Below, one piece after another: positions 1 through 53,583 of a DNA stretch of 53,583 nt. Made by a program: the position numbers and the translations under genes. This stretch comes from Prevotella sp. (GTDB lineage Bacteria > Bacteroidota > Bacteroidia > Bacteroidales > Bacteroidaceae). The notes beneath the pieces were generated by a model. That model was not told where the DNA came from. It did no database searches and saw only the letters and a list, made by a program, of their open reading frames with translations. Within the stretch, counting starts at the first letter, position 1. Every line of letters starts with the position of its first letter. The stretch is taken from the NCBI GenBank assembly GCA_017548605.1, contig JAFYZT010000019.1, positions 1-53,583 of the forward strand, in the 5' to 3' direction.

Positions 1-432
1 CGATGTGCCGTGGAAGGGTGCAGCGAGGCTGTCACCGTAGGCGAAGGGGTAGCGCAGCAGTGTCTCGGGCATGGTGTATCGTATGAGCCACTGGTTGTTC
101 TCCGTACCGGGGGAGAGGAGGGTGTCGCCGCGCAGCAGGGTGTAGCGGCGTGTGCGCCGCGCCACAGCCATGAGCGTGTCGGTGGTGTCGGAGGGCAGCA
201 GATGCTCCACTTTCAGTTTGCTGCCCAGGTCGCGCAGGTCGGAGAAATCCCACAAGCGTCCTCGTCCTGCCTCCCCTACGTCGGGTGGCGCGACGAGCAC
301 CATATGTAGCAAGTCGCCCTCTCGCGGCGCGTTGGCCGGAGAGGTGAGAACCTGAGTAAAAGACTTTAAGGGAAAACATATACTCCCAAATATGAGGATA
401 ACAATTGTTTTTCTGCTCTTCATCTTTATCAT
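1..432 (-). CDS. Exported RHS-locus accessory protein, N-terminal part (runs off left edge)
   Basis: The reverse strand is open from the left edge to ATG at 430-432 (a second in-frame ATG lies at 421-423), giving 144 codons with no stop. Residues 1-27 look like a signal peptide ending SFTQ, so the product is probably exported. Residues about 45-143 match the protein at 46620-47696: both have a WDFS motif after a Gly/Arg-rich stretch, a Tyr-Thr/Arg-x-x-x-DTL segment, and the pattern P-x-AYGDSLA-x-PF. That partner gene heads an RHS/YD locus and ends in a secretion-type tail, so a second, leftward locus probably continues outside the window. The left copy does not share the AGG-rich arginine usage of the right copy, so this is not a recent duplication. 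Function unknown; the homology is read by eye. Confidence 0.8.
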   Translation of the reverse strand, partial: MIKMKSRKTIVILIFGSICFPLKSFTQVLTSPANAPREGDLLHMVLVAPPDVGEAGRGRLWDFSDLRDLGSKLKVEHLLPSDTTDTLMAVARRTRRYTLLRGDTLLSPGTENNQWLIRYTMPETLLRYPFAYGDSLAAPFHGTS

Positions 433-567
433 TTTATAAAAGTTTCGCAATCGTCCAACTAATAAAAAGTGAAGGATTCAAGAAGGATATGCATAGGTAT
501 GCGATAAAGCCAAAAGGGTTACCTTGTCATGTTGGGGTGCTGGTCGTTTGATCGTGCTGGTGGGTTT

Positions 568-966
568 CTACAGTCCGCAGGTGCGGTGCAGTTGTTCAAA
601 GTTCTGTTCCCAGATGTCGAGAAGGCTGTCCACATCGTCGGGTTCAGCCCAATCGGTGACATGTAGCACGAAGTCGCCCGTAATCTCGTTTTTCGTCATG
701 CGCAGTTCGAGGATGGCCTCGGGGTTCACCTCATCCTCCCACATCAGGCGGATAGCCTCGCCCTTCACCATATCGATGATATGTGCCTCGCGTATCTCAT
801 GACTGCCATTGGGGTCTCCCCACATGAAACGGAACCCTTCCGGTGTTTCGTTAACCTCGTCGGCTATCCATTTCGACAGCCCCCCTTCTGTACTGATAAC
901 CTTCCAGATAATGTTCGCCGATTTGGAATGCAGATTCTTCTCAATATATATACGTTCCTTATTCAT
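568..966 (-). CDS. START-like (SRPBCC) domain protein
   Basis: This 132-residue protein without signal peptide looks like the short START-like/AHSA1-related proteins common in Bacteroidetes. It has a helix-grip style pattern: an N-terminal strand (KERIYIEKNL), a central Trp/Gly-rich section (FRFMWGDPNG), a strand-rich middle (RLMWEDE, LELRM) and a long C-terminal helix (LLDIWEQNFEQLHRTC). The fold usually forms a hydrophobic pocket for a small ligand, but the ligand of this branch is unknown to me. It is monocistronic: its promoter at 998-1028 faces away from the tRNA-Met promoter, and the next gene on its strand starts at 432. The family call is fairly safe; no specific role can be given. 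Confidence 0.85.
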   Translation of the reverse strand: MNKERIYIEKNLHSKSANIIWKVISTEGGLSKWIADEVNETPEGFRFMWGDPNGSHEIREAHIIDMVKGEAIRLMWEDEVNPEAILELRMTKNEITGDFVLHVTDWAEPDDVDSLLDIWEQNFEQLHRTCGL

Positions 967-997
967 GCCAAAAGACGTTTAGTTATTTTGTTTGGCG

Positions 998-1028
998 CAA
1001 AAATAGCAAAAAAAAAGATGTTTTGCAA
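998..1028 (-). promoter_or_regulatory. Bacteroidetes-type promoter of the START-like gene
   Basis: Read on the reverse strand, a TATTTTTG -7 box (998-1005) is preceded after 20 bases by TTG (1026-1028). It lies about 30 bases upstream of the ATG at 964-966, back to back with the tRNA-Met promoter. Confidence 0.6.
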
Positions 1029-1046
1029 AAAAATAGGCAAATATTT

Positions 1047-1076
1047 TTGGCTATTCAGAAATAAGCATTACCTTTG
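1047..1076 (+). promoter_or_regulatory. Promoter of tRNA-Met
   Basis: TTG at 1047-1049 and TACCTTTG at 1069-1076 with 19 bases between them match the Bacteroidetes -33/-7 consensus. The tRNA begins 19 bases after the box. Confidence 0.7.
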
Positions 1077-1094
1077 CACCCGCTTAAGAGCGAT

Positions 1095-1168
1095 GGCGGG
1101 ATAGCTCAGCTGGTTAGAGCGCATGATTCATAATCATGAGGTCCCCAGTTCAATCCTGGGTCCCGCTA
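1095..1168 (+). tRNA. tRNA-Met (CAT anticodon)
   Basis: A complete cloverleaf can be drawn. The acceptor GGCGGGA pairs with TCCCGCT (first pair G-T), the anticodon stem CATGA/TCATG carries loop TTCATAA with anticodon CAT, and the T-arm CCCAG-TTCAATC-CTGGG is perfect. The discriminator is A and CCA is not encoded. It is not the initiator by sequence feel, but a CAT anticodon could also belong to tRNA-Ile2 read after lysidine modification. A 26-bp copy of its 3' end occurs at 1412-1437. Confidence 0.93.
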
Positions 1169-1181
1169 CTGGGGTAGTGAA

Positions 1182-1226
1182 GAAGGCGTCGACGGTAACA
1201 CGTCGGCGCCTTCGTTCATTTTTATT
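1182..1226 (+). terminator. Rho-independent terminator after tRNA-Met
   Basis: Inverted repeat GAAGGCGTCGAC (1182-1193) and GTCGGCGCCTTC (1202-1213) with an 8-base loop gives a 12-bp stem with one G-T pair, followed by a T-rich tract. Confidence 0.85.
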
Positions 1227-1232
1227 TCTTTT

Positions 1233-1411
1233 TCAGGTCACGTCATTGATAATGTAGATGCCGGGAGTGAGGGCTCTCGCATTTTCCAGTTTGTCTGTGA
1301 TCTTGACGCTGAAGACGTTGTAAACGGCTTGGCTGGATTTGTCTAAAGATGATTCTGGAAGACAAACGCTATCGGTTACACTTGTGACGGGGCGAACAGA
1401 ATTACCGAGGG
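1233..1411 (-). pseudogene. Remnant C-terminus of an FSMP-domain T9SS surface protein
   Basis: The reverse frame here lacks a proper start but reads like the tail of a secreted Prevotella protein. It begins GNSVRPV, which is how FSMP (Fibrobacter succinogenes major paralogous) domains end. A linker follows, then AVYNVFSVKI and LTPGIYIIN, typical of a T9SS sorting tail. The intact island gene at 20271-23303 ends in the same order (GHTVRPI, AIYNIYGIKV, LPSGVYIFNGK). The coding similarity stops at the tRNA-Met 3'-end copy (1412-1437), so the upstream part of the gene was probably removed when an integrated element was lost. Confidence 0.65.
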
Positions 1412-1437
1412 CCCAGTTCAATCCTGGGTCCCGCTAC
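1412..1437 (+). repeat. Duplicate of the tRNA-Met 3' end (attachment-site-like)
   Basis: These 26 bases are identical to 1144-1169, which covers the T-arm, the acceptor 3' strand and one base beyond the tRNA. A free-standing copy of a tRNA 3' end 268 bp downstream is the usual footprint of tyrosine-recombinase integration into a tRNA gene. No integrase remains between the copies. Confidence 0.7.
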
Positions 1438-1583
1438 ACGGAATCACAACGAGTTACAGAGATGTAACTCGTTTTTCTTTTGCATACCGTTTTTTGCGCA
1501 ACAGATAATCTTCTGAATTGGTTTCCAAAACACCCCCTTTCATCCTTTATTTCCCCGTTTTCGCGGATTATCCCGAGCCTTTC

Positions 1584-1614
1584 TTGCTTATCGAGGATGG
1601 AATCATTATCTTTG
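1584..1614 (+). promoter_or_regulatory. Promoter of the exported protein gene at 1644
   Basis: TTG at 1584-1586 and TATCTTTG at 1607-1614 are separated by 20 bases; the ATG follows 29 bases after the -7 box. Confidence 0.65.
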
Positions 1615-1643
1615 CAAAGAAAAAACATCAAACCATTTACATC

Positions 1644-2129
1644 ATGAAAAGAATAGCCACCCTATTGCTGTTATTGCTCGCACTGAGCATCAGCACTGAC
1701 GCACTTGCACAGAGCAAGCGTCGCACAACCCGTCGTACGACAACAACCGCAAGCACCCCAGAAAGCAAGATCCTGGGTAAGCACCCCATCTCGTTGCAGT
1801 GGATCTCCTGGGATTATTTCGGCACCGTAGAGGTGAAGAAGGAACGCGACGGACGGTTGCACTGCGTGGGAGCACAACGCAGTCGCGAGAACGATGACTA
1901 TGTGACCGTCGACGGCTACATCAAGATGGAGAGCAACCTGAAATTCTATTTCACCGGAACTATCATCACCAAAGTCTACCACATCAACAATGGTCAGCCT
2001 TGTGTTCGCGAAGGCACATTCGAATTCCTCTCCACCCAAGGCCGCCAATACTGGCGCCTCCAACAGATGGACAACCCCTGTGATGAGGCCTGCGACTACG
2101 TGGACATCTATTTCAGGAAAATGAGGTGA
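1644..2129 (+). CDS. Small exported protein of unknown function
   Basis: The product has 161 residues. The frame is open further upstream, but ATG 1644 is the right start because it sits just after a good promoter and begins a clear signal peptide (MKRIATLLLLLLALSIS, cleaved near ALAQ at residue 24). A short basic Thr/Arg linker follows, then a compact domain of about 125 residues rich in beta strand and aromatic residues (LQWISWDYFG, GYIKMESNLKFYF, QYWRLQQMDN). Cysteines at the end (NPCDEACDY) could form a disulfide in the periplasm. It stands alone between the tRNA-Met scar and the convergent nucleotidase genes. I do not recognise the family. Confidence 0.8.
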   Translation: MKRIATLLLLLLALSISTDALAQSKRRTTRRTTTTASTPESKILGKHPISLQWISWDYFGTVEVKKERDGRLHCVGAQRSRENDDYVTVDGYIKMESNLKFYFTGTIITKVYHINNGQPCVREGTFEFLSTQGRQYWRLQQMDNPCDEACDYVDIYFRKMR

Positions 2130-2310
2130 GCAGAAGCATGCTCCGTCATTACAACTATATGAAAGGTGAGGTGTGCTAGAAGCATACCTCACCTTATTCT
2201 CTTGATGGCTCCTATCCGACAATTACCATCGGACTAGGGTATTAGCTTTTAACTTCAGAACGGCCAAAGCCGCAATAACTTCATAACTTCAAAAACTTGA
2301 AATAAAGATC

Positions 2311-3153
2311 TCATTTCTTTTTCAGGTCAACCACCAAGCGACCTATCCAGATGCCGTGCTTTCCCTGATGGTCAACGGGCACCTGCTGTCCGTCGAGGTT
2401 GGTCACGTAGTACACTTTGTCGGCGTAGGTATGGGAATGTCCCCCTAAAACGAGGTCGACACCTCGTGTCTTCGCAAACACCTCCTGATCGTTGGGGCCA
2501 TTAGTGCTGTCCCATCCGATGTGGGAGAGGCAGATGACCATGTCGCATTTCATCTTCCCTTTGAGGAGCGACACCATCTCCTGTGTCTTTGCCACAGGGT
2601 CGAGGTAGGTAAGACCCTGACAGTTAGCTTTCTCCACTAGTCCGTCCATCATAGGCGAGAGGGCGAACACCCCAATTTTCACCCCGTTGCGTTTGATGAT
2701 GAGGTATGGTTTGACCAGTCCTTCGAGCACTGTTCCCTTGACATCGTAATTTGAGCAGACGATGGGGAAATTGGCCATGCGGAAGAGCCGCGCCATGTTG
2801 TCGAGGCCATAGTCGAACTCATGATTGCCGATGGTGGCTGCGTCATAGCCCATGCGGTTCATGAGTCCCACCTCCACATCGCCCTGGAACACGGTATAAT
2901 AGGACGACCCTTGTGAGAAGTCGCCGCAGTCGAAGAGCAACAAGTCGGGGTTCTGCTGACGCTGTTGCCGCAACATCTCTATCCGTCGGAGGAAGCCACC
3001 CCGTCCTGCCACGGTGGTATCCTTGAGGTTGGGGTTCAGTGGATAGACACAGCTATGCGTGTCGCTGGTGTGCAGGATAACCAGTTGTTTGTCCTGTGCG
3101 AACGCTCCAGCATTCAGTGTGAGGAGCGCGAAAAGGAATATTATCTTTTTCAT
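2311..3153 (-). CDS. 5'-nucleotidase family metallophosphatase domain protein
   Basis: This 280-residue exported protein (signal peptide to about residue 20, AFAQ) is the N-terminal calcineurin-like half of a UshA-type 5'-nucleotidase. The metal-binding motifs are in order: HTSDTH, FDCGDFSQGS, GNHEFDYG, SHIGWD and GGHSHTY. It ends after this domain and lacks the substrate-binding half. That half is encoded by the gene immediately upstream (3158-3931), four bases away and presumably on the same transcript. The pair should dephosphorylate nucleotides or related esters in the periplasm; exact substrates cannot be read from sequence. The order of the two halves is the reverse of the usual fused protein. 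Confidence 0.92.
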   Translation of the reverse strand: MKKIIFLFALLTLNAGAFAQDKQLVILHTSDTHSCVYPLNPNLKDTTVAGRGGFLRRIEMLRQQRQQNPDLLLFDCGDFSQGSSYYTVFQGDVEVGLMNRMGYDAATIGNHEFDYGLDNMARLFRMANFPIVCSNYDVKGTVLEGLVKPYLIIKRNGVKIGVFALSPMMDGLVEKANCQGLTYLDPVAKTQEMVSLLKGKMKCDMVICLSHIGWDSTNGPNDQEVFAKTRGVDLVLGGHSHTYADKVYYVTNLDGQQVPVDHQGKHGIWIGRLVVDLKKK

Positions 3154-3157
3154 GGCA

Positions 3158-3931
3158 TCATTGTTCTATGGTGATACGTCCATCGGTGGCAGCTTCCACC
3201 GCCTTGCCTTGTGCTTGCATTTCCTGGAAGTAGCGCATGATGAGTTCACGCGTGAGGTCTTTCTGCTCTTCTGGCAACTTGACGTCAGTTCCCGCCTTGA
3301 ATGCCGTCATTTTGTCGTTGCCATGCGACAGGTAGTCGATGGTGGCGATACGGTAGGAGCGCTGTGGGTCCACCGGTTCGCCCTTGACGGTGACGGAGCG
3401 CAGTTTGTTATCGGCCGTGATAACCATTCGTACCTCTCGGCTCAGTCCCTCACCACCGCGTGCCGCTATCTGCTGCATCAGTTCTGTCACCTTATCACCT
3501 GTGAGTGTGAGGAAAGCTATTCTGTTCTCGAATGGTGCCACGTCAACCACGTCGCCGATGGTGACATTGCCGGCAGGCAGTGCCGCCCTGATACCCCCGA
3601 TGTTATACACAGCAAAGTCGGGTCGCTCACCGTAGTATTGTCCCGCCCATACGAGGATGTCGGGCAGAAGGTTGGACAGGGGACTCTCCGGCCGGAATAC
3701 ATCAAAATAGTCGGCTGTACGTCCTACTACGGGACTCATCTGCTCGTCAACCTGCGCCTTGAAGGGAGCCATGAACGTTGCCACTTCGCTGTTGGCTGTC
3801 ACGGCAGCATCGTAACGGCTGTCAACCATCGTACGTGAGCGGCTGATGGAAGACACCTGATAATGTGTGGTACACGACAAGAGGCAGCATACCGCCGCTA
3901 CCACACTGAAATATAAAGATTGTTTTCTCAT
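3158..3931 (-). CDS. Lipoprotein with 5'-nucleotidase C-terminal domain
   Basis: The product has 257 residues. The N-terminus ends in lipobox LLSC, so it is probably a lipoprotein anchored at the cysteine near residue 20. The body is the 5_nucleotid_C domain: NLLPDILVWAG, the substrate-loop pattern YNIGGIRAALPAG, and FENRIAFLTLTG are typical of the C-terminal half of UshA/YfkN-type nucleotidases, which binds the nucleoside. The catalytic metallophosphatase half is the next gene (2311-3153), four bases downstream. The two are expected to work together at the envelope, the lipid anchor perhaps holding the complex. A TATCTTTG box on the reverse strand (3998-4005) probably starts the operon. Confidence 0.9.
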   Translation of the reverse strand: MRKQSLYFSVVAAVCCLLSCTTHYQVSSISRSRTMVDSRYDAAVTANSEVATFMAPFKAQVDEQMSPVVGRTADYFDVFRPESPLSNLLPDILVWAGQYYGERPDFAVYNIGGIRAALPAGNVTIGDVVDVAPFENRIAFLTLTGDKVTELMQQIAARGGEGLSREVRMVITADNKLRSVTVKGEPVDPQRSYRIATIDYLSHGNDKMTAFKAGTDVKLPEEQKDLTRELIMRYFQEMQAQGKAVEAATDGRITIEQ

Positions 3932-3997
3932 AGATAGAATGAAGATAATTAAGATATGCCGTATGTCATTGAGTTTTTATCTCTTACGAAGATGATG

Positions 3998-4005
3998 CAA
4001 AGATA
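3998..4005 (-). promoter_or_regulatory. -7 box for the split nucleotidase operon
   Basis: Reverse-strand TATCTTTG lies 66 bases upstream of the ATG at 3931. No TTG stands at the expected distance, so this is a weaker match. It is divergent from the rplS promoter. Confidence 0.45.
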
Positions 4006-4046
4006 TGGAAAAAAGAGTAAAAAGAGAAGAAAAAAGAGGATTTTTT

Positions 4047-4076
4047 TTGCAGGTTCGGAAAAAAGGAGTACCTTTG
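4047..4076 (+). promoter_or_regulatory. Promoter of rplS
   Basis: TTG 4047-4049 and TACCTTTG 4069-4076 with a 19-base spacer. It leaves a 5' leader of about 85 bases before the rplS ATG, long enough for ribosomal-protein feedback control, but no specific structure was recognised. Confidence 0.7.
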
Positions 4077-4165
4077 CACCCGCTTTCGGCGTAATCGCTG
4101 ACAGGAAGACGAGTAGCCTTGTTATGTTGCGCTGGACGATAATAACAAATTTAATTATAAGCACA

Positions 4166-4531
4166 ATGGATTTAATTAAAGTTGCTGAAGAAGCATTTGC
4201 AACCGGCAAGAAGTTCCCGGAGTTCAAGTCCGGCGATACTGTAACTGTCGCTTACAAAATTATCGAAGGTTCGAAAGAGCGTATCCAGCTCTACCGTGGT
4301 GTGGTGATTCGCATCAGCGGTCATGGTGAGAAGAGACGTTTCACCGTGCGCAAGATGTCGGGCACCGTGGGTGTTGAGCGTATTTTCCCCATCGAGTCGC
4401 CGAACATCGACTCCATCGAGGTGAACAAGGTAGGTAAGGTGCGTCGCGCCAAGTTGTACTACCTGCGCAAGCTCACCGGTAAGAAAGCTCGTATCAAGGA
4501 GAAGAGAACCGCTGTCAAGACCGACAAATAA
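4166..4531 (+). CDS. rplS: 50S ribosomal protein L19
   Basis: The 121-residue product matches bacterial L19, which sits at the 30S-50S interface. Family hallmarks are seen in order: [43 protein letters not shown], and the basic C-terminus [23 protein letters not shown]. The frame is open further upstream, but the family N-terminus (M-D-L-I-K-V) fixes the start at 4166. The gene is transcribed alone from the 4047-4076 promoter and closed by the terminator at 4540-4573; in many bacteria L19 is instead grouped with rpsP, rimM and trmD. Confidence 0.97.
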
Positions 4532-4539
4532 AGAGATTC

Positions 4540-4573
4540 AAAAGAGAGGCTCATGCGCATGGGTCTCTTTTTT
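4540..4573 (+). terminator. Terminator after rplS
   Basis: Hairpin with arms AAAGAG..CTCATG (4541-4555) and CATGGGTCTCTTT (4558-4570), two internal mismatches, followed by a T tract. Confidence 0.75.
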
Positions 4574-4588
4574 GTTAACACACCTAAT

Positions 4589-4626
4589 ACCCACCCCGGC
4601 CCTCCCGAAGGGAGGGTGCTAAAAGA
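4589..4626 (+). repeat. Dispersed palindromic intergenic repeat, copy 1
   Basis: The core CCCTCCCGAAGGGAGGG is a near-perfect palindrome preceded by ACCCACCCCGG and followed by TGCTAAAAGA. Related copies occur at 6066-6165, 10181-10217 (inverted), 14431-14465, 23887-23920 and 29422-29452. Confidence 0.8.
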
Positions 4627-4637
4627 CACCAAGTGAA

Positions 4638-4679
4638 CACTCAACATTCAACACTCAACATTCAACACTCAACATTCAA
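4638..4679 (+). repeat. Heptad tandem repeat, six units of CAYTCAA
   Basis: Six perfect 7-base units alternate CACTCAA and CATTCAA and end eight bases before the AICAR transformylase ATG. It belongs to a class of intergenic 7/8-base arrays found throughout the window. Confidence 0.85.
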
Positions 4680-4687
4680 TCAGAATT

Positions 4688-5869
4688 ATGAAAGAACTGA
4701 CACTCAAATACGGATGCAATCCGAACCAGAAGCCCTCGCGTGTGTATATGGAAGAGGGCGAGTTACCCATCGAAGTGCTGAATGGCCGTCCCGGCTATAT
4801 CAACCTGCTCGACGCGCTGAACAGCTGGCAGCTGGTGAGCGAACTAAAGCGTGCCACAGGTCTTCCCGCCGCCGCCTCGTTCAAGCATGTGTCGCCCGCT
4901 GGTGCCGCAGTAGGCCTGCCCCTCGACGACACGCTCAAACACATCTATTTCACCGGTGACATCGATGTGAACGCCTCGCCGCTGGCTTGTGCCTACGCCC
5001 GTGCCCGTGGTGCCGACCGCATGAGTTCTTACGGCGACTTTGTGGCACTGAGCGATGAGTGCGATGCCACAACGGCCCTGCTGCTCAAGCCTGAGGTGAG
5101 CGACGGCGTAATAGCCCCGGCGTTCAGCGAGGAGGCCCTGACCATCCTTCGCGAGAAGCGCAAGGGTACGTATAACGTCATCCGCATTGACCCCACTTAC
5201 CGTCCCGCACCCATCGAGCGTAAGCAGGTGTTCGGTATCACCTTCGAGCAGGGGCGCAACGAAATAGCCCTTGACGACCCATCCCTCTTCGAAAACATCC
5301 CCACGAAAAACAAGACGTTCAGCGATGCTGCCAAGCGCGACCTGATGATTGCGCTCATCACGTTGAAATATACACAGAGTAATTCGGTGTGCTATGTGAA
5401 GGACGGTCAGGCTATCGGCATCGGTGCCGGACAGCAGAGCCGCATCCACTGCACCCGTCTGGCAGGTAACAAGGCCGACATCTGGTGGCTGCGCCAACAT
5501 CCCAAGGTAATGAACCTTCCTTTCATTGACAAGATTCGCCGTGCCGACCGTGACAACACCATCGACATCTATATCGGTGACGAGTGCGACGACGTGCTGG
5601 CCGAGGGTGCATGGCAGCAGTTCTTCACCGAGCGTCCCGAGCCTCTCACAGCTGAGGAGAAACGCGCGTGGATAGCAAAGAACAGCGACGTGGCCCTGGG
5701 CAGCGATGCTTTCTTCCCCTTCGGCGACAACATCGAGCGTGCCCACAAGAGTGGTGTGCGTTATATAGCACAGGCTGGCGGCAGCGTACGCGACGACCAT
5801 GTCATCGCCACCTGCGATAAGTATGATATTGCCATGACCTTCACCGGTGTGCGTCTGTTCCATCACTAA
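4688..5869 (+). CDS. purH: AICAR formyltransferase, stand-alone (PurH C-terminal domain only)
   Basis: This 393-residue protein is the transformylase half of PurH. It transfers formyl from 10-formyl-THF to AICAR to give FAICAR, the penultimate step of purine synthesis. The signature SFKHVSPAGAA (about residues 64-74) contains the catalytic Lys-His, and AYARARGADRMSSYGDFVALS, AGQQSRIHCTRLAG and AQAGGSVRDD follow as in the family. The usual N-terminal IMP cyclohydrolase domain (about 200 residues) is absent, and the family-like start MKELTLKYGCNPNQKPS shows nothing is missing from this ORF. The cyclohydrolase must be encoded elsewhere. It may be transcribed with the small basic ORF at 5881. Confidence 0.93.
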   Translation: MKELTLKYGCNPNQKPSRVYMEEGELPIEVLNGRPGYINLLDALNSWQLVSELKRATGLPAAASFKHVSPAGAAVGLPLDDTLKHIYFTGDIDVNASPLACAYARARGADRMSSYGDFVALSDECDATTALLLKPEVSDGVIAPAFSEEALTILREKRKGTYNVIRIDPTYRPAPIERKQVFGITFEQGRNEIALDDPSLFENIPTKNKTFSDAAKRDLMIALITLKYTQSNSVCYVKDGQAIGIGAGQQSRIHCTRLAGNKADIWWLRQHPKVMNLPFIDKIRRADRDNTIDIYIGDECDDVLAEGAWQQFFTERPEPLTAEEKRAWIAKNSDVALGSDAFFPFGDNIERAHKSGVRYIAQAGGSVRDDHVIATCDKYDIAMTFTGVRLFHH

Positions 5870-5880
5870 TACCCCATCCC

Positions 5881-6066
5881 ATGGACATCGACGAGATTAT
5901 CAGTGGCGGCGGTATGGTGTTCCGCGGCGCACCGCGCGAAGACACCGGCAGTGGCAAGGTGAAGACCAAAGCCAAGAAAAAGAAATATATTACGGGTGCC
6001 CATGGCAGCGGCAGCGCACGGCAGAAAGCCAAATACCGCACTCAACGGGCAAAGAGGCATAAGTAA
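5881..6066 (+). CDS. Small basic protein, unknown
   Basis: The ORF has 61 codons and starts 11 bases after the AICAR transformylase stop on the same strand. The first third is acidic to neutral with a glycine run (ISGGGMVFRG). The rest is strongly basic, with KVKTKAKKKKY and a C-terminus AKYRTQRAKRHK, like small nucleic-acid-binding or ribosome-associated proteins. No family is recognised. Codon choice looks like the neighbouring genes, which supports coding, but the short length keeps this uncertain. It ends inside the first copy of a GC-rich intergenic repeat, so its last codon may not be ancestral. Confidence 0.5.
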   Translation: MDIDEIISGGGMVFRGAPREDTGSGKVKTKAKKKKYITGAHGSGSARQKAKYRTQRAKRHK

Positions 6067-6165
6067 TACCCACCCCTACCCTCCCAAAGCAATACCCACC
6101 CCATACCCTCCCAAAGGGAGGGAGGATGAAATAACACCCACCCATACCCTCCCAAAGGGAGGGAG
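6066..6165 (+). repeat. Three tandem copies of the dispersed palindromic repeat
   Basis: Copies at 6066-6089 (palindrome truncated), 6091-6125 and 6134-6165 share ACCCACCC-x-TACCCTCCCAAAG; the last two complete the GGGAGGG arm. They can fold into hairpins just before a terminator. Confidence 0.8.
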
Positions 6166-6168
6166 CAG

Positions 6169-6209
6169 AAATGGCAGAATCTACGTTTTGACGAGATTCT
6201 GCCATTTTT
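6169..6209 (+). terminator. Terminator after the purH-type transcript
   Basis: A perfect 14-bp inverted repeat, AAATGGCAGAATCT (6169-6182) and AGATTCTGCCATTT (6194-6207), with an 11-base loop and flanking A and T tracts. It could work in both directions. Confidence 0.88.
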
Positions 6210-6299
6210 ATAATCGCTTTTTTGGCAGAATGTGGGAATTTTCGGGAATCCATCAATTACAGACAAGATAATGGATATTGAGAAAAAGAGTTTTTTTCT

Positions 6300-6329
6300 T
6301 TGGTGTATGGATGATTTTCCATAATTTTG
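6300..6329 (+). promoter_or_regulatory. Promoter giving a probably leaderless mRNA
   Basis: TTG 6300-6302 and TAATTTTG 6322-6329 with a 19-base spacer. The ATG at 6336 starts only six bases after the box, so transcription would begin at or next to the start codon. Confidence 0.65.
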
Positions 6330-6335
6330 CAGTCG

Positions 6336-7352
6336 ATGGAAGAAAAGAAACGTTCACCAATTATCAATCTGTTGAAGATTGCGCTGCCCTTGTTGTTGGG
6401 CGGTGCCATCCTCTATTGGATGTATCGTGACTTCGACTTCCGCCGTTTGCAGCATGTGCTCTGGCATGAGATGGACTGGACGTGGATGCTGCTGTCATTG
6501 CCTTTCGGTATCCTGGCACAGGTGTTCCGCGGTCTGCGTTGGAAGCAGACGCTGGAGCCCATGGGTGAGCATCCCCGCACCTCGGTGAGCATCAATGCCA
6601 TCTTCCTGAGCTATGCTTCCAGCCTGGTGATACCACGTGTGGGCGAGTTCCTGCGTTGCGGTGTGCTGAAGCGCTACGACGGTGTGTCGTTCCCCAAAGC
6701 CTTGGGCACCGTGGTCACCGAACGTGCCGTCGATACGTTGGTAATGTTGCTGGCAACCGCTATCGCCGTACTGTCGCAGATGCCCGTGTTCGTCGATTTC
6801 TTCAGTCGCACCGGCACTCGTCTCGACCAGTTCTTCGGACAGTTCACCACCGCCGGTTATGTAGTGACCTTTATCTGCGGAACCGCCGCCGTGTTGCTGA
6901 TATGGATACTGTTGCGCAAGTTCACCATATATAATAAGGTAAAAGATGTGTTTCGCCACCTCTGGCAGGGCGTGGTATCGCTGCGTCACGTGGACAACGG
7001 ATGGCTATATATCGTCTATACCTTGGGCATCTGGCTGAGCTACTTCATCCATTTCTACCTCACCTTCTTCTGTTTCGAGCAGACAGCACATCTGAGTATC
7101 GACTGCGCCCTGGTATCGTTTGTGGTGGGTAGCATCGCCGTGATTGTGCCCACGCCCAACGGAGCCGGTCCGTGGCATTTTGCTGTGAAGACCATGCTCA
7201 TTCTCTATGGCGTGGAGAGCAATGCCGCCCTATTCTTCGTTCTCATCGTGCATACGATACAGACTGTGCTCGTCATCTTGCTGGGCATCTGGGCCAGTGC
7301 AGCACTGGCAATGAAAGCCCCCACCCCATCCCTCCCCGAGGAGAAAGCATAA
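6336..7352 (+). CDS. Flippase-like integral membrane protein (UPF0104/YbhN family)
   Basis: About 338 residues with eight or so hydrophobic segments. It resembles the lysylphosphatidylglycerol synthase transmembrane (UPF0104/AglD) family. Family-type motifs include RGLRWKQTLEP, FLSYASSLVIPRVGEFLRCG, and SFVVGSIAVIVPTPNGAGPWHFA. Characterised relatives take part in lipid or lipid-linked sugar handling; no substrate can be deduced here. ATG 6336 is chosen because a good -7 box ends six bases upstream and no ribosome binding site is visible. A start further upstream would have to be a TTG inside that box. The last residues (PTPSLPEEKA) are encoded by a degenerate copy of the GC-rich intergenic repeat, suggesting the repeat captured the original stop codon. 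Confidence 0.85.
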   Translation: MEEKKRSPIINLLKIALPLLLGGAILYWMYRDFDFRRLQHVLWHEMDWTWMLLSLPFGILAQVFRGLRWKQTLEPMGEHPRTSVSINAIFLSYASSLVIPRVGEFLRCGVLKRYDGVSFPKALGTVVTERAVDTLVMLLATAIAVLSQMPVFVDFFSRTGTRLDQFFGQFTTAGYVVTFICGTAAVLLIWILLRKFTIYNKVKDVFRHLWQGVVSLRHVDNGWLYIVYTLGIWLSYFIHFYLTFFCFEQTAHLSIDCALVSFVVGSIAVIVPTPNGAGPWHFAVKTMLILYGVESNAALFFVLIVHTIQTVLVILLGIWASAALAMKAPTPSLPEEKA

Positions 7353-7379
7353 ACTCATTAACTTACAAACTCATAAACT

Positions 7380-8837
7380 ATGAATGACATTAGAAATCTG
7401 AAACCTGAACGAGTGTGGCGTAATTTCTATGCGCTGACACAAGTGCCCCGTCCCTCCGGACATCTTGAGCAAGTACAGCAGTTCTTGCTCGATTTCGCCA
7501 AGAAAGTCGGCGTGGAAGCCTTCAAGGACCCCGCAGGCAACATCGTGATGCGCAAGCCCGCCACACCGGGCATGGAGAACCGCAAGCCCGTGATAATACA
7601 AGGTCACATGGACATGGTGCCCCAGAAGACCAAGGAGAGTAAGCATAACTTCGAGACCGACCCCATAAAGACATGGATTGACGGCGACTGGGTGAAAGCT
7701 AAAGGCACTACGCTGGGAGCCGACGACGGTCTGGGTATCGCTGCTATCATGGCCGTGATGGAAGCCAAAGACCTGAAGCACGGTCCCATCGAAGGTCTGT
7801 GTACCGCCGATGAAGAGACAGGTATGTTCGGTGCCAACGACCTACCCGCCGGTGAACTGAAGGGTGAGATACTGCTTAACCTCGACACCGAGGATGAGGG
7901 TGAGATGATTATTGGCAGTGCCGGTGGCATCGACATCACCGCGACATTGGAATACAAAGAAGCCGAAACCGACACCGAGGATGCCGCCGTGAAGGTGACG
8001 TTGAAAGGGTTGAAGGGCGGTCACAGCGGTCTGGAAATTGGAGAAGGTCGTGCCAACGCCAACAAGCTCATGGCTCGTTTCCTGCGCTCAGCCATCAGTG
8101 AGTGCTCCGCCCGTCTGGCCAGCTGGAACGGTGGCAACATGCGTAACGCCATCCCCTTCGAGTGCGAGGCCGTGGTCACGTTGCCCAAAGACAATGTCGA
8201 AGCATTAAAAGACTTGGTAGCTGACTGGAAAGAACAGTTTGCCGACGACTATAAAGGTATCGAGAGCGGCATCGAATTCTTTGCCGAGGATGTGGCAACG
8301 CCTACTACAGAGGTGCCCGTAGAGATACAGGACAACCTACTCAATGCCATCTATGCCTGCCACGACGGCGTTATCCGTTATATCCCCAGTATTCCCAACA
8401 TTGTGGAGACCTCGTCGAACCTCGCCATTGTGAACATCGGCGACGGCAAGGCAACGGTGAAGATTCTTGCCCGCAGTGCCTCGGAAAGCATGAAAGATTA
8501 CATTACCGAGACCATCGAGAGCTGTTTCAACATGGCTGGCATGAAGGTGACATTGAGCGGCGGCTACGGCGGTTGGAACCCCAATACCGATAGTGAGATA
8601 GTGAAGGTGATGGCGAAGATATACAAAGACCTCTTCGACCAAGATGCCAAAGTGCAGGTAGTACACGCCGGACTGGAGTGCAGCATCATCCTGGGCAAAT
8701 ACCCCGGTTTGGACATCTGCTCATTCGGTCCCACCCTCCGTTCGCCGCATACTGCCAATGAACGTGCTTATATCCCCAGTGTACCCAAATACTGGGACTT
8801 CCTGGTAAAGACATTGGAGGAAATTCCTGAGAAGTAG
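7380..8837 (+). CDS. pepD: Aminoacyl-histidine dipeptidase (M20C)
   Basis: This 485-residue protein is a full-length PepD-type metallopeptidase that cleaves Xaa-His and other dipeptides in the cytosol. Zinc-ligand and catalytic motifs are visible: GHMDMV at residues 75-80 (His76, Asp78), GADDG at 113-117, and DEETG at 144-148. The lid/dimerization part includes KGLKGGHSGLEIGEGRANA, and the C-terminal metal ligand lies in FGPTLRSPHTANER. No signal peptide. It starts 27 bases after the membrane protein gene and probably shares its transcript. The leader between them is another 7-base-type repeat. The strong terminator at 8957-9004 ends the unit. Confidence 0.95.
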   Translation: MNDIRNLKPERVWRNFYALTQVPRPSGHLEQVQQFLLDFAKKVGVEAFKDPAGNIVMRKPATPGMENRKPVIIQGHMDMVPQKTKESKHNFETDPIKTWIDGDWVKAKGTTLGADDGLGIAAIMAVMEAKDLKHGPIEGLCTADEETGMFGANDLPAGELKGEILLNLDTEDEGEMIIGSAGGIDITATLEYKEAETDTEDAAVKVTLKGLKGGHSGLEIGEGRANANKLMARFLRSAISECSARLASWNGGNMRNAIPFECEAVVTLPKDNVEALKDLVADWKEQFADDYKGIESGIEFFAEDVATPTTEVPVEIQDNLLNAIYACHDGVIRYIPSIPNIVETSSNLAIVNIGDGKATVKILARSASESMKDYITETIESCFNMAGMKVTLSGGYGGWNPNTDSEIVKVMAKIYKDLFDQDAKVQVVHAGLECSIILGKYPGLDICSFGPTLRSPHTANERAYIPSVPKYWDFLVKTLEEIPEK

Positions 8838-8956
8838 GATTTAAGGAGTTAGAAGAAGTTAGGAGGAGTTAAGCCAAATGCCAGAGGAGCAAATAGCAGT
8901 TTGGTTTACAAATGGGAAGGTAAGGCTTTACTTCATAACTTCTTAACATCATAGCA

Positions 8957-9004
8957 AAAAATGCCGTCGGAAAGAAAAAAAATACTCTCCGACGGCGTTT
9001 TTTC
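8957..9004 (+). terminator. Terminator after pepD
   Basis: GCCGTCGGA (8963-8971) pairs perfectly with TCCGACGGC (8988-8996), with an A tract before and a T tract after. The 8838-8956 stretch before it holds only short AGGAGTTA-like repeats. Confidence 0.9.
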
Positions 9005-9016
9005 ATTTTCTTTTTT

Positions 9017-9151
9017 TATTTTTGCAGCCGAAAACCCATTTTTACAAATCTATGGACGATTATCACCCGGAAAATCAGAAGATGTAAAGATCCGCGGACA
9101 ACACATTTGCTTGTCCCCGGCTCAACACGACTTTTTTAGGAGGTCAAGCAA
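9017..9151 (+). promoter_or_regulatory. corA leader: -7 box, short upstream ORF, hairpin and strong ribosome site
   Basis: TATTTTTG at 9017-9024 is a -7 box (no TTG at -33). The transcript would carry a leader of roughly 120 bases. It contains an 11-codon ORF (9052-9087, peptide MDDYHPENQKM). A stem pairs 9092-9101 (CCGCGGACAA) with 9111-9120 (TTGTCCCCGG), with one C-C mismatch. A T run lies at 9132-9137 and AGGAGG at 9138-9143, eight bases before the corA ATG. A perfect Shine-Dalgarno is rare in this phylum. The arrangement suggests control of translation or early transcription, not proven. Confidence 0.5.
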
Positions 9152-10078
9152 ATGAAGACTTATTGGAACACGAACAACGGGCTCACCAAGCTCAATGAGT
9201 GGGAACCCAACTGTTGGATACAGGTAACCTGTCCAACCGAGGAAGACCAGCACGAACTGGAGGAGCGTTTCTCCATTCCCGACTATTTCATGTCTGACAT
9301 CAGCGATACCGACGAGCGTGCGCGTTATGAGTACGACGACGGTTGGATGCTCACCATCCTGCGTATTCCCTACGTGAAGGAAATACGTTCGCGCACACCC
9401 TACACCACCGTGCCTCTAGGTATCATCCACAAGCGCGATGTGACCATCACGGTGTGTTATTACGAGACCAACATGATGATTGATTTCGTGAGTTACCAGC
9501 AGAAACGCGGTGAGGGATTTACCGACTATGTCGATATGATTTTCCGCCTCTTCCTCTCCTCTGCCGTATGGTACTTGAAGCGTCTGAAGCAAATCAATGC
9601 CTTGATAGACCGTGCCAAGCGCAACCTTGACCACGATATCAACAACGAGTCACTTATCGGCCTGTCACGTCTGCAAGACTCACTGACCTATTTCGTTACT
9701 TCCATCCGTGGAAACGAGAACCTGTTGGCCAAACTGAAATTCAAGTTGCAGGTGGATGAGTTGGATGCCGACCTCATCGAGGACGTGAACATCGAGATGA
9801 GTCAGGCCCGTGAAACTGCCAACATCTACAGCGACATTCTCGAGTCGACCATGGACACCTATTCGAGCATCATCAACAATAACATGAACACGGTGATGCG
9901 TACCTTGACCTCTGTGTCCATCCTCATGATGTTCCCAACACTTATCGCCTCACTCTTTGGTATGAACTTGGTGAATGGTATGGAGACCAGTCCCTTCGGT
10001 TTCATCATCGCCTTGGTCATTTCCGTCGTCGTGTCGGGCGTATTCTGGTGGGTGTTCAGAAGAAGAAGGCTGATATAA
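9152..10078 (+). CDS. corA: CorA-family magnesium/divalent cation transporter
   Basis: This 308-residue protein has the CorA layout: a large cytoplasmic N-terminal domain, a long helix that lines the pore (about residues 190-250, including NIEMSQARETANIYSDILES), then two transmembrane segments at about 248-272 and 281-302. The invariant pore motif GMN is at residues 270-272 (FGMNLVNGME, close to the family GMN-x-x-GMP), and the C-terminus is basic (WWVFRRRRLI). It should move Mg2+, or Co2+/Ni2+, across the inner membrane. It is a single gene whose unusual leader (9017-9151) carries a short acidic/proline upstream ORF, a hairpin and a consensus ribosome binding site, which may link expression to ion level. 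Confidence 0.93.
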   Translation: MKTYWNTNNGLTKLNEWEPNCWIQVTCPTEEDQHELEERFSIPDYFMSDISDTDERARYEYDDGWMLTILRIPYVKEIRSRTPYTTVPLGIIHKRDVTITVCYYETNMMIDFVSYQQKRGEGFTDYVDMIFRLFLSSAVWYLKRLKQINALIDRAKRNLDHDINNESLIGLSRLQDSLTYFVTSIRGNENLLAKLKFKLQVDELDADLIEDVNIEMSQARETANIYSDILESTMDTYSSIINNNMNTVMRTLTSVSILMMFPTLIASLFGMNLVNGMETSPFGFIIALVISVVVSGVFWWVFRRRRLI

Positions 10079-10180
10079 TTCCTTACAACTTTTACACGAA
10101 TTGCCACCAATACCCATGAATTCTTACGAACGATTTGGGTAATTCTGGTAATACCCCAAAAGGATACAAATAACCCACTC

Positions 10181-10217
10181 AGCACCCTCCCTTTGGGAGG
10201 GACGGGGTGGGTCTTTT
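10181..10217 (-). repeat. Dispersed palindromic repeat, inverted copy
   Basis: On the reverse strand this reads AAAAGACCCACCCCG then TCCCTCCCAAAGGGAGGGTGCT, matching copy 1 at 4589-4626. The rest of 10079-10402 holds only an AT-rich stretch and the promoter at 10305. Confidence 0.8.
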
Positions 10218-10304
10218 CATATCCCTTTGAGAGGACCAGAGTAGGTTTCTTTATTGTTTTTTGAAAAAAAATGTAGTTTTTTAGGCTGTTTCGTTTTTTT
10301 TTCG

Positions 10305-10312
10305 TATGTTTG
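10305..10312 (+). promoter_or_regulatory. -7 box of the DUF349 gene
   Basis: TATGTTTG follows a long T tract, about 90 bases before the ATG; no TTG at -33. Confidence 0.5.
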
Positions 10313-10402
10313 CAGTTTGAAAGTGTAAGCGCGGAGGATGTGAATATCCTTTCCTTTCTTACCTAATGACTTGAAACGCAACCCTAACCAAAACGTCAAA
10401 CG

Positions 10403-12652
10403 ATGGACTCTCAAGACAACACCCTGATTCAGGGTACCCCAGAAGAATTGAAAAAGGTGGAAGAAACCGCCCAGGTGGAACAACAAGCAGCACCCGTGGA
10501 GGAAGCCCCGGTGGAAGAACCTGCACCCGTGGAGGAAGCCCCGGTGGAAGAACCTGCACCCGTGGAGGAAGCTCCGGCGGAAGAACCTGCACCCGTGGAG
10601 GAAGCTCCGGCGGAAGAACCTGCACCCGTGGAGGAAGCTCCGGCGGAAGAACCTGCACCCGTGGAGGAAGCCCCGGTGGAAGAGCCTGCACCCGTGGAGG
10701 AAGCCCCGGTGGAAGAGCCTGCACCCGTGGAGGAAGCTCCGGCGGAAGAACCTGCACCCGTGGAGGAAGCTCCGGTGGAAGAACCTGCACCCGTGGAGGA
10801 AGCCCCGGCGGAAGAACCTGCACCCGTGGAGGAAGCTCCGGTGGAGGAACCTGCTCCCGCAGAGGAAGCTCCGGTGGAGGAAGCTCCGGCTGAAGAACCT
10901 GCCGAGGAAACACAGCGTAAAGTGTATACCACCAAGGCTGAGGTGTTGGAACGTGTGAAAGAGATTGCCCACGGCGACGAGACCCCATCGAAAGACGAAG
11001 TGGACCTGTTGAAGACCGTTTTCTACAAACTGCATAAGGCAGAGCGCGATGCACAGTTGAAGGAATACCTTGACAATGGCGGTGATGTCGAACAGTATGT
11101 CGTTCATCCCGACCCGGAAGAGGAGACTTTCAAGGCCGAAATGGTGCTCATCCGCGAGAAACGCAACAAGGCCTTCCAGGAGATGGAGAAAGAGAAAGAA
11201 GAGAACCTTCAGAAGAAATTGGCCATCATCGAGCGCATCAAGAGCATGGCCACCTCACCTGAGGAAGCCAACAAGTCGTTCCAAGAGTTTAAGAAACTGC
11301 AGCAGGAATGGAAAGAGATCAAGGCCGTTCCCATGGAGCGTGCCAACGAGCTGTGGCGTAACTACCAACATAATGTAGAGCAGTTCTATGACTTGCTGAA
11401 GCTCAACAGCGAGGCGCGTGAATACGATTTCAAGAAGAATCTGGAAATCAAGACCCGTCTGTGCGAAGCCGCCGAACGACTGGCCGACGAGCCCGATGTC
11501 ATCAGTGCCTTCCATCAGCTGCAGGAGCTACACCAGCAGTACCGTGAGACGGGACCTGTGAGCAAGGACCTCCGCGAAGAGGTATGGACCCGTTTCAAGG
11601 CCGCCTCGACAGTGGTGAACAAACGCCACCAACAGCACTTCGAAGAGTTACGTTCGAAGGAAGAGGACAACCTCGCCAAGAAGACCGAGCTATGCGAGAA
11701 GGTGGAAGCCATCGCCAAGGAAGAGAATAAGGGAGCTGCCGACTGGGAGCGTCACACCCGTGAGATTATCGCCTTACAGGCAGAGTGGAAGACCATCGGT
11801 TTCGCCCCGCAGAAGATGAACGTGAAAATCTTCGAGCGTTTCCGTGCCGCATGTGACGATTTCTTCGGTAGGAAGACCCAATTCTTCCGCGACATGAAGT
11901 CGCAGTTTGCTGAAAATGCAGAGAAGAAACGCGCCCTTGTGGAACAGGCCAAAGCTCTGCAGGACAGCACTGAATGGAAGTCAACGAGCGACAAACTTAT
12001 CGCCCTGCAGAAGGAATGGAAGACCATCGGCATGGTGCCCAAGAAACTGGGTGACCAGCTGTGGAACGAGTTCCTGGGTGCTTGCAACAAGTTCTTCGAG
12101 GCCCGCAACGCCGCAAATGCCGGTACACGCAACGAGGAGCGTGAGAACCTGGCGAAGAAACGTGATGTCATTGCCCGTCTGAAAGCCTTGGCCGAAGAGG
12201 GTGGCGACGATATGCAGGACAAAGTGCATGAACTGGTGGCAGAATACAATGCCGTGGGTCATGTACCCTATCGCGACAAGGACAAGGTGTACAAGGAGTA
12301 CCACGATGTGCTCGACGTGCTTTACAAAGAGCATAATGTCATTGTGAACCGCCGTCGCCTGGAGAATTTCCGCAATAACCTGAAAAACGTGGCCGAGAAA
12401 GGTGCTAACGCCCTCGACGGCGAGCGCGCCCGGTTGATGCGCCGCTACGAGACGCTGAAGCAGGAGATACAGACCTACGAGAACAACATCGGTTTCCTGA
12501 GCGTGTCGAGTAAGAAAGGCAACAGCCTCATCGACGAGATGAACCGCAAAGTGGACAAGCTGAAGGACGACCTGAAGCTGGTGTACGACAAGATTAAGGC
12601 CATCGACGAGGAGAACGCCGAGAAGGACGTTGAGAAAACAGAAGAGGCGTAA
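10403..12652 (+). CDS. DUF349-domain protein with acidic Pro/Ala/Glu repeat N-terminus
   Basis: The product has 749 residues. Residues 30-150 are eleven tandem copies of the 11-residue unit APVEEAP(V/A)EEP, with a degenerate twelfth after them, forming a long acidic, extended arm. Residues about 180-720 are charged, mostly helical, and contain repeated DUF349-type modules: LQQEWKEIKAVP, LQAEWKTIGFAP and LQKEWKTIGMVP mark successive units, each followed by a W/F-x-x-F helix. A coiled coil (DEMNRKVDKLKDDLKLVYDK) ends the protein. No signal peptide, so it is cytoplasmic. The function of this Bacteroidetes family is not established to my knowledge. Because of the repeat, all three antisense frames are open over 10.4-10.9 kb; these are shadows. 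Confidence 0.9.
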   Translation: MDSQDNTLIQGTPEELKKVEETAQVEQQAAPVEEAPVEEPAPVEEAPVEEPAPVEEAPAEEPAPVEEAPAEEPAPVEEAPAEEPAPVEEAPVEEPAPVEEAPVEEPAPVEEAPAEEPAPVEEAPVEEPAPVEEAPAEEPAPVEEAPVEEPAPAEEAPVEEAPAEEPAEETQRKVYTTKAEVLERVKEIAHGDETPSKDEVDLLKTVFYKLHKAERDAQLKEYLDNGGDVEQYVVHPDPEEETFKAEMVLIREKRNKAFQEMEKEKEENLQKKLAIIERIKSMATSPEEANKSFQEFKKLQQEWKEIKAVPMERANELWRNYQHNVEQFYDLLKLNSEAREYDFKKNLEIKTRLCEAAERLADEPDVISAFHQLQELHQQYRETGPVSKDLREEVWTRFKAASTVVNKRHQQHFEELRSKEEDNLAKKTELCEKVEAIAKEENKGAADWERHTREIIALQAEWKTIGFAPQKMNVKIFERFRAACDDFFGRKTQFFRDMKSQFAENAEKKRALVEQAKALQDSTEWKSTSDKLIALQKEWKTIGMVPKKLGDQLWNEFLGACNKFFEARNAANAGTRNEERENLAKKRDVIARLKALAEEGGDDMQDKVHELVAEYNAVGHVPYRDKDKVYKEYHDVLDVLYKEHNVIVNRRRLENFRNNLKNVAEKGANALDGERARLMRRYETLKQEIQTYENNIGFLSVSSKKGNSLIDEMNRKVDKLKDDLKLVYDKIKAIDEENAEKDVEKTEEA
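10490..10909 (+). repeat. 33-bp coding tandem repeat (about 12 units)
   Basis: Each unit encodes APVEEAP(V/A)EEP. Units differ mainly by GTG/GCG at one Val/Ala codon and silent GCC/GCT changes, so copies are nearly identical and the number can be expected to vary between strains. Confidence 0.92.
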
Positions 12653-12674
12653 TATGCTTATCGCCATCTACCTT

Positions 12675-12716
12675 AACAACACGGACATCGCCTTATAGGG
12701 CGAGTCCGTGTTGTTG
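12675..12716 (+). terminator. Terminator-like hairpin after the DUF349 gene
   Basis: AACAACACGGACATCGCC and GGGCGAGTCCGTGTTGTT form a long stem with a small loop and one mismatch. There is no uniform T tract, so it may be a processing or partial terminator element. Confidence 0.6.
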
Positions 12717-12752
12717 TTATATTCCGAACATCATCACGAACGAGAGAATAAC

Positions 12753-14417
12753 ATGAAACACTTATTTGCTTTTCTACTATTGAGCATGCTGTGCACCATT
12801 GGCGTTGCCCAGCCGGTAAGGGAAACACCAATTAAAAACCCGATGCTGTGGGCTGACGTGCCCGACCCTGATGTCATCCGCGTGGGTGATACGTTTTATC
12901 TGGTCAGTACCACCATGCACCTGATGCCAGGTGCACCCGTCATGGCATCGAAGGACCTGAAAAACTGGGAGACCGTAGGCTATATCTTCGACAAGCTGAC
13001 CGACTCGCCGAAGTACGACCTCGCTTTCTCATTGCCGCTCGACCAGCAACAGGGCGAGGGCGTAGGCACCGTCTATGGTCGCGGACAGTGGGCCACGTCG
13101 CTGAAGTACCACGACGGTAAGTTCTGGGCACTGTTGGCACCCAATGAGATGAGTGCCATGGGCGACACCTATATTTTCACTGCACCGAAGGCCGAGGGAC
13201 CGTGGACCATCCACTCACGCCTACGCCACTTCCACGATGCCACACTGTTCTTCGACGATGATGGCACGCCTTATGTGTTTTTCGGAACGGGTGAGATGTG
13301 CCAACTGACACGCGACCTGAAGAACGTCGTCGAGGGCAGTCTGCGCCATTATTTCCAGCGTGAGGATGAGGAGCGCGGCCTGTTGGAAGGTACCCGTGTC
13401 ATCAAGCACCACGGCACCTACTATGCCATGCTCATCAGCCAGTCGTATGGCAACGGTCTCCATCGTCGTGAGGTGTGTTACCGCACGAAGGACCTGAACG
13501 GCACATGGGAGAAGAATGTCATCTTAGAGAGCGACTTCGGCGGTTTCTACTACCTGGCACAGGGCACCATCGTCGACACCGAAGAAGGCGACTGGTACGG
13601 CATCATGTTCCAGGATCGTGGCGGTGTGGGCCGCGTGCTGACACTATCGCCCGTCCGTTGGATTGACGGCTGGCCGATGCTGGGCGACGAGAACTATAAG
13701 GTGCCCGACATCATGCGTCCCTACAAGAGCGGTCAACCCGCCAAAGGCATTGTCCTGCCCGATGATTTCGACGGCCCGAAGCTGGGCCTGCACTGGCAGT
13801 GGAACCACAACCCCGTGGACAAGGCATGGAGCCTGACGGAGCGACCAGGATTCCTGCGACTGAAGACAAGCCGCGTGGTGCCAAACCTCTACCTAGCACC
13901 CAATACGCTGACACAACGCACGGAAGGACCAACATGCAGCGGCTACATCTGCATGGACTTGTCAAAGATGAATGATGGCGACTGTGCCGGATTCAGCGCT
14001 TTCAACGGCGACAGCGGAGTACTGACCATCAAGAAGAACGGCAAGAAATACACGCTGGAGATGAGCGAACAGAAAGTGAGCCTGACCGAACGTGAGAAGG
14101 CCGTGACGAAAGTGGAAGAGAAGGTTGTTGAAGCCGTCGACCTCACCAAGCTGCTCAGCTCCAAACAGCCGAAAATATGGCTGCGTATCGACGGTGATTT
14201 CCGTCCCGGTGAGCGTGGTGGACGTGACGCTGCCAACTTCTTCTACAGCCTCGATGGTGAGCAGTGGACACAAATTGGCACGAAGGACTACCGCATGATT
14301 TTTGACTATCGTCGTTTCTTCATGGGCTCGAAATTCGCCATCTTCAACTATGCCACGAAGAAGGTCGGCGGCTATGTCGATGTAGATTATTTCAAGTACC
14401 ACTGTGACGAGAAATAA
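12753..14417 (+). CDS. Glycoside hydrolase family 43 protein (beta-xylosidase/arabinofuranosidase-like)
   Basis: This 554-residue exported enzyme has a signal peptide (residues 1-19). The N-terminal GH43 five-bladed propeller shows the three expected acids: Asp38 in VPDPDVIRVGD (general base), Asp162 in FHDATLFFDDDG (pKa modulator) and Glu212 in LLEGTRVIK (general acid). After about residue 345 comes a beta-sandwich like the Concanavalin-type C-terminal domain of GH43 xylosidases (DDFDGPKLGLHWQWNHNP, RPGFLRLKTS, NFFYSLDGEQWTQIG). It probably trims xylan or arabinoxylan side chains or oligomers in the periplasm. ATG 12753 is chosen because the signal peptide starts there; the frame extends upstream into the hairpin region. 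There are no SusCD genes nearby, so it is a stand-alone enzyme. Confidence 0.92.
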   Translation: MKHLFAFLLLSMLCTIGVAQPVRETPIKNPMLWADVPDPDVIRVGDTFYLVSTTMHLMPGAPVMASKDLKNWETVGYIFDKLTDSPKYDLAFSLPLDQQQGEGVGTVYGRGQWATSLKYHDGKFWALLAPNEMSAMGDTYIFTAPKAEGPWTIHSRLRHFHDATLFFDDDGTPYVFFGTGEMCQLTRDLKNVVEGSLRHYFQREDEERGLLEGTRVIKHHGTYYAMLISQSYGNGLHRREVCYRTKDLNGTWEKNVILESDFGGFYYLAQGTIVDTEEGDWYGIMFQDRGGVGRVLTLSPVRWIDGWPMLGDENYKVPDIMRPYKSGQPAKGIVLPDDFDGPKLGLHWQWNHNPVDKAWSLTERPGFLRLKTSRVVPNLYLAPNTLTQRTEGPTCSGYICMDLSKMNDGDCAGFSAFNGDSGVLTIKKNGKKYTLEMSEQKVSLTEREKAVTKVEEKVVEAVDLTKLLSSKQPKIWLRIDGDFRPGERGGRDAANFFYSLDGEQWTQIGTKDYRMIFDYRRFFMGSKFAIFNYATKKVGGYVDVDYFKYHCDEK

Positions 14418-14439
14418 TGAGTTGAAAGAATACCCCCGG

Positions 14440-14519
14440 CCCTCTCAAAAGAAGGGTGCATAAGATAACAAAAGAAGCGCTTCATGTGAAGCGCTTCTTT
14501 TGTCGTTGGGATACTCGGA
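14440..14519 (+). repeat. 80-bp island-end repeat, left copy, with tRNA-Gln 3'-end core
   Basis: This matches 23892-23971 over 80 bases with 6 differences, three of them in a hairpin loop. It contains a copy of the palindromic repeat family (14431-14465), a terminator hairpin and, at 14505-14520, the 16-base core GTTGGGATACTCGGAC that is also the 3' end of tRNA-Gln (reverse strand, 25832-25847). It lies just outside the integrase gene, as an attachment site would. Confidence 0.75.
14468..14503 (+). terminator. Terminator hairpin inside the left island-end repeat
   Basis: AAAAGAAGCGCTTC and GAAGCGCTTCTTTT form a 14-bp perfect stem with a 4-base loop. It ends the GH43 transcript and, read leftward, would fit a tRNA terminator. 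The same hairpin is at 23920-23955. Confidence 0.8.
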
Positions 14520-14625
14520 CAACAAATAGGTAAAATGAACGAAATTCTAATGAATCCATTATTATCATAAATATCAGATATATAGACGATTATATAACTA
14601 TATAATTTTAGTTCGATTTTATGTA

Positions 14626-14666
14626 ATCACGCCAATTTTTAGAATATCACGCCAAAAATACGCCAA
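14626..14666 (+). promoter_or_regulatory. Direct repeats upstream of the integrase
   Basis: ATCACGCCAA occurs at 14626-14635 and 14646-14655, exactly 20 bases apart, with a partial third copy (ACGCCAA) at 14660-14666. Their position between the att-like core and the integrase promoter fits integrase arm-type or excisionase/repressor sites. The rest of 14520-14798 is AT-rich without other signals. Confidence 0.4.
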
Positions 14667-14671
14667 AAAGT

Positions 14672-14703
14672 TTGGTTCGATTCCTTTTTTTTATTTACCT
14701 TTG
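14672..14703 (+). promoter_or_regulatory. Promoter of the integrase
   Basis: TTG 14672-14674 and TACCTTTG 14696-14703, 21-base spacer, about 95 bases upstream of the integrase ATG. Confidence 0.65.
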
Positions 14704-14798
14704 CAAATAAGTTTTTTACAATATTATTACCTCAACAAAGAACAAGTTTGGAGTGATGTCTCTCATCATTTTCATCATCATTTTAGATATTGGTCGTT

Positions 14799-16328
14799 AT
14801 GGCACAAATAGAACTGAGATTATCAAACAAGATGCAAAAGGAAACGGAAATGAGTGAAGTGCTCATCCGTTTCTATCAAGGTACGAAGTTTAATACAAGA
14901 GCAAAAAGCGGTATCTTTGTCTCTCCACAATTCTTTGAATACTACATTGACAGAGATAAAACAGAGAAATTGGGGGTGAAGATTCCGGGACATATTACTA
15001 CAGCAACCTCGGAAAAGGCAAAGAGGCTTCACTATGTTTTACGCCAAAGTGGAACAGTCGTTGTTTTACAACGACTTGAAACTCCCGATGTCAAGTATCA
15101 CAGAGAGCAATTGGCAAAACTGAATGAATTGAAGAAGTTGATTGTAGAGTCTTACGAATCCAATAGAGATAAGATAATGTCGAGTGATTGGCTCCAGTTG
15201 ATTGTTGACAAATACCATGACCCCACTAAATATGAGATTAAACCAGAAAACAAAGGTTCCTTTTTTGAACTTGTGGAGGAATATATTGAAAAGCGTCAGT
15301 TGGCAGATTCCCACGCTCGTGTTTTTCGGGTATTGTCAAGAGCAATTGCAAGATTCCAAGGATTTGTCAGGTCTACAGATAAAGACAAGAGCGATTATGA
15401 GTTTGACATTGACAAAGTAACACGTGATGACATAGAAAGACTGACATCTTATCTTCGAAACGAAAAGAAACTGTCTGAGGATTATCCCAAGTTATTTAAA
15501 AAACTTATCAATGATTATCCTGCTGCTGTCAAAAAAGGACACAACCGTCTTGAGGAGCGAGGTGAGAACACGATTATCAAAATGCGCACCAGGTTGAAAT
15601 CGCTCTTCCTTTTCTTCTACGAAGAGGGGCTGACCACCAACAGGCCATTTGATGGCGTAAAGATTGGAACGGCAAAGGTGGGGACACCATATTACATTAC
15701 AATAGATGAACGCAACAAAATAGCCGAAACCAATCTTGAAGAAAAATGGAAGACGATGGATGAGGATTTCAAGAAAAAATGCAAGATGCCTATTCAAACG
15801 CTGATTACATGTAGGGACATTTTCGTTTTCCAATGTTTGATAGGTTGTAGAGTCAGTGATTTGATAAAACTCACTCCAGAGCACATAAACAATGGTATTC
15901 TTGTATATACACCACACAAGACCAAAGACGAAGGAGATGAGTCCATTCAAGCTCGTGTTCCATTACATGCCAAAGCCCAAGAACTAATAAAGAAATACAA
16001 GGGTGTTGATAAGATGGGAAGACTATTCCCATTTATTACAGCTCAGAAATACAATGATGCCATCAAGGCGATTTTTACTATGGCAGGAGTGACGCGCAAC
16101 GTAGAAGTACGCAACCCTCTTACTGGCGAAAATGAAATACGCCCAATCAATGAAATCGCTTCAAGTCATCTTGCACGTCGCACTTTCGTTGGAAATGCAT
16201 ATTTCAAAGTTAGTGATCCAAATCTGATTGGAAAAATGTCTGGTCATGTTGATGGATCCAAGGCTTTCAAGCGATATCGTAAAATCGAGGATGAAACATT
16301 GAAGAATGTGATTGACATGATAGGATAA
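14799..16328 (+). CDS. Tyrosine recombinase / site-specific integrase
   Basis: This 509-residue protein has the three-part layout of Bacteroidetes integrative-element integrases: an N-terminal arm-binding domain (MSEVLIRFYQGTKFNTRAKSG), a SAM-like core-binding domain (about 165-300) and a C-terminal catalytic domain. Catalytic residues are visible: Arg351 in IGCRVSDLIK, Lys in PHKTKDEG, His457-x-x-Arg460 in SHLARRTF, His in MSGHVDGSKAF, and the nucleophile Tyr493 in KRYRKI. So it should be active in strand exchange. It lies about 280 bases inside the left island-end core, transcribed away from it. ATG 14799 is used; an upstream TTG at 14790 is less likely. Target is inferred to be the tRNA-Gln 3' end. 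Confidence 0.95.
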   Translation: MAQIELRLSNKMQKETEMSEVLIRFYQGTKFNTRAKSGIFVSPQFFEYYIDRDKTEKLGVKIPGHITTATSEKAKRLHYVLRQSGTVVVLQRLETPDVKYHREQLAKLNELKKLIVESYESNRDKIMSSDWLQLIVDKYHDPTKYEIKPENKGSFFELVEEYIEKRQLADSHARVFRVLSRAIARFQGFVRSTDKDKSDYEFDIDKVTRDDIERLTSYLRNEKKLSEDYPKLFKKLINDYPAAVKKGHNRLEERGENTIIKMRTRLKSLFLFFYEEGLTTNRPFDGVKIGTAKVGTPYYITIDERNKIAETNLEEKWKTMDEDFKKKCKMPIQTLITCRDIFVFQCLIGCRVSDLIKLTPEHINNGILVYTPHKTKDEGDESIQARVPLHAKAQELIKKYKGVDKMGRLFPFITAQKYNDAIKAIFTMAGVTRNVEVRNPLTGENEIRPINEIASSHLARRTFVGNAYFKVSDPNLIGKMSGHVDGSKAFKRYRKIEDETLKNVIDMIG

Positions 16329-16364
16329 AAAACAATGTTATAGATAATATTGGTTTTTTTTGTG

Positions 16365-16372
16365 TAACTTTG
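16365..16372 (+). promoter_or_regulatory. -7 box of the AlbA-type gene (probably leaderless)
   Basis: TAACTTTG ends six bases before the ATG at 16379. The nearest TTG (16350) is only 12 bases upstream, so the -33 element is poor. Confidence 0.5.
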
Positions 16373-16378
16373 CAGACT

Positions 16379-17803
16379 ATGACGAAAGAAGAATTATTGA
16401 AGCGTATAAGCGGTGTTGAGTGGGAGGACTTTGAATGCAAAGAAGCCCTTGACGAACTGCCAAAGAATGTCTGGGACTCTGTAAGTGCTTTCAGTAATAC
16501 TGCAGGTGGATGGGTGGTGCTTGGCATCAAGGAAACAAAGAAGAAAACAGGTAGTGTCTTTACTGTAACAGGTGTCAACAATCCTGAGAAGATGGAACAG
16601 GACTTTATCAGCACTCTCCGGTCAAAGACGAAATTCAACACCGTCATCTTCTTCAAAGTACAGATGTATGATATTGACGGCCACAAGGTGTTGGCCTTTT
16701 GGATTCCGTCTTCGAGCATTAAGCCTGTCTATTTCAACAACAACATACAAAACACATTCATCCGTTGCGGAAGTGGGGACCAGCGTGCAACAGATGGTGA
16801 GATTGCGGCCATACAGCGTGATCAGGCGTTCGGCAGCCGTTCTGAGATAGAAGTCCCAAGAACAAGCATGGACGACTTGAATAGAGGTTCACTTGATACG
16901 TTTAGAAGGAGAATGCGCCAGTTCAATGAAAGTTCTCCCTATAATGAACTCCCAGATGACATGTTCTGTAGAAAGACTGGCATCACCTCTAACGGTTGTC
17001 TGACCTACGGCGGGTTGCTCATGTTTGGCAAGGGCGATGTGGTGAAGGAACATGTGCGCAACTTTTGGATAGACTATATTGAGATTCCGGGCACATCATA
17101 CGCAGATGCAGAAGAGCGATACACATTCAGGATGCAAGAGCAGGAGAACATTTGGGAATCCTATCAAGCCATTTATCAGAGACTAAGATTGTATGTTGAC
17201 AATCCATTCACTGCTGGGCCAGATGGATTTTCCCCTGACGACAACTCGCAATTGTACTGTCTTCGTGAGGGTCTTGTCAACTTTTGCGCCCACGCCGATT
17301 ATTTCAGTCCCATGCATCCGACGATACGCAAATTCGACGACCGTATTGAGTTTCAGAACCCTGGGAGTTTCATTGTTGGTATCGATGTGGTGAAAACCAA
17401 GAACGCATCGTTCCCTCGCAATCCGACCATCATCAATCTGTTCCGATATGTCAAACTTTCCGAAAGTGCGGGCTATGGTATAGACAAGATTCTTCGATGG
17501 GAAAAACTGACAAAACAAGCTGTGGATTTCGAGACAAGCATCTTGTATTCCACCATAACATATCACTTACCTAAAAGTAATACGAAAAGTAGTACGAAAA
17601 GTAATACGAAAAGTAGCACGAAAAATGAAAAGACCATTATTTCTGCCATTCGCTCTAACCCAACACTTTCCATAACAGATATGTGTCCTATAACTGGGTT
17701 GTCACGGAGTGGTGTTCAGAAAATTATTATAAGATTAAGGCAACAGGGTGTTCTTCGAAGAGTCGGCCCTGCTAAAGGTGGCTATTGGGAAATCATCGAG
17801 TAA
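16379..17803 (+). CDS. AlbA_2/Schlafen-type ATP-binding putative regulator
   Basis: The product has 474 residues. The N-terminal domain is AlbA_2 (Schlafen AlbA-like): EWEDFECKEALDELP and SAFSNTAGGWVVLGI (about residues 15-50) are the family hallmarks. The middle resembles the C-terminal ATPase-type domain of this family (HATPase_c_4), with REGLVNFCAHADY, IEFQNPGSF, RNPTIINLFRYVKLSESAGYGIDKI. A Ser/Thr/Asn/Lys linker made of four 12-base repeats (17576-17623) leads to a C-terminal winged helix (ITDMCPITGLSRSGVQKIIIRLRQQGVLRR). Such proteins are often called transcriptional regulators and are common cargo of mobile islands; some relatives act in phage defence. Which applies here is unknown. 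The start is fixed by a -7 box ending six bases upstream. Confidence 0.88.
   Translation: MTKEELLKRISGVEWEDFECKEALDELPKNVWDSVSAFSNTAGGWVVLGIKETKKKTGSVFTVTGVNNPEKMEQDFISTLRSKTKFNTVIFFKVQMYDIDGHKVLAFWIPSSSIKPVYFNNNIQNTFIRCGSGDQRATDGEIAAIQRDQAFGSRSEIEVPRTSMDDLNRGSLDTFRRRMRQFNESSPYNELPDDMFCRKTGITSNGCLTYGGLLMFGKGDVVKEHVRNFWIDYIEIPGTSYADAEERYTFRMQEQENIWESYQAIYQRLRLYVDNPFTAGPDGFSPDDNSQLYCLREGLVNFCAHADYFSPMHPTIRKFDDRIEFQNPGSFIVGIDVVKTKNASFPRNPTIINLFRYVKLSESAGYGIDKILRWEKLTKQAVDFETSILYSTITYHLPKSNTKSSTKSNTKSSTKNEKTIISAIRSNPTLSITDMCPITGLSRSGVQKIIIRLRQQGVLRRVGPAKGGYWEIIE
17576..17623 (+). repeat. 12-bp coding microsatellite in the AlbA-type gene
   Basis: Four units AGTARYACGAAA encode Ser-(Asn/Ser)-Thr-Lys. 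The period is a multiple of three, so slippage would change linker length without a frameshift. Confidence 0.9.
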
Positions 17804-17817
17804 GAAATGGCAGCAGT

Positions 17818-17970
17818 ATGACATACAAGAGCCTCTGGAAGAAGGACCGCCCCCTTTGCTTCGACTATGAGATGGTCTGTGAGAAGTATGACATCAACCT
17901 TGATTCCGTGACGGAAGAGGCTACTGACGACAAGAAGCCTCAGAAGGAGCCGGAAGTACTCCCGTTCTGA
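17818..17970 (+). CDS. Short protein downstream of the AlbA-type gene, unknown
   Basis: An ORF of 50 codons begins 14 bases after the AlbA-type stop and ends 10 bases before a strong terminator, so it is probably the last gene of that transcript. The frame also reads through from 17785, but ATG 17818 is the first after the upstream stop. The protein is charged: a basic N-terminus (MTYKSLWKKDRP), a Cys/Tyr-containing middle (CFDYEMVCEKYDI) and an acidic Lys/Glu-rich end. No family recognised. It could be an antitoxin-sized or partner protein, but nothing in the sequence shows this. Confidence 0.55.
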   Translation: MTYKSLWKKDRPLCFDYEMVCEKYDINLDSVTEEATDDKKPQKEPEVLPF

Positions 17971-17980
17971 AACAATGGCG

Positions 17981-18016
17981 AAGGACAGCCGTCAATGAAT
18001 GGCTGTCCTTTTTTCT
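17981..18016 (+). terminator. Terminator of the AlbA-type transcript
   Basis: AAGGACAGCC (17981-17990) pairs perfectly with GGCTGTCCTT (18001-18010), 10-base loop, followed by TTTT. Confidence 0.9.
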
Positions 18017-18050
18017 TTGCTTTCAAAAAAACAAAAATCCGAAAAAGGCG

Positions 18051-18270
18051 TGTGGCATTTGTGGCATCGTGTGGCATCGCTGATAATCAGCGAGATAGAG
18101 CACAAATTCGTTGTGGCAACAATGTGGCATCGTGTGGCATTCTTCCGATTACCCATAGTTGTTGTGGCATGATTGTGTCATTCTATCTATGATTATAAGA
18201 GAAGGATAAATCTATTGTCTCTGATTTTCAGTCAATTATAGTTTTTGCCACAGATGCCATAAATGCCACA
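18051..18270 (+). repeat. TGTGGCA iteron-like array
   Basis: Seven exact TGTGGCA copies begin at 18051, 18060, 18070, 18112, 18123, 18133 and 18163. Three inverted copies begin at 18246, 18255 (one mismatch) and 18264. Neighbouring copies are mostly 9-11 bases apart, about one helical turn. A perfect 15-base palindrome CGCTGATAATCAGCG sits at 18078-18092. It lies in the longest gene-free stretch of the island and looks like a multi-site binding region for a replication, excision or transfer protein. Confidence 0.75.
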
Positions 18271-18771
18271 GGGGTAATATACGAAATAATTTTTTTGCTG
18301 AGGGTGGTTTCGTATTTTACTATGCCAACAGATAACCTAGGATTGGTGTTGCTAGAAAAGCGATATCGAATCATGTTTCTTCCCTGGTGGTCAGTCCGTC
18401 CCCATAAACCATATTAAAATCTCCGTCCCCGCGATTCATATCATCGTCGTCATTATCATCCTCGCAGCCTGCAACTCCGTCCCGTGATTAAAAAACAACT
18501 ATGAAGAATGAGAACTCATAATTCAAACTCTATTTTTGCTGTTGTTCAACTGTAAGGCAATTCAGAATCGCAGGGACAGGTTTGATTCTTCTGCTCACAC
18601 GGGAGCTGGCATCCATGCCCACTTCCAATGCCTAACACACCTGATGAAGGGTAATTTTCCATAGGCTATGACGCTCTACTTTTTATAATGCTTTGGTTTT
18701 TAGAAATTTACAGTTTATCCTTATTTGCTTATTTTCCATAGGAAACTGATACAACTATCGAAAAAACAACG
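18271..18771. other. Gene-free island DNA, no clear feature
   Basis: No ORF with coding character was found. Two 12-base copies of ATTTTCCATAGG (18654-18665 and 18731-18742) precede the next promoter. A short reverse frame near 18380-18483 reads VAGCEDDN followed by Asp/Gly-rich residues, like the start of a lipoprotein, but has no start codon and soon stops; it may be a relic. Confidence 0.5.
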
Positions 18772-18779
18772 TAACTTTG
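18772..18779 (+). promoter_or_regulatory. -7 box of the TPR regulator/surface protein operon
   Basis: TAACTTTG lies 19 bases before the ATG; no TTG at the expected -33 distance. Confidence 0.5.
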
Positions 18780-18798
18780 CAACCGAGAATTATTCATT

Positions 18799-20250
18799 AT
18801 GCATTCGAAGTCAATATACATATTTATTATAGGCATTCTGATGATTGCTTGTGGTCCGTCTCATAAGGAGGCAGATTCACAGACGGCAAAAAGTTGTCTG
18901 GAGGAGGCAGAGACAGCTTTGAACAACGACAGCATCCGCTTGGGTGAGACCTTGCTTCGGAAAACCATCCATCTGGCAGAAGCGTCTGAGGATTGGCACA
19001 CCTGTTATATCGCATACCAGCGGTTGGCGGAATCATTGTCGCAGAGCAATCCGGAGGAGGCATTGAGACAAATGATGAAAGCCCTGACCATTTACGAGCA
19101 GCATCCTGACGATGAGCGAAACCATGTCATTCTGATGGATTATGCCGGTACATACGCAGCACAAGTGGCTTTCATTAAAGAGGGAACCTTCGATGAAGCA
19201 CTCGGGTTCATCAACAAAGCATACGCCATAGCTGAGAAAAACCAGATGACCGACCTGATGTGCCAGACGCTCACCAGTCTTGCGAACATAGCATGGGCAA
19301 AAGAAGACTATCGTCTAGCTGTCGACCATGCCCGTCATGCGGAAACCATGGCAACAGACCACCTGCGACCTGGTACGTTACAGGTTCTCGCTCGCAGTTA
19401 TCTCAGCCTCAACATGCTCGATTCGGCAGAAACGGTCTATCGACAGATTGAGCCTGGAGAAGATGTCCATATGGCATACATCGTCCAGAGCAGCCTTGCC
19501 AAGATTGCACTTCGACGGATGAATGCCAAACAGGTGGAAGACGATATTGAGGAAGCCTTTGAGCAAATAGAAGACTTCTATTACAATGCATTAGAACAGA
19601 AGGATTTGTACTACCAGGAGACGCTGAGACAGGAAAAGGCGAATCAGCAACTTGAATACCGCAACCAGTTATATGCCCGTACCCTTCTGATTGTCATCAT
19701 TGCAGCAGCAATCATCATCCTCGTGGTTGTTATGGCTCTCCGGTATCGCATCCGCATGATTCATCGTCAGCGGGAATACGAGCAATCGAAATTGGAAAAC
19801 GAACTGTTTATGCAGGAACAGGAGAAGCATCGACTCCAGCAGGAGGCAGAACATCAGAAGACCCAACTGCACCAAGCTAACGAAGTGGTGGCATTCCTTC
19901 AGAACTTCATCCTCGAACGTTCGGAGGTGATGAAGAAACTGAACCAACAGAACCAAAGAGGCGATTCGCTCATCACCCTCAAAGCACATGAATGGAAAGA
20001 GATAGAACGCACTCTCAACGCCATCGACAACGACCGTTTTGCCCATATCCGTGAGCAATACCCTGACATGCAGGAAGATGACATACGCCTGTGCATCCTT
20101 ACCCGACTCGATATCAGCAACCGCACCATTGGCAACATCTACTGTATCACCATCTCAGCCGTCCAGCATCGTAAACTCAAGTTGAAGAAGGACGTGTTTG
20201 GAGAAAGTAATCCAGACATCACGCTGGAACAGGTAATCAATAGCAAATAA
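18799..20250 (+). CDS. Membrane-anchored TPR protein with cytoplasmic HTH-like domain
   Basis: The product has 483 residues. The N-terminus ends in a lipobox (LMIAC, Cys near 18), followed by TPR-like helical repeats (about 25-290: AETALNNDSIRLGETLLRK, ALGFINKAYAIAEKN, LSLNMLDSAETVYRQ). A transmembrane helix (about 294-316) is followed by a basic stretch, a coiled coil (EYEQSKLENELFMQEQEKH) and a C-terminal helix-turn-helix-like segment (LDISNRTIGNIYCITISAVQ). The layout suggests a one-piece sensor: periplasmic TPR, membrane anchor, cytoplasmic DNA-binding end. The gene at 44260-45993 has the same plan. It lies 20 bases upstream of the BspA/FSMP surface protein and probably controls or serves it; this is inferred from position only. 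Confidence 0.8.
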   Translation: MHSKSIYIFIIGILMIACGPSHKEADSQTAKSCLEEAETALNNDSIRLGETLLRKTIHLAEASEDWHTCYIAYQRLAESLSQSNPEEALRQMMKALTIYEQHPDDERNHVILMDYAGTYAAQVAFIKEGTFDEALGFINKAYAIAEKNQMTDLMCQTLTSLANIAWAKEDYRLAVDHARHAETMATDHLRPGTLQVLARSYLSLNMLDSAETVYRQIEPGEDVHMAYIVQSSLAKIALRRMNAKQVEDDIEEAFEQIEDFYYNALEQKDLYYQETLRQEKANQQLEYRNQLYARTLLIVIIAAAIIILVVVMALRYRIRMIHRQREYEQSKLENELFMQEQEKHRLQQEAEHQKTQLHQANEVVAFLQNFILERSEVMKKLNQQNQRGDSLITLKAHEWKEIERTLNAIDNDRFAHIREQYPDMQEDDIRLCILTRLDISNRTIGNIYCITISAVQHRKLKLKKDVFGESNPDITLEQVINSK

Positions 20251-20270
20251 CAACCAAAAGTAAAAACAAT

Positions 20271-23200
20271 ATGAAAAAACAAATTCGTTTTCTTGTGATG
20301 ATGCTCCTGCCCATGATGGCGAGCGCACAGAGTTCCGTGAAGATTGACGATATTTATTATATGTTGAATACCGTTGACAAAACAGCAGAAGTGACTCGTG
20401 GAGGTTATTCCGGAGTTATTGTGATACCGTCAACGGTAACTAAAGATGATGTTGAGTATACCGTGACAAGTATTGCGTCGAATGCTTTCTACAACAGTCC
20501 CCAACTGACTTCTGTAACTATTCCAAAGAGTGTTACCACGATTAAATTAAGAAGAGATTTTTTCTATAACTGCAATAAACTGACCTCAATAGTTGTTGAG
20601 GAAGGGAACCCAAACTATGACTCTCGCGAAGGATGTAATGCACTTATTGAGACTGCCAGTAATAAACTGCTGTATGGAGCCAATAACTCGTTTATTCCCA
20701 ATAGTATTACGACCATTGGAGTGGCTGCATTTGAAAAACGTAATTTTACTACTCTTAGTATTCCCAATAGTGTGACAACCATAGAAGATGAAGCGTTTGC
20801 AAGTTGTTCTGAACTAACCTCTGTCTATATTGGAACAGGCCTGGAGAACATCGGTGAATATATTTTTGAAGAATGCAATAAGCTGAAAACGGTTGAGATA
20901 AACAGCAATGCGTTGGTATCTAAGAATTACACTAGCGAAGAGAAGAATGTATCATGCCTTTTCTGGGACGCTACTGTTGAAGAAATAGTGTTAGGAGAGG
21001 AAGTGACGAGTGTTGGCGATTACGCATTCTCTGGGAGTAGTATGAAATCTATCAAGATGTCCGACAATCTGATAAGTATCGGAAACTATGCCTTTTGGCA
21101 ATGTAGGTTAACCTCCATAGATTTTTCAAATAATCTGGAATACATCGGGAAATGGGCGTTCGCAGCTTGCTTTCCACTTCCTTCCGTTACCATACCTGAA
21201 AGCGTAAAGTGTATAGATTTTTTAGCATTCCAATGGTGTAACGCATTAACCAAAGTTGTCGTAAAAAGCAATGAGGTTGTAGCAAGAGACAATGATCAGT
21301 TCTATACATTAACGAGCTGTTTTGGCAAACAGGTTGAAGAGTATGTTTTGGGAGAAGATGTCAAGAAGATAGCATATATCGCTTTCGCAGAGAGTGACAA
21401 ACTAACTTCTGTCACCATTTCCAACTATTTGACATGCATTGATGATAGCGCATTTCACATGTGTACCAGCCTGACAGACGTGTATTGCTATGCAGAACAA
21501 GTGCCAGAGACTGGTAAGGATGTTTTTCTCTCTTCAAATTACACAAATGCTACACTCCATGTGCCTGCTTCATCTGTTGAAGCATATAAAAACGCAGAAC
21601 AATGGAAGGACTTTAAGGAAATAGTAGCACTGCCGACTATGGATGATTACTGTATGATGGTAAAAGATGGCAAAGTATGGAAGACTGGAATCTACGGCTC
21701 AGGCAATCCTGTGCGGCATGTCGAGTATTTCTACTTCGATGGTGACACCGTCATAGACGGGAAAACCTGCAAGCAGATGATGTGCCAGCAGTATTACAAC
21801 GATGATGATTCACAACATTCATCATTGAGTTACGTTGGAGCATGGTATGAAGAGGACAAGAAAGTTTACACTTACGACACGACAAACAAGCAATTTGTAC
21901 TGAAGTACGACTTCTCCGTTGATGCCAATGACACCCTGCAGATCAATCAGGAACATTATAGGATAGGTCCATGGCAGATAGGAGGAATAAAAGGCTTCAA
22001 GGGTGTTTATAGAGATGTTTGGTTTTTGGCGGAAGAAGGCCCCATCTACAGCCCATCTTGGTTGGAAGGAGTAGGAAGTATTGATGGCCCGACAGTAAAC
22101 GTCTATCCTGGGTATGTTGACCCTTTAAGATTCCTCATGTCATGTACCGTTGATGACGAAGTCATCTACTTCAACGACGGATATGAGGATGGAGCCACAC
22201 CAGAGAAGATGAATGCCAACAAGCACCGTTTCGACTTCACCCATACCGTCAAGACACAGCCCAAAGCACCGGGTATGGGAGGGAAAGAAAGGCCAAAAGG
22301 AGTCGCGTCAGCGGATACGCAGTCGATATATGGTGAATACAGCCAACAACAGTTGAGCATTCACCTCGAACCGCTCATTGAAACCTACGTGGTATGTATT
22401 ACAAACGAATCAAACGAGGTCGTCTATGAAAAAACCATCAATACAGTTGGTATTGTCGGCCTCAACATCGACATCTCCACCTATGCAAAAGGTTGTTATA
22501 CGGCAACTGTGGAGAATAGCAATGAATCTTTCGTTGGAGAATTCGAAATGCAAGCCACTGGGAATGAAATCACCTTGTCCTGTCCCGATGACAACCATCC
22601 CCATGCCATCGACCTCGGACTGCCTTCAGGAACGAAATGGGCGTGCTGCAATGTGGGCGCGTCTACCCCTGAGGGATATGGTGGCTATTACGCCTGGGGG
22701 GAGACGGAAGAGAAGGACTATTACAGTTTATCAACCTACATCCATTACGACGACTCTTCAAGCACCTACCACGATCTCGGCAGCGACATCGCCGGCACAC
22801 AGTACGATGTTGCCCACGTGAAGTGGGGTGGCTCTTGGGTGATGCCGTCGAAAGACCAAAACCAGGAACTGATAGAAAACTGCAACTATGAATGGATAAT
22901 AGTCAATGATGTCATGGGAGCCCAATTCACCGGCCCAAGCGGTGGCACTATCTTCTTGCCTGCGGCCGGCAACCGCTCTGCTGGAGACCTCTACTACGCC
23001 GGCAGCAGCGGCTACAATTGGTCGTCCACGCAGGAGCCGCCGTACTCGTACAGCGCCTACCGCCTGTACTTCAATTGGTACAACGCGTACTGGAGCTACG
23101 GCAATTACCGCTACTGCGGTCACACGGTCCGCCCTATTATCGGAGACACCAACGGCATCAATCTTCCAAATTCATCTTCCGAAATATCAAACCAGGCCAT

Positions 23201-23303
23201 TTACAACATCTATGGCATAAAAGTTGCATCTAACCCGAAAGAAATAGGCAACCTTCCCTCAGGCGTTTACATCTTCAACGGCAAAAAAACCGTAATAAAG
23301 TGA
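20271..23303 (+). CDS. BspA-like leucine-rich surface protein with FSMP domain and T9SS tail
   Basis: This 1010-residue exported protein has a signal peptide (1-20). BspA-type LRR_5 repeats follow from about residue 45 to 445 (LTSVTIPKSVTTI, TLSIPNSVTTIEDEAF, LTSVTISNYLTCIDDSAF), then a central domain (about 450-650). An FSMP domain spans about 775-960 (HAIDLGLPSGTKWA, YAWGETEEKD, WVMPSKDQ, FLPAAGNRS, ending GHTVRPI). A T9SS-type sorting tail ends the protein (IYNIYGIKVAS, NLPSGVYIFNGK). BspA-like proteins bind host or matrix proteins and other bacteria. The FSMP section (22570-23145) is clearly more GC-rich than the LRR part, so the gene looks mosaic. Residues about 897-957 are rich in Tyr, Asn, Ser and Trp on a C-type-lectin-like scaffold. 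It is the second gene of an operon with the TPR regulator. Confidence 0.9.
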   Translation: MKKQIRFLVMMLLPMMASAQSSVKIDDIYYMLNTVDKTAEVTRGGYSGVIVIPSTVTKDDVEYTVTSIASNAFYNSPQLTSVTIPKSVTTIKLRRDFFYNCNKLTSIVVEEGNPNYDSREGCNALIETASNKLLYGANNSFIPNSITTIGVAAFEKRNFTTLSIPNSVTTIEDEAFASCSELTSVYIGTGLENIGEYIFEECNKLKTVEINSNALVSKNYTSEEKNVSCLFWDATVEEIVLGEEVTSVGDYAFSGSSMKSIKMSDNLISIGNYAFWQCRLTSIDFSNNLEYIGKWAFAACFPLPSVTIPESVKCIDFLAFQWCNALTKVVVKSNEVVARDNDQFYTLTSCFGKQVEEYVLGEDVKKIAYIAFAESDKLTSVTISNYLTCIDDSAFHMCTSLTDVYCYAEQVPETGKDVFLSSNYTNATLHVPASSVEAYKNAEQWKDFKEIVALPTMDDYCMMVKDGKVWKTGIYGSGNPVRHVEYFYFDGDTVIDGKTCKQMMCQQYYNDDDSQHSSLSYVGAWYEEDKKVYTYDTTNKQFVLKYDFSVDANDTLQINQEHYRIGPWQIGGIKGFKGVYRDVWFLAEEGPIYSPSWLEGVGSIDGPTVNVYPGYVDPLRFLMSCTVDDEVIYFNDGYEDGATPEKMNANKHRFDFTHTVKTQPKAPGMGGKERPKGVASADTQSIYGEYSQQQLSIHLEPLIETYVVCITNESNEVVYEKTINTVGIVGLNIDISTYAKGCYTATVENSNESFVGEFEMQATGNEITLSCPDDNHPHAIDLGLPSGTKWACCNVGASTPEGYGGYYAWGETEEKDYYSLSTYIHYDDSSSTYHDLGSDIAGTQYDVAHVKWGGSWVMPSKDQNQELIENCNYEWIIVNDVMGAQFTGPSGGTIFLPAAGNRSAGDLYYAGSSGYNWSSTQEPPYSYSAYRLYFNWYNAYWSYGNYRYCGHTVRPIIGDTNGINLPNSSSEISNQAIYNIYGIKVASNPKEIGNLPSGVYIFNGKKTVIK

Positions 23304-23491
23304 GAGTAAAAATAAGCTCACTTGAGGTCTTCCAAACATGAACGATTTAGAGCAACGCTCAAAATCGGATTAATATGACGACTGAATATTGAAGATAGGA
23401 ACAAGTTCTTGTAAATCCAATTAAACCGAATAAAAACCTACTGAAAATCAGTTTAACAAAAGATTTTTGAACCCCTAAAAAAGGTTTTTGA

Positions 23492-23623
23492 TTGTTTTGT
23501 GCTGTCGGCATTTTCGAATACTTTTGCAGTGTTTGAAGGTGCCGACAACTGTGTTTGGCAGTTTTTATAGCAAGAGGTTTTTTCGTAACACGAAAAACTC
23601 TTGAACACCTGGCGACAGGTGTT
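23492..23623 (+). promoter_or_regulatory. Promoter and hairpin cluster upstream of the mobilization gene (oriT-like)
   Basis: TTG 23497-23499 and TACTTTTG 23519-23526 (19-base spacer) form a promoter. An 8-base inverted repeat, TGTCGGCA (23503-23510) and TGCCGACA (23540-23547), flanks its -7 box. Further on are two hairpins: CAAGAGGTTTTTTCGT with ACGAAAAACTCTTG (23571-23603), and AACACCTG-GCGA-CAGGTGTT (23604-23623, perfect). Inverted repeats just upstream of a mob gene are typical of transfer origins of Bacteroides mobilizable elements. The remainder of 23304-23679 is plain AT-rich sequence. Confidence 0.5.
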
Positions 23624-23679
23624 GAAAACGGAGTACTCGCAGGCTCGCACCTCTATGTTGAATACTTAATGATTTTGAA

Positions 23680-24018
23680 ATGAAGGATAACGACACACCC
23701 AAGAGAATCATGAGGAGAAGGGGAAGACCTCGCAAGTCAACGACCGAAAACTCCCCAACCAGAAAGACCCGTACACTCCGACTCACGGAGGAGGAGGTAA
23801 AACTCATTACCGAAAACGCCAGACGATGCCACAAGAACTTCAGCGAATACTGCCGCCAGGTGCTTATGGGCTACAAGCCCGGCGTGCCCGACCCTCTCAA
23901 AAGGAGGGTGCTAAAGATAACAAAAGAAGCGCTTCTCATGAAGCGCTTCTTTTGTCGTTGGGATACTCGGATAATCGGGTGCGAAATCGTATGCAATCGA
24001 AAACAATTAACTGCGTGA
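23680..24018 (+). pseudogene. Mobilization accessory protein (MobC-like), truncated at an island junction
   Basis: The first about 70 residues read as a plasmid/transposon mobilization protein of the MobC/relaxosome type. A basic N-terminus (RRRGRPRKSTTENSP) is followed by a ribbon-helix-helix-like segment (TRTLRLTEEEVKLITENARR) and the family-like CHKNFSEYCRQVLMGYKP. The reading then runs into the 80-bp island-end repeat at about 23886-23892, and the remaining 40 or so codons are repeat and foreign sequence, not mobilization protein. Full-length relatives are longer and are followed by a relaxase gene, which is missing here. So the gene was cut by recombination at the middle att-like core, and the element has lost its transfer functions. 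The oriT-like hairpins upstream support the assignment. Confidence 0.7.
23892..23971 (+). repeat. 80-bp island-end repeat, middle copy
   Basis: It aligns to 14440-14519 over 80 bases with 6 differences and keeps the terminator hairpin and the core GTTGGGATACTCGGA (23957-23971). Genes on both sides are cut at it: the mobilization gene from the left, a TonB-domain gene from the right. Confidence 0.78.
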
Positions 24019-24152
24019 TTTCCTTGAATTTCTTTCATTTCTTTAGGATAATGCATGTTATGTGCGAGCCATGACATCAGTTCCCCTTGTCCGCCAGGGA
24101 AACTAGCACGTATTTCCGCAATTTGCATATTTGCTTCATCAGATTCGTCTAT
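23972..24152 (-). pseudogene. Truncated TonB C-terminal domain, continuing the frame of the upstream gene past a TAG
   Basis: Directly after the TAG stop (24153-24155) of the 357-residue protein, the same reverse frame continues through DESDEANMQIAEIRASFPGG, QGELMSWLAHNMHYPKEM and KEIQG. This is the beginning of a TonB C-terminal (energy transduction) domain, as in the neighbour at 25253 (HFPEGNGALLHWLSQKIHYP). The similarity ends about 50 codons on, at the middle island junction. Either the upstream gene once carried a C-terminal TonB domain, lost by an amber mutation and a later deletion, or this was a separate tightly spaced gene starting at ATG 24128. Confidence 0.6.
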
Positions 24153-25226
24153 CTAATCCAAATCAGCCAAGGATAGTTCACCTATTTTCTCCATCTTTTT
24201 CAAAGATTTGATATGACCTGTAAGAGAGTCAAACTTTGCATTTAATGTAGAAAACACTATTGTATTGTTACAACAATCATAATCCGCTGTAATTGATAAG
24301 ACAGGTATCACAATTTCTCCTTTTGCAACCAGTCTCCAATGGCCATCTTCTTGTTTGAATATTTCGATAAGCCAACGAGGAACTCCATACCCAATAGGAA
24401 TGAACTTAAAAAACAAGCATGAATGACCAATTGTCATACTCTTTGTATAATAATCTACCATATCACCACACTGCGAATATAATTCATTTTTCATTTGAAG
24501 CGTATCAGCACAAATGGTTTGTTCTATTTCATCTTTGCTTTTCCATTCAATCTCTCTCTTGTATGATTCGTGGACAACCTCATGATCCCAATCTCCATTA
24601 TAGACAGAATCCATCAACTCGTTGACATACTTGACTAGGGCATTCTGCTGTTCGTAAGATTGTGCCTGTAGGTTTCCGATGAAGAATACCCATTTCGTTC
24701 CATCCAATACAGAGTGTTCCTTGTCTTCTGCATTTTGGATTGCATCTGTCCACATCTTTTTCAGTGTCTGTAACTGTTCGTCGGTGATAGAGAGCAAACG
24801 GGTTGTCAAGCGAGGAGCCTCGTATTTGTGGATACGTTTCCGTGGTACCACCTTTCCTCTGTTCTTGCCTACTGTCTTGTATATGGTGGTAGCTTTCCTC
24901 GTGGCATCATGGATGCTTCCCAACACTTTGGTGTAAACGAGGGTGTGGCTGATGGAATCGTATGTCAATGATGATTCGGGAGAGAAATAAGGTACATGAG
25001 TCAGAGGTGATTCGGAATGGGAGGAAGGTATACGAATAACGCCGAACAGAGTATGCTCCGGAACAAGCAACCGAGCCAATTCCTTGTCGTAGAGAGACAA
25101 AGTTAAATCTTTCTGTCGCCATGCAATTGATGCGCTGTCAACACGTGTGAGTCTGTCCTGTGCAAATCCGGATAAAGAGAAAAGGACAATTGCCAAAACG
25201 AAAAAAGGTTTTGAAATCTTATTCAT
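24153..25226 (-). CDS. Exported protein of unknown function (possibly missing a TonB-type C-terminal domain)
   Basis: The product has 357 residues, with signal peptide MNKISKPFFVLAIVLFSLSG cleaved near FAQ (residue 23). No family was recognised. The protein has mixed alpha/beta character; the central stretch SITDEQLQTLKKMWTDAIQN, WVFFIGNLQAQSYEQQ and the C-terminal VPRWLIEIFKQEDGHWRLVA stand out. The stop at 24153-24155 is a TAG in frame with a TonB C-terminal-domain fragment immediately downstream, so the original product may have been longer. It is divergent from the TonB-domain gene at 25253, with only 26 bases between start codons, hinting at a joint function. The gene sits in the short second segment of the island. 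Confidence 0.75.
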   Translation of the reverse strand: MNKISKPFFVLAIVLFSLSGFAQDRLTRVDSASIAWRQKDLTLSLYDKELARLLVPEHTLFGVIRIPSSHSESPLTHVPYFSPESSLTYDSISHTLVYTKVLGSIHDATRKATTIYKTVGKNRGKVVPRKRIHKYEAPRLTTRLLSITDEQLQTLKKMWTDAIQNAEDKEHSVLDGTKWVFFIGNLQAQSYEQQNALVKYVNELMDSVYNGDWDHEVVHESYKREIEWKSKDEIEQTICADTLQMKNELYSQCGDMVDYYTKSMTIGHSCLFFKFIPIGYGVPRWLIEIFKQEDGHWRLVAKGEIVIPVLSITADYDCCNNTIVFSTLNAKFDSLTGHIKSLKKMEKIGELSLADLD

Positions 25227-25252
25227 AAATTCATGTTTTTCTTTTATAACGT

Positions 25253-25741
25253 ATGGTTTATTGGATTTATTACAGGAATAAGAGATTACGATTGGACATC
25301 TTGCTTCTTGTTTTGTTCTGCTCTATGGGAGCAGCAGCGCAAACAGAAGACATAACACGAAGCAACGACCAGCCGTTGTCTCTCCAATCAACGAATGAAA
25401 GAGATTCTAATTCGGGAGGGGAATATATCGGCAAGGTTTATGACGTACTGGATGAAAATCCCCATTTCCCAGAGGGAAACGGCGCTCTTCTTCATTGGTT
25501 GTCACAAAAAATCCATTATCCATCAGGGTGCGCTTGTGTTCAGGGGCGAGTGGTGATATCTTTCTTTGTTGAACCAGATGGCTCTTTAAGCGAAATTGAG
25601 TTAGTGCGAGAAGTTGACCCAACGCTTGACGAAGAGGCTCTCCGTGTAGTAAAAGCCATGCCAAAGTGGATTCCTGCAAAGCAGAATAACAAACCGATAA
25701 GAGCGAAAATGACTATGCCCATCGAATTCAGATTGGAATGA
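25253..25741 (+). CDS. Exported TonB C-terminal-domain protein
   Basis: The product has 162 residues. An N-terminal basic patch and hydrophobic stretch (LDILLLVLFCSMGAAAQ) form a signal sequence or anchor. After a linker, residues about 65-162 are a TonB C-terminal domain: NPHFPEGNGALLHWLSQKI, CVQGRVVISFFVEPDG, VVKAMPKWIPAKQNNKPI, MPIEFRLE. Unlike TonB itself there is no proline-rich spacer, so it is of the short, single-domain type seen often in Bacteroidetes near peptidases and regulators. It may bind an outer-membrane partner or act as a scaffold. Its start codon is 26 bases from that of the divergent gene at 25226, which has remains of the same domain at its own 3' end. Confidence 0.85.
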   Translation: MVYWIYYRNKRLRLDILLLVLFCSMGAAAQTEDITRSNDQPLSLQSTNERDSNSGGEYIGKVYDVLDENPHFPEGNGALLHWLSQKIHYPSGCACVQGRVVISFFVEPDGSLSEIELVREVDPTLDEEALRVVKAMPKWIPAKQNNKPIRAKMTMPIEFRLE

Positions 25742-25786
25742 TAGGTTCTATATAAGTCGGGAAAAAGTCGGGAATTATAGACATGC

Positions 25787-25827
25787 AAAAATCGCCAAGC
25801 ACTGATATTCAGCGACTTGGTGATTTT
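25787..25827 (-). terminator. Terminator after tRNA-Gln
   Basis: On the reverse strand AAATCACCAAG and CTTGGCGATTT form an 11-bp stem with one mismatch, followed by T residues. It differs completely from the hairpin that adjoins the other two core copies. Confidence 0.75.
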
Positions 25828-25831
25828 CTGT

Positions 25832-25847
25832 GTTGGGATACTCGGAC
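25832..25847 (+). repeat. tRNA-Gln 3'-end core (intact att-like copy)
   Basis: GTTGGGATACTCGGAC is the complement of the tRNA-Gln acceptor 3' strand and part of the T-stem. Identical cores lie at 14505-14520 (16 bases) and 23957-23971 (15 bases). Only here is it followed by the rest of the tRNA. Confidence 0.75.
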
Positions 25848-25903
25848 TCGAACCAAGAATGACAGGACCAGAATCTGTAGTGTTACCATTACACCATATC
25901 CCA
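25833..25903 (-). tRNA. tRNA-Gln (CTG anticodon)
   Basis: The reverse strand folds into a cloverleaf: acceptor TGGGATA/TATCCCA with the weak first pair T-A typical of tRNA-Gln, D-stem GTGT/ACAC, anticodon loop TTCTGGT with anticodon CTG, and T-arm CTTGG-TTCGAGT-CCGAG. The anticodon stem closes with an A-C mismatch. CCA is not encoded. Its 3' end is the core repeated at the island junctions. Confidence 0.9.
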
Positions 25904-25932
25904 ATAAAGATACAATTCTCTAATTGCAACTG

Positions 25933-25963
25933 CAAAGGTACGGCGTTTTTCCGAAACTTCCAA
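25933..25963 (-). promoter_or_regulatory. Promoter of tRNA-Gln
   Basis: On the reverse strand TTG (25961-25963) and TACCTTTG (25933-25940) are 20 bases apart; the tRNA starts 30 bases downstream. Confidence 0.65.
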
Positions 25964-26044
25964 ACAATTTCCCTTTTTTTTCTAAAAAAAATGTAATTCA
26001 GAACTATTTTACGGTTGTTTTCATGAAAATACCATAAATATGAG

Positions 26045-26052
26045 TAACTTTG
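26045..26052 (+). promoter_or_regulatory. -7 box of rsfS
   Basis: TAACTTTG, 25 bases before the rsfS ATG. The nearest TTG is 27 bases upstream, longer than usual. Confidence 0.5.
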
Positions 26053-26077
26053 CAATTCAAAAACACATTATCATTGA

Positions 26078-26437
26078 ATGGATCCAACAAAGAAATTAGT
26101 ACGTTACATCATCAAGGGAATACAAGAGAAAAAAGGTAGCGGCATCGTCGTAGCCGACCTGAGTAAGATAGACGGCACCATCTGTCGCTATTTCGTTATC
26201 TGTCAAGGCAATTCACCCATGCAGGTGGAAGCTATTACCGAGTCAGTGAGCGACACTGTACGAGAAAAACTGAACGAGAAACCTCTGCGCACGGTGGGTC
26301 AGGAGAATGCCCTGTGGGTGGCCATGGATTATGTGGACGTGATGGTTCACGTGTTCGTACCCGACATGCGCGAATACTATAACCTGGAAAACCTGTGGCA
26401 GGATGCCAAACTGACCAAAGTGGAAGACATTGATTAA
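26078..26437 (+). CDS. rsfS: Ribosome silencing factor RsfS (Iojap family)
   Basis: This 119-residue protein matches RsfS, which binds L14 on the 50S subunit and blocks subunit joining in starvation. Family motifs are in order: IIKGIQEKKGSGIVVADLS, ICRYFVICQGNSPMQVEAI, ALWVAMDYVDVMVHVFVPDM and REYYNLENLWQDA. No signal peptide. It lies upstream of ftsH with a 78-base spacer made almost wholly of GGTAAAA-type repeats. An rsfS-ftsH-cdsA order is, as far as I know, usual in Bacteroidetes, so the three are probably one operon. Confidence 0.95.
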   Translation: MDPTKKLVRYIIKGIQEKKGSGIVVADLSKIDGTICRYFVICQGNSPMQVEAITESVSDTVREKLNEKPLRTVGQENALWVAMDYVDVMVHVFVPDMREYYNLENLWQDAKLTKVEDID

Positions 26438-26508
26438 GGGTAAAAGGGTAAAAAGGTAAAAAGGTAAAAAGGTAAAAAATTGAAAGGGTGAAAGGGTAAA
26501 AAATCAAA
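26437..26508 (+). repeat. GGTAAAA-type tandem repeat between rsfS and ftsH
   Basis: About eight units of 7-8 bases (GGGTAAAA, AGGTAAAA and variants) fill the spacer and begin at the rsfS stop codon. Confidence 0.8.
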
Positions 26509-26515
26509 TAGAGAT

Positions 26516-28570
26516 ATGGACAACAACAATAACAAGAATAATAACAAGCCCAAGATGCCGAAGTTCAACGTGACATGGATATATATCCTGTTCGGACTTG
26601 GTTTGCTTGCTTTCTATTTCTCCTCCGACGAGGCCTCTGCCGATGGCGTAGGCCGCGATGCCACCTATGCGGACTTCAAGGCATGGGTTGACAAGGGATG
26701 GGCCACGGAGATTGTAGCCAACACCGACGAGAAAACCCTGAAGATGTATGTCGCCCCCGAGCATATCCGCGACGTGTTCCACGCCGACACCAAGCAGGTG
26801 GGCACCAAGCCCTACCTGAACGTCGAATTCGGCAGCGTTGACAAGTTGGAAGAGTTTATTGACAATGCACGTAACAGCGGGAAGTTCACTGGAAAGTTCA
26901 GTTATGAGAACAAGAAAGGCAACGACTTCGTGAACCTCCTCATCAACCTGGCACCCCTGCTCTTCTTTATCTTCATTTGGCTGTTCCTCATGCGTCGCAT
27001 GGGCGGCGGCGGTGGCGGCGGTGGCGGCGTGTTCAGCGTCGGCAAGAGCAAAGCCCGCATGTATGAGAAAGGCAACGACCTGGGCATCACGTTCAAGGAT
27101 GTGGCCGGTCAGGAAGGTGCCAAACAAGAGGTACAGGAGATAGTAGAATTTCTGAAAAACCCCAAGAAATATACTGACTTGGGTGGCAAGATACCCAAGG
27201 GAGCGTTGTTGGTCGGTCCTCCGGGAACGGGTAAGACGCTCTTGGCAAAGGCTGTGGCCGGTGAGGCCGGCGTGCCCTTCTTCTCAATGAGCGGTAGCGA
27301 CTTCGTGGAGATGTTCGTGGGCGTGGGTGCCAGTCGTGTGCGCGACCTGTTCCGCCAGGCCAAGGAGAAATCGCCGTGCATCATCTTCATCGACGAGATT
27401 GATGCCGTGGGCCGTGCCCGTTCAAAGAATCCCGCCATGGGCGGCAACGACGAGCGTGAGAACACGCTCAATGCGCTGCTTACCGAGATGGACGGTTTCG
27501 GTACCAACAGCGGTGTGATCATCCTCGCCGCCACGAACCGTGCCGACATGCTCGACAAAGCATTGTTACGCGCCGGTCGTTTCGACCGACAAATCAATGT
27601 TGACCTGCCCGACCTGAACGAGCGCAAGGATATCTTCCTGGTTCACCTGAAACCCGTGAAGATTGACGACAGTGTGGACATCGACCTGCTGGCTCGTCAG
27701 ACACCTGGTTTCTCGGGTGCCGACATTGCCAACGTTTGCAACGAGGCAGCACTTATCGCTGCCCGTCGTGATGCCAAGGCTGTGGGCAAGCAGGATTTCC
27801 TGGATGCCGTGGACCGTATCATCGGCGGCTTGGAGAAGAAGACGAAGGTGATGACCGCCCAGGAGAAACGGGCCATCGCCCTGCACGAAGCAGGACATGC
27901 CACCATCTCATGGTTCTGCGAACATGCCGCTCCGTTGGTGAAGGTGACCATCGTGCCCCGTGGCCGTGCCCTCGGTGCAGCCTGGTACCTGCCTGAGGAG
28001 CGACAGATTACCACCAAGGAGGAGATGCTTGACGAGATGTGCTCACTCCTGGGAGGACGTGCCGCCGAAGAGCTGTTTACCGGACATATCTCCACGGGAG
28101 CCATCAACGACCTGGAGCGTGCCACAAAGAGTGCTTACAGCATGATTGCCTATGCCGGCATGAGCGAGAAACTGCCCAACATCAGCTATTACAACAACCA
28201 GGAATACCAGTTCCAGCGTCCTTATAGCGAGACCACTGCCAAGGTGATTGACGACGAGGTGCTGGAGATGATTAATCAGCAGTACGAACGTGCCAAGGCA
28301 CTGTTGCTGGAGCACCACGAAGGGCACAACGCCCTGGCCGAGATGCTCATACGCCGCGAGGTGATTTTCGCCGACGACCTGGAGAAAATCTTCGGCAAAC
28401 GCCCCTGGGTGAGTCGTTCTCAGGAAATCATGGCCATGGAAGAGGCAGAAGGGCCCAAGCCCCCCGCCTATGAGCCTGATACTACCGACGGTCCCGTAGA
28501 GGGAGACAGCGACACCACGACGACCACAGGAGATGACTTAGTATCCACCTCAGACAAGGAAAAAGCATGA
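26516..28570 (+). CDS. ftsH: ATP-dependent zinc metalloprotease FtsH
   Basis: This 684-residue protein is a membrane-bound AAA+ protease that degrades misfolded and short-lived membrane and regulatory proteins. An N-terminal Asn/Lys-rich tail is followed by a transmembrane helix (about 20-36), a periplasmic domain, and a second helix (about 140-158). A run of seven or more glycines then leads to the AAA domain: Walker A GPPGTGKT (234-241), Walker B IIFIDEID, second region of homology [20 protein letters not shown]. The zinc site is HEAGH at 457-461. The C-terminus is an acidic Asp/Thr tail. It overlaps cdsA by four bases (ATGA), so the two are translationally coupled. Length is normal for Bacteroidetes FtsH. 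Confidence 0.97.
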
Positions 28571-29421
28571 GCGGCAAAATGAAGAACCTCATCGTCAGGA
28601 CCATCACGGGTGTACTGTTCGTATCAGCCATCGTCGTCTGTTTCCTTAAGCCCACGGCGATGATATTCCTATTCGCACTGATTACGGGACTCACCACGTG
28701 GGAGTTCACGGGATTGGTGAACGAGCGTGAAGATGTGAACACCAACCGTTTCCTGTGCACTGCCGCCGGCGTGTATTTCTTCCTGGCCGTAGCAGGCTAC
28801 TGCACCGGTATGACACCCGCCACGGTGTTCATTCCCTACATGCTCACCATCATCTACCTTATCGTTTCTGAGCTGTTCCTGCAACAGCCCGACCCCATCC
28901 ACGACTGGGCCTACAGCATGCTCAGTCAGATGTATATCGCCCTACCCTTCGCCACCATCAATATGCTGGCTTTCCAGACAGCCCCCGACGGTCAGGTGAC
29001 CTATAACTACCTGTTACCCTTGAGCGTGTTTATCTTCCTCTGGGTGAACGACACGGGGGCCTACTGCTGCGGCTCTCTGTTGGGCAAACACAAACTGTTT
29101 CCCCGTGTGTCACCGAGCAAGAGTTGGGAAGGGAGCATCGGCGGTGCCATATTCGTATTGGTTGCAGCGGCTCTCATCGGTGGTATCTTCGCCCCTGAGG
29201 GCGGTGGACTGTCTATCTTGGTATGGATGGGTCTTGGTCTCGTCGTCGTGGTCTTCGGAACCCTCGGCGACCTGGTGGAGTCGCTTATGAAGCGTACCCT
29301 CGGCATCAAGGACAGTGGCAATATATTACCAGGCCACGGAGGTATGCTCGACAGGTTCGACTCGTCGCTGATGGCCATTCCCGCCGCCGTGGTGTATCTG
29401 TATACACTGACGATTGTATAA
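28567..29421 (+). CDS. cdsA: Phosphatidate cytidylyltransferase
   Basis: The 284-residue polytopic membrane protein makes CDP-diacylglycerol from phosphatidate and CTP, the entry to phospholipid synthesis. The C-terminal CDS signature is complete: SPSKSWEGSIGG (about 180-191), GDLVESLMKRTLGIKDSG and LPGHGGMLDRFDS, which carry the Asp residues that bind metal. About eight hydrophobic segments are visible. The start codon overlaps the ftsH stop (ATGA at 28567-28570). A palindromic intergenic repeat begins at its stop codon. Confidence 0.95.
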   Translation: MSGKMKNLIVRTITGVLFVSAIVVCFLKPTAMIFLFALITGLTTWEFTGLVNEREDVNTNRFLCTAAGVYFFLAVAGYCTGMTPATVFIPYMLTIIYLIVSELFLQQPDPIHDWAYSMLSQMYIALPFATINMLAFQTAPDGQVTYNYLLPLSVFIFLWVNDTGAYCCGSLLGKHKLFPRVSPSKSWEGSIGGAIFVLVAAALIGGIFAPEGGGLSILVWMGLGLVVVVFGTLGDLVESLMKRTLGIKDSGNILPGHGGMLDRFDSSLMAIPAAVVYLYTLTIV

Positions 29422-29452
29422 GACCCACCCCGGCCCTCCCAAAGGGAGGGGG
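29422..29452 (+). repeat. Dispersed palindromic repeat after cdsA
   Basis: GACCCACCCCGG followed by CCCTCCCAAAGGGAGGG begins at the base after the cdsA stop; short GGGGTGA-type units follow to about 29480. Confidence 0.8.
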
Positions 29453-29552
29453 TTGAGGGGAGGGGGTGAGGGGTGAGAGATTACCCTTCAGTCCTGTGCG
29501 ATAACGAAACAATGAAGGCTGAAGGCCTCAAAGCGATAATAATTACACTTTA

Positions 29553-30641
29553 ATGAAACCGTTCTTCATGTTTTTCTTCATATTACTGTCAGTTGCATTG
29601 ACCTATGTAGGATGGCACATCTGGTATGTGCTGCCTCTGTCGAAAGGCATGAAGTGGAGTATTATCGGACTGTTGGCAGTCTGTTTCGCCTGTCTGTTCC
29701 TTAACTTCGGAAGGATTCCCGACCGTGTGCCCTTATGGTTGGGCAGCACTATCTATAATGTCGGCTGCTCCTCGCTCATCATCCTACTCTACTTGTTCAT
29801 GACCTTTCTGGTGCTCGACCTCGGCAGGTTGGTGCGCCTCGTTCCCAAGGCATGGCTGCACGACAATGGCATCACGAGCATCAGCATCCTCGTATTGATG
29901 GTGGGTGTGTTTGTTTATGGCTACCTGCATTATCAGCACAAGGAGCGCGAAGAGGTGACTTTGACCTCCCCTAAGGTGGTGAATGGAAAGAAAAAACTGG
30001 TGATGGTGAGCGATCTGCACCTGGGGTACCACAACCGCCGTGCCGCTTTAGAGCGATGGGTGGAACTGCTCAATGCCGAGAAAGCCGATGCCGTGCTCAT
30101 CGCCGGCGACATCATCGATATGAGTATGCGCCCGCTGGAGGAGGAGAAAATGGCCGAGGTGTTCCACCAGCTGAACGCCCCCGTCTATGCCTGTCTGGGC
30201 AACCATGAGTATTTCAGTGGTGAGCCCCGCGCCCGCCAGTTCTACAAAGAGGCAGGCATCCACCTGTTGCGCGACACCGCCGTGGTGGTGGACGACCTCT
30301 GCATCATCGGACGTGACGACCGCCAAAACCATCACCGTAAGTCGCTGGCCGACATCATGCGCAATATAGACAAGAGCAAATATACCATCGTGCTCGACCA
30401 CCAACCCCATCATCTCGAAGAGGCTGAGGAGCAGGGTATTGATTTCCAATTCAGCGGTCATACCCACCGTGGTCAGATATGGCCCATCTCGTGGATAACC
30501 GATGCCATCTACGAATGCTCATTCGGCCCGTGGCAGCGTGGCAACACCCGTTACTACGTGAGCAGCGGTCTGGGACTCTGGGGAGGCCAATTCCGCATTG
30601 GCACCCAGTCCGAATATGTGGTTGTAACAGTCGGAGAGTGA
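29553..30641 (+). CDS. Membrane-anchored calcineurin-like metallophosphoesterase
   Basis: The product has 362 residues. Four hydrophobic segments fill the first about 125 residues, followed by a metallophosphoesterase domain (about 148-355). Its motifs are in order: SDLHLGY, GDIID, LGNHEYF, DHQPHH and SGHTHRGQ. This resembles the YkuE/YpbG type, which often acts on phospholipid head groups, but the substrate cannot be set from sequence. The active domain is predicted to lie on one side of the inner membrane, held by the N-terminal helices. Its stop shares one base with the ATG of the AEC transporter gene (30641), so the two are translationally coupled. Confidence 0.9.
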   Translation: MKPFFMFFFILLSVALTYVGWHIWYVLPLSKGMKWSIIGLLAVCFACLFLNFGRIPDRVPLWLGSTIYNVGCSSLIILLYLFMTFLVLDLGRLVRLVPKAWLHDNGITSISILVLMVGVFVYGYLHYQHKEREEVTLTSPKVVNGKKKLVMVSDLHLGYHNRRAALERWVELLNAEKADAVLIAGDIIDMSMRPLEEEKMAEVFHQLNAPVYACLGNHEYFSGEPRARQFYKEAGIHLLRDTAVVVDDLCIIGRDDRQNHHRKSLADIMRNIDKSKYTIVLDHQPHHLEEAEEQGIDFQFSGHTHRGQIWPISWITDAIYECSFGPWQRGNTRYYVSSGLGLWGGQFRIGTQSEYVVVTVGE

Positions 30642-31555
30642 TGTTGGAGAATATCGAAATCATGGTCATCCTACTGCTTATCGTCGTCGTGGGTTACGTC
30701 GCGGGTAAGCGAGGGTATCTTGATGAGGCTTTCAACAAACGTCTCTCGTTGGTCATTATCGACATTACCTGTCCCGCACTTATCCTCTCCTCGGTGATGG
30801 GCGACCGACTGCCCGACAGCGCACTCATACTACCTTTACTCTGCGTGGGCACACTCACCTATCTCACGCTCATCCCTCTCTCCTTCCTGCTGCCCCGACT
30901 CATCACTACCGACCGCTCTACATGGGGCATCCATGGCTTCTGCATCACCTACGGCAATGTGGGGTTTATCGGCTATCCCATCGTGGCATCGCTCTTCGGT
31001 CATGAGGCTGTATTCTACGCTGCGCTACTGAACGTGCCCAACACGCTGTCGGTCTTTGTCCATGGCTCCTATCTTATCAACAGCGGCCATGACAGCAAGG
31101 CGTTTCACCCGAAGATACTCTATTCCACGCCGATGCTGGCTGCCTATATTGCCATCCTCATCGTGGCTTTCGGATGGACAGGCATTCCCAAGGTAGTGAG
31201 TCAGCCCCTCTCGCTCATCGGTGCCATCACCATTCCTGCCGCCCTGATGGTCATCGGCTCGTCGATGTCACGACTGTCCATCCGTCAGATACTTGGATGG
31301 AAAAGCGTGTATATCGTCTCCTTACTACGTCTGGGTGCCGTACCCCTTGCCATGTATGGGTTGTTTACGTTGCTGGGCTTCGACCCCTTTGTAGTGAATA
31401 TCAACACCGTCATCATCGCCATGCCCGTCGCCACCTACGGCACCATCCTCTGCCTACGATACAACCGCGACGTGACGCTCATGACCGAGACCACCTTTAT
31501 CACCACCATACTCTCCGTACTCACTATCCCTTTGATTACGTTGTTGTTTGGTTGA
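30641..31555 (+). CDS. AEC (auxin efflux carrier) family transporter
   Basis: The 304-residue membrane protein has about ten hydrophobic segments in the two-fold 5+5 pattern of the AEC/BART family. Family-like stretches are VGYVAGKRGYLDEAFNKRLS, ITYGNVGFIGYPIVASLFG, with the conserved NxGFIGYP-type core, and IAMPVATYGTILCLRYNRD. Bacterial members export malate, other organic acids or related compounds; the substrate here is unknown. The ATG at 30641 overlaps the preceding stop; the frame is open farther upstream but those codons are antisense-like sequence inside the phosphoesterase gene. Confidence 0.9.
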   Translation: MLENIEIMVILLLIVVVGYVAGKRGYLDEAFNKRLSLVIIDITCPALILSSVMGDRLPDSALILPLLCVGTLTYLTLIPLSFLLPRLITTDRSTWGIHGFCITYGNVGFIGYPIVASLFGHEAVFYAALLNVPNTLSVFVHGSYLINSGHDSKAFHPKILYSTPMLAAYIAILIVAFGWTGIPKVVSQPLSLIGAITIPAALMVIGSSMSRLSIRQILGWKSVYIVSLLRLGAVPLAMYGLFTLLGFDPFVVNINTVIIAMPVATYGTILCLRYNRDVTLMTETTFITTILSVLTIPLITLLFG

Positions 31556-31602
31556 TGAAAGCAAAAAAAGGATATTCGTATAATCTATAACTAATTAAAC
31601 CT

Positions 31603-32562
31603 ATGAAACGATTCATTCTAACAAGCATTCTCGCCATGGCACTCTGCATCGGTGCCAAGGCCTTCGACCCCGTGAAACAATGGGGACAGTTGCAAGTAGT
31701 AGGCACACAGCTGTGCGCCCAGAACGGTGAGCCCGTGGTGCTGCGCGGGGTAAGTTTCGGCTGGCACAACATCTGGCCGCGATTCTACAACAAGAAAGCC
31801 GTGAAATGGCTGAAAGAGGACTGGCACCCGACAGTGATACGTGCCGCCATGGGTGTGACAACGGTGGAGGACAACTACATGGACAACCCCACATTTGCCT
31901 TGGAGTGCATCGAGCCGGTCATCAAGGCTGCCATCAAGAACAACCTCTACGTGATTGTCGACTGGCATTCGCATGAGATGCTCACCGACGAAGCAGTGAA
32001 ATTCTTCGGTTACATCGCCGAGAAATACGGCAAATATCCTCACGTCATCTATGAGTTGTACAATGAGCCCGTAAACGACTCGTGGGACGACCTGAAAGTG
32101 TATGCCACCAAGATTATCAACGAGATACGCAAATACGACCCCGACAATGTCATCCTGATGGGCTGTCCTCACTGGGATCAGGACATCAACCTCGTGGCTG
32201 ACAGTCCGTTGCAGGGCTTCACCAACATCATGTACACGGTGCATTTCTATGCCGCCACCCATCATCAGTACCTACGCGACAGGATGGTCGATGCCATCCA
32301 GCGCGGCATCCCCGTGTTCGTGAGTGAGAGTGCCGGCATGGAAGCCTCGGGCAACGGTCCGTTGGACCCCGTGGAATGGCAGGCATGGATTGACTGTATG
32401 GAGCAGCACAAGGTGAGCTGGGTGACATGGTCGCTCTCTGACAAAGACGAGACCTGCTCGATGCTCCTGCCACGCGCCACCTCTACCGGTCCGTGGAAAG
32501 AAGATGTCATCAAGAAATCAGGAAAGATGCTGAGGGATTACCTGCGGAAGTATAATCCGTAG
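31603..32562 (+). CDS. GH5 endoglucanase (cellulase)
   Basis: This 319-residue exported enzyme (signal peptide to about residue 20, GAKA) is a compact family 5 glycoside hydrolase of the bacterial endoglucanase (GH5_2-like) type. The (beta/alpha)8 fold motifs are in order: LRGVSFGWHNIWP, VIRAAMGV, YVIVDWHSHE, the acid/base Glu155 in YELYNEP, HFYAATHHQYLRD, and the nucleophile Glu242 in VFVSESAG; WVTWSLSDKDET follows. It should cut internal beta-1,4 links of cellulose or mixed glucans. There is no carbohydrate-binding module. It stands alone between a transporter and a DUF4143 ATPase rather than in a polysaccharide utilization locus. Confidence 0.95.
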   Translation: MKRFILTSILAMALCIGAKAFDPVKQWGQLQVVGTQLCAQNGEPVVLRGVSFGWHNIWPRFYNKKAVKWLKEDWHPTVIRAAMGVTTVEDNYMDNPTFALECIEPVIKAAIKNNLYVIVDWHSHEMLTDEAVKFFGYIAEKYGKYPHVIYELYNEPVNDSWDDLKVYATKIINEIRKYDPDNVILMGCPHWDQDINLVADSPLQGFTNIMYTVHFYAATHHQYLRDRMVDAIQRGIPVFVSESAGMEASGNGPLDPVEWQAWIDCMEQHKVSWVTWSLSDKDETCSMLLPRATSTGPWKEDVIKKSGKMLRDYLRKYNP

Positions 32563-32604
32563 AAAGGTAAAAGGGTAAAAAAGTAAAAGAGTAAAAAGGT
32601 TTAC
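32563..32604 (+). repeat. GGTAAAA-type tandem repeat after the GH5 gene
   Basis: About five units of 7-8 bases (GGTAAAAG, GGTAAAAA, AGTAAAAG) begin at the GH5 stop codon, like the array between rsfS and ftsH. Confidence 0.75.
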
Positions 32605-32717
32605 TTCTCCCTTCCTAAAGACATCATTATCGTGAAGGTGAGTAGCGGGAGAAAGCGGTTTGCAGAAAAACTTGCAAGGGAATAACCCTACTTGCAAAAT
32701 TTTCTGAAAATGAATCC

Positions 32718-32754
32718 AAATGCCTCGAAAGCAGTGCTTTCGAGGCATTTTTGT
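32718..32754. terminator. Bidirectional terminator between GH5 and the DUF4143 ATPase
   Basis: AAATGCCTCGAAAG (32718-32731) pairs perfectly with CTTTCGAGGCATTT (32737-32750), 5-base loop. It is placed between convergent genes, six bases from the ATPase stop. Confidence 0.88.
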
Positions 32755-32759
32755 TTCTA

Positions 32760-33896
32760 TCATTGCGTGTCCACCAAGAAATCCAGATAGTTGTCGGGCG
32801 TAACGATGGCTTTGAACTGTACAGGATAAGCATTTGTGAAGGCTGCGGGTATGGCTGCTTTCTCCTTTTTAGGATTCCACTTCATTTCAAAAGCGATGAA
32901 AAAGCCATCACATTCCTCGATATAGTCGATTTCCTGCTGCGTATTTGTTCGCCAGAAATAGCTTTGAGCATATCTGCCATGGTAATGGTTATATTTGATG
33001 CGCTCGCTGATGAAGAAATTTTCCCATAGTGCCCCCACATCATTGCGTAAAGCCAGAGGAGCGAAATTTTGAAGTATAGCATTACGCACGCCATTGTCAA
33101 AAAAATAAATTTTCTTGCTTTTGCGCAATTCGTTACGTAGATTTCTGCTAAATGCCTTCAACCTGAATACCACGAAGCATTTTTCCAACAGGTCAATATA
33201 TTTCTCTACCGTTTTACTGTCAGTCCCCACCGTCTGTGCTAACTCGTTATATGACATCTCACCTCCTATTTGCAGCGCCAATGCCACCAACAGTTTTTCT
33301 ATGACAGATGGTTTTCTTATACCATCCATCTCCAAAATATCCTTGTAAAGATAACTGCCTGTTAGGTTCATCAATGTTTCCTTGGCATCAAACTGATGGT
33401 TGAGGACATCTGGATAAGAGCCATAAACCAACCTGTTTTCCAACATCTGCTTGGTGGCAAGCAATCCGTATGTATTCATTAATTCCGAGGTGGCAATAGG
33501 GAACATGGTGTATTCCCACTTTCGGCCTGTCATCGGCTCATTGATTATCGACCTCAAATCAAGAGAAGAAGATCCTGTAACCAGCACCTGAATATTGCTG
33601 AAATTATCATGAATTCGTTTCAGTGTCAATCCAATGTCAACAGCCCGTTGGGCTTCATCCAACAAAACAATTTTATTGTCAGCAACAATTCTCTTCAGTT
33701 CTTCTAATGTAGGATGACTCATTATCTCACGTACGTCAGCCTCGTCAAGGTTCAACCTAAGCGTCTTTTCCGCTCTCCGGTTGAGCACTTCATTTAACAA
33801 CGTTGTTTTGCCAACTTGCCTTGCCCCTACTATAATAATGGTCTTTCCCCTGAACAGTTTATCCTCGATTCTTTTTTCCAGTTCACGTATAATCAT
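32760..33896 (-). CDS. AAA-family ATPase with DUF4143 domain
   Basis: This 378-residue cytoplasmic protein starts with a P-loop ATPase domain (Walker A GARQVGKTT at 24-32; Walker B KIVLLDEAQR; sensor-like VLVTGSSSLDL). A winged-helix-like middle follows (SYNELAQTVGTDSKTVEKYI), then a C-terminal DUF4143 domain with nuclease-like residues (QQEIDYIEE and FEMKWNPKK, resembling the D/E-x-K core of PD-(D/E)XK folds). These proteins are frequent in Bacteroidetes and archaea, often present in many copies and prone to horizontal transfer; their function is not settled. Expression may be controlled through the TTTTTTGGAATA repeats just upstream (33948-34011). Confidence 0.92.
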   Translation of the reverse strand: MIIRELEKRIEDKLFRGKTIIIVGARQVGKTTLLNEVLNRRAEKTLRLNLDEADVREIMSHPTLEELKRIVADNKIVLLDEAQRAVDIGLTLKRIHDNFSNIQVLVTGSSSLDLRSIINEPMTGRKWEYTMFPIATSELMNTYGLLATKQMLENRLVYGSYPDVLNHQFDAKETLMNLTGSYLYKDILEMDGIRKPSVIEKLLVALALQIGGEMSYNELAQTVGTDSKTVEKYIDLLEKCFVVFRLKAFSRNLRNELRKSKKIYFFDNGVRNAILQNFAPLALRNDVGALWENFFISERIKYNHYHGRYAQSYFWRTNTQQEIDYIEECDGFFIAFEMKWNPKKEKAAIPAAFTNAYPVQFKAIVTPDNYLDFLVDTQ

Positions 33897-33924
33897 AAAT
33901 GCTTCTTATTACAATAATTCTTTG

Positions 33925-33955
33925 CAAAGATATGACATAACATCCACTATTCCAA
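33925..33955 (-). promoter_or_regulatory. Promoter of the DUF4143 ATPase
   Basis: On the reverse strand TATCTTTG (33925-33932) is preceded by TTG (33953-33955) after 20 bases. The TTG is part of a TTTTTTGGAATA box. Confidence 0.65.
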
Positions 33956-34011
33956 AAAAAATACTGATTTTTTGGAATATAATCCAAAATTTCGATTGAT
34001 TTTTTGGAATA
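33948..34011 (-). promoter_or_regulatory. Operator-like cluster of TTTTTTGGAATA boxes
   Basis: GATTTTTTGGAATA occurs exactly at 33966-33979 and 33998-34011, 32 bases apart. Inverted matches are TATTCCAAAAAA at 33948-33959 (over the -33 element) and ATCCAAAAT at 33982-33990. The layout suggests cooperative binding by a regulator next to the promoter. Confidence 0.45.
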
Positions 34012-34109
34012 GAGTTATAAAAGGGTGATAAAGGGAACATGAAAAGGGCATAGATAAACTAAGCCCTTAAAGCAGTGTAGAAGCACTTACCTCTCACCCC
34101 TTCCTGTGT

Positions 34110-35252
34110 TTACACCCTTTTCGCCAACAATCCGACCATGATACTGGCCGCCTCTTCGGGGGCTATTTTGTCTCCGAGAGCCTGACGTACCTCGGCATAG
34201 CCTTTGAGCATGGTGTCGCGTTCAGGCTGTCCGGGGAGTATTTTTCCTAGTTCATGACGTATGCTTTCCATTTTGAAAGTGTCAGCCACCAGTTCGGTGA
34301 CCACCTCACGGTCGGCGATGAGGTTGACCAGCGAGATGTATTTCACCTTGAGCAAAAGACGGCGCAACATTTTGAAGAACCAATGGAAGTTCGTCTCGTA
34401 GCACACCACCTGCGGCACGTTGAACAATGCTGTTTCAAGCGTTGCCGTTCCACTGGTGACGAGAGCCGTAGTGGCGTTGGCAAGTAACGCATAAGTATCG
34501 TTATGTACCAAAGTGACAGGTTGTTCCGTGATGAATTTCTGATAGTAATCATCATCAATTGACGGCGCACCAGCCAACACCAACTGGTAGTCGGAGAAAA
34601 CTTTCGCCGCCTCCATCATCGTCGGCAAATTGTCCTTGATTTCCTGCTGACGACTGCCTGCCAACAGGGCGATGATGGGTTTATCGGAAAGACCATGACG
34701 CTGGCGGAACGCCTCGGGCGACTCATTGTATCCTTCACGGAAAGAACGAACCTCATCGGCAGTGGGGTTGCCCACATAATGGATGGGATAGTGATGTTTT
34801 CCTTCATAGAAAGCCACCTCGAAAGGAAGGATGGAAAACAACTCGTCCACATCGCGCTTGATATTCTTGATACGGTATTCTTTCCAAGCCCAAATCTTTG
34901 GCGAGATATAGTAATAGACGGGTATCTGCAACTGCTCATGTGCAAACTTGGCTATCTTGAGGTTGAAGCCCGGATAGTCAACCAGGATGACCGCGTCGGG
35001 GTGCCACTGCCGGATATCGTCCTTACACTGACGCATGTTACGTAGGATAGTGGGCAGGTGGAGCAGCACGGGGATGAAACCCATGTAAGCCAGTTCACGG
35101 TAATTGCGCACCATCGTACCCCCCACGGCCTGCATCTTCTCGCCCCCGAAGAAACGGAAATCCGCTTCGGGGTCGTGCTCTTGCAATGCTCTCATCAGAT
35201 GCGAGGCATGAAGGTCGCCGCTGGCCTCACCGGCAATGATGTAGTATTTCAT
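34110..35252 (-). CDS. lpxB: Lipid-A-disaccharide synthase
   Basis: The 380-residue glycosyltransferase (GT19) joins UDP-2,3-diacylglucosamine and lipid X to the lipid A disaccharide at the inner membrane. Family motifs: AGEASGDLHASHLMRAL (residues 6-22), FGGEKMQAVG, VDYPGFNLKIAKF, YYISPKIWAWKEYRIKNIKR, LPFEVAFYEG, HYVGNPTADEV, LLAGSRQQEI, and VTSGTATLETALF. ATG 35252 is chosen because the conserved MKYYIIAGEASGD begins there; the 17 extra upstream codons in the frame are GGAGTTTR repeat sequence. It probably forms an operon with surE (164-base spacer filled with repeats). Confidence 0.96.
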   Translation of the reverse strand: MKYYIIAGEASGDLHASHLMRALQEHDPEADFRFFGGEKMQAVGGTMVRNYRELAYMGFIPVLLHLPTILRNMRQCKDDIRQWHPDAVILVDYPGFNLKIAKFAHEQLQIPVYYYISPKIWAWKEYRIKNIKRDVDELFSILPFEVAFYEGKHHYPIHYVGNPTADEVRSFREGYNESPEAFRQRHGLSDKPIIALLAGSRQQEIKDNLPTMMEAAKVFSDYQLVLAGAPSIDDDYYQKFITEQPVTLVHNDTYALLANATTALVTSGTATLETALFNVPQVVCYETNFHWFFKMLRRLLLKVKYISLVNLIADREVVTELVADTFKMESIRHELGKILPGQPERDTMLKGYAEVRQALGDKIAPEEAASIMVGLLAKRV

Positions 35253-35258
35253 GTTTTG

Positions 35259-35298
35259 GGAGTTTAGGAGTTTGGGAGATTGGGAGTTTAGGAGTGTG
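35259..35298 (+). repeat. Five octads of GGAGTTTR upstream of lpxB
   Basis: Plus-strand units GGAGTTTA, GGAGTTTG, GGAGATTG, GGAGTTTA and GGAGTGTG follow without gaps; the same unit recurs at 37161-37200. Confidence 0.85.
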
Positions 35299-35416
35299 GA
35301 CAATTGTTGGCGAGGTGTTTGTTGGGGAGTTAGGGAGATTGGGAAATACTGAATTCTTCATTGAACAATTCATCATCGCGAAGCGACCATTTTTCGACAT
35401 ACGTCTCAACAACTCG

Positions 35417-36196
35417 TCAAAAATCAAAATTCATCTTTCGTAATTCTTCCAAATACTCATAGTGGGTGACATCGACGCGGGTGGGGGTAATGGCCACGTA
35501 GCCGTGATTGAGTGCCCAATTGTCGGTATCTTCCTGGTCCGGCTCATCATTTTTGTACGCCCCCACCATCCAGAAATAATCGTATCCACGCGGGTGATGT
35601 TGTTTCACACATTCGTTGTACCACGTGCCCTTGGCCATGCGACACATGCGAACGCCCTTATACGTGGGTGTAGCTGGACAGTTCACGTTCAGACAAACCC
35701 CCTCGGGTAATCCCTCACGAAGCACCTTTTCCACCACCTTCCTGACGATGGGACGCATAGGTGAGAAGTCGGCATCGGCACTGTAATCACAGATGGAGAA
35801 CGCCACCGACGGTATATACTTCATACATCCCTCCATGGCCACACCCATGGTGCCCGAATAATGCACGTTAACCGAGGCATTGTCACCATGGTTGATACCT
35901 GCCACAATCATGTCAGGTCTGCTGTCAGCAAAGAATTGGTTGAGAGCCAGCTTGAGACTGTCAACGGGCGTGCCGTTTGATGACCACACCTCCAGTCCCG
36001 GCTCTTTCTGCCGTAATGTAAGTGTCAACGGTTTATTCGCTGAGAATGCCAGTGCATAGCCCGAGCGCGGTCCGTCGGGAGCACACACCATGATGTCGGC
36101 GATATCTCGTAGCATATCCACCAAAACGCGTATGCCTTTCGCTTGAAAGCCATCGTCGTTGGATATAAGAATTAACGGTTTTTTACTTTTCTTCAT
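35417..36196 (-). CDS. surE: 5'/3'-nucleotidase SurE
   Basis: The 259-residue protein has the SurE motifs: ILISNDDGFQAKGI (metal ligands Asp14 and Asp15), CAPDGPRSGYALAFS, SNGTPVDSLKLAL, MIVAGINHGDN and YSGTMGVAMEG. It dephosphorylates nucleoside mono- and polyphosphates and is linked to stationary-phase survival. C-terminal tail VDVTHYEYLEEL is as expected. A reverse-strand TATTTTTG (36215-36222) lies 18 bases upstream of the ATG and may be its -7 box. It is divergent from parA and upstream of lpxB. Confidence 0.95.
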   Translation of the reverse strand: MKKSKKPLILISNDDGFQAKGIRVLVDMLRDIADIMVCAPDGPRSGYALAFSANKPLTLTLRQKEPGLEVWSSNGTPVDSLKLALNQFFADSRPDMIVAGINHGDNASVNVHYSGTMGVAMEGCMKYIPSVAFSICDYSADADFSPMRPIVRKVVEKVLREGLPEGVCLNVNCPATPTYKGVRMCRMAKGTWYNECVKQHHPRGYDYFWMVGAYKNDEPDQEDTDNWALNHGYVAITPTRVDVTHYEYLEELRKMNFDF

Positions 36197-36214
36197 ATAC
36201 TGTCAAATTCCGTG

Positions 36215-36222
36215 CAAAAATA
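36215..36222 (-). promoter_or_regulatory. -7 box of surE-lpxB
   Basis: TATTTTTG on the reverse strand, 18 bases before the surE ATG; no clear TTG upstream. Confidence 0.4.
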
Positions 36223-36275
36223 CGAAAAAAGGTTTAAACGCCCGTCATCTCCTCTAAAATCTCGCCAAAAATTTG

Positions 36276-36283
36276 TAACTTTG
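36276..36283 (+). promoter_or_regulatory. -7 box of the parA operon
   Basis: TAACTTTG, leaving a leader of about 95 bases before the parA ATG. Confidence 0.5.
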
Positions 36284-36384
36284 CAAACGATTTTCGCATT
36301 TTCAGATGCGTATTCATCGATATACGCGGCCTTCAAACGATACAAGTCACTGACAGGCACGACCATTATTTAGCATATAACCCT

Positions 36385-37161
36385 ATGGGAAAAATCATAG
36401 CATTAGCCAACCAAAAAGGTGGCGTTGGCAAAACCACCACCACCATCAACCTGGCCGCCTCGCTGGCCACCCTCGAGAAGAAAGTACTCGTGGTGGACGG
36501 CGACCCTCAGGCCAATGCCTCGAGTGGATTGGGTGTTGACGTTCAAGACGTTGACAGCAGTCTCTACGAGTGCATCATCGATCATGTGGATGTGCATGAT
36601 GCCATATACACGACCGACATTGAATCATTAGACATTATCCCCAGCCATATTGACCTGGTGGGTGCCGAGATAGAGATGCTCAACCTGAAGGAGCGCGAGA
36701 AAGTGCTCAGCCGTCTGCTCCAGCCCATCAAGGACGATTACGACTATATCCTTATCGACTGTTCGCCGTCGCTCGGTCTGATTACCGTCAACGCCCTTAC
36801 TGCCGCCGACTCGGTGATTATCCCCGTGCAGTGCGAATATTTCGCCTTGGAAGGCATCAGCAAGTTGCTCAACACCATCAAGATTATCAAGAGCAAGCTC
36901 AATCCCCGTCTGGAGATAGAGGGGTTCCTGCTGACGATGTACGACAGTCGCCTGCGTCTGGCCAACCAGATTTATGACGAGGTGAAACGTCATTTCCAGG
37001 AGCTGGTGTTCAAGACTGTTATCCAGCGCAATGTGAAGCTGAGCGAGAGTCCAAGCCACGGCTTACCCGTGATTCTCTACGATGCAGACTCCACAGGCAG
37101 CAAGAACCACTTGGCCTTAGCCAAGGAGATTATCAATAAAGAGGTGAGAAGTGAGAGGTGA
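36385..37161 (+). CDS. parA: Chromosome partitioning ATPase ParA
   Basis: The 258-residue protein is a chromosomal Soj/ParA: deviant Walker A KGGVGKTTTT (11-20), VVDGDPQANASSGLG, Walker B-like YDYILIDCSPSLGL, and QCEYFALEGISKLLNTI. It cycles on the nucleoid with ATP and moves ParB-parS complexes. The last residues (EVRSER) and the stop codon are written in GTGAGAR-type repeat DNA, so the extreme C-terminus may vary between strains. ParB follows after 106 bases of repeats. No parS-like palindrome was seen in the window. Confidence 0.96.
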   Translation: MGKIIALANQKGGVGKTTTTINLAASLATLEKKVLVVDGDPQANASSGLGVDVQDVDSSLYECIIDHVDVHDAIYTTDIESLDIIPSHIDLVGAEIEMLNLKEREKVLSRLLQPIKDDYDYILIDCSPSLGLITVNALTAADSVIIPVQCEYFALEGISKLLNTIKIIKSKLNPRLEIEGFLLTMYDSRLRLANQIYDEVKRHFQELVFKTVIQRNVKLSESPSHGLPVILYDADSTGSKNHLALAKEIINKEVRSER

Positions 37162-37259
37162 GAGTTTAGGAGTATGGAAGTATAGGAGTTTGGGAGTTTA
37201 GACAATAGTCCTCCGGGAGTTTTTCTTAACTCTTATCTCATAACTCTTAATTCATAACT
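37144..37259 (+). repeat. Three tandem repeat blocks between parA and parB
   Basis: Three GTGAGAR heptads (37144-37164, overlapping the parA stop), five GGAGTTTR-type octads (37161-37200), and five heptads of CWTAACT type (37225-37259: CTTAACT, CTTATCT, CATAACT, CTTAATT, CATAACT) that end just before the parB start. Confidence 0.85.
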
Positions 37260-37267
37260 AAAGGAAA

Positions 37268-38149
37268 ATGGCAAAGAAGAAATTTAACGCATTGGGGCGC
37301 GGTCTGGATGCCCTCATCTCGACTGACGACGTGAGCACCCAGGGTAGCAGTACCATCAGCGAGGTGCCCATTGACCAGATAGAAGCCAATCCCAACCAGC
37401 CACGTCGCGACTTCGACGATGCCTCGTTGCAGGAGTTGGCCAACAGCCTTCGTCAGATAGGTATTATTCAGCCCATCACACTTCGCGAGACAGGTGTGAA
37501 CCACTATCAGATTGTAGCTGGTGAACGTCGTTGGCGTGCTGCACGCATGGCCGGTATCGACAGCATTCCTGCCTACATCCGCACCATCGACGACGAGCAG
37601 GTGATGGAGATGGCGTTGATAGAGAATATCCAGCGCGAAGACTTGAATGCCATCGAGATAGCGTTGGCCTACGCCCATCTGCTGGAGAGCGAGGGTATGA
37701 CACAGGAAAAAGTGTCGGAGCGTGTGGGCAAGAGCCGTGTGGCCGTGGCCAATTACCTCCGCTTGCTGAAGTTACCTGCCCAGGTGCAGATGGCACTGCA
37801 AAAACGTACCATCGACATGGGTCATGCCCGTGCATTACTCTCATTAGACAGTCCTTCACAGCAGTTGGAGGTGTTTGAGGAACTGCAGAAGCACGGATGG
37901 TCGGTTCGTCAGGTGGAAGATGTGGTGAAGAAGCTGAAGAACGGCGAGTCGGTGCAGCTGGGCAAGAAGAAACTTGCCGGCAGTCCCATGTCGAAAGAGT
38001 TCAGCCTGTTGCGCGACAGTCTGAGTGCTTTCCTGAACACCAAGGTATCGCTCTCCGTCTCTCCCACGGGCAAGGGTAAGATCAGCATCCCCTTCAACAA
38101 CGAAGAAGAACTGGAGCACATCATGCATGTGTTCGACAAACTCAAATAA
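37268..38149 (+). CDS. parB: Chromosome partitioning protein ParB
   Basis: The 293-residue protein starts with the typical NALGRGLDALIS, followed by the ParB/Srx CTPase domain (VPIDQIEANPNQPRRDFDD, IVAGERRWRAARMAG) and the KorB-like helix-turn-helix (EGMTQEKVSERVGKSRVAVANYLRLLKLP). The C-terminal dimerization part ends FNNEEELEHIMHVFDKL. It binds parS, slides on DNA with CTP and works with ParA. It is followed after eight bases by the DUF5683 gene, so parA-parB-DUF5683-MltD-RelA/SpoT is probably transcribed together, an order common in Bacteroidetes. Confidence 0.96.
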   Translation: MAKKKFNALGRGLDALISTDDVSTQGSSTISEVPIDQIEANPNQPRRDFDDASLQELANSLRQIGIIQPITLRETGVNHYQIVAGERRWRAARMAGIDSIPAYIRTIDDEQVMEMALIENIQREDLNAIEIALAYAHLLESEGMTQEKVSERVGKSRVAVANYLRLLKLPAQVQMALQKRTIDMGHARALLSLDSPSQQLEVFEELQKHGWSVRQVEDVVKKLKNGESVQLGKKKLAGSPMSKEFSLLRDSLSAFLNTKVSLSVSPTGKGKISIPFNNEEELEHIMHVFDKLK

Positions 38150-38157
38150 AGAGGATT

Positions 38158-38859
38158 GTGAAGAGTGTCCGTCATCACATATCCGTCCTGTTCGCCCTTG
38201 TCGGTCTCACTCTTTGCTGCCTGCCTTCGCACGCACAAGAGTTGGATTCCCTCCTTCAGGAGTCAACCGACACCATTGGCAACGGTTCGTTGCGTGAGGC
38301 TATGCGCAGCGCATCTGTTGAAGAGCCGGGGAAAGGGCGTGACTGGTCAACATGGCGTCCCGACCCCAAGCGCGCCTTGTGGCTGGCTGTGGTGCTCCCC
38401 GGTGCCGGACAGATTTACAACCGCAAATATTGGAAACTGCCCATCGTGTACGGTGGTTTTGTCGGCTGCATCTATGCCATGCGTTGGAACAACATGATGT
38501 ATCAGGACTATTCTCAGGCCTATCTCGACATCATGGACAATGACCCTACGACGCAGAGTTACAACCAGTTCCTGCATCTGGGCAGGAAGATTACTACCGA
38601 AGATGACGTGAAGCGCTTCAAGGAAGTGTTCCGTAAGCGCAAGGACTATTACCGTCGCTATCGCGACCTTAGTTTCTTCATCCTGGTAGGAGTGTATGCC
38701 CTCTCCATCATCGACGCGTATGTCGATGCCTCTCTTTCCGATTTCGACATCTCCGACGATTTGTCGATGCATGTGGGTCCGACGGTTATTAACACCAAGG
38801 AACGCAACCTTCCCTACAAATCCACGGGAGTTGGTGTCCGTTGCGCCCTTACATTCTAA
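38158..38859 (+). CDS. DUF5683-domain membrane protein
   Basis: The 233-residue exported or membrane protein has a signal-type N-terminus (ending SHAQ, about residue 27) and a DUF5683 body. Hallmarks are PDPKRALWLAVVLPGAGQIYNRKYWKLPIVYGG, where the Pro-Gly-x-Gly-Q-x-Tyr-Asn motif and following helix define the family (shown here beyond the usual 20 residues only as separate motifs: LPGAGQIYNRKYWKLP, IVYGG), and YRDLSFFILVGVYALSIID near the end. Start is GTG at 38158, eight bases after parB; no ATG fits the signal peptide. The role is unknown; its fixed place between parB and a lytic transglycosylase suggests envelope growth or division. Confidence 0.88.
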   Translation: MKSVRHHISVLFALVGLTLCCLPSHAQELDSLLQESTDTIGNGSLREAMRSASVEEPGKGRDWSTWRPDPKRALWLAVVLPGAGQIYNRKYWKLPIVYGGFVGCIYAMRWNNMMYQDYSQAYLDIMDNDPTTQSYNQFLHLGRKITTEDDVKRFKEVFRKRKDYYRRYRDLSFFILVGVYALSIIDAYVDASLSDFDISDDLSMHVGPTVINTKERNLPYKSTGVGVRCALTF

Positions 38860-38923
38860 AGCGCCCTTTTCCCGAGGGCATGAACAACGAAAAAGCAAAC
38901 CCCAAAAAGACAACAGTAAAGTA

Positions 38924-40843
38924 ATGAGTAAGAGAATTCGCACATTGTTATTTAGCATCCTTTTAGGTAGCACATGTTCCACTTTCGCCCAGATTTATGA
39001 GGACGACTCTGAGATAGAGTTCACCGATGACCGCGGCCGTCATGAGAAGATAGAGTACCCTCCATCGATGAACCCTATGTACAACGAACTGGACAGTCTG
39101 CTGGCTACCTATCACGCCATGACCTACCTGAGCATGAACAACGACTGCGAACCCGCCTCGTCTAATCCCTCCTATGACCGTCAGGTATATATCGAGCGTC
39201 TGCAGCGTATGAGTACGGTAATTGAGATGCCTTATAACGACATTGTCCGTCGGTTTATCGATCGTTATGCCGTTCGCTTGCGCCGTCAGGTGAGTGCCAT
39301 GTTGGGCGCCGCCAATTTCTACATGCCCATCTTCGAGGAAGCCCTTGAGTCGTATGGTGTTCCCTTGGAACTGAAATACCTGCCTGTGATTGAGTCGGCC
39401 CTGAACCCCAAAGCCGTGTCACGTGCCGGTGCCACCGGTTTGTGGCAGTTTATGCTGGCCACGGGCAAGCAGTACGGTCTGCGCGTAAACTCATTGGTTG
39501 ACGACCGTCGCGACCCCATCCGCGCCTCGTATGCCGCTGCGCGATACCTCCGCGACTTGAACCGTATCTTTGGCGACTGGACGTTGGCTCTGGCCGCCTA
39601 TAACTGCGGTCCGGAGAATGTGAACCGTGCCATCCGCCGCAGCGGCGGCAGCCGTGACTACTGGCGCATTTATCCCTATCTGCCCGCAGAAACCCGTGGT
39701 TATGTGCCTGCCTTCATCGCAGCCAACTACATCATGACCTATTATTGCGACCACAATATCTGTCCGATGAGTGCCGTACTGCCTGAGAAGACCGACACCA
39801 TCATGGTGACCCGTGATGTGAGCATGCGTCAGATTACCCAATTCTGCGACATCGACATCAACCTTCTTCGCGAACTGAATCCTCAATACCGCCGTGATAT
39901 TGTCAATGGTGCGAGCGAGCCGGCCATTCTTCGTATGCCCCTCGCCGCCTGCAACAAGTTCGCCGAGAACGAGCAGGCCATATACAATTATCGCCGCACC
40001 GACTACCTCACCCACCGTCCCGAGGTGGAAGTGAGCGAGAGCCGTTCGGGCAGTTCTTCGAGCAGTCGACGTTCCTACCGCAGTGAGAGCACGGAGCAGC
40101 GTAGCAGTAGCAGCGAAAGCAGTAGTGAACGTAGTAGTGAACGTCAAACAAGCGATTACGGTTCCAGTTCGAGCAGGAGTTATAGCTCCGGTTCCAGCAG
40201 CCGCTCTGGTTCAAGTTCCAGCAGCCGCTCTGGTTCAAGTTCCAGCAGTCGCTACGGCTCCGGTTCCAGCAGCAGCCGCTATGGCAGTCATGACCGTTCC
40301 AGCAGCCGCTATGGACGTTATCACAGTGAGAGCACAGACCGACATTCCCGTTCTCAGAGCACCTCCTCTTCCCATCATGGCAGTCATCATGCCGAAGCCC
40401 CCGCCACATCATCGAAGGGTGGCAAGGGAGGTAAACAACAGCAGCAGGCAGCAGCCCCCGCAGCATCACCCAAAGGTGGAAAGGGAGGTAAACAGCAACA
40501 GCAGGCAGCAGCCCCCGCAGCATCACCCAAAGGTGGAAAGGGAGGCAAACAACAGCAGCAGGCAGCAGCCCCCGCAACATCATCGAAGGGTGGCAAGGGA
40601 GGCAAACAGCAACAACAGGCAGCAGCCCCCGCAGCATCATCGAAGAGTGGCAAGGGAGGCAAACAGCAACAGGCAGCAGCCCCCGCAGCATCATCCAAAG
40701 GTGGCAAGGGAGGCAAACAGCAACAGGCAGCAGCCCCCGCAGCATCATCGAAGGGTGGCAAGGGAGGCAAGCAGCAGCAGGCAGCAGCCCCCGCAGCCAA
40801 GGGCGGAGCCAAATCTTCCGGCGGCAAAGGGAAAAAGAAATAA
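38924..40843 (+). CDS. MltD-like lytic transglycosylase with long Ser-rich and Lys/Gln/Ala repeat tail
   Basis: The product has 639 residues. ATG 38924 starts a signal peptide (cleaved near TFAQ, residue 23); the frame is open upstream inside the previous gene. The SLT domain shows the catalytic Glu in YLPVIESALNP, then SRAGATGLWQFM, YAAARYLRDL and LALAAYNCGPENV. A LysM-like segment follows (TRDVSMRQITQFCDIDINLL). Unusually, about 270 further residues form a Ser/Arg-rich region (about 368-490) and then seven near-identical 18-19-residue units of the APAASSKGGKGGKQQQ(Q)AA type, ending in a Lys/Gly-rich tip. MltD proteins of relatives usually end after LysM. The basic tail may bind peptidoglycan, polyanions or nucleic acid. 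Confidence 0.92.
   Translation: MSKRIRTLLFSILLGSTCSTFAQIYEDDSEIEFTDDRGRHEKIEYPPSMNPMYNELDSLLATYHAMTYLSMNNDCEPASSNPSYDRQVYIERLQRMSTVIEMPYNDIVRRFIDRYAVRLRRQVSAMLGAANFYMPIFEEALESYGVPLELKYLPVIESALNPKAVSRAGATGLWQFMLATGKQYGLRVNSLVDDRRDPIRASYAAARYLRDLNRIFGDWTLALAAYNCGPENVNRAIRRSGGSRDYWRIYPYLPAETRGYVPAFIAANYIMTYYCDHNICPMSAVLPEKTDTIMVTRDVSMRQITQFCDIDINLLRELNPQYRRDIVNGASEPAILRMPLAACNKFAENEQAIYNYRRTDYLTHRPEVEVSESRSGSSSSSRRSYRSESTEQRSSSSESSSERSSERQTSDYGSSSSRSYSSGSSSRSGSSSSSRSGSSSSSRYGSGSSSSRYGSHDRSSSRYGRYHSESTDRHSRSQSTSSSHHGSHHAEAPATSSKGGKGGKQQQQAAAPAASPKGGKGGKQQQQAAAPAASPKGGKGGKQQQQAAAPATSSKGGKGGKQQQQAAAPAASSKSGKGGKQQQAAAPAASSKGGKGGKQQQAAAPAASSKGGKGGKQQQAAAPAAKGGAKSSGGKGKKK
40397..40786 (+). repeat. 54/57-bp coding tandem repeat, seven units
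   Basis: Four 57-bp units (with QQQQ) are followed by three 54-bp units (with QQQ). Copies are nearly identical in DNA, so the array is likely to change in number. Confidence 0.9.
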
Positions 40844-40873
40844 TCCCCCTTCACGCCCCTACCCCATCCAACC

Positions 40874-43171
40874 ATGAATAAGAAACACTCACTCACCGAA
40901 GAAGAAAGAGCCCTTCAAGAAGAAGAGTTGGTGAACAACGCTTTCCAAGAGCTCCTGAATTCTTATCTATCTTCTCCCCACCGTAAGAAGATAGACAAGA
41001 TAACCAAGGCCTTCAACTTCGCCAAACAGGCACACAAAGGAGTGCGCCGTCTGTCCGGTGAGCCTTATATCATGCACCCCATTGCCGTGGCCATGATAGC
41101 GTCGAACGAGATGGGCCTGGGCAGCACGAGTATCTGCGCCGCCTTATTGCACGACGTGGTGGAGGATACCGACTATACGGTGGAAGACATTGAAAACATC
41201 TTTGGCAGTAAGATAGCACAGATTGTTGACGGTCTGACAAAGATCAGCGGTGGTATTTTCGGTGAACAAGCCTCGGCTCAGGCAGAAAACTTCAAAAAAC
41301 TTCTGCTCACCATGAGTGATGACATCCGCGTCATCCTGATTAAGATTTGCGACCGTCTGCACAACATGCGCACGTTGGCGAGCCAACCCGCCAACAAACA
41401 ATACAAGATAGCCGGCGAAACCCTTTATATCTACGCTCCGTTGGCTAACCGCTTGGGACTGAACAAGATTAAGAACGAGTTGGAAGACCTCAGCTTCCGC
41501 TACGAGCATCCCGAGGAATACCAAAGCATCAAGAACAAACTCAAGTCGAACGAAGAGTCACTGAACGAGCAGTTCGACCAATTCACCGAGCCTATACGTG
41601 CTGCCTTGGACAAGATGGGCTTCCAATATGTGTTGAAGGCCCGTGTGAAGTCACCCTACTCCATCTGGTCGAAGATGCAGAACAAGCATATCACCTTCGA
41701 TGAGATTTACGACATCCTGGCCGTCCGTATCATCTTCACGCCCAAGAACCGTGAAGAGGAAATCAACGAATGTTTCCAGATTTATGTTGCTATCAACAAG
41801 ATTTACAAGTCGCACCCCGACCGCATGCGTGACTGGGTGAACAACCCCAAGGCCAACGGCTATCAGGCCATCCACCTGACACAGATGTCGAAGCAAGGTC
41901 GGTGGATAGAGGTGCAAATCCGCTCCGACCGCATGAACGAGATAGCCGAGCAAGGATTTGCCGCCCATTGGAAATACAAGGAAGGCTCCGTGGTCACCGA
42001 TGACGAAGGTGAGTTGAACGACTGGCTGCGCACCATCAAAGAGATTTTGGACGACCCGCAACCGGATGCCATGGATTTTCTCGATGCCATCAAACTGAAC
42101 CTCTTTGCATCGGAGATTTTCGTGTTCACCCCTAAGGGTGAGATTATGACCATGCCCACGGGTTGCACCGCCTTGGATTTCGCCTTCCAGATTCACACTT
42201 TTTTAGGCAGCCACTGCATCGGTGCCAAGGTGAATCACAAACTGGTGCCCCTAAGTCATAAGTTGCAGAGTGGCGATCAGGTGGAAATTCTGACCTCTAA
42301 GACCCAGCATGTACAACCCGAATGGATTCATTTCGCCTCGACGGCCAAGGCCAAGGGCAAGATTCAGGCCATCCTGCGACGTGACGGTAGAGAGTTGCAG
42401 AAAAAGGGTGAGGAGATACTCCGTGCCTTCCTTGAGAGTAAAGGGTTGGAACTCACCACGAGTGTGGTAGATAAGCTCTGTTCTTTCCATGATGTGAGCA
42501 AGCATGAGAAACTGTTCCAAAGTCTCGGTCAGAAAAAGATTATTCTCGGCGACAAGGACATTGACGTATTACTGTCAAAGAAGAACGGTAGCAGCTCTGG
42601 TTGGCGTAAATACGTTCCTTTCCTTGGCAGTGACAGCAAGAAAGACGACAAGGAAAGGAATGACGAGAATGACAGCGACGATAATGCCAAGACGCTGATT
42701 GTGGTTACCAAGGATTTCAACCGCAAGAAACCCGTTTTCATCAACGAGAACAACATCCATCGTTATGTCTTCCCTTCCTGTTGCCATGCCATCCCCGGCG
42801 ACGATGCTTTGGGATTCATCGACAACAAGCAACATATCGAGATACACCAGCGTTCGTGTCCCGTAGCCGCGAAATTGAAGACCAGCTTCGGCAACCGCAT
42901 CCTCGATGCCAAGTGGGATATGCACAAGCAGCTGTTCTTCGATGCCACCATCCAGGTCAGAGGTATTGACCGCATCGGTCTGCTCATGGACCTGGCCCAG
43001 TTGTTGTCAGGACAGTTGAATGTGAATATGCGCAAAATCTCCATCTCCTGTGAAGACAACATTTTCGAGGGTACTATCCTCCTCCGCATCCACGACCGCG
43101 ACGACATGGAGATGATTATCGACAAGCTGAAGACCGTTGACGGACTGACGGAAATTTCGCAGATTAAATAA
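40874..43171 (+). CDS. Bifunctional (p)ppGpp synthetase/hydrolase, RelA/SpoT family
   Basis: The 765-residue protein has the long RSH layout. An HD hydrolase domain (His93-Asp94 with Glu97-Asp98 in LLHDVVEDTDYT) is followed by a synthetase domain (RVKSPYSIWSKMQ, YDILAVRIIF, KANGYQAIHLTQM, EIAEQGFAAHWKYKEG), TGS (about 415-475: MTMPTGCTALDFAFQIHT), a charged insert (KKDDKERNDENDSDD), a zinc-finger-like/CC segment (PSCCHAIPGDDALGF) and a C-terminal ACT domain (VRGIDRIGLLMDLAQLLSGQ). An intact HD motif argues for hydrolase activity, and the synthetase motifs also look complete. It makes and degrades the starvation alarmone. It is last in the parA operon. Confidence 0.95.
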   Translation: MNKKHSLTEEERALQEEELVNNAFQELLNSYLSSPHRKKIDKITKAFNFAKQAHKGVRRLSGEPYIMHPIAVAMIASNEMGLGSTSICAALLHDVVEDTDYTVEDIENIFGSKIAQIVDGLTKISGGIFGEQASAQAENFKKLLLTMSDDIRVILIKICDRLHNMRTLASQPANKQYKIAGETLYIYAPLANRLGLNKIKNELEDLSFRYEHPEEYQSIKNKLKSNEESLNEQFDQFTEPIRAALDKMGFQYVLKARVKSPYSIWSKMQNKHITFDEIYDILAVRIIFTPKNREEEINECFQIYVAINKIYKSHPDRMRDWVNNPKANGYQAIHLTQMSKQGRWIEVQIRSDRMNEIAEQGFAAHWKYKEGSVVTDDEGELNDWLRTIKEILDDPQPDAMDFLDAIKLNLFASEIFVFTPKGEIMTMPTGCTALDFAFQIHTFLGSHCIGAKVNHKLVPLSHKLQSGDQVEILTSKTQHVQPEWIHFASTAKAKGKIQAILRRDGRELQKKGEEILRAFLESKGLELTTSVVDKLCSFHDVSKHEKLFQSLGQKKIILGDKDIDVLLSKKNGSSSGWRKYVPFLGSDSKKDDKERNDENDSDDNAKTLIVVTKDFNRKKPVFINENNIHRYVFPSCCHAIPGDDALGFIDNKQHIEIHQRSCPVAAKLKTSFGNRILDAKWDMHKQLFFDATIQVRGIDRIGLLMDLAQLLSGQLNVNMRKISISCEDNIFEGTILLRIHDRDDMEMIIDKLKTVDGLTEISQIK

Positions 43172-43174
43172 GTA

Positions 43175-43223
43175 GTGAGAGGTGAGTAGTGAGAGGTGAG
43201 TAGTGAGGGGTGAGAGGTGAGGG
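43175..43223 (+). repeat. Seven perfect heptads of GTGAGNN
   Basis: GTGAGAG and GTGAGTA alternate, then GTGAGGG, GTGAGAG, GTGAGGG, starting four bases after the RelA/SpoT stop and ending 24 bases before the pectinesterase ATG. Confidence 0.9.
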
Positions 43224-43246
43224 AGGACATACTTAAAAACTATCGA

Positions 43247-44215
43247 ATGATGAAAGTTTTATTCCTGACTTTGTTTTGTTTAGTGTCGCTGAGTGCAGAT
43301 GCCGCTAATCCGTATGACAACCCCGACACCATCGTGGTGGCGAGAGACGGCACGGGCCAGTTCCGCAGTGTAGGCGAGGCAATTGAGGTATGCCGCGCCT
43401 TCATGGACTACCACAAGGTGATATTCGTGAAGAAAGGCACTTACAAAGAGAAGCTCATCATTCCCTCATGGCTCGACCATATTGAGATTTTGGGCGAGGA
43501 TGTGAACCAGACCATCATCACTTTCGACGACCATGCGAACATACGCATGGCAGGAACCGAGCAGGCGATGGGCACTTTCCGCACCTACACCCTGAAGATT
43601 GAGGGCAATGACATCACGCTGAAGAATATCACCGTCGAGAACAACTCCGCCCGTCTGGGACAGGCCGTGGCACTCCATACCGAGGGCGATCGGCTGTTGT
43701 TCATCGGTTGCCGCTTCCTCGGTCATCAGGACACGGTATATACCGGCAAGGCGGGCGCCCGTCTATATTTCAAGGACTGTTACATCGAAGGTACCACCGA
43801 CTTTATCTTCGGTCCTTCGACGGCTTGGTTCGAGAACTGCGAGATACACAGCAAGGCCAATTCATACGTCACCGCCGCCTCCACACCGCAGGACCAGCGT
43901 TATGGCTATGTGTTCAACCACTGCCGTCTGACTGCCGATGAGGGAATAGACAAAGTGTATCTGGGTCGTCCGTGGCGCCCTTATGCCTACACCCTTTTCA
44001 TGAACTGTGAATTGGGTCGCCACATCGTGGCCGCCGGTTGGCACAACTGGAACAATGCCGACAACGAGCGCACCGCCCGTTATCTGGAATACAACAACAG
44101 CGGTCCCGGAGCCAATGGACAGCGTGTGTCATGGAGTCGTACACTGAGCAAGAAAGAAGCTGCCGCCATCACCCCCGAAGTGGTTTTTGCGCGAGAAAGT
44201 AGGTGGGATTTTTAA
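43247..44215 (+). CDS. Pectinesterase (CE8)
   Basis: The 322-residue exported enzyme removes methyl groups from homogalacturonan. A signal peptide (ending SADA) precedes a right-handed beta-helix with the complete CE8 active site: ARLGQAVALHTEGD (first Gln), FLGHQDTVY (catalytic Asp), GTTDFIFGP (second Asp), and LGRPWRPYA (Arg and Trp). Two neighbouring ATGs (43247, 43250) are possible starts; the longer frame to 43217 would need GTG inside the heptad repeat and is rejected. No pectate lyase or SusCD genes are nearby. Confidence 0.95.
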   Translation: MMKVLFLTLFCLVSLSADAANPYDNPDTIVVARDGTGQFRSVGEAIEVCRAFMDYHKVIFVKKGTYKEKLIIPSWLDHIEILGEDVNQTIITFDDHANIRMAGTEQAMGTFRTYTLKIEGNDITLKNITVENNSARLGQAVALHTEGDRLLFIGCRFLGHQDTVYTGKAGARLYFKDCYIEGTTDFIFGPSTAWFENCEIHSKANSYVTAASTPQDQRYGYVFNHCRLTADEGIDKVYLGRPWRPYAYTLFMNCELGRHIVAAGWHNWNNADNERTARYLEYNNSGPGANGQRVSWSRTLSKKEAAAITPEVVFARESRWDF

Positions 44216-44259
44216 GAGCATTTGTTTTTATAGATTGAAGGAAGGTAAAAAAGATCACC

Positions 44260-45993
44260 ATGCGCAAACTACTCATACTCCCGTTATTGTTCTTCCTGCT
44301 TATGGGCTGTGGTGACAAACATCATTATCCCACGGTTCTGCTCATGGCCGACAGCCTTTGCGATGTGAACCCTAAGGCAGCCATCGACACCCTCGACAGT
44401 TTGGAGAAACTGATGGCACAAGCCTCCGAACCCGACCAGATGTATTACCGTCTCCTTCACATCAAAGCTGCCGACAAAGCATACATACCCCACACCTCCG
44501 ACAGCCTCATACGTACCGTCCTCGACTATTACGAACACGGTGGTGACCCAAAACTACTTCCCATAGCCTATTACTACGGCGGACGTGTCAACATGGACTT
44601 GGGCGACGCGCCGCAAGCCATGGAATGGTATCAAAAAGCTTTACATGATAGTAACATAGACAGTTATCTTCAGGGAATCATTCACCACCAATTAGCAAGA
44701 CTTTATTGGAATCAACATATCATTGAAAAAGCCATTTTGCACTATCGGTTTTCTTTACAGAACCATTTGATATTAAAAGATAGTACAAATGTGTTGTTTG
44801 ATTTGATATCACTAGCAGGTGTTTACGAAGACTGGAAGAGACCTGACAGCAGTGCCTACTTATATCATGCGGCATACCAACTGGCAGACAAAATGGATGA
44901 TGAAACAATGAAAACAGACATATCAACCCAACTTGTACGTTTCTATTGTGTCCAAAACCAATTGGATTCTGCTCATTTATATCTTAGCCAACTCATAACT
45001 CATCCTGATTCCGAGGACATCACAGCCAACTATAGTGCTGCAGCAATGTATTACACGAAGAAAGGAAAAACAGATTCGGCCATCTATTATAACCGCAAAA
45101 AACTCTATTTGAAAAATATATACTCCAAAGAAGAGGCTTCGCGTGAATTGACAACTATATATTATGGCTCTTTCCTGACTGACTCCGCCCAGAAATACCT
45201 TGGGCATTATTTACAATATCTTGATTCAACCAGACAACGGCAAGCGGCAGAAGAGGTAGCTACATCTGAAATGCTCTTCAATCAGCGACTCAACGAAAAG
45301 AGAATCCACCAATTGCAAATGGATAACATAAAAAAGAATTACACGATTGCTGTTGTGGTGGTGGCATTTTTGCTCATTTCCGTAATTGCCGCCCTCGTCA
45401 GGCGACGCTATCTTGAAAAAATGGAGAAAATGCGCAAAAAACATGAATTGTTGGACATATTAATCAAGAAAAAAGAACTTGAAAACGAAATAAAACGTGA
45501 AAAGAGAATAGAAGAGATAAAGATGCTCGAGAATAGAATAAATTCTTTATCAGAAAATAACGCCCAGATGAAAAGAGAATTGCTGGAGCAAAAAAGGAAA
45601 ATAGAAGTATTGTTTTTGGCATCAGAAAATGCCGACATAAAACACAAAAAAGTCAAAGAATTAGCCACCAAAGCGGGCATTTTTGACACCATCCGCAGAA
45701 GAGTATCAAGAAACGAAATTCTTAGTGGTAATGATTGGGAGAATATAAGAGAACTGATTACATCCCTATCCCCTGCCTTTTTTATCACACTTATGGAAAT
45801 CGTGAAGATGAATGATTTGGAAACCAAGATCAGTATGCTCATAAAGTTAGACGTTAAGATTGGTGAGATTGGTATTTTGGTGGCTACCAGTAAGCAAAAT
45901 GTTTCCGCCATAAGACGTAGGTTATACGAAAAAGCATTTAATATCAAAAAAGCCGTTCCAACAGATTGGGACCAACTTCTATTTGCTATTTAA
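44260..45993 (+). CDS. Membrane-anchored TPR regulator-like protein (mosaic composition)
   Basis: The product has 577 residues. An N-terminal lipobox (LLMGC, Cys near 17) is followed by TPR-like helices (about 25-330: KAAIDTLDSLEKLMAQ, APQAMEWYQKALHDS, DSAIYYNRKKLYLKN), a transmembrane helix (about 361-380), a long Lys/Glu-rich coiled coil (to about 470) and a C-terminal HTH-like segment (IKLDVKIGEIGILVATSKQN). The plan is the same as 18799-20250, so it is likely a sensor with periplasmic TPR and cytoplasmic DNA-binding end. The first about 127 codons are near 54% GC, then the DNA abruptly drops to about a third GC from about 44640, with an intact frame. That points to a recombinant gene. It stands upstream of the DUF3244/RHS genes. 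Confidence 0.82.
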   Translation: MRKLLILPLLFFLLMGCGDKHHYPTVLLMADSLCDVNPKAAIDTLDSLEKLMAQASEPDQMYYRLLHIKAADKAYIPHTSDSLIRTVLDYYEHGGDPKLLPIAYYYGGRVNMDLGDAPQAMEWYQKALHDSNIDSYLQGIIHHQLARLYWNQHIIEKAILHYRFSLQNHLILKDSTNVLFDLISLAGVYEDWKRPDSSAYLYHAAYQLADKMDDETMKTDISTQLVRFYCVQNQLDSAHLYLSQLITHPDSEDITANYSAAAMYYTKKGKTDSAIYYNRKKLYLKNIYSKEEASRELTTIYYGSFLTDSAQKYLGHYLQYLDSTRQRQAAEEVATSEMLFNQRLNEKRIHQLQMDNIKKNYTIAVVVVAFLLISVIAALVRRRYLEKMEKMRKKHELLDILIKKKELENEIKREKRIEEIKMLENRINSLSENNAQMKRELLEQKRKIEVLFLASENADIKHKKVKELATKAGIFDTIRRRVSRNEILSGNDWENIRELITSLSPAFFITLMEIVKMNDLETKISMLIKLDVKIGEIGILVATSKQNVSAIRRRLYEKAFNIKKAVPTDWDQLLFAI

Positions 45994-46146
45994 CAACTAT
46001 ACTCATTTTCGTTATTGTCGATTATTATAAACTTAAGAAACATAACTCGTTGATTATCAAATAATAGTGAACATATATTTACTATTTGACCACAAAATGT
46101 AGACAAAGTGTAGACGACAAATCATGGCGTCTGCTTTTATCATTCA

Positions 46147-46154
46147 TATTTTTG
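46147..46154 (+). promoter_or_regulatory. -7 box of the DUF3244/RHS locus
   Basis: TATTTTTG, 39 bases before the ATG at 46194; no TTG at -33. The 45994-46193 spacer is otherwise AT-rich without a clear terminator. Confidence 0.45.
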
Positions 46155-46193
46155 CCACGATAGTATTTCTAAACAATCAACCGTGGTAAAGTT

Positions 46194-46547
46194 ATGAATA
46201 ATAAAAAATTATTAATTTTTGCTTTTTTGCTTATTGCAGTAGGTACCAATGCACAAGTTGTGCAAATGTATGATGTGGATGAAGGGGCAAAGAATAAAGG
46301 TGGTCGAACAGAGATACCTGTCCCGAAAGTCCAATATGATGACAATTCAGTAGAGATTATATGTGACAGTCTTGTCTACAATGTAGAAATAACCATTACT
46401 GATGAGTCCGGAAGTATTCTTCATCATAGTAATGAAACTCTTTCACCTTCTTCTACCATACTTTTGGTGCCAGATACTTCAACCAATTCAAAATATTATA
46501 TAGAAGTAGAATCCACTGAACAACGTTTCTATGGTTTTTTCCAATGA
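46194..46547 (+). CDS. Small exported DUF3244-domain protein
   Basis: The 117-residue protein has a signal peptide (MNNKKLLIFAFLLIAVGTNA) and a single Ig-like beta domain typical of DUF3244: PVPKVQYDDNSVEIICDSL, VYNVEITITDESGSILHHS, LSPSSTILLVPD and YYIEVESTEQRFYGFF. Such proteins are small periplasmic or surface beta-sandwich proteins of Bacteroidetes, usually near large secreted proteins and regulators; no activity is known. It shares the low GC of the second half of the upstream regulator gene and is separated by 72 bases, including a GGTAAAA-type repeat, from the RHS genes. Confidence 0.85.
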   Translation: MNNKKLLIFAFLLIAVGTNAQVVQMYDVDEGAKNKGGRTEIPVPKVQYDDNSVEIICDSLVYNVEITITDESGSILHHSNETLSPSSTILLVPDTSTNSKYYIEVESTEQRFYGFFQ

Positions 46548-46619
46548 TTAACATTTCTTCAAAACCTTCATAATCAAAAAAGGAAAAGGTAAGAGGGTAA
46601 AGAAGTAAAACCGTAGCCT

Positions 46620-47696
46620 ATGAAAAGAACTGTCCATCTCATTACATTCATAATGCTTTCAGCCCTGGCCATGCTATGCGCGGCACCGGTCTTCGGGCAG
46701 GTGAACCTGTCCGGGATGGAACCGATGTCCGCCGACAGCCTGGTGAAGAGCAGGATACGCTATTTCTCCCCAGGCTCGGGAGGAAGGGACAAGGTGTGGG
46801 ACTTCTCCGAGAAATTCGGTTCCAGGGGTTCGTCGCAGGTGATGTTCATGAAGGACAGTTTGGGCGTGGTGTCCGTCATGGAACCGGGCAGGATCAGCCA
46901 TTACCGCACGACACCCGACACGCTCATCCTCTCCGGCCGCGAGTCGACTTTGGAGAAGAGGGATTATGCCGTGGAGAAGGTCTCCAAGAAATTCCCCCTT
47001 GCATATGGCGACTCCCTCGCCATGCCCTTCCGGTGCGAGGGGATGTATTGCGGCGACCATCCGTTCCGTGAGGTCGGCACGACGACGGTCAGGGTGGATG
47101 CCTGCGGCTCCATCGTGCTTGGCGAAAACGACACAATCAAGAACGTACTGAGGGTACAAACCATCGATGCCTACTTCGTCTGCATGGACATCGACACCGC
47201 CGCCCTCGACACCGCGAGGCTCACCCAGGTCATCGACGAACGCTACGAGTGGTACCTGCCCGGTTCCCAGTATCCGATTATCGAGGACGTGACAAGCACC
47301 ACTTATTTCAACATGGATGCCATAGGCACCACCCGGCGAGCGTGCTGCAACCTTCCCGAGGACCTGGCGGCCTGCTACGTCACGCCCGATGACGAGGAAG
47401 AGTCGGACGAGCAGGAAGGCTTCCCTGATGATGACGGGCAGGTTCCCGACATCATCCATTACACCGTAGAGACCGTGGGGAAGACCATCCACATATCCTA
47501 CGACCTTGACGGGGATGCCGTCATCACCACGATTGTCGCCAACCACATGGGGTTCCTCTGCATGAGCAGGCAGTGGACGCAGGAGGCCGGACAGGGATAT
47601 TCCGTGGAGATGGACTGCAACGGCCTGCGTCCGGGCGTGTACATCCTCTACATCAACGTCAACGGAAAGGTTTACAGTGAGAAAGTGACGCTATGA
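46620..47696 (+). CDS. Exported RHS-locus protein with T9SS-like tail
   Basis: The 358-residue protein has a signal peptide (to about residue 27, VFGQ), a middle domain with KVWDFSEKF, SHYRTTPDTLILSG and FPLAYGDSLAMPF, an acidic linker (DDEEESDEQEGFPDDD), and a C-terminal beta domain whose end (GLRPGVYILYINVNGKVYSE) resembles a Por/T9SS sorting tail. The gene overlaps the next by four bases (ATGA, 47693-47696). The partial gene at the left edge of the window is a homologue. Arginine codons are largely AGG, unlike the CGT/CGC of core genes, suggesting foreign origin. Its job in the RHS locus is unknown; an export or assembly partner is possible. Confidence 0.85.
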   Translation: MKRTVHLITFIMLSALAMLCAAPVFGQVNLSGMEPMSADSLVKSRIRYFSPGSGGRDKVWDFSEKFGSRGSSQVMFMKDSLGVVSVMEPGRISHYRTTPDTLILSGRESTLEKRDYAVEKVSKKFPLAYGDSLAMPFRCEGMYCGDHPFREVGTTTVRVDACGSIVLGENDTIKNVLRVQTIDAYFVCMDIDTAALDTARLTQVIDERYEWYLPGSQYPIIEDVTSTTYFNMDAIGTTRRACCNLPEDLAACYVTPDDEEESDEQEGFPDDDGQVPDIIHYTVETVGKTIHISYDLDGDAVITTIVANHMGFLCMSRQWTQEAGQGYSVEMDCNGLRPGVYILYINVNGKVYSEKVTL

Positions 47697-50600
47697 AAAA
47701 CATGATGAAAAGAACAATGAAGGATACGGTAGGTTCAACAAGGAAGGCAACCTTGCTGGCGGCATTGCTGCTGTCCGGCCTTCAAGTCTGTGCCCAGAGC
47801 GGGAGTCCGGAGGCTGTCAACCTCGACCATTTCAGGACGCCGGAGGCGTCGGCCTTCAAGAAATACGGTGAGGAGTCCGTCAATGAATATACCGGGACGG
47901 CCGACATCTCCGTCCCCCTGCACACGGTAAAGTGCAAGGATATAGAGATTCCCATCGTCCTGCGCTACGACGCCTCTGGCATCAAGGTGGATCAGGAGGC
48001 GTCCTGGGTGGGGCTCGGATGGAACCTGACGGTAGGAGGCTGCATCAACTACGTGTGTGCCGGCGGCCACGACCTGTATAACGCGCCGGACATCCCCAAT
48101 GCGGTGTGGACGGAATACCTGTCGTCCAAGTTCAGTATCTCTACCTACGGGAACCATGAGTACAAGACCCAGACCAGGTATTACGTCTGCAACCCCAATG
48201 AAAATTCCAACTGGATGTCAAGCCTGCCGTACACTCCGCAGGACTTCATCCTTTCATACACCGACAACATCGGCGGGGGACAGGGAATGAAGGAATACGT
48301 GGACTGGGGCTTCGGCGAGCGCGACTTCTATTCCGTCAACGTCATGGGCAAGTCGTTCATGTTCTTCATCGACCCGTTCACCCTGAAGGTGTTCACCATA
48401 GGCAAGGCCGGGGAGGACTTCATCGTTGAGCCGGATTATCCGTCTGACCCTGAAAGGGGTGTCGGCAACCAGCCGGACATATATAAATGGACGATAACGG
48501 ATTCCGACGGGTTCGTCTATACCTTTGAGGAGGGAGACAAGTTCCAGTACGACCCCCAGACAGCCGCGACATACACGTCATGCTGGTATCTCACGAAGAT
48601 ACAGTCTCCCACGGGTGAGGTGGCCGAACTCTGCTACAGCACGCTCACCAGGCCGAGCCGCAGGGTAAGGTTCGAGTCCTTCAGGCTGCCCGTCCCTCAC
48701 GGAGGAGGGCTGGCGTGCTGCGCGAACGTCTCACAGGCATCGTACAGCAGTTCGCTGCAGAGTCAGGGCTCAAGTACGTACGTGACATCCCATTACCTCA
48801 GGGAGATAAGGACGGGCAACCAGACGGTGAGGTTCGCCACGTCGGAGAGCAATGAATGCAGCGGGAGGAAACTGGATGCCGTGACGGTCCTGTCCAATGA
48901 CAGCGCCACGGTCAGGACCTTCGCTTTCTCCTACGGCAGGTTCGGCTGTTCCACCGTCGGGGGGAACTACGCCCCGGCGGACACGCTGACCCTCTCCGAA
49001 TACAGGCTGAAACTGGAGAGCGTCAGGGAGATTGCCTCCCGGGACACGCTTACGACCGGCTTTTCCTACGACCCGACGGACCTGCCGTCGAGAAAGTCGT
49101 GCGCGCAGGATTTCTGGGGGTATTACAACGGGCGGGAGAACAACGTGCCGGGACGGGGCCATTCGCTGATACCGGCACCGCAGGGATTCATGTCGTCACA
49201 CTACACCCAGGCGCTGGGCAACTATTCACTGAATGGTGCCGACAGGTTCAGCCGCGGCACCTACATGCAGGCCGCCGTGCTCAACAGGGTGGACTATCCC
49301 ACGGGAGGCTGGACCACCTATGAATATGAGCCGAACACCGTCCCGACGAATGATTACACCCTGACGGAGCAGTACAGGGAAAAGCAGTACGATGTCTCGG
49401 TCCTCGCAAGGTTCACCGTCTCCACCTCCCCGTACGGGCTGGTGGTGGACCAGAGCGAGCAGAGTAAGGATTTCACGCTCACGCAGGAGGCCTCGCTGGA
49501 CCTCTCCCTGCTGTGCAGCGGAAGCGACCAACTGTCAGGGAAGGAACTGAAGACCCAGATATACCGGCAGTCAGGCCAGACATACACCCTGGTTGAATCC
49601 GACACGCTGACGTTCATCCCCAGTTCCCAGGCACCCTCCCACATACGGAGCCTGACGCTCCCGGCAGGGAATTACTTCCTCCTGGTAGTACCGATCAGCG
49701 ACAACAACAACCTTCCCTTTAACATCAACTGCTATCTGGACGGCTGGTATCAGGAGACCCTTTCGCAGGCATACTATACGCTCCCGTGCGGAGGCCTGCG
49801 GATAAGGAAAATCAGCCATTTCGACCATGACGGCGAAAGTGTCAACTACACCACCTACGACTACGACAGCAACGGGATGACCTCCGGAAGACTGCTGGAC
49901 AGGATAGAGACGATAGATCTCGCGCACTGCTACAACATGGATCCCGTGGGCGGCGCTCCGGGAACGCATGACGTGGAAGTGTATACAATAGGCACGGGAC
50001 ATTCCCGCCTGCCCGCGTTCTTCGCGTCCTGCAACCCCGGCACCGTCGGCTATTCCAAGGTGACGAGGAGCAGGTACGACGCGGCGGGCAACCTCGAGAA
50101 GCGCGTGGTCACGTCCTACAGGAACAACGAGCCCCAGAATATGTACGGCATCGACTATTATGCTTCTTTTGACAACGGCCAGACAGAGAGGCAGGAGATC
50201 CGTGACGCGTCGGATGCCGTCGTCGCAAGGACGGTGAACACATACGAGAACAACATGGACGACCGCTATACGGTCAACATGGTGGCGAAATACAAATGCC
50301 TCAACCACGGGCCTTCCTCCCCTCCCGCCACCCTGACGCTGGTGGTGTACGACCCGCCGAGCACCACTCCCACGAGCACCACGGACATGGGCGACCCCGG
50401 TACGGAGGGCGTCGCCGACGTACTGCGCTACCCGTTCATCCTCTCAAGGACCGAACTGACCGCCACCGTGAGTACGGAGTACTGCCCGGACAGTACCGCC
50501 GTCATCAGGACAAGGGAGTATCAGTATAACGGTACCAACCACCAGGTGTCGCGGATTGACGAGAGCACGGGCCTGCCAGGCCGTGTCCAGCGGACGAGCA

Positions 50601-51229
50601 TCACCTACACGGCGGACGGGACGGATGCCGTCAGCATTGCCATGAGGAACGCCCACAGGCTGAACGACGTGGTGGAGACCAGGGACATCTTCGTGGAAGG
50701 CGGTCAGGAGAGGCGCATGTGCACGCAGCATACCAACTATGCGGCCGTTACGATCAACGACACTATTTATTACCTGCCCGTCTCGTATGCCACGTCAACA
50801 GGCAGCGAGACACCCGAGATACGCGTGACATATTCCTATGACGGGATGAGAAACGTCCGTGCCGTCACGGCCGACAGCATCGAGACGGTCTATCTCTGGT
50901 CGTACAAAGGCCAGTATCCGGTCGCCAAAATCGAAGGGCTGACATACGCCGCGGTGGAGGCTGCCGTGGGAGCCGCGGCCATCTCCCATCTGCTGCAGGC
51001 GGCCGCACCGGGCGCGACGGAACTCAGTTCCATGCGCAATGCCGTCGAGACGGCCGGAGGACATGTGACCACCTATACCTACAGGCTCCTCGTCGGCATC
51101 GACTCCGCGACGCTGCCCAACGGCTGTACGGTCTATTACGAGTATGACGGATTAGGACGGCTTTCCAGGATCGTTGACCACGACGGTAACGTCGTCTCCA
51201 CCAACAGTTATAACTACAGGAGGCCATGA
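47693..51229 (+). CDS. Large exported YD/RHS-type protein (upstream partner)
   Basis: The product has 1178 residues. A signal peptide (hydrophobic LLAALLLSGLQVCAQ near residue 20-35) is followed by a region with SVNEYTGTADISVPLHTV and IPIVLRYDASGIKVDQEASW, then VGLGWNLTVGG. This is the standard N-terminal module of Bacteroidetes RHS/SpvB-like proteins. A long beta-rich body follows. Near the end are YD-type repeats (VTYSYDGMRNVRAVTADS, YYEYDGLGRLSRIVDHDGN). It ends after NSYNYRRP without an RHS core or toxin domain, which would come from the next gene. Start overlaps the previous gene by ATGA, and its stop overlaps the next in the same way (51226-51229), so the three proteins are made in a coupled manner. 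Confidence 0.88.
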   Translation: MKNMMKRTMKDTVGSTRKATLLAALLLSGLQVCAQSGSPEAVNLDHFRTPEASAFKKYGEESVNEYTGTADISVPLHTVKCKDIEIPIVLRYDASGIKVDQEASWVGLGWNLTVGGCINYVCAGGHDLYNAPDIPNAVWTEYLSSKFSISTYGNHEYKTQTRYYVCNPNENSNWMSSLPYTPQDFILSYTDNIGGGQGMKEYVDWGFGERDFYSVNVMGKSFMFFIDPFTLKVFTIGKAGEDFIVEPDYPSDPERGVGNQPDIYKWTITDSDGFVYTFEEGDKFQYDPQTAATYTSCWYLTKIQSPTGEVAELCYSTLTRPSRRVRFESFRLPVPHGGGLACCANVSQASYSSSLQSQGSSTYVTSHYLREIRTGNQTVRFATSESNECSGRKLDAVTVLSNDSATVRTFAFSYGRFGCSTVGGNYAPADTLTLSEYRLKLESVREIASRDTLTTGFSYDPTDLPSRKSCAQDFWGYYNGRENNVPGRGHSLIPAPQGFMSSHYTQALGNYSLNGADRFSRGTYMQAAVLNRVDYPTGGWTTYEYEPNTVPTNDYTLTEQYREKQYDVSVLARFTVSTSPYGLVVDQSEQSKDFTLTQEASLDLSLLCSGSDQLSGKELKTQIYRQSGQTYTLVESDTLTFIPSSQAPSHIRSLTLPAGNYFLLVVPISDNNNLPFNINCYLDGWYQETLSQAYYTLPCGGLRIRKISHFDHDGESVNYTTYDYDSNGMTSGRLLDRIETIDLAHCYNMDPVGGAPGTHDVEVYTIGTGHSRLPAFFASCNPGTVGYSKVTRSRYDAAGNLEKRVVTSYRNNEPQNMYGIDYYASFDNGQTERQEIRDASDAVVARTVNTYENNMDDRYTVNMVAKYKCLNHGPSSPPATLTLVVYDPPSTTPTSTTDMGDPGTEGVADVLRYPFILSRTELTATVSTEYCPDSTAVIRTREYQYNGTNHQVSRIDESTGLPGRVQRTSITYTADGTDAVSIAMRNAHRLNDVVETRDIFVEGGQERRMCTQHTNYAAVTINDTIYYLPVSYATSTGSETPEIRVTYSYDGMRNVRAVTADSIETVYLWSYKGQYPVAKIEGLTYAAVEAAVGAAAISHLLQAAAPGATELSSMRNAVETAGGHVTTYTYRLLVGIDSATLPNGCTVYYEYDGLGRLSRIVDHDGNVVSTNSYNYRRP

Positions 51230-53583
51230 ACGGGATGATGAGCTTGACAAAGACAATGACGATGGACAGGAAGGAGAGACATATGACAGTCACGGCGGTG
51301 ATGGCCGTGACGGTGCTGGTTGCACTCACGGCACTGCCCTGCCCCGCCCGGGCGCAGGACACCTCGCGGAACTTCGTCAAGTCCGTGACGATGCTCAACG
51401 CCCAAGGGACGGACTCCCTCGAGGCCGTGCAGTACTGCGACGGGCTGGGCAGGCCGACCGTCGCCGTCGCCACCGCAGGCACGCAGAGCCAGACGGCATG
51501 CACCCTGACGACCTACGACGGCTCGGGACGCGAGAGGCGCAGGTACGTCCCCGTGCCGGGCAGCGGACTCGGCTATATGGGCGAAAGCGACATCCAGGCG
51601 GCTTCCTACGGCTTCTACACGGACGGCGGGGGCTTCACCGAGAACCACTACGACGCCCTCGACAGGGTGACCGCCGTTGACCTCGCCGGCGACGCATGGC
51701 GGCAGGCGGGCAGGCGGGACGGGACGGCATACCTCGCCAACACCCTCGCCGACGGGGTACTCCACTACGAGGCTCCCGAGGACGGGACCTTCAACCTGAC
51801 ACTGCCGGAGAACACTTCCTTCCAGTACTACCCGGCGGGCTCGCTTGTCAAGACGGTGTCCCGAGACGCCGACAGCGTGTGCGTCACGGTCTTCACCGAC
51901 CTCACCGGCAGGAAGGTGCTCGAGCGCACCGCGGCGGGGGACACGTACTATGTCTATAACCACCTCGGGCAACTCCGCTTCGTCCTCACCCCGGCATTTG
52001 AAATAATCTCACGCTCAAAGGCAATGTTTGCCTATGAATACCGTTATGACCATAGGGGGCGAGTCATTGAGAAGATACTGCCCGGCGACGCCCCGGCAGG
52101 CATCACCGTCCAGTACTGGTACGACAGGGCCGACCGCACGGCCTACGTGCAGGATGCCGCGCTCGGCAGCCGCTACAGGTTCTTCCTGTACGACCGCCTC
52201 GGCAGGCTCTGCGTGCAGGGGACATGCAGCGGAGGAAACCGGAGCGACACCATCTTCGCCGTGACGGCCTGCACGGGCGGCAGCGGGGGTGTCTGCAACA
52301 CGGGCTACACGGCTCCCTACACCATCAGCGACCCGCAACTCGAGATCGTCAACTACTACGACAACTACGGCTTCACAAGTAACAACAGCCTCACGAATAT
52401 CATGCCTGTGGTGAGCATCAATACCGACCAGCAACGGTATGCCGTCGGCTCCCTGACGGGACAGGTGGCATATACCACCGGCGGCCCTGCCGGCGGGACC
52501 GTCGGCACGGTCAGCGTGTACGACCGGAAGGGACGGGTCGTCCGTTCCGTGCGCAAGGGGCTCGGCGGACGCACCGAGGACGTGAGCACGGCCTATTCGT
52601 TCACCGATGCCGTGGACACCGTCAGGGCCGTCGTCGGCGTCGGGTACGGGAGCGACTTCACCGCGAACACTGTCTATACCTACGACAAGGGCAGGAAGAC
52701 GAAGATGACGGTGTCTGTCAGCCACGGCCGTCCGGCGGTGTCGCGCCTGACGGAATACGCATACGACGCCGTGGGCAGGCTGACCGGCAGGCAGAGGCAG
52801 CTCACCGGCACGGGCAGGTCGGCATGCTCGTACTCCTACGACGTACACGGCTGGCCGACGGCCATCGACAACGGGACGTTCCAGGAACGGCTGTACTATG
52901 CCGACGGCCTGGACGGAGGATGCTGGAACGGCAACATCAGCACCGTGAAGTGGAAGTCGGGCGGCGACAACACCTTCAAGGGATACAACCTGAAGTACGA
53001 CGGCACGGGACGGCTGTACGGCGCGGTCTTCGGCACGGGCGACGACCTCACGGGCTATCCGGACTACTACAGCGAGAACGTGGAGTATGACTGCAACGGC
53101 AACGTCACCCGCCTGCGGCGCAGCGGGCTGACGGACAACATGCACGGCGCATTCGGACTGGTGGACAACCTCTACATGACATACACGGGCAACAGGCTCA
53201 CGAGCGTGCGCGACAACGCCTCGCACCTGTACTATGCGGGGGCCACTGACTTCGACGGGATGACGGGGGAGAACCCCCTGACATACGATGCCTCGGGCGC
53301 GCTCACGAGCGACGCGGGGCGCGGGATGGCGAGGATAGACTACGACCTCTGCGGCAACCCCGTGCGCATACAGTTCACCGACGGCAGCGTGACCAGGTAC
53401 ATATACAGCGCGGCGGGTGAGAAGCTGCGCGTGACGCACCTCACGGCGGTGCCGAACATCACCGTCCCCATCGGCACGGCCAGGGAACTGGCACCGTCGG
53501 AGATACTGAGCACCGACTCCACCGACTACCTGCTCGGGGGTACGCTTACGATGAAGAACGGGCGCATTGACAGGTACCTGTTC
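51226..53583 (+). CDS. RHS/YD-repeat protein, DUF6443-like start (runs off right edge)
   Basis: The plus frame is open from ATG 51226 to the window end (786 codons, no stop). A long N-region leads to a signal peptide (ALTALPCPARAQ); ATG 51283 is an alternative start. The first domain (NFVKSVTMLNAQGTDSLEAV, QYCDGLGRPTVAVAT, TTYDGSGRERRRYVPVPGSG) resembles DUF6443, the usual head of Bacteroidetes RHS proteins. YD repeats follow: YRYDHRGRVIEKILPG, YDRLGRLCVQG, YDRKGRVVRSV, YAYDAVGRLTGRQRQ, YDLCGNPVRIQF. The last visible residues (GGTLTMKNGRIDRYLF) are what normally precedes the RHS core (DHLGN). The core and a variable C-terminal, perhaps toxin, domain should lie just beyond the edge. A 474-codon antisense ORF here is a shadow. 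Confidence 0.88.
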   Translation, partial: MNGMMSLTKTMTMDRKERHMTVTAVMAVTVLVALTALPCPARAQDTSRNFVKSVTMLNAQGTDSLEAVQYCDGLGRPTVAVATAGTQSQTACTLTTYDGSGRERRRYVPVPGSGLGYMGESDIQAASYGFYTDGGGFTENHYDALDRVTAVDLAGDAWRQAGRRDGTAYLANTLADGVLHYEAPEDGTFNLTLPENTSFQYYPAGSLVKTVSRDADSVCVTVFTDLTGRKVLERTAAGDTYYVYNHLGQLRFVLTPAFEIISRSKAMFAYEYRYDHRGRVIEKILPGDAPAGITVQYWYDRADRTAYVQDAALGSRYRFFLYDRLGRLCVQGTCSGGNRSDTIFAVTACTGGSGGVCNTGYTAPYTISDPQLEIVNYYDNYGFTSNNSLTNIMPVVSINTDQQRYAVGSLTGQVAYTTGGPAGGTVGTVSVYDRKGRVVRSVRKGLGGRTEDVSTAYSFTDAVDTVRAVVGVGYGSDFTANTVYTYDKGRKTKMTVSVSHGRPAVSRLTEYAYDAVGRLTGRQRQLTGTGRSACSYSYDVHGWPTAIDNGTFQERLYYADGLDGGCWNGNISTVKWKSGGDNTFKGYNLKYDGTGRLYGAVFGTGDDLTGYPDYYSENVEYDCNGNVTRLRRSGLTDNMHGAFGLVDNLYMTYTGNRLTSVRDNASHLYYAGATDFDGMTGENPLTYDASGALTSDAGRGMARIDYDLCGNPVRIQFTDGSVTRYIYSAAGEKLRVTHLTAVPNITVPIGTARELAPSEILSTDSTDYLLGGTLTMKNGRIDRYLF

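Follow-up and report, generated by a model that had tools for sequence, protein, structure and literature searches.

The interval 14505–25846 of the window, a stretch of 53,583 nucleotides from Prevotella sp. (contig JAFYZT010000019.1), is best explained as a composite island, now decayed, that occupies the 3′ end of tRNA-Gln(CTG), and we give this account as a whole a probability of roughly 0.8. Two core-bounded segments, S1 (9.5 kb) and S2 (1.9 kb), lie in tandem behind a single tRNA gene, as the first-pass annotation of this DNA had proposed. A pattern scan of the window located exact copies of the 15-bp core, GTTGGGATACTCGGA, on the + strand at 14505–14519 (core 1, the distal attachment junction of S1), 23957–23971 (core 2, an internal, attI-like junction) and 25832–25846 (core 3). 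ARAGORN places an intact tRNA-Gln(ctg) at 25832–25903 on the − strand, and core 3 is therefore the 3′ end of this gene; the three core positions claimed earlier, the last within the tRNA, are thus correct. With up to two mismatches allowed, the window holds three matches and no more, against a mean of 0.07 in shuffled sequences, none of 100 of which reached three. Nor is the core scattered away from tRNAs: the whole assembly (3.25 Mb, 55 contigs, ∼92% complete) holds only these three copies, with none elsewhere at up to one mismatch. The sequences around cores 1 and 2 form a longer repeat (14435–14522 and 23887–23974, 91% identity over 88 bp); from 14443 to 14519 it shows 6 differences in 77 bases, in agreement with the 6 in 80 bp counted at first reading. 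The G+C content is 43% in S1, 41% in S2 and 53%–54% in the flanks.

A survey of tRNA-Gln cores yielded a usable empty site in a related species (G387, locus L120), where the GH43 gene is followed in turn by a hairpin, the core, tRNA-Gln and rsfS. Positions 7347–14520 of the window align to 2781–9939 of L120 at 85.5% and positions 25832–32000 to 9924–16089 at 88.6%; the two alignments overlap solely by the core and one base. At closer range, 14001–14520 matches the L120 sequence that abuts tRNA-Gln at 93% identity over 521 bp. Because the flank alignments meet at one core, 14505–25846 is an insertion, and the left flank joins tRNA-Gln through a single core just as the first-pass annotation had predicted for an empty site. 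The left chromosomal neighbor, a GH43 glycosidase gene (12708–14417, + strand; Pfam Glyco_hydro_43 and GH43_C2), has 97% protein identity in G387. The right neighbor (26078–26437, + strand) is an rsfS-like gene whose orthologues were followed by tblastn; the one beside tRNA-Gln at the empty site is 98% identical. The window's species was represented by one genome in these comparisons. A search for more empty sites, with the GH43 end and its flank as DNA query, matched at least 192 of 299 genomes (G387 lay outside this set), which indicates that GH43 is common among them; it gave no further empty site because GH43 and tRNA-Gln lie on separate contigs in G009, G086 and G266, which were compared by eye. 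Tandem tRNA-Gln genes occur in some genomes (G068 and G410).

H1 (14435–14504), recognized by its identity to the L120 flank and by its fold, and H2 (23895–23956), a 91% repeat of H1 that is also 91% identical to the L120 flank, each fold at −26.5 kcal/mol (z of −8.8 and −8.4, respectively), so that the terminator hairpin said to be common to the first two repeats is indeed present in both. Since GH43, hairpin, core and tRNA are contiguous in G387, H1 is the original tRNA-Gln terminator with its flank, as had been suggested, and has ended up at the distal end of the island. The hairpin beside the tRNA (25780–25831) is of a different type (−20.5 kcal/mol, z of −4.5), found also at S2-like ends in G109, G260 and L139; the tRNA was thus displaced and given a new terminator, as proposed, and the one now serving it was supplied by the incoming segment S2. 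A generic terminator scan reported 14 sites but missed all three hairpins, which energy folds did detect. Stems of at least 10 were counted in a simple-stem test: the 3′ flanks of tRNA-Gln had one in 27 of 59 cases, the 5′ flanks in 2 of 59 and shuffled sequences in 1 of 59. Because its stem is interrupted, the hairpin next to core 3 escapes this test. At each insertion the integrase would recombine the core of the element with the tRNA 3′ end, which would restore the tRNA and supply a new terminator.

The ORF beside core 1 (14790–16328, + strand, 512 aa) is a tyrosine integrase, as the first reading had implied. Phage_int_SAM_5 scores above its Pfam cut-off and Phage_integrase just below (E = 1.2e-5), and R354, K377, H460, R463, H486 and Y496, which we take to be the tyrosine-recombinase catalytic set R-K-H-R-H-Y, occur in at least 35 of the 36 integrases that were aligned, including that of the window. 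When solved structures were searched with the integrase, no recombinase was returned and the single match, to an unrelated protein, was weak; a comparison with plasmids gave 11 records, every one below 60% identity. A core with up to two mismatches lies within 400 bp of the integrase at 18 of 22 loci (a 23rd, L151, was left out, its C-terminus alone being present). Specificity for tRNA-Gln does not extend to the whole integrase family, as 12 of 14 further loci have no such core in the 400 bp upstream. A pair of repeats spaced by 11 bp lies upstream of the integrase at 16 of 19 loci, some of them near-identical, against 0.08 expected, and is absent at the other three. In the window, ACGCCAA occurs on the + strand at 14629, 14649 and 14660 (within 14627–14669), the last two 11 bp apart, and from such repeats we infer arm-type sites near the integrase. 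S1 has a pair of ACGCCAA at its left, and the element in G086 has one at its right end; the right end of S1 in the window has none.

Judged by its genes, S1 comprises the left and central portions of an integrative mobilizable element (IME); it is a transferable element stripped of its transfer genes. As in an IME, its own integrase lies beside a core, 270 bp from core 1; cargo, an oriT-like region and a cut nikA follow, all on the + strand. The cargo comprises an AlbA_2/HATPase_c_4/winged-helix protein (16370–17803; Pfam; 87% identical in the S1 of G260), a TPR regulator-like protein (18799–20250; 93% in G260 over residues 55–483) and a 1010-aa BspA-type leucine-rich-repeat surface protein (20271–23303; Pfam LRR_5), which over residues 37–1010 is 99% identical in G260 and 100% (rounded) in G086. 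The putative oriT region (23568–23662), assigned from sequence conservation and from inverted repeats upstream of nikA, lies in a 99.7%-identical block common to G086; 23524–23662 is 94% identical in G260 and 23568–23635 is 91% identical in L132. Of the mobilization module, the window's copy retains only the 5′ part of a NikA/MbpA-like gene (23680–23894; Pfam NikA-like) and no relaxase.

S1-like DNA lies at tRNA-Gln in other species too. In G260, pieces of S1 are found at 87%–97% DNA identity and homology begins at 14498 (locus L129), that is, at the core, while RsfS there is just 72% identical. G086 matches S1 over 3,518 bp at 99.74% identity (9 differences), up to 23894. Beyond this point it continues with a full nikA (133 aa, the first 72 residues the same as in the window), an MbpB-like protein, a 223-aa ORF, a terminator, the core and tRNA-Gln. 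The MbpB-like protein is a relaxase candidate (NCBIfam E = 7.4e-26, 91 bits against a cut-off of 400, with no Pfam match). By this gene order, a fuller copy of S1, including its right end, occupies the same tRNA in another species.

S2 has cores 2 and 3 as att sites at its ends and carries neither integrase nor transfer genes, the make-up of a CIME, and on this content it is a CIME-like remnant. Its two large ORFs encode a 357-aa protein with no family match (24153–25226, − strand) and a TonB C-terminal domain protein (25253–25741, + strand; Pfam TonB_C), a 60% homologue of which lies between two cores in G109; this genome has a smaller relative of S2 with both ends. The left end (23972–24007, + strand) belongs to a stretch of 51 bp (23957–24007) that is 92% identical beside a core in G109 (locus L087), and at up to three mismatches it occurs only in G000 and G109 among 398 genomes. 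At the right end, a candidate arm-type pair, AAGTCGGGAA in two copies 11 bp apart (25754–25774, + strand), starts 78 bp before the core. This pair differs in type from that beside the S1 integrase, and mobilization of S2 in cis after accretion is therefore disfavored. A DNA search with S2 matched at least 121 of 348 genomes, the TonB_C part accounting for most of the matches listed.

The middle junction is less simple than first thought. After codons 1–71 and two bases of codon 72, nikA ends at 23894 and is fused there with a further copy of the host's terminator and core. Seven of the eight bases at the break (23887–23894) are microhomologous, and equally good matches occur at 24 of 37,824 nikA × flank break pairs. 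The 6 differences between H1 and H2 compare with 0.2 expected at the rate of S1, so that H2 is too diverged for a local duplicate younger than the split of S1 from G086 and is probably a copy from another strain. Three of the six sit side by side in the loop of the hairpin and could stem from a single event, which weakens the divergence argument without removing it (P ∼ 5e-5 for four events). The fusion and the divergence of H2 speak against a plain second insertion or tandem copy; of the first overall interpretation, the original terminator, the stacking and the tRNA-bound core hold, and the simple nature of this junction is not supported. As a less certain part of the main account, DNA of the tRNA-Gln locus of a related strain (H2, core and tRNA side) would have recombined into the S1-bearing chromosome, through presumed homology on the tRNA side and the 8-bp microhomology inside nikA on the other. 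This event would have cost S1 the remainder of nikA together with the relaxase gene, the 223-aa ORF and its right arm repeats. Because these repeats were taken away, S1 is probably locked, with poor excision and no self-transfer expected. S2 may already have been part of the donor DNA or may have been inserted later. We tentatively suggest, at somewhat less than even odds, that a tRNA-Gln allele from an S1-free strain split the element in one step, with loss of the relaxase and right arm, recovery of a native terminator and locking of the element. If this is true, tRNA-Gln would be a site in the genus that both catches mobile elements and disarms them through gene exchange.

S1 may instead have come from another strain already truncated, with H2 attached: having gained its nikA-H2-core right end in another host, it would have arrived as a ready-made unit and integrated site-specifically at a core. 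It retains two cores and an integrase, H2 resembles the terminator of a sister lineage and S1 clearly passes between species. However, a unit lacking both relaxase and right arm repeats would require help for transfer as well as excision, and nikA queries revealed no second nikA-H2 fusion, the sole other nikA above 70% identity in 200 genomes being the uncut gene of G086; we consider this origin less likely than not. Exact-pattern scans of IMG/VR with a terminator-core piece and a 26-base nikA piece gave no match. Local tandem duplication of H1 and its core, for instance by unequal sister-chromatid exchange, would account for the 91% identity over 88 bp and for bases common to H1 and H2 that are absent from G387, yet 6 differences in 77 bp are set against a divergence of 0.26% in S1 since the G086 split; the duplication was rejected on this ground and is improbable. 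Almost no weight is given to the segments being chromosomal genes of the species, with cores that arose by chance or as relics of tRNA duplication. The tandem tRNA-Gln genes of G068 and G410 would suit such relics, whereas the empty-site alignment in G387 refutes this reading, and the close S1 copies in G260 and G086, the low G+C, the integrase and the lack of cores elsewhere in the assembly also oppose it.

The island is a well-preserved case of a described type, and its fused middle junction is unusual. The empty site, the fuller relatives in other species and the exact break point document base by base how an IME passed from one probable rumen Prevotella species to another and later lost part of its length; they also suggest that tRNA-Gln(CTG) is repeatedly used for landing, by integrases with several arm types. 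Such a record helps to locate mobile elements and to set their limits in uncultured bacteria of the rumen; no principle is altered by it. Open-licence passages on accretion and CIMEs, Prevotella tRNA-Gln islands, rumen Prevotella IMEs, arm sites and illegitimate recombination contain no report of this site, and no paper on terminator restoration was found in the open-licence literature. Tandem accretion of an IME and a CIME at a tRNA 3′ end is known, for example, from the S. agalactiae tRNA-Lys composite island, which, as outlined in the cited text, likewise has a tandem pair behind one tRNA, an internal att site and a decayed partner without integrase (PMC5704250). Here, in contrast, truncation has affected the very partner that bears the integrase, and the inner end of this partner is a fusion to a further copy of the host terminator rather than the element's own end. 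As proposed, the fusion would resemble homology-facilitated illegitimate recombination, as the cited excerpt presents it, in having one homologous side and one side with a few bp of microhomology (PMC6382021); it differs in being deduced, together with its homologous side, from a single junction. The integrase is a Bacteroidetes-type tyrosine recombinase like the CTnDOT-type enzymes with arm-binding domains described in part in PMC8138268, and the near-core repeats fit arm sites; unlike theirs, these are deduced from 11-bp-spaced pairs that vary between integrase groups. According to the cited sections, NBU1 and MTnPi4 (P. intermedia) are Bacteroidetes mobilizable elements at tRNA-Leu that share with S1 a tyrosine integrase, insertion at a tRNA 3′ end and a mobilization module (PMC5704250, PMC4755523). 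S1 differs from them in that the window's copy has no relaxase, the candidate in its relative resembles MbpB, the cargo includes a BspA-type protein and the target is tRNA-Gln(CTG).

The three 15-bp cores reported in the first-pass annotation, at 14505, 23957 and 25832, are all exact and are confined to this region in the assembly, and the third does lie within an intact tRNA gene, where it forms the 3′ end of tRNA-Gln(ctg) on the minus strand. The empty site that the annotation asked for is found in genome G387 (locus L120), whose flanks are the most similar among the loci examined. Here, CorA, DUF349, GH43, the hairpin, the core, tRNA-Gln and RsfS follow consecutively, and GH43 and RsfS are 97% and 98% identical to the window proteins. 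The left flank of the window shows 85.5% identity to L120 over 7,268 bp, as far as base 9939, and alignment of the right flank (88.6% over 6,193 bp) begins at base 9924; L120 therefore joins both flanks with an overlap of the core and one base. A DUF349-type protein match ends 42–215 bp from the tRNA-Gln core in the ten loci measured (tblastn). In the window, this protein (∼10490–10900) carries an N-terminal long run of alanine/proline/valine/glutamate repeats of ∼11 residues each. In the window (12708–14417) and in G387 (L120), GH43 separates DUF349 from the tRNA terminator. The same kind of hairpin is present at the tRNA in G206 and G166, and GH43, not found in their tRNA-Gln loci (L121 and L122), may itself be a lineage-specific arrival. 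In some species (L108 in G112, L070 in G126 and L124 in G393), the orientation of tRNA-Gln is reversed with respect to the neighboring DUF349 and rsfS genes; in G126, an element lies on the rsfS side.

S1, the 9.5-kb truncated integrative mobilizable element (IME) between the first two cores, has a relative in G260 (contig OMXV01000042.1), where its integrase (95% protein identity) sits at that genome's own tRNA-Gln together with the AlbA_2 (87%), TPR (93%) and BspA (99%) genes. Unlike these S1 genes, the RsfS of G260 is only 72% identical to that of the window. The shared DNA pieces are 87%–97% identical, with homology starting at the core and stopping at window base 23662, upstream of the mobilization gene nikA. 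Core position 7 in G260 is A in the distal core and G in the tRNA core; if the A allele is element-borne, the exchange would have occurred within core bases 1–6 or immediately adjacent to them. The G260 island (L129) likewise has near-identical terminators at its ends (1040–1091 and 12008–12059), with a single difference in the hairpin; they are of a different type from those beside cores 1 and 2 of the window. The right half of S1 is matched by G086 at 99.74% over 3,518 bp (9 mismatches), and this match breaks off precisely at window base 23894; the G086 contig starts inside BspA, placing the left half outside this comparison. Beyond this point, the gene runs on in G086 to encode a NikA-like protein of 133 aa; the next gene product, of 412 aa, is MbpB-like (NCBIfam E = 7.4e-26; 91 bits, curated cut-off 400; no Pfam match). 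After it come a 223-aa ORF with no convincing family, then hairpin, core and tRNA-Gln. Compared with this fuller right half, the S1 of the window is missing most of the mobilization genes as well as its own right end.

At the truncation itself (23887–23894), nikA and the flank of H1, the terminator hairpin beside core 1, match at 7 of 8 bases (CCCGACCC and CCCGGCCC); an equally good match is seen at 24 of the 37,824 break pairs that are possible. From 23895 onward, the sequence is host-type flank, hairpin and core. Between 14443 and the end of the core, the two copies of the upstream repeat common to cores 1 and 2, hairpin included, differ at 6 of 77 bp. H2, the copy beside core 2, has bases in common with H1 but not with G387, and still carries these six differences from H1. 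The S1–G086 divergence predicts 0.2 differences (P = 7e-8 for six; treating the loop change as a single event leaves four, with P = 5e-5). Given this excess over the S1–G086 rate, the second copy was probably derived from the locus of another strain.

The left end of S2, the 1.9-kb CIME-like segment between cores 2 and 3, occurs in 2 of 398 genomes, that of the window and G109. In the latter, two cores enclose a 0.78-kb segment that encodes a TonB-domain protein (60%) and lacks the 357-aa ORF. S2-like right ends are also present in G224, G260 and L139. IME–CIME tandems at the 3′ ends of tRNA genes have been described, and Bacteroidetes IMEs are on record at tRNA-Leu, tRNA-Ser and tRNA-Pro (PMC5704250). 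No published report of this tRNA-Gln site was found in the portions of the literature searched. The truncation junction of the island is unusually clear; the island type itself is already known.

In 16 of 19 loci, some of the 19 being near-identical and not independent, the 200 bp preceding the integrase contain a pair of 10-bp repeats (9 or more bases alike) at a spacing of 11 bp, against 0.08 expected from base shuffles. Spacings of 9, 10, 12 and 13 bp gave 0–2 of 19, and L141, L142 and L147 had no 11-bp-spaced pair in this interval. The repeat sequence varies among integrase groups (ACGCCAA, ACGGGAA, ACGATAA, TCCGAAT and others). The opposite end also has a repeat pair in all five fuller elements compared, 77–80 bp from the core in G086, L145 and L138 and ∼148 bp in L147 and L144, both with the integrase beside the tRNA. 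The right end of S2 bears two copies of AAGTCGGGAA, 78 bp from the core; no pair was found at the right end of the window S1, nor in the left flank of either the window or L120. Arm-binding domains of integrases have been described (PMC8138268), and the 11-bp-spaced repeats are putative arm sites. If so, the island integrase would lack a matching right arm, which would leave the island locked.

A core with at most 2 mismatches lies within 400 bp upstream in 18 of 22 named integrase loci. Base shuffles of the same stretches gave a median of 5–6 mismatches, the best of 100 reaching 1 or 2 at three loci. In a larger set of 36 loci, including the window's and some duplicate records, the core was present in 20; L089, like L130 (same contig) in the 22-locus set, offers just 133 bp of upstream sequence. 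No such core was found in L090, L091–L101 or L148–L150. The integrase family has other targets as well. In L143, L144 and L147 (RUG10713, G106 and G338), related integrases sit immediately behind tRNA-Gln and are transcribed away from it, an orientation relative to the core opposite to that in the window. Of 23 integrase-relative loci with names, 19 are labeled Prevotella, Prevotellaceae or Xylanibacter and four Bacteroidales, Bacteroidia, uncultured bacterium or Lachnospiraceae. Several of the names point to rumen, reticulum, buffalo, deer or cow as the source, so the host is probably a rumen Prevotella.

Across the genus, a pattern search found the core GTTGGGRTACTCGGA in 140 of 398 genomes, missing genomes whose core variants escape this pattern; the reversed pattern, used as a control, matched in 4 of 398. 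More than one copy is present in 10 of the 140, with three in the window's genome (G000) and two each in G106, G109, G260, G270, G283, G338, G347, G376 and G410. The G410 pair represents tandem tRNA-Gln genes, the G283 pair lies in two tRNA-Gln genes on separate contigs, and in G270 and G376 the copies are split between two contigs. In L119 (G410) and L085 (G068), the tandem tRNA-Gln(ctg) genes are separated by ∼100 bp, and each carries a core of its own. In L112 (G347), cores at 6999 and 9760 lie in opposite orientation, 2.8 kb apart, near DUF349 and tRNA-Gln, a possible inverted insertion.
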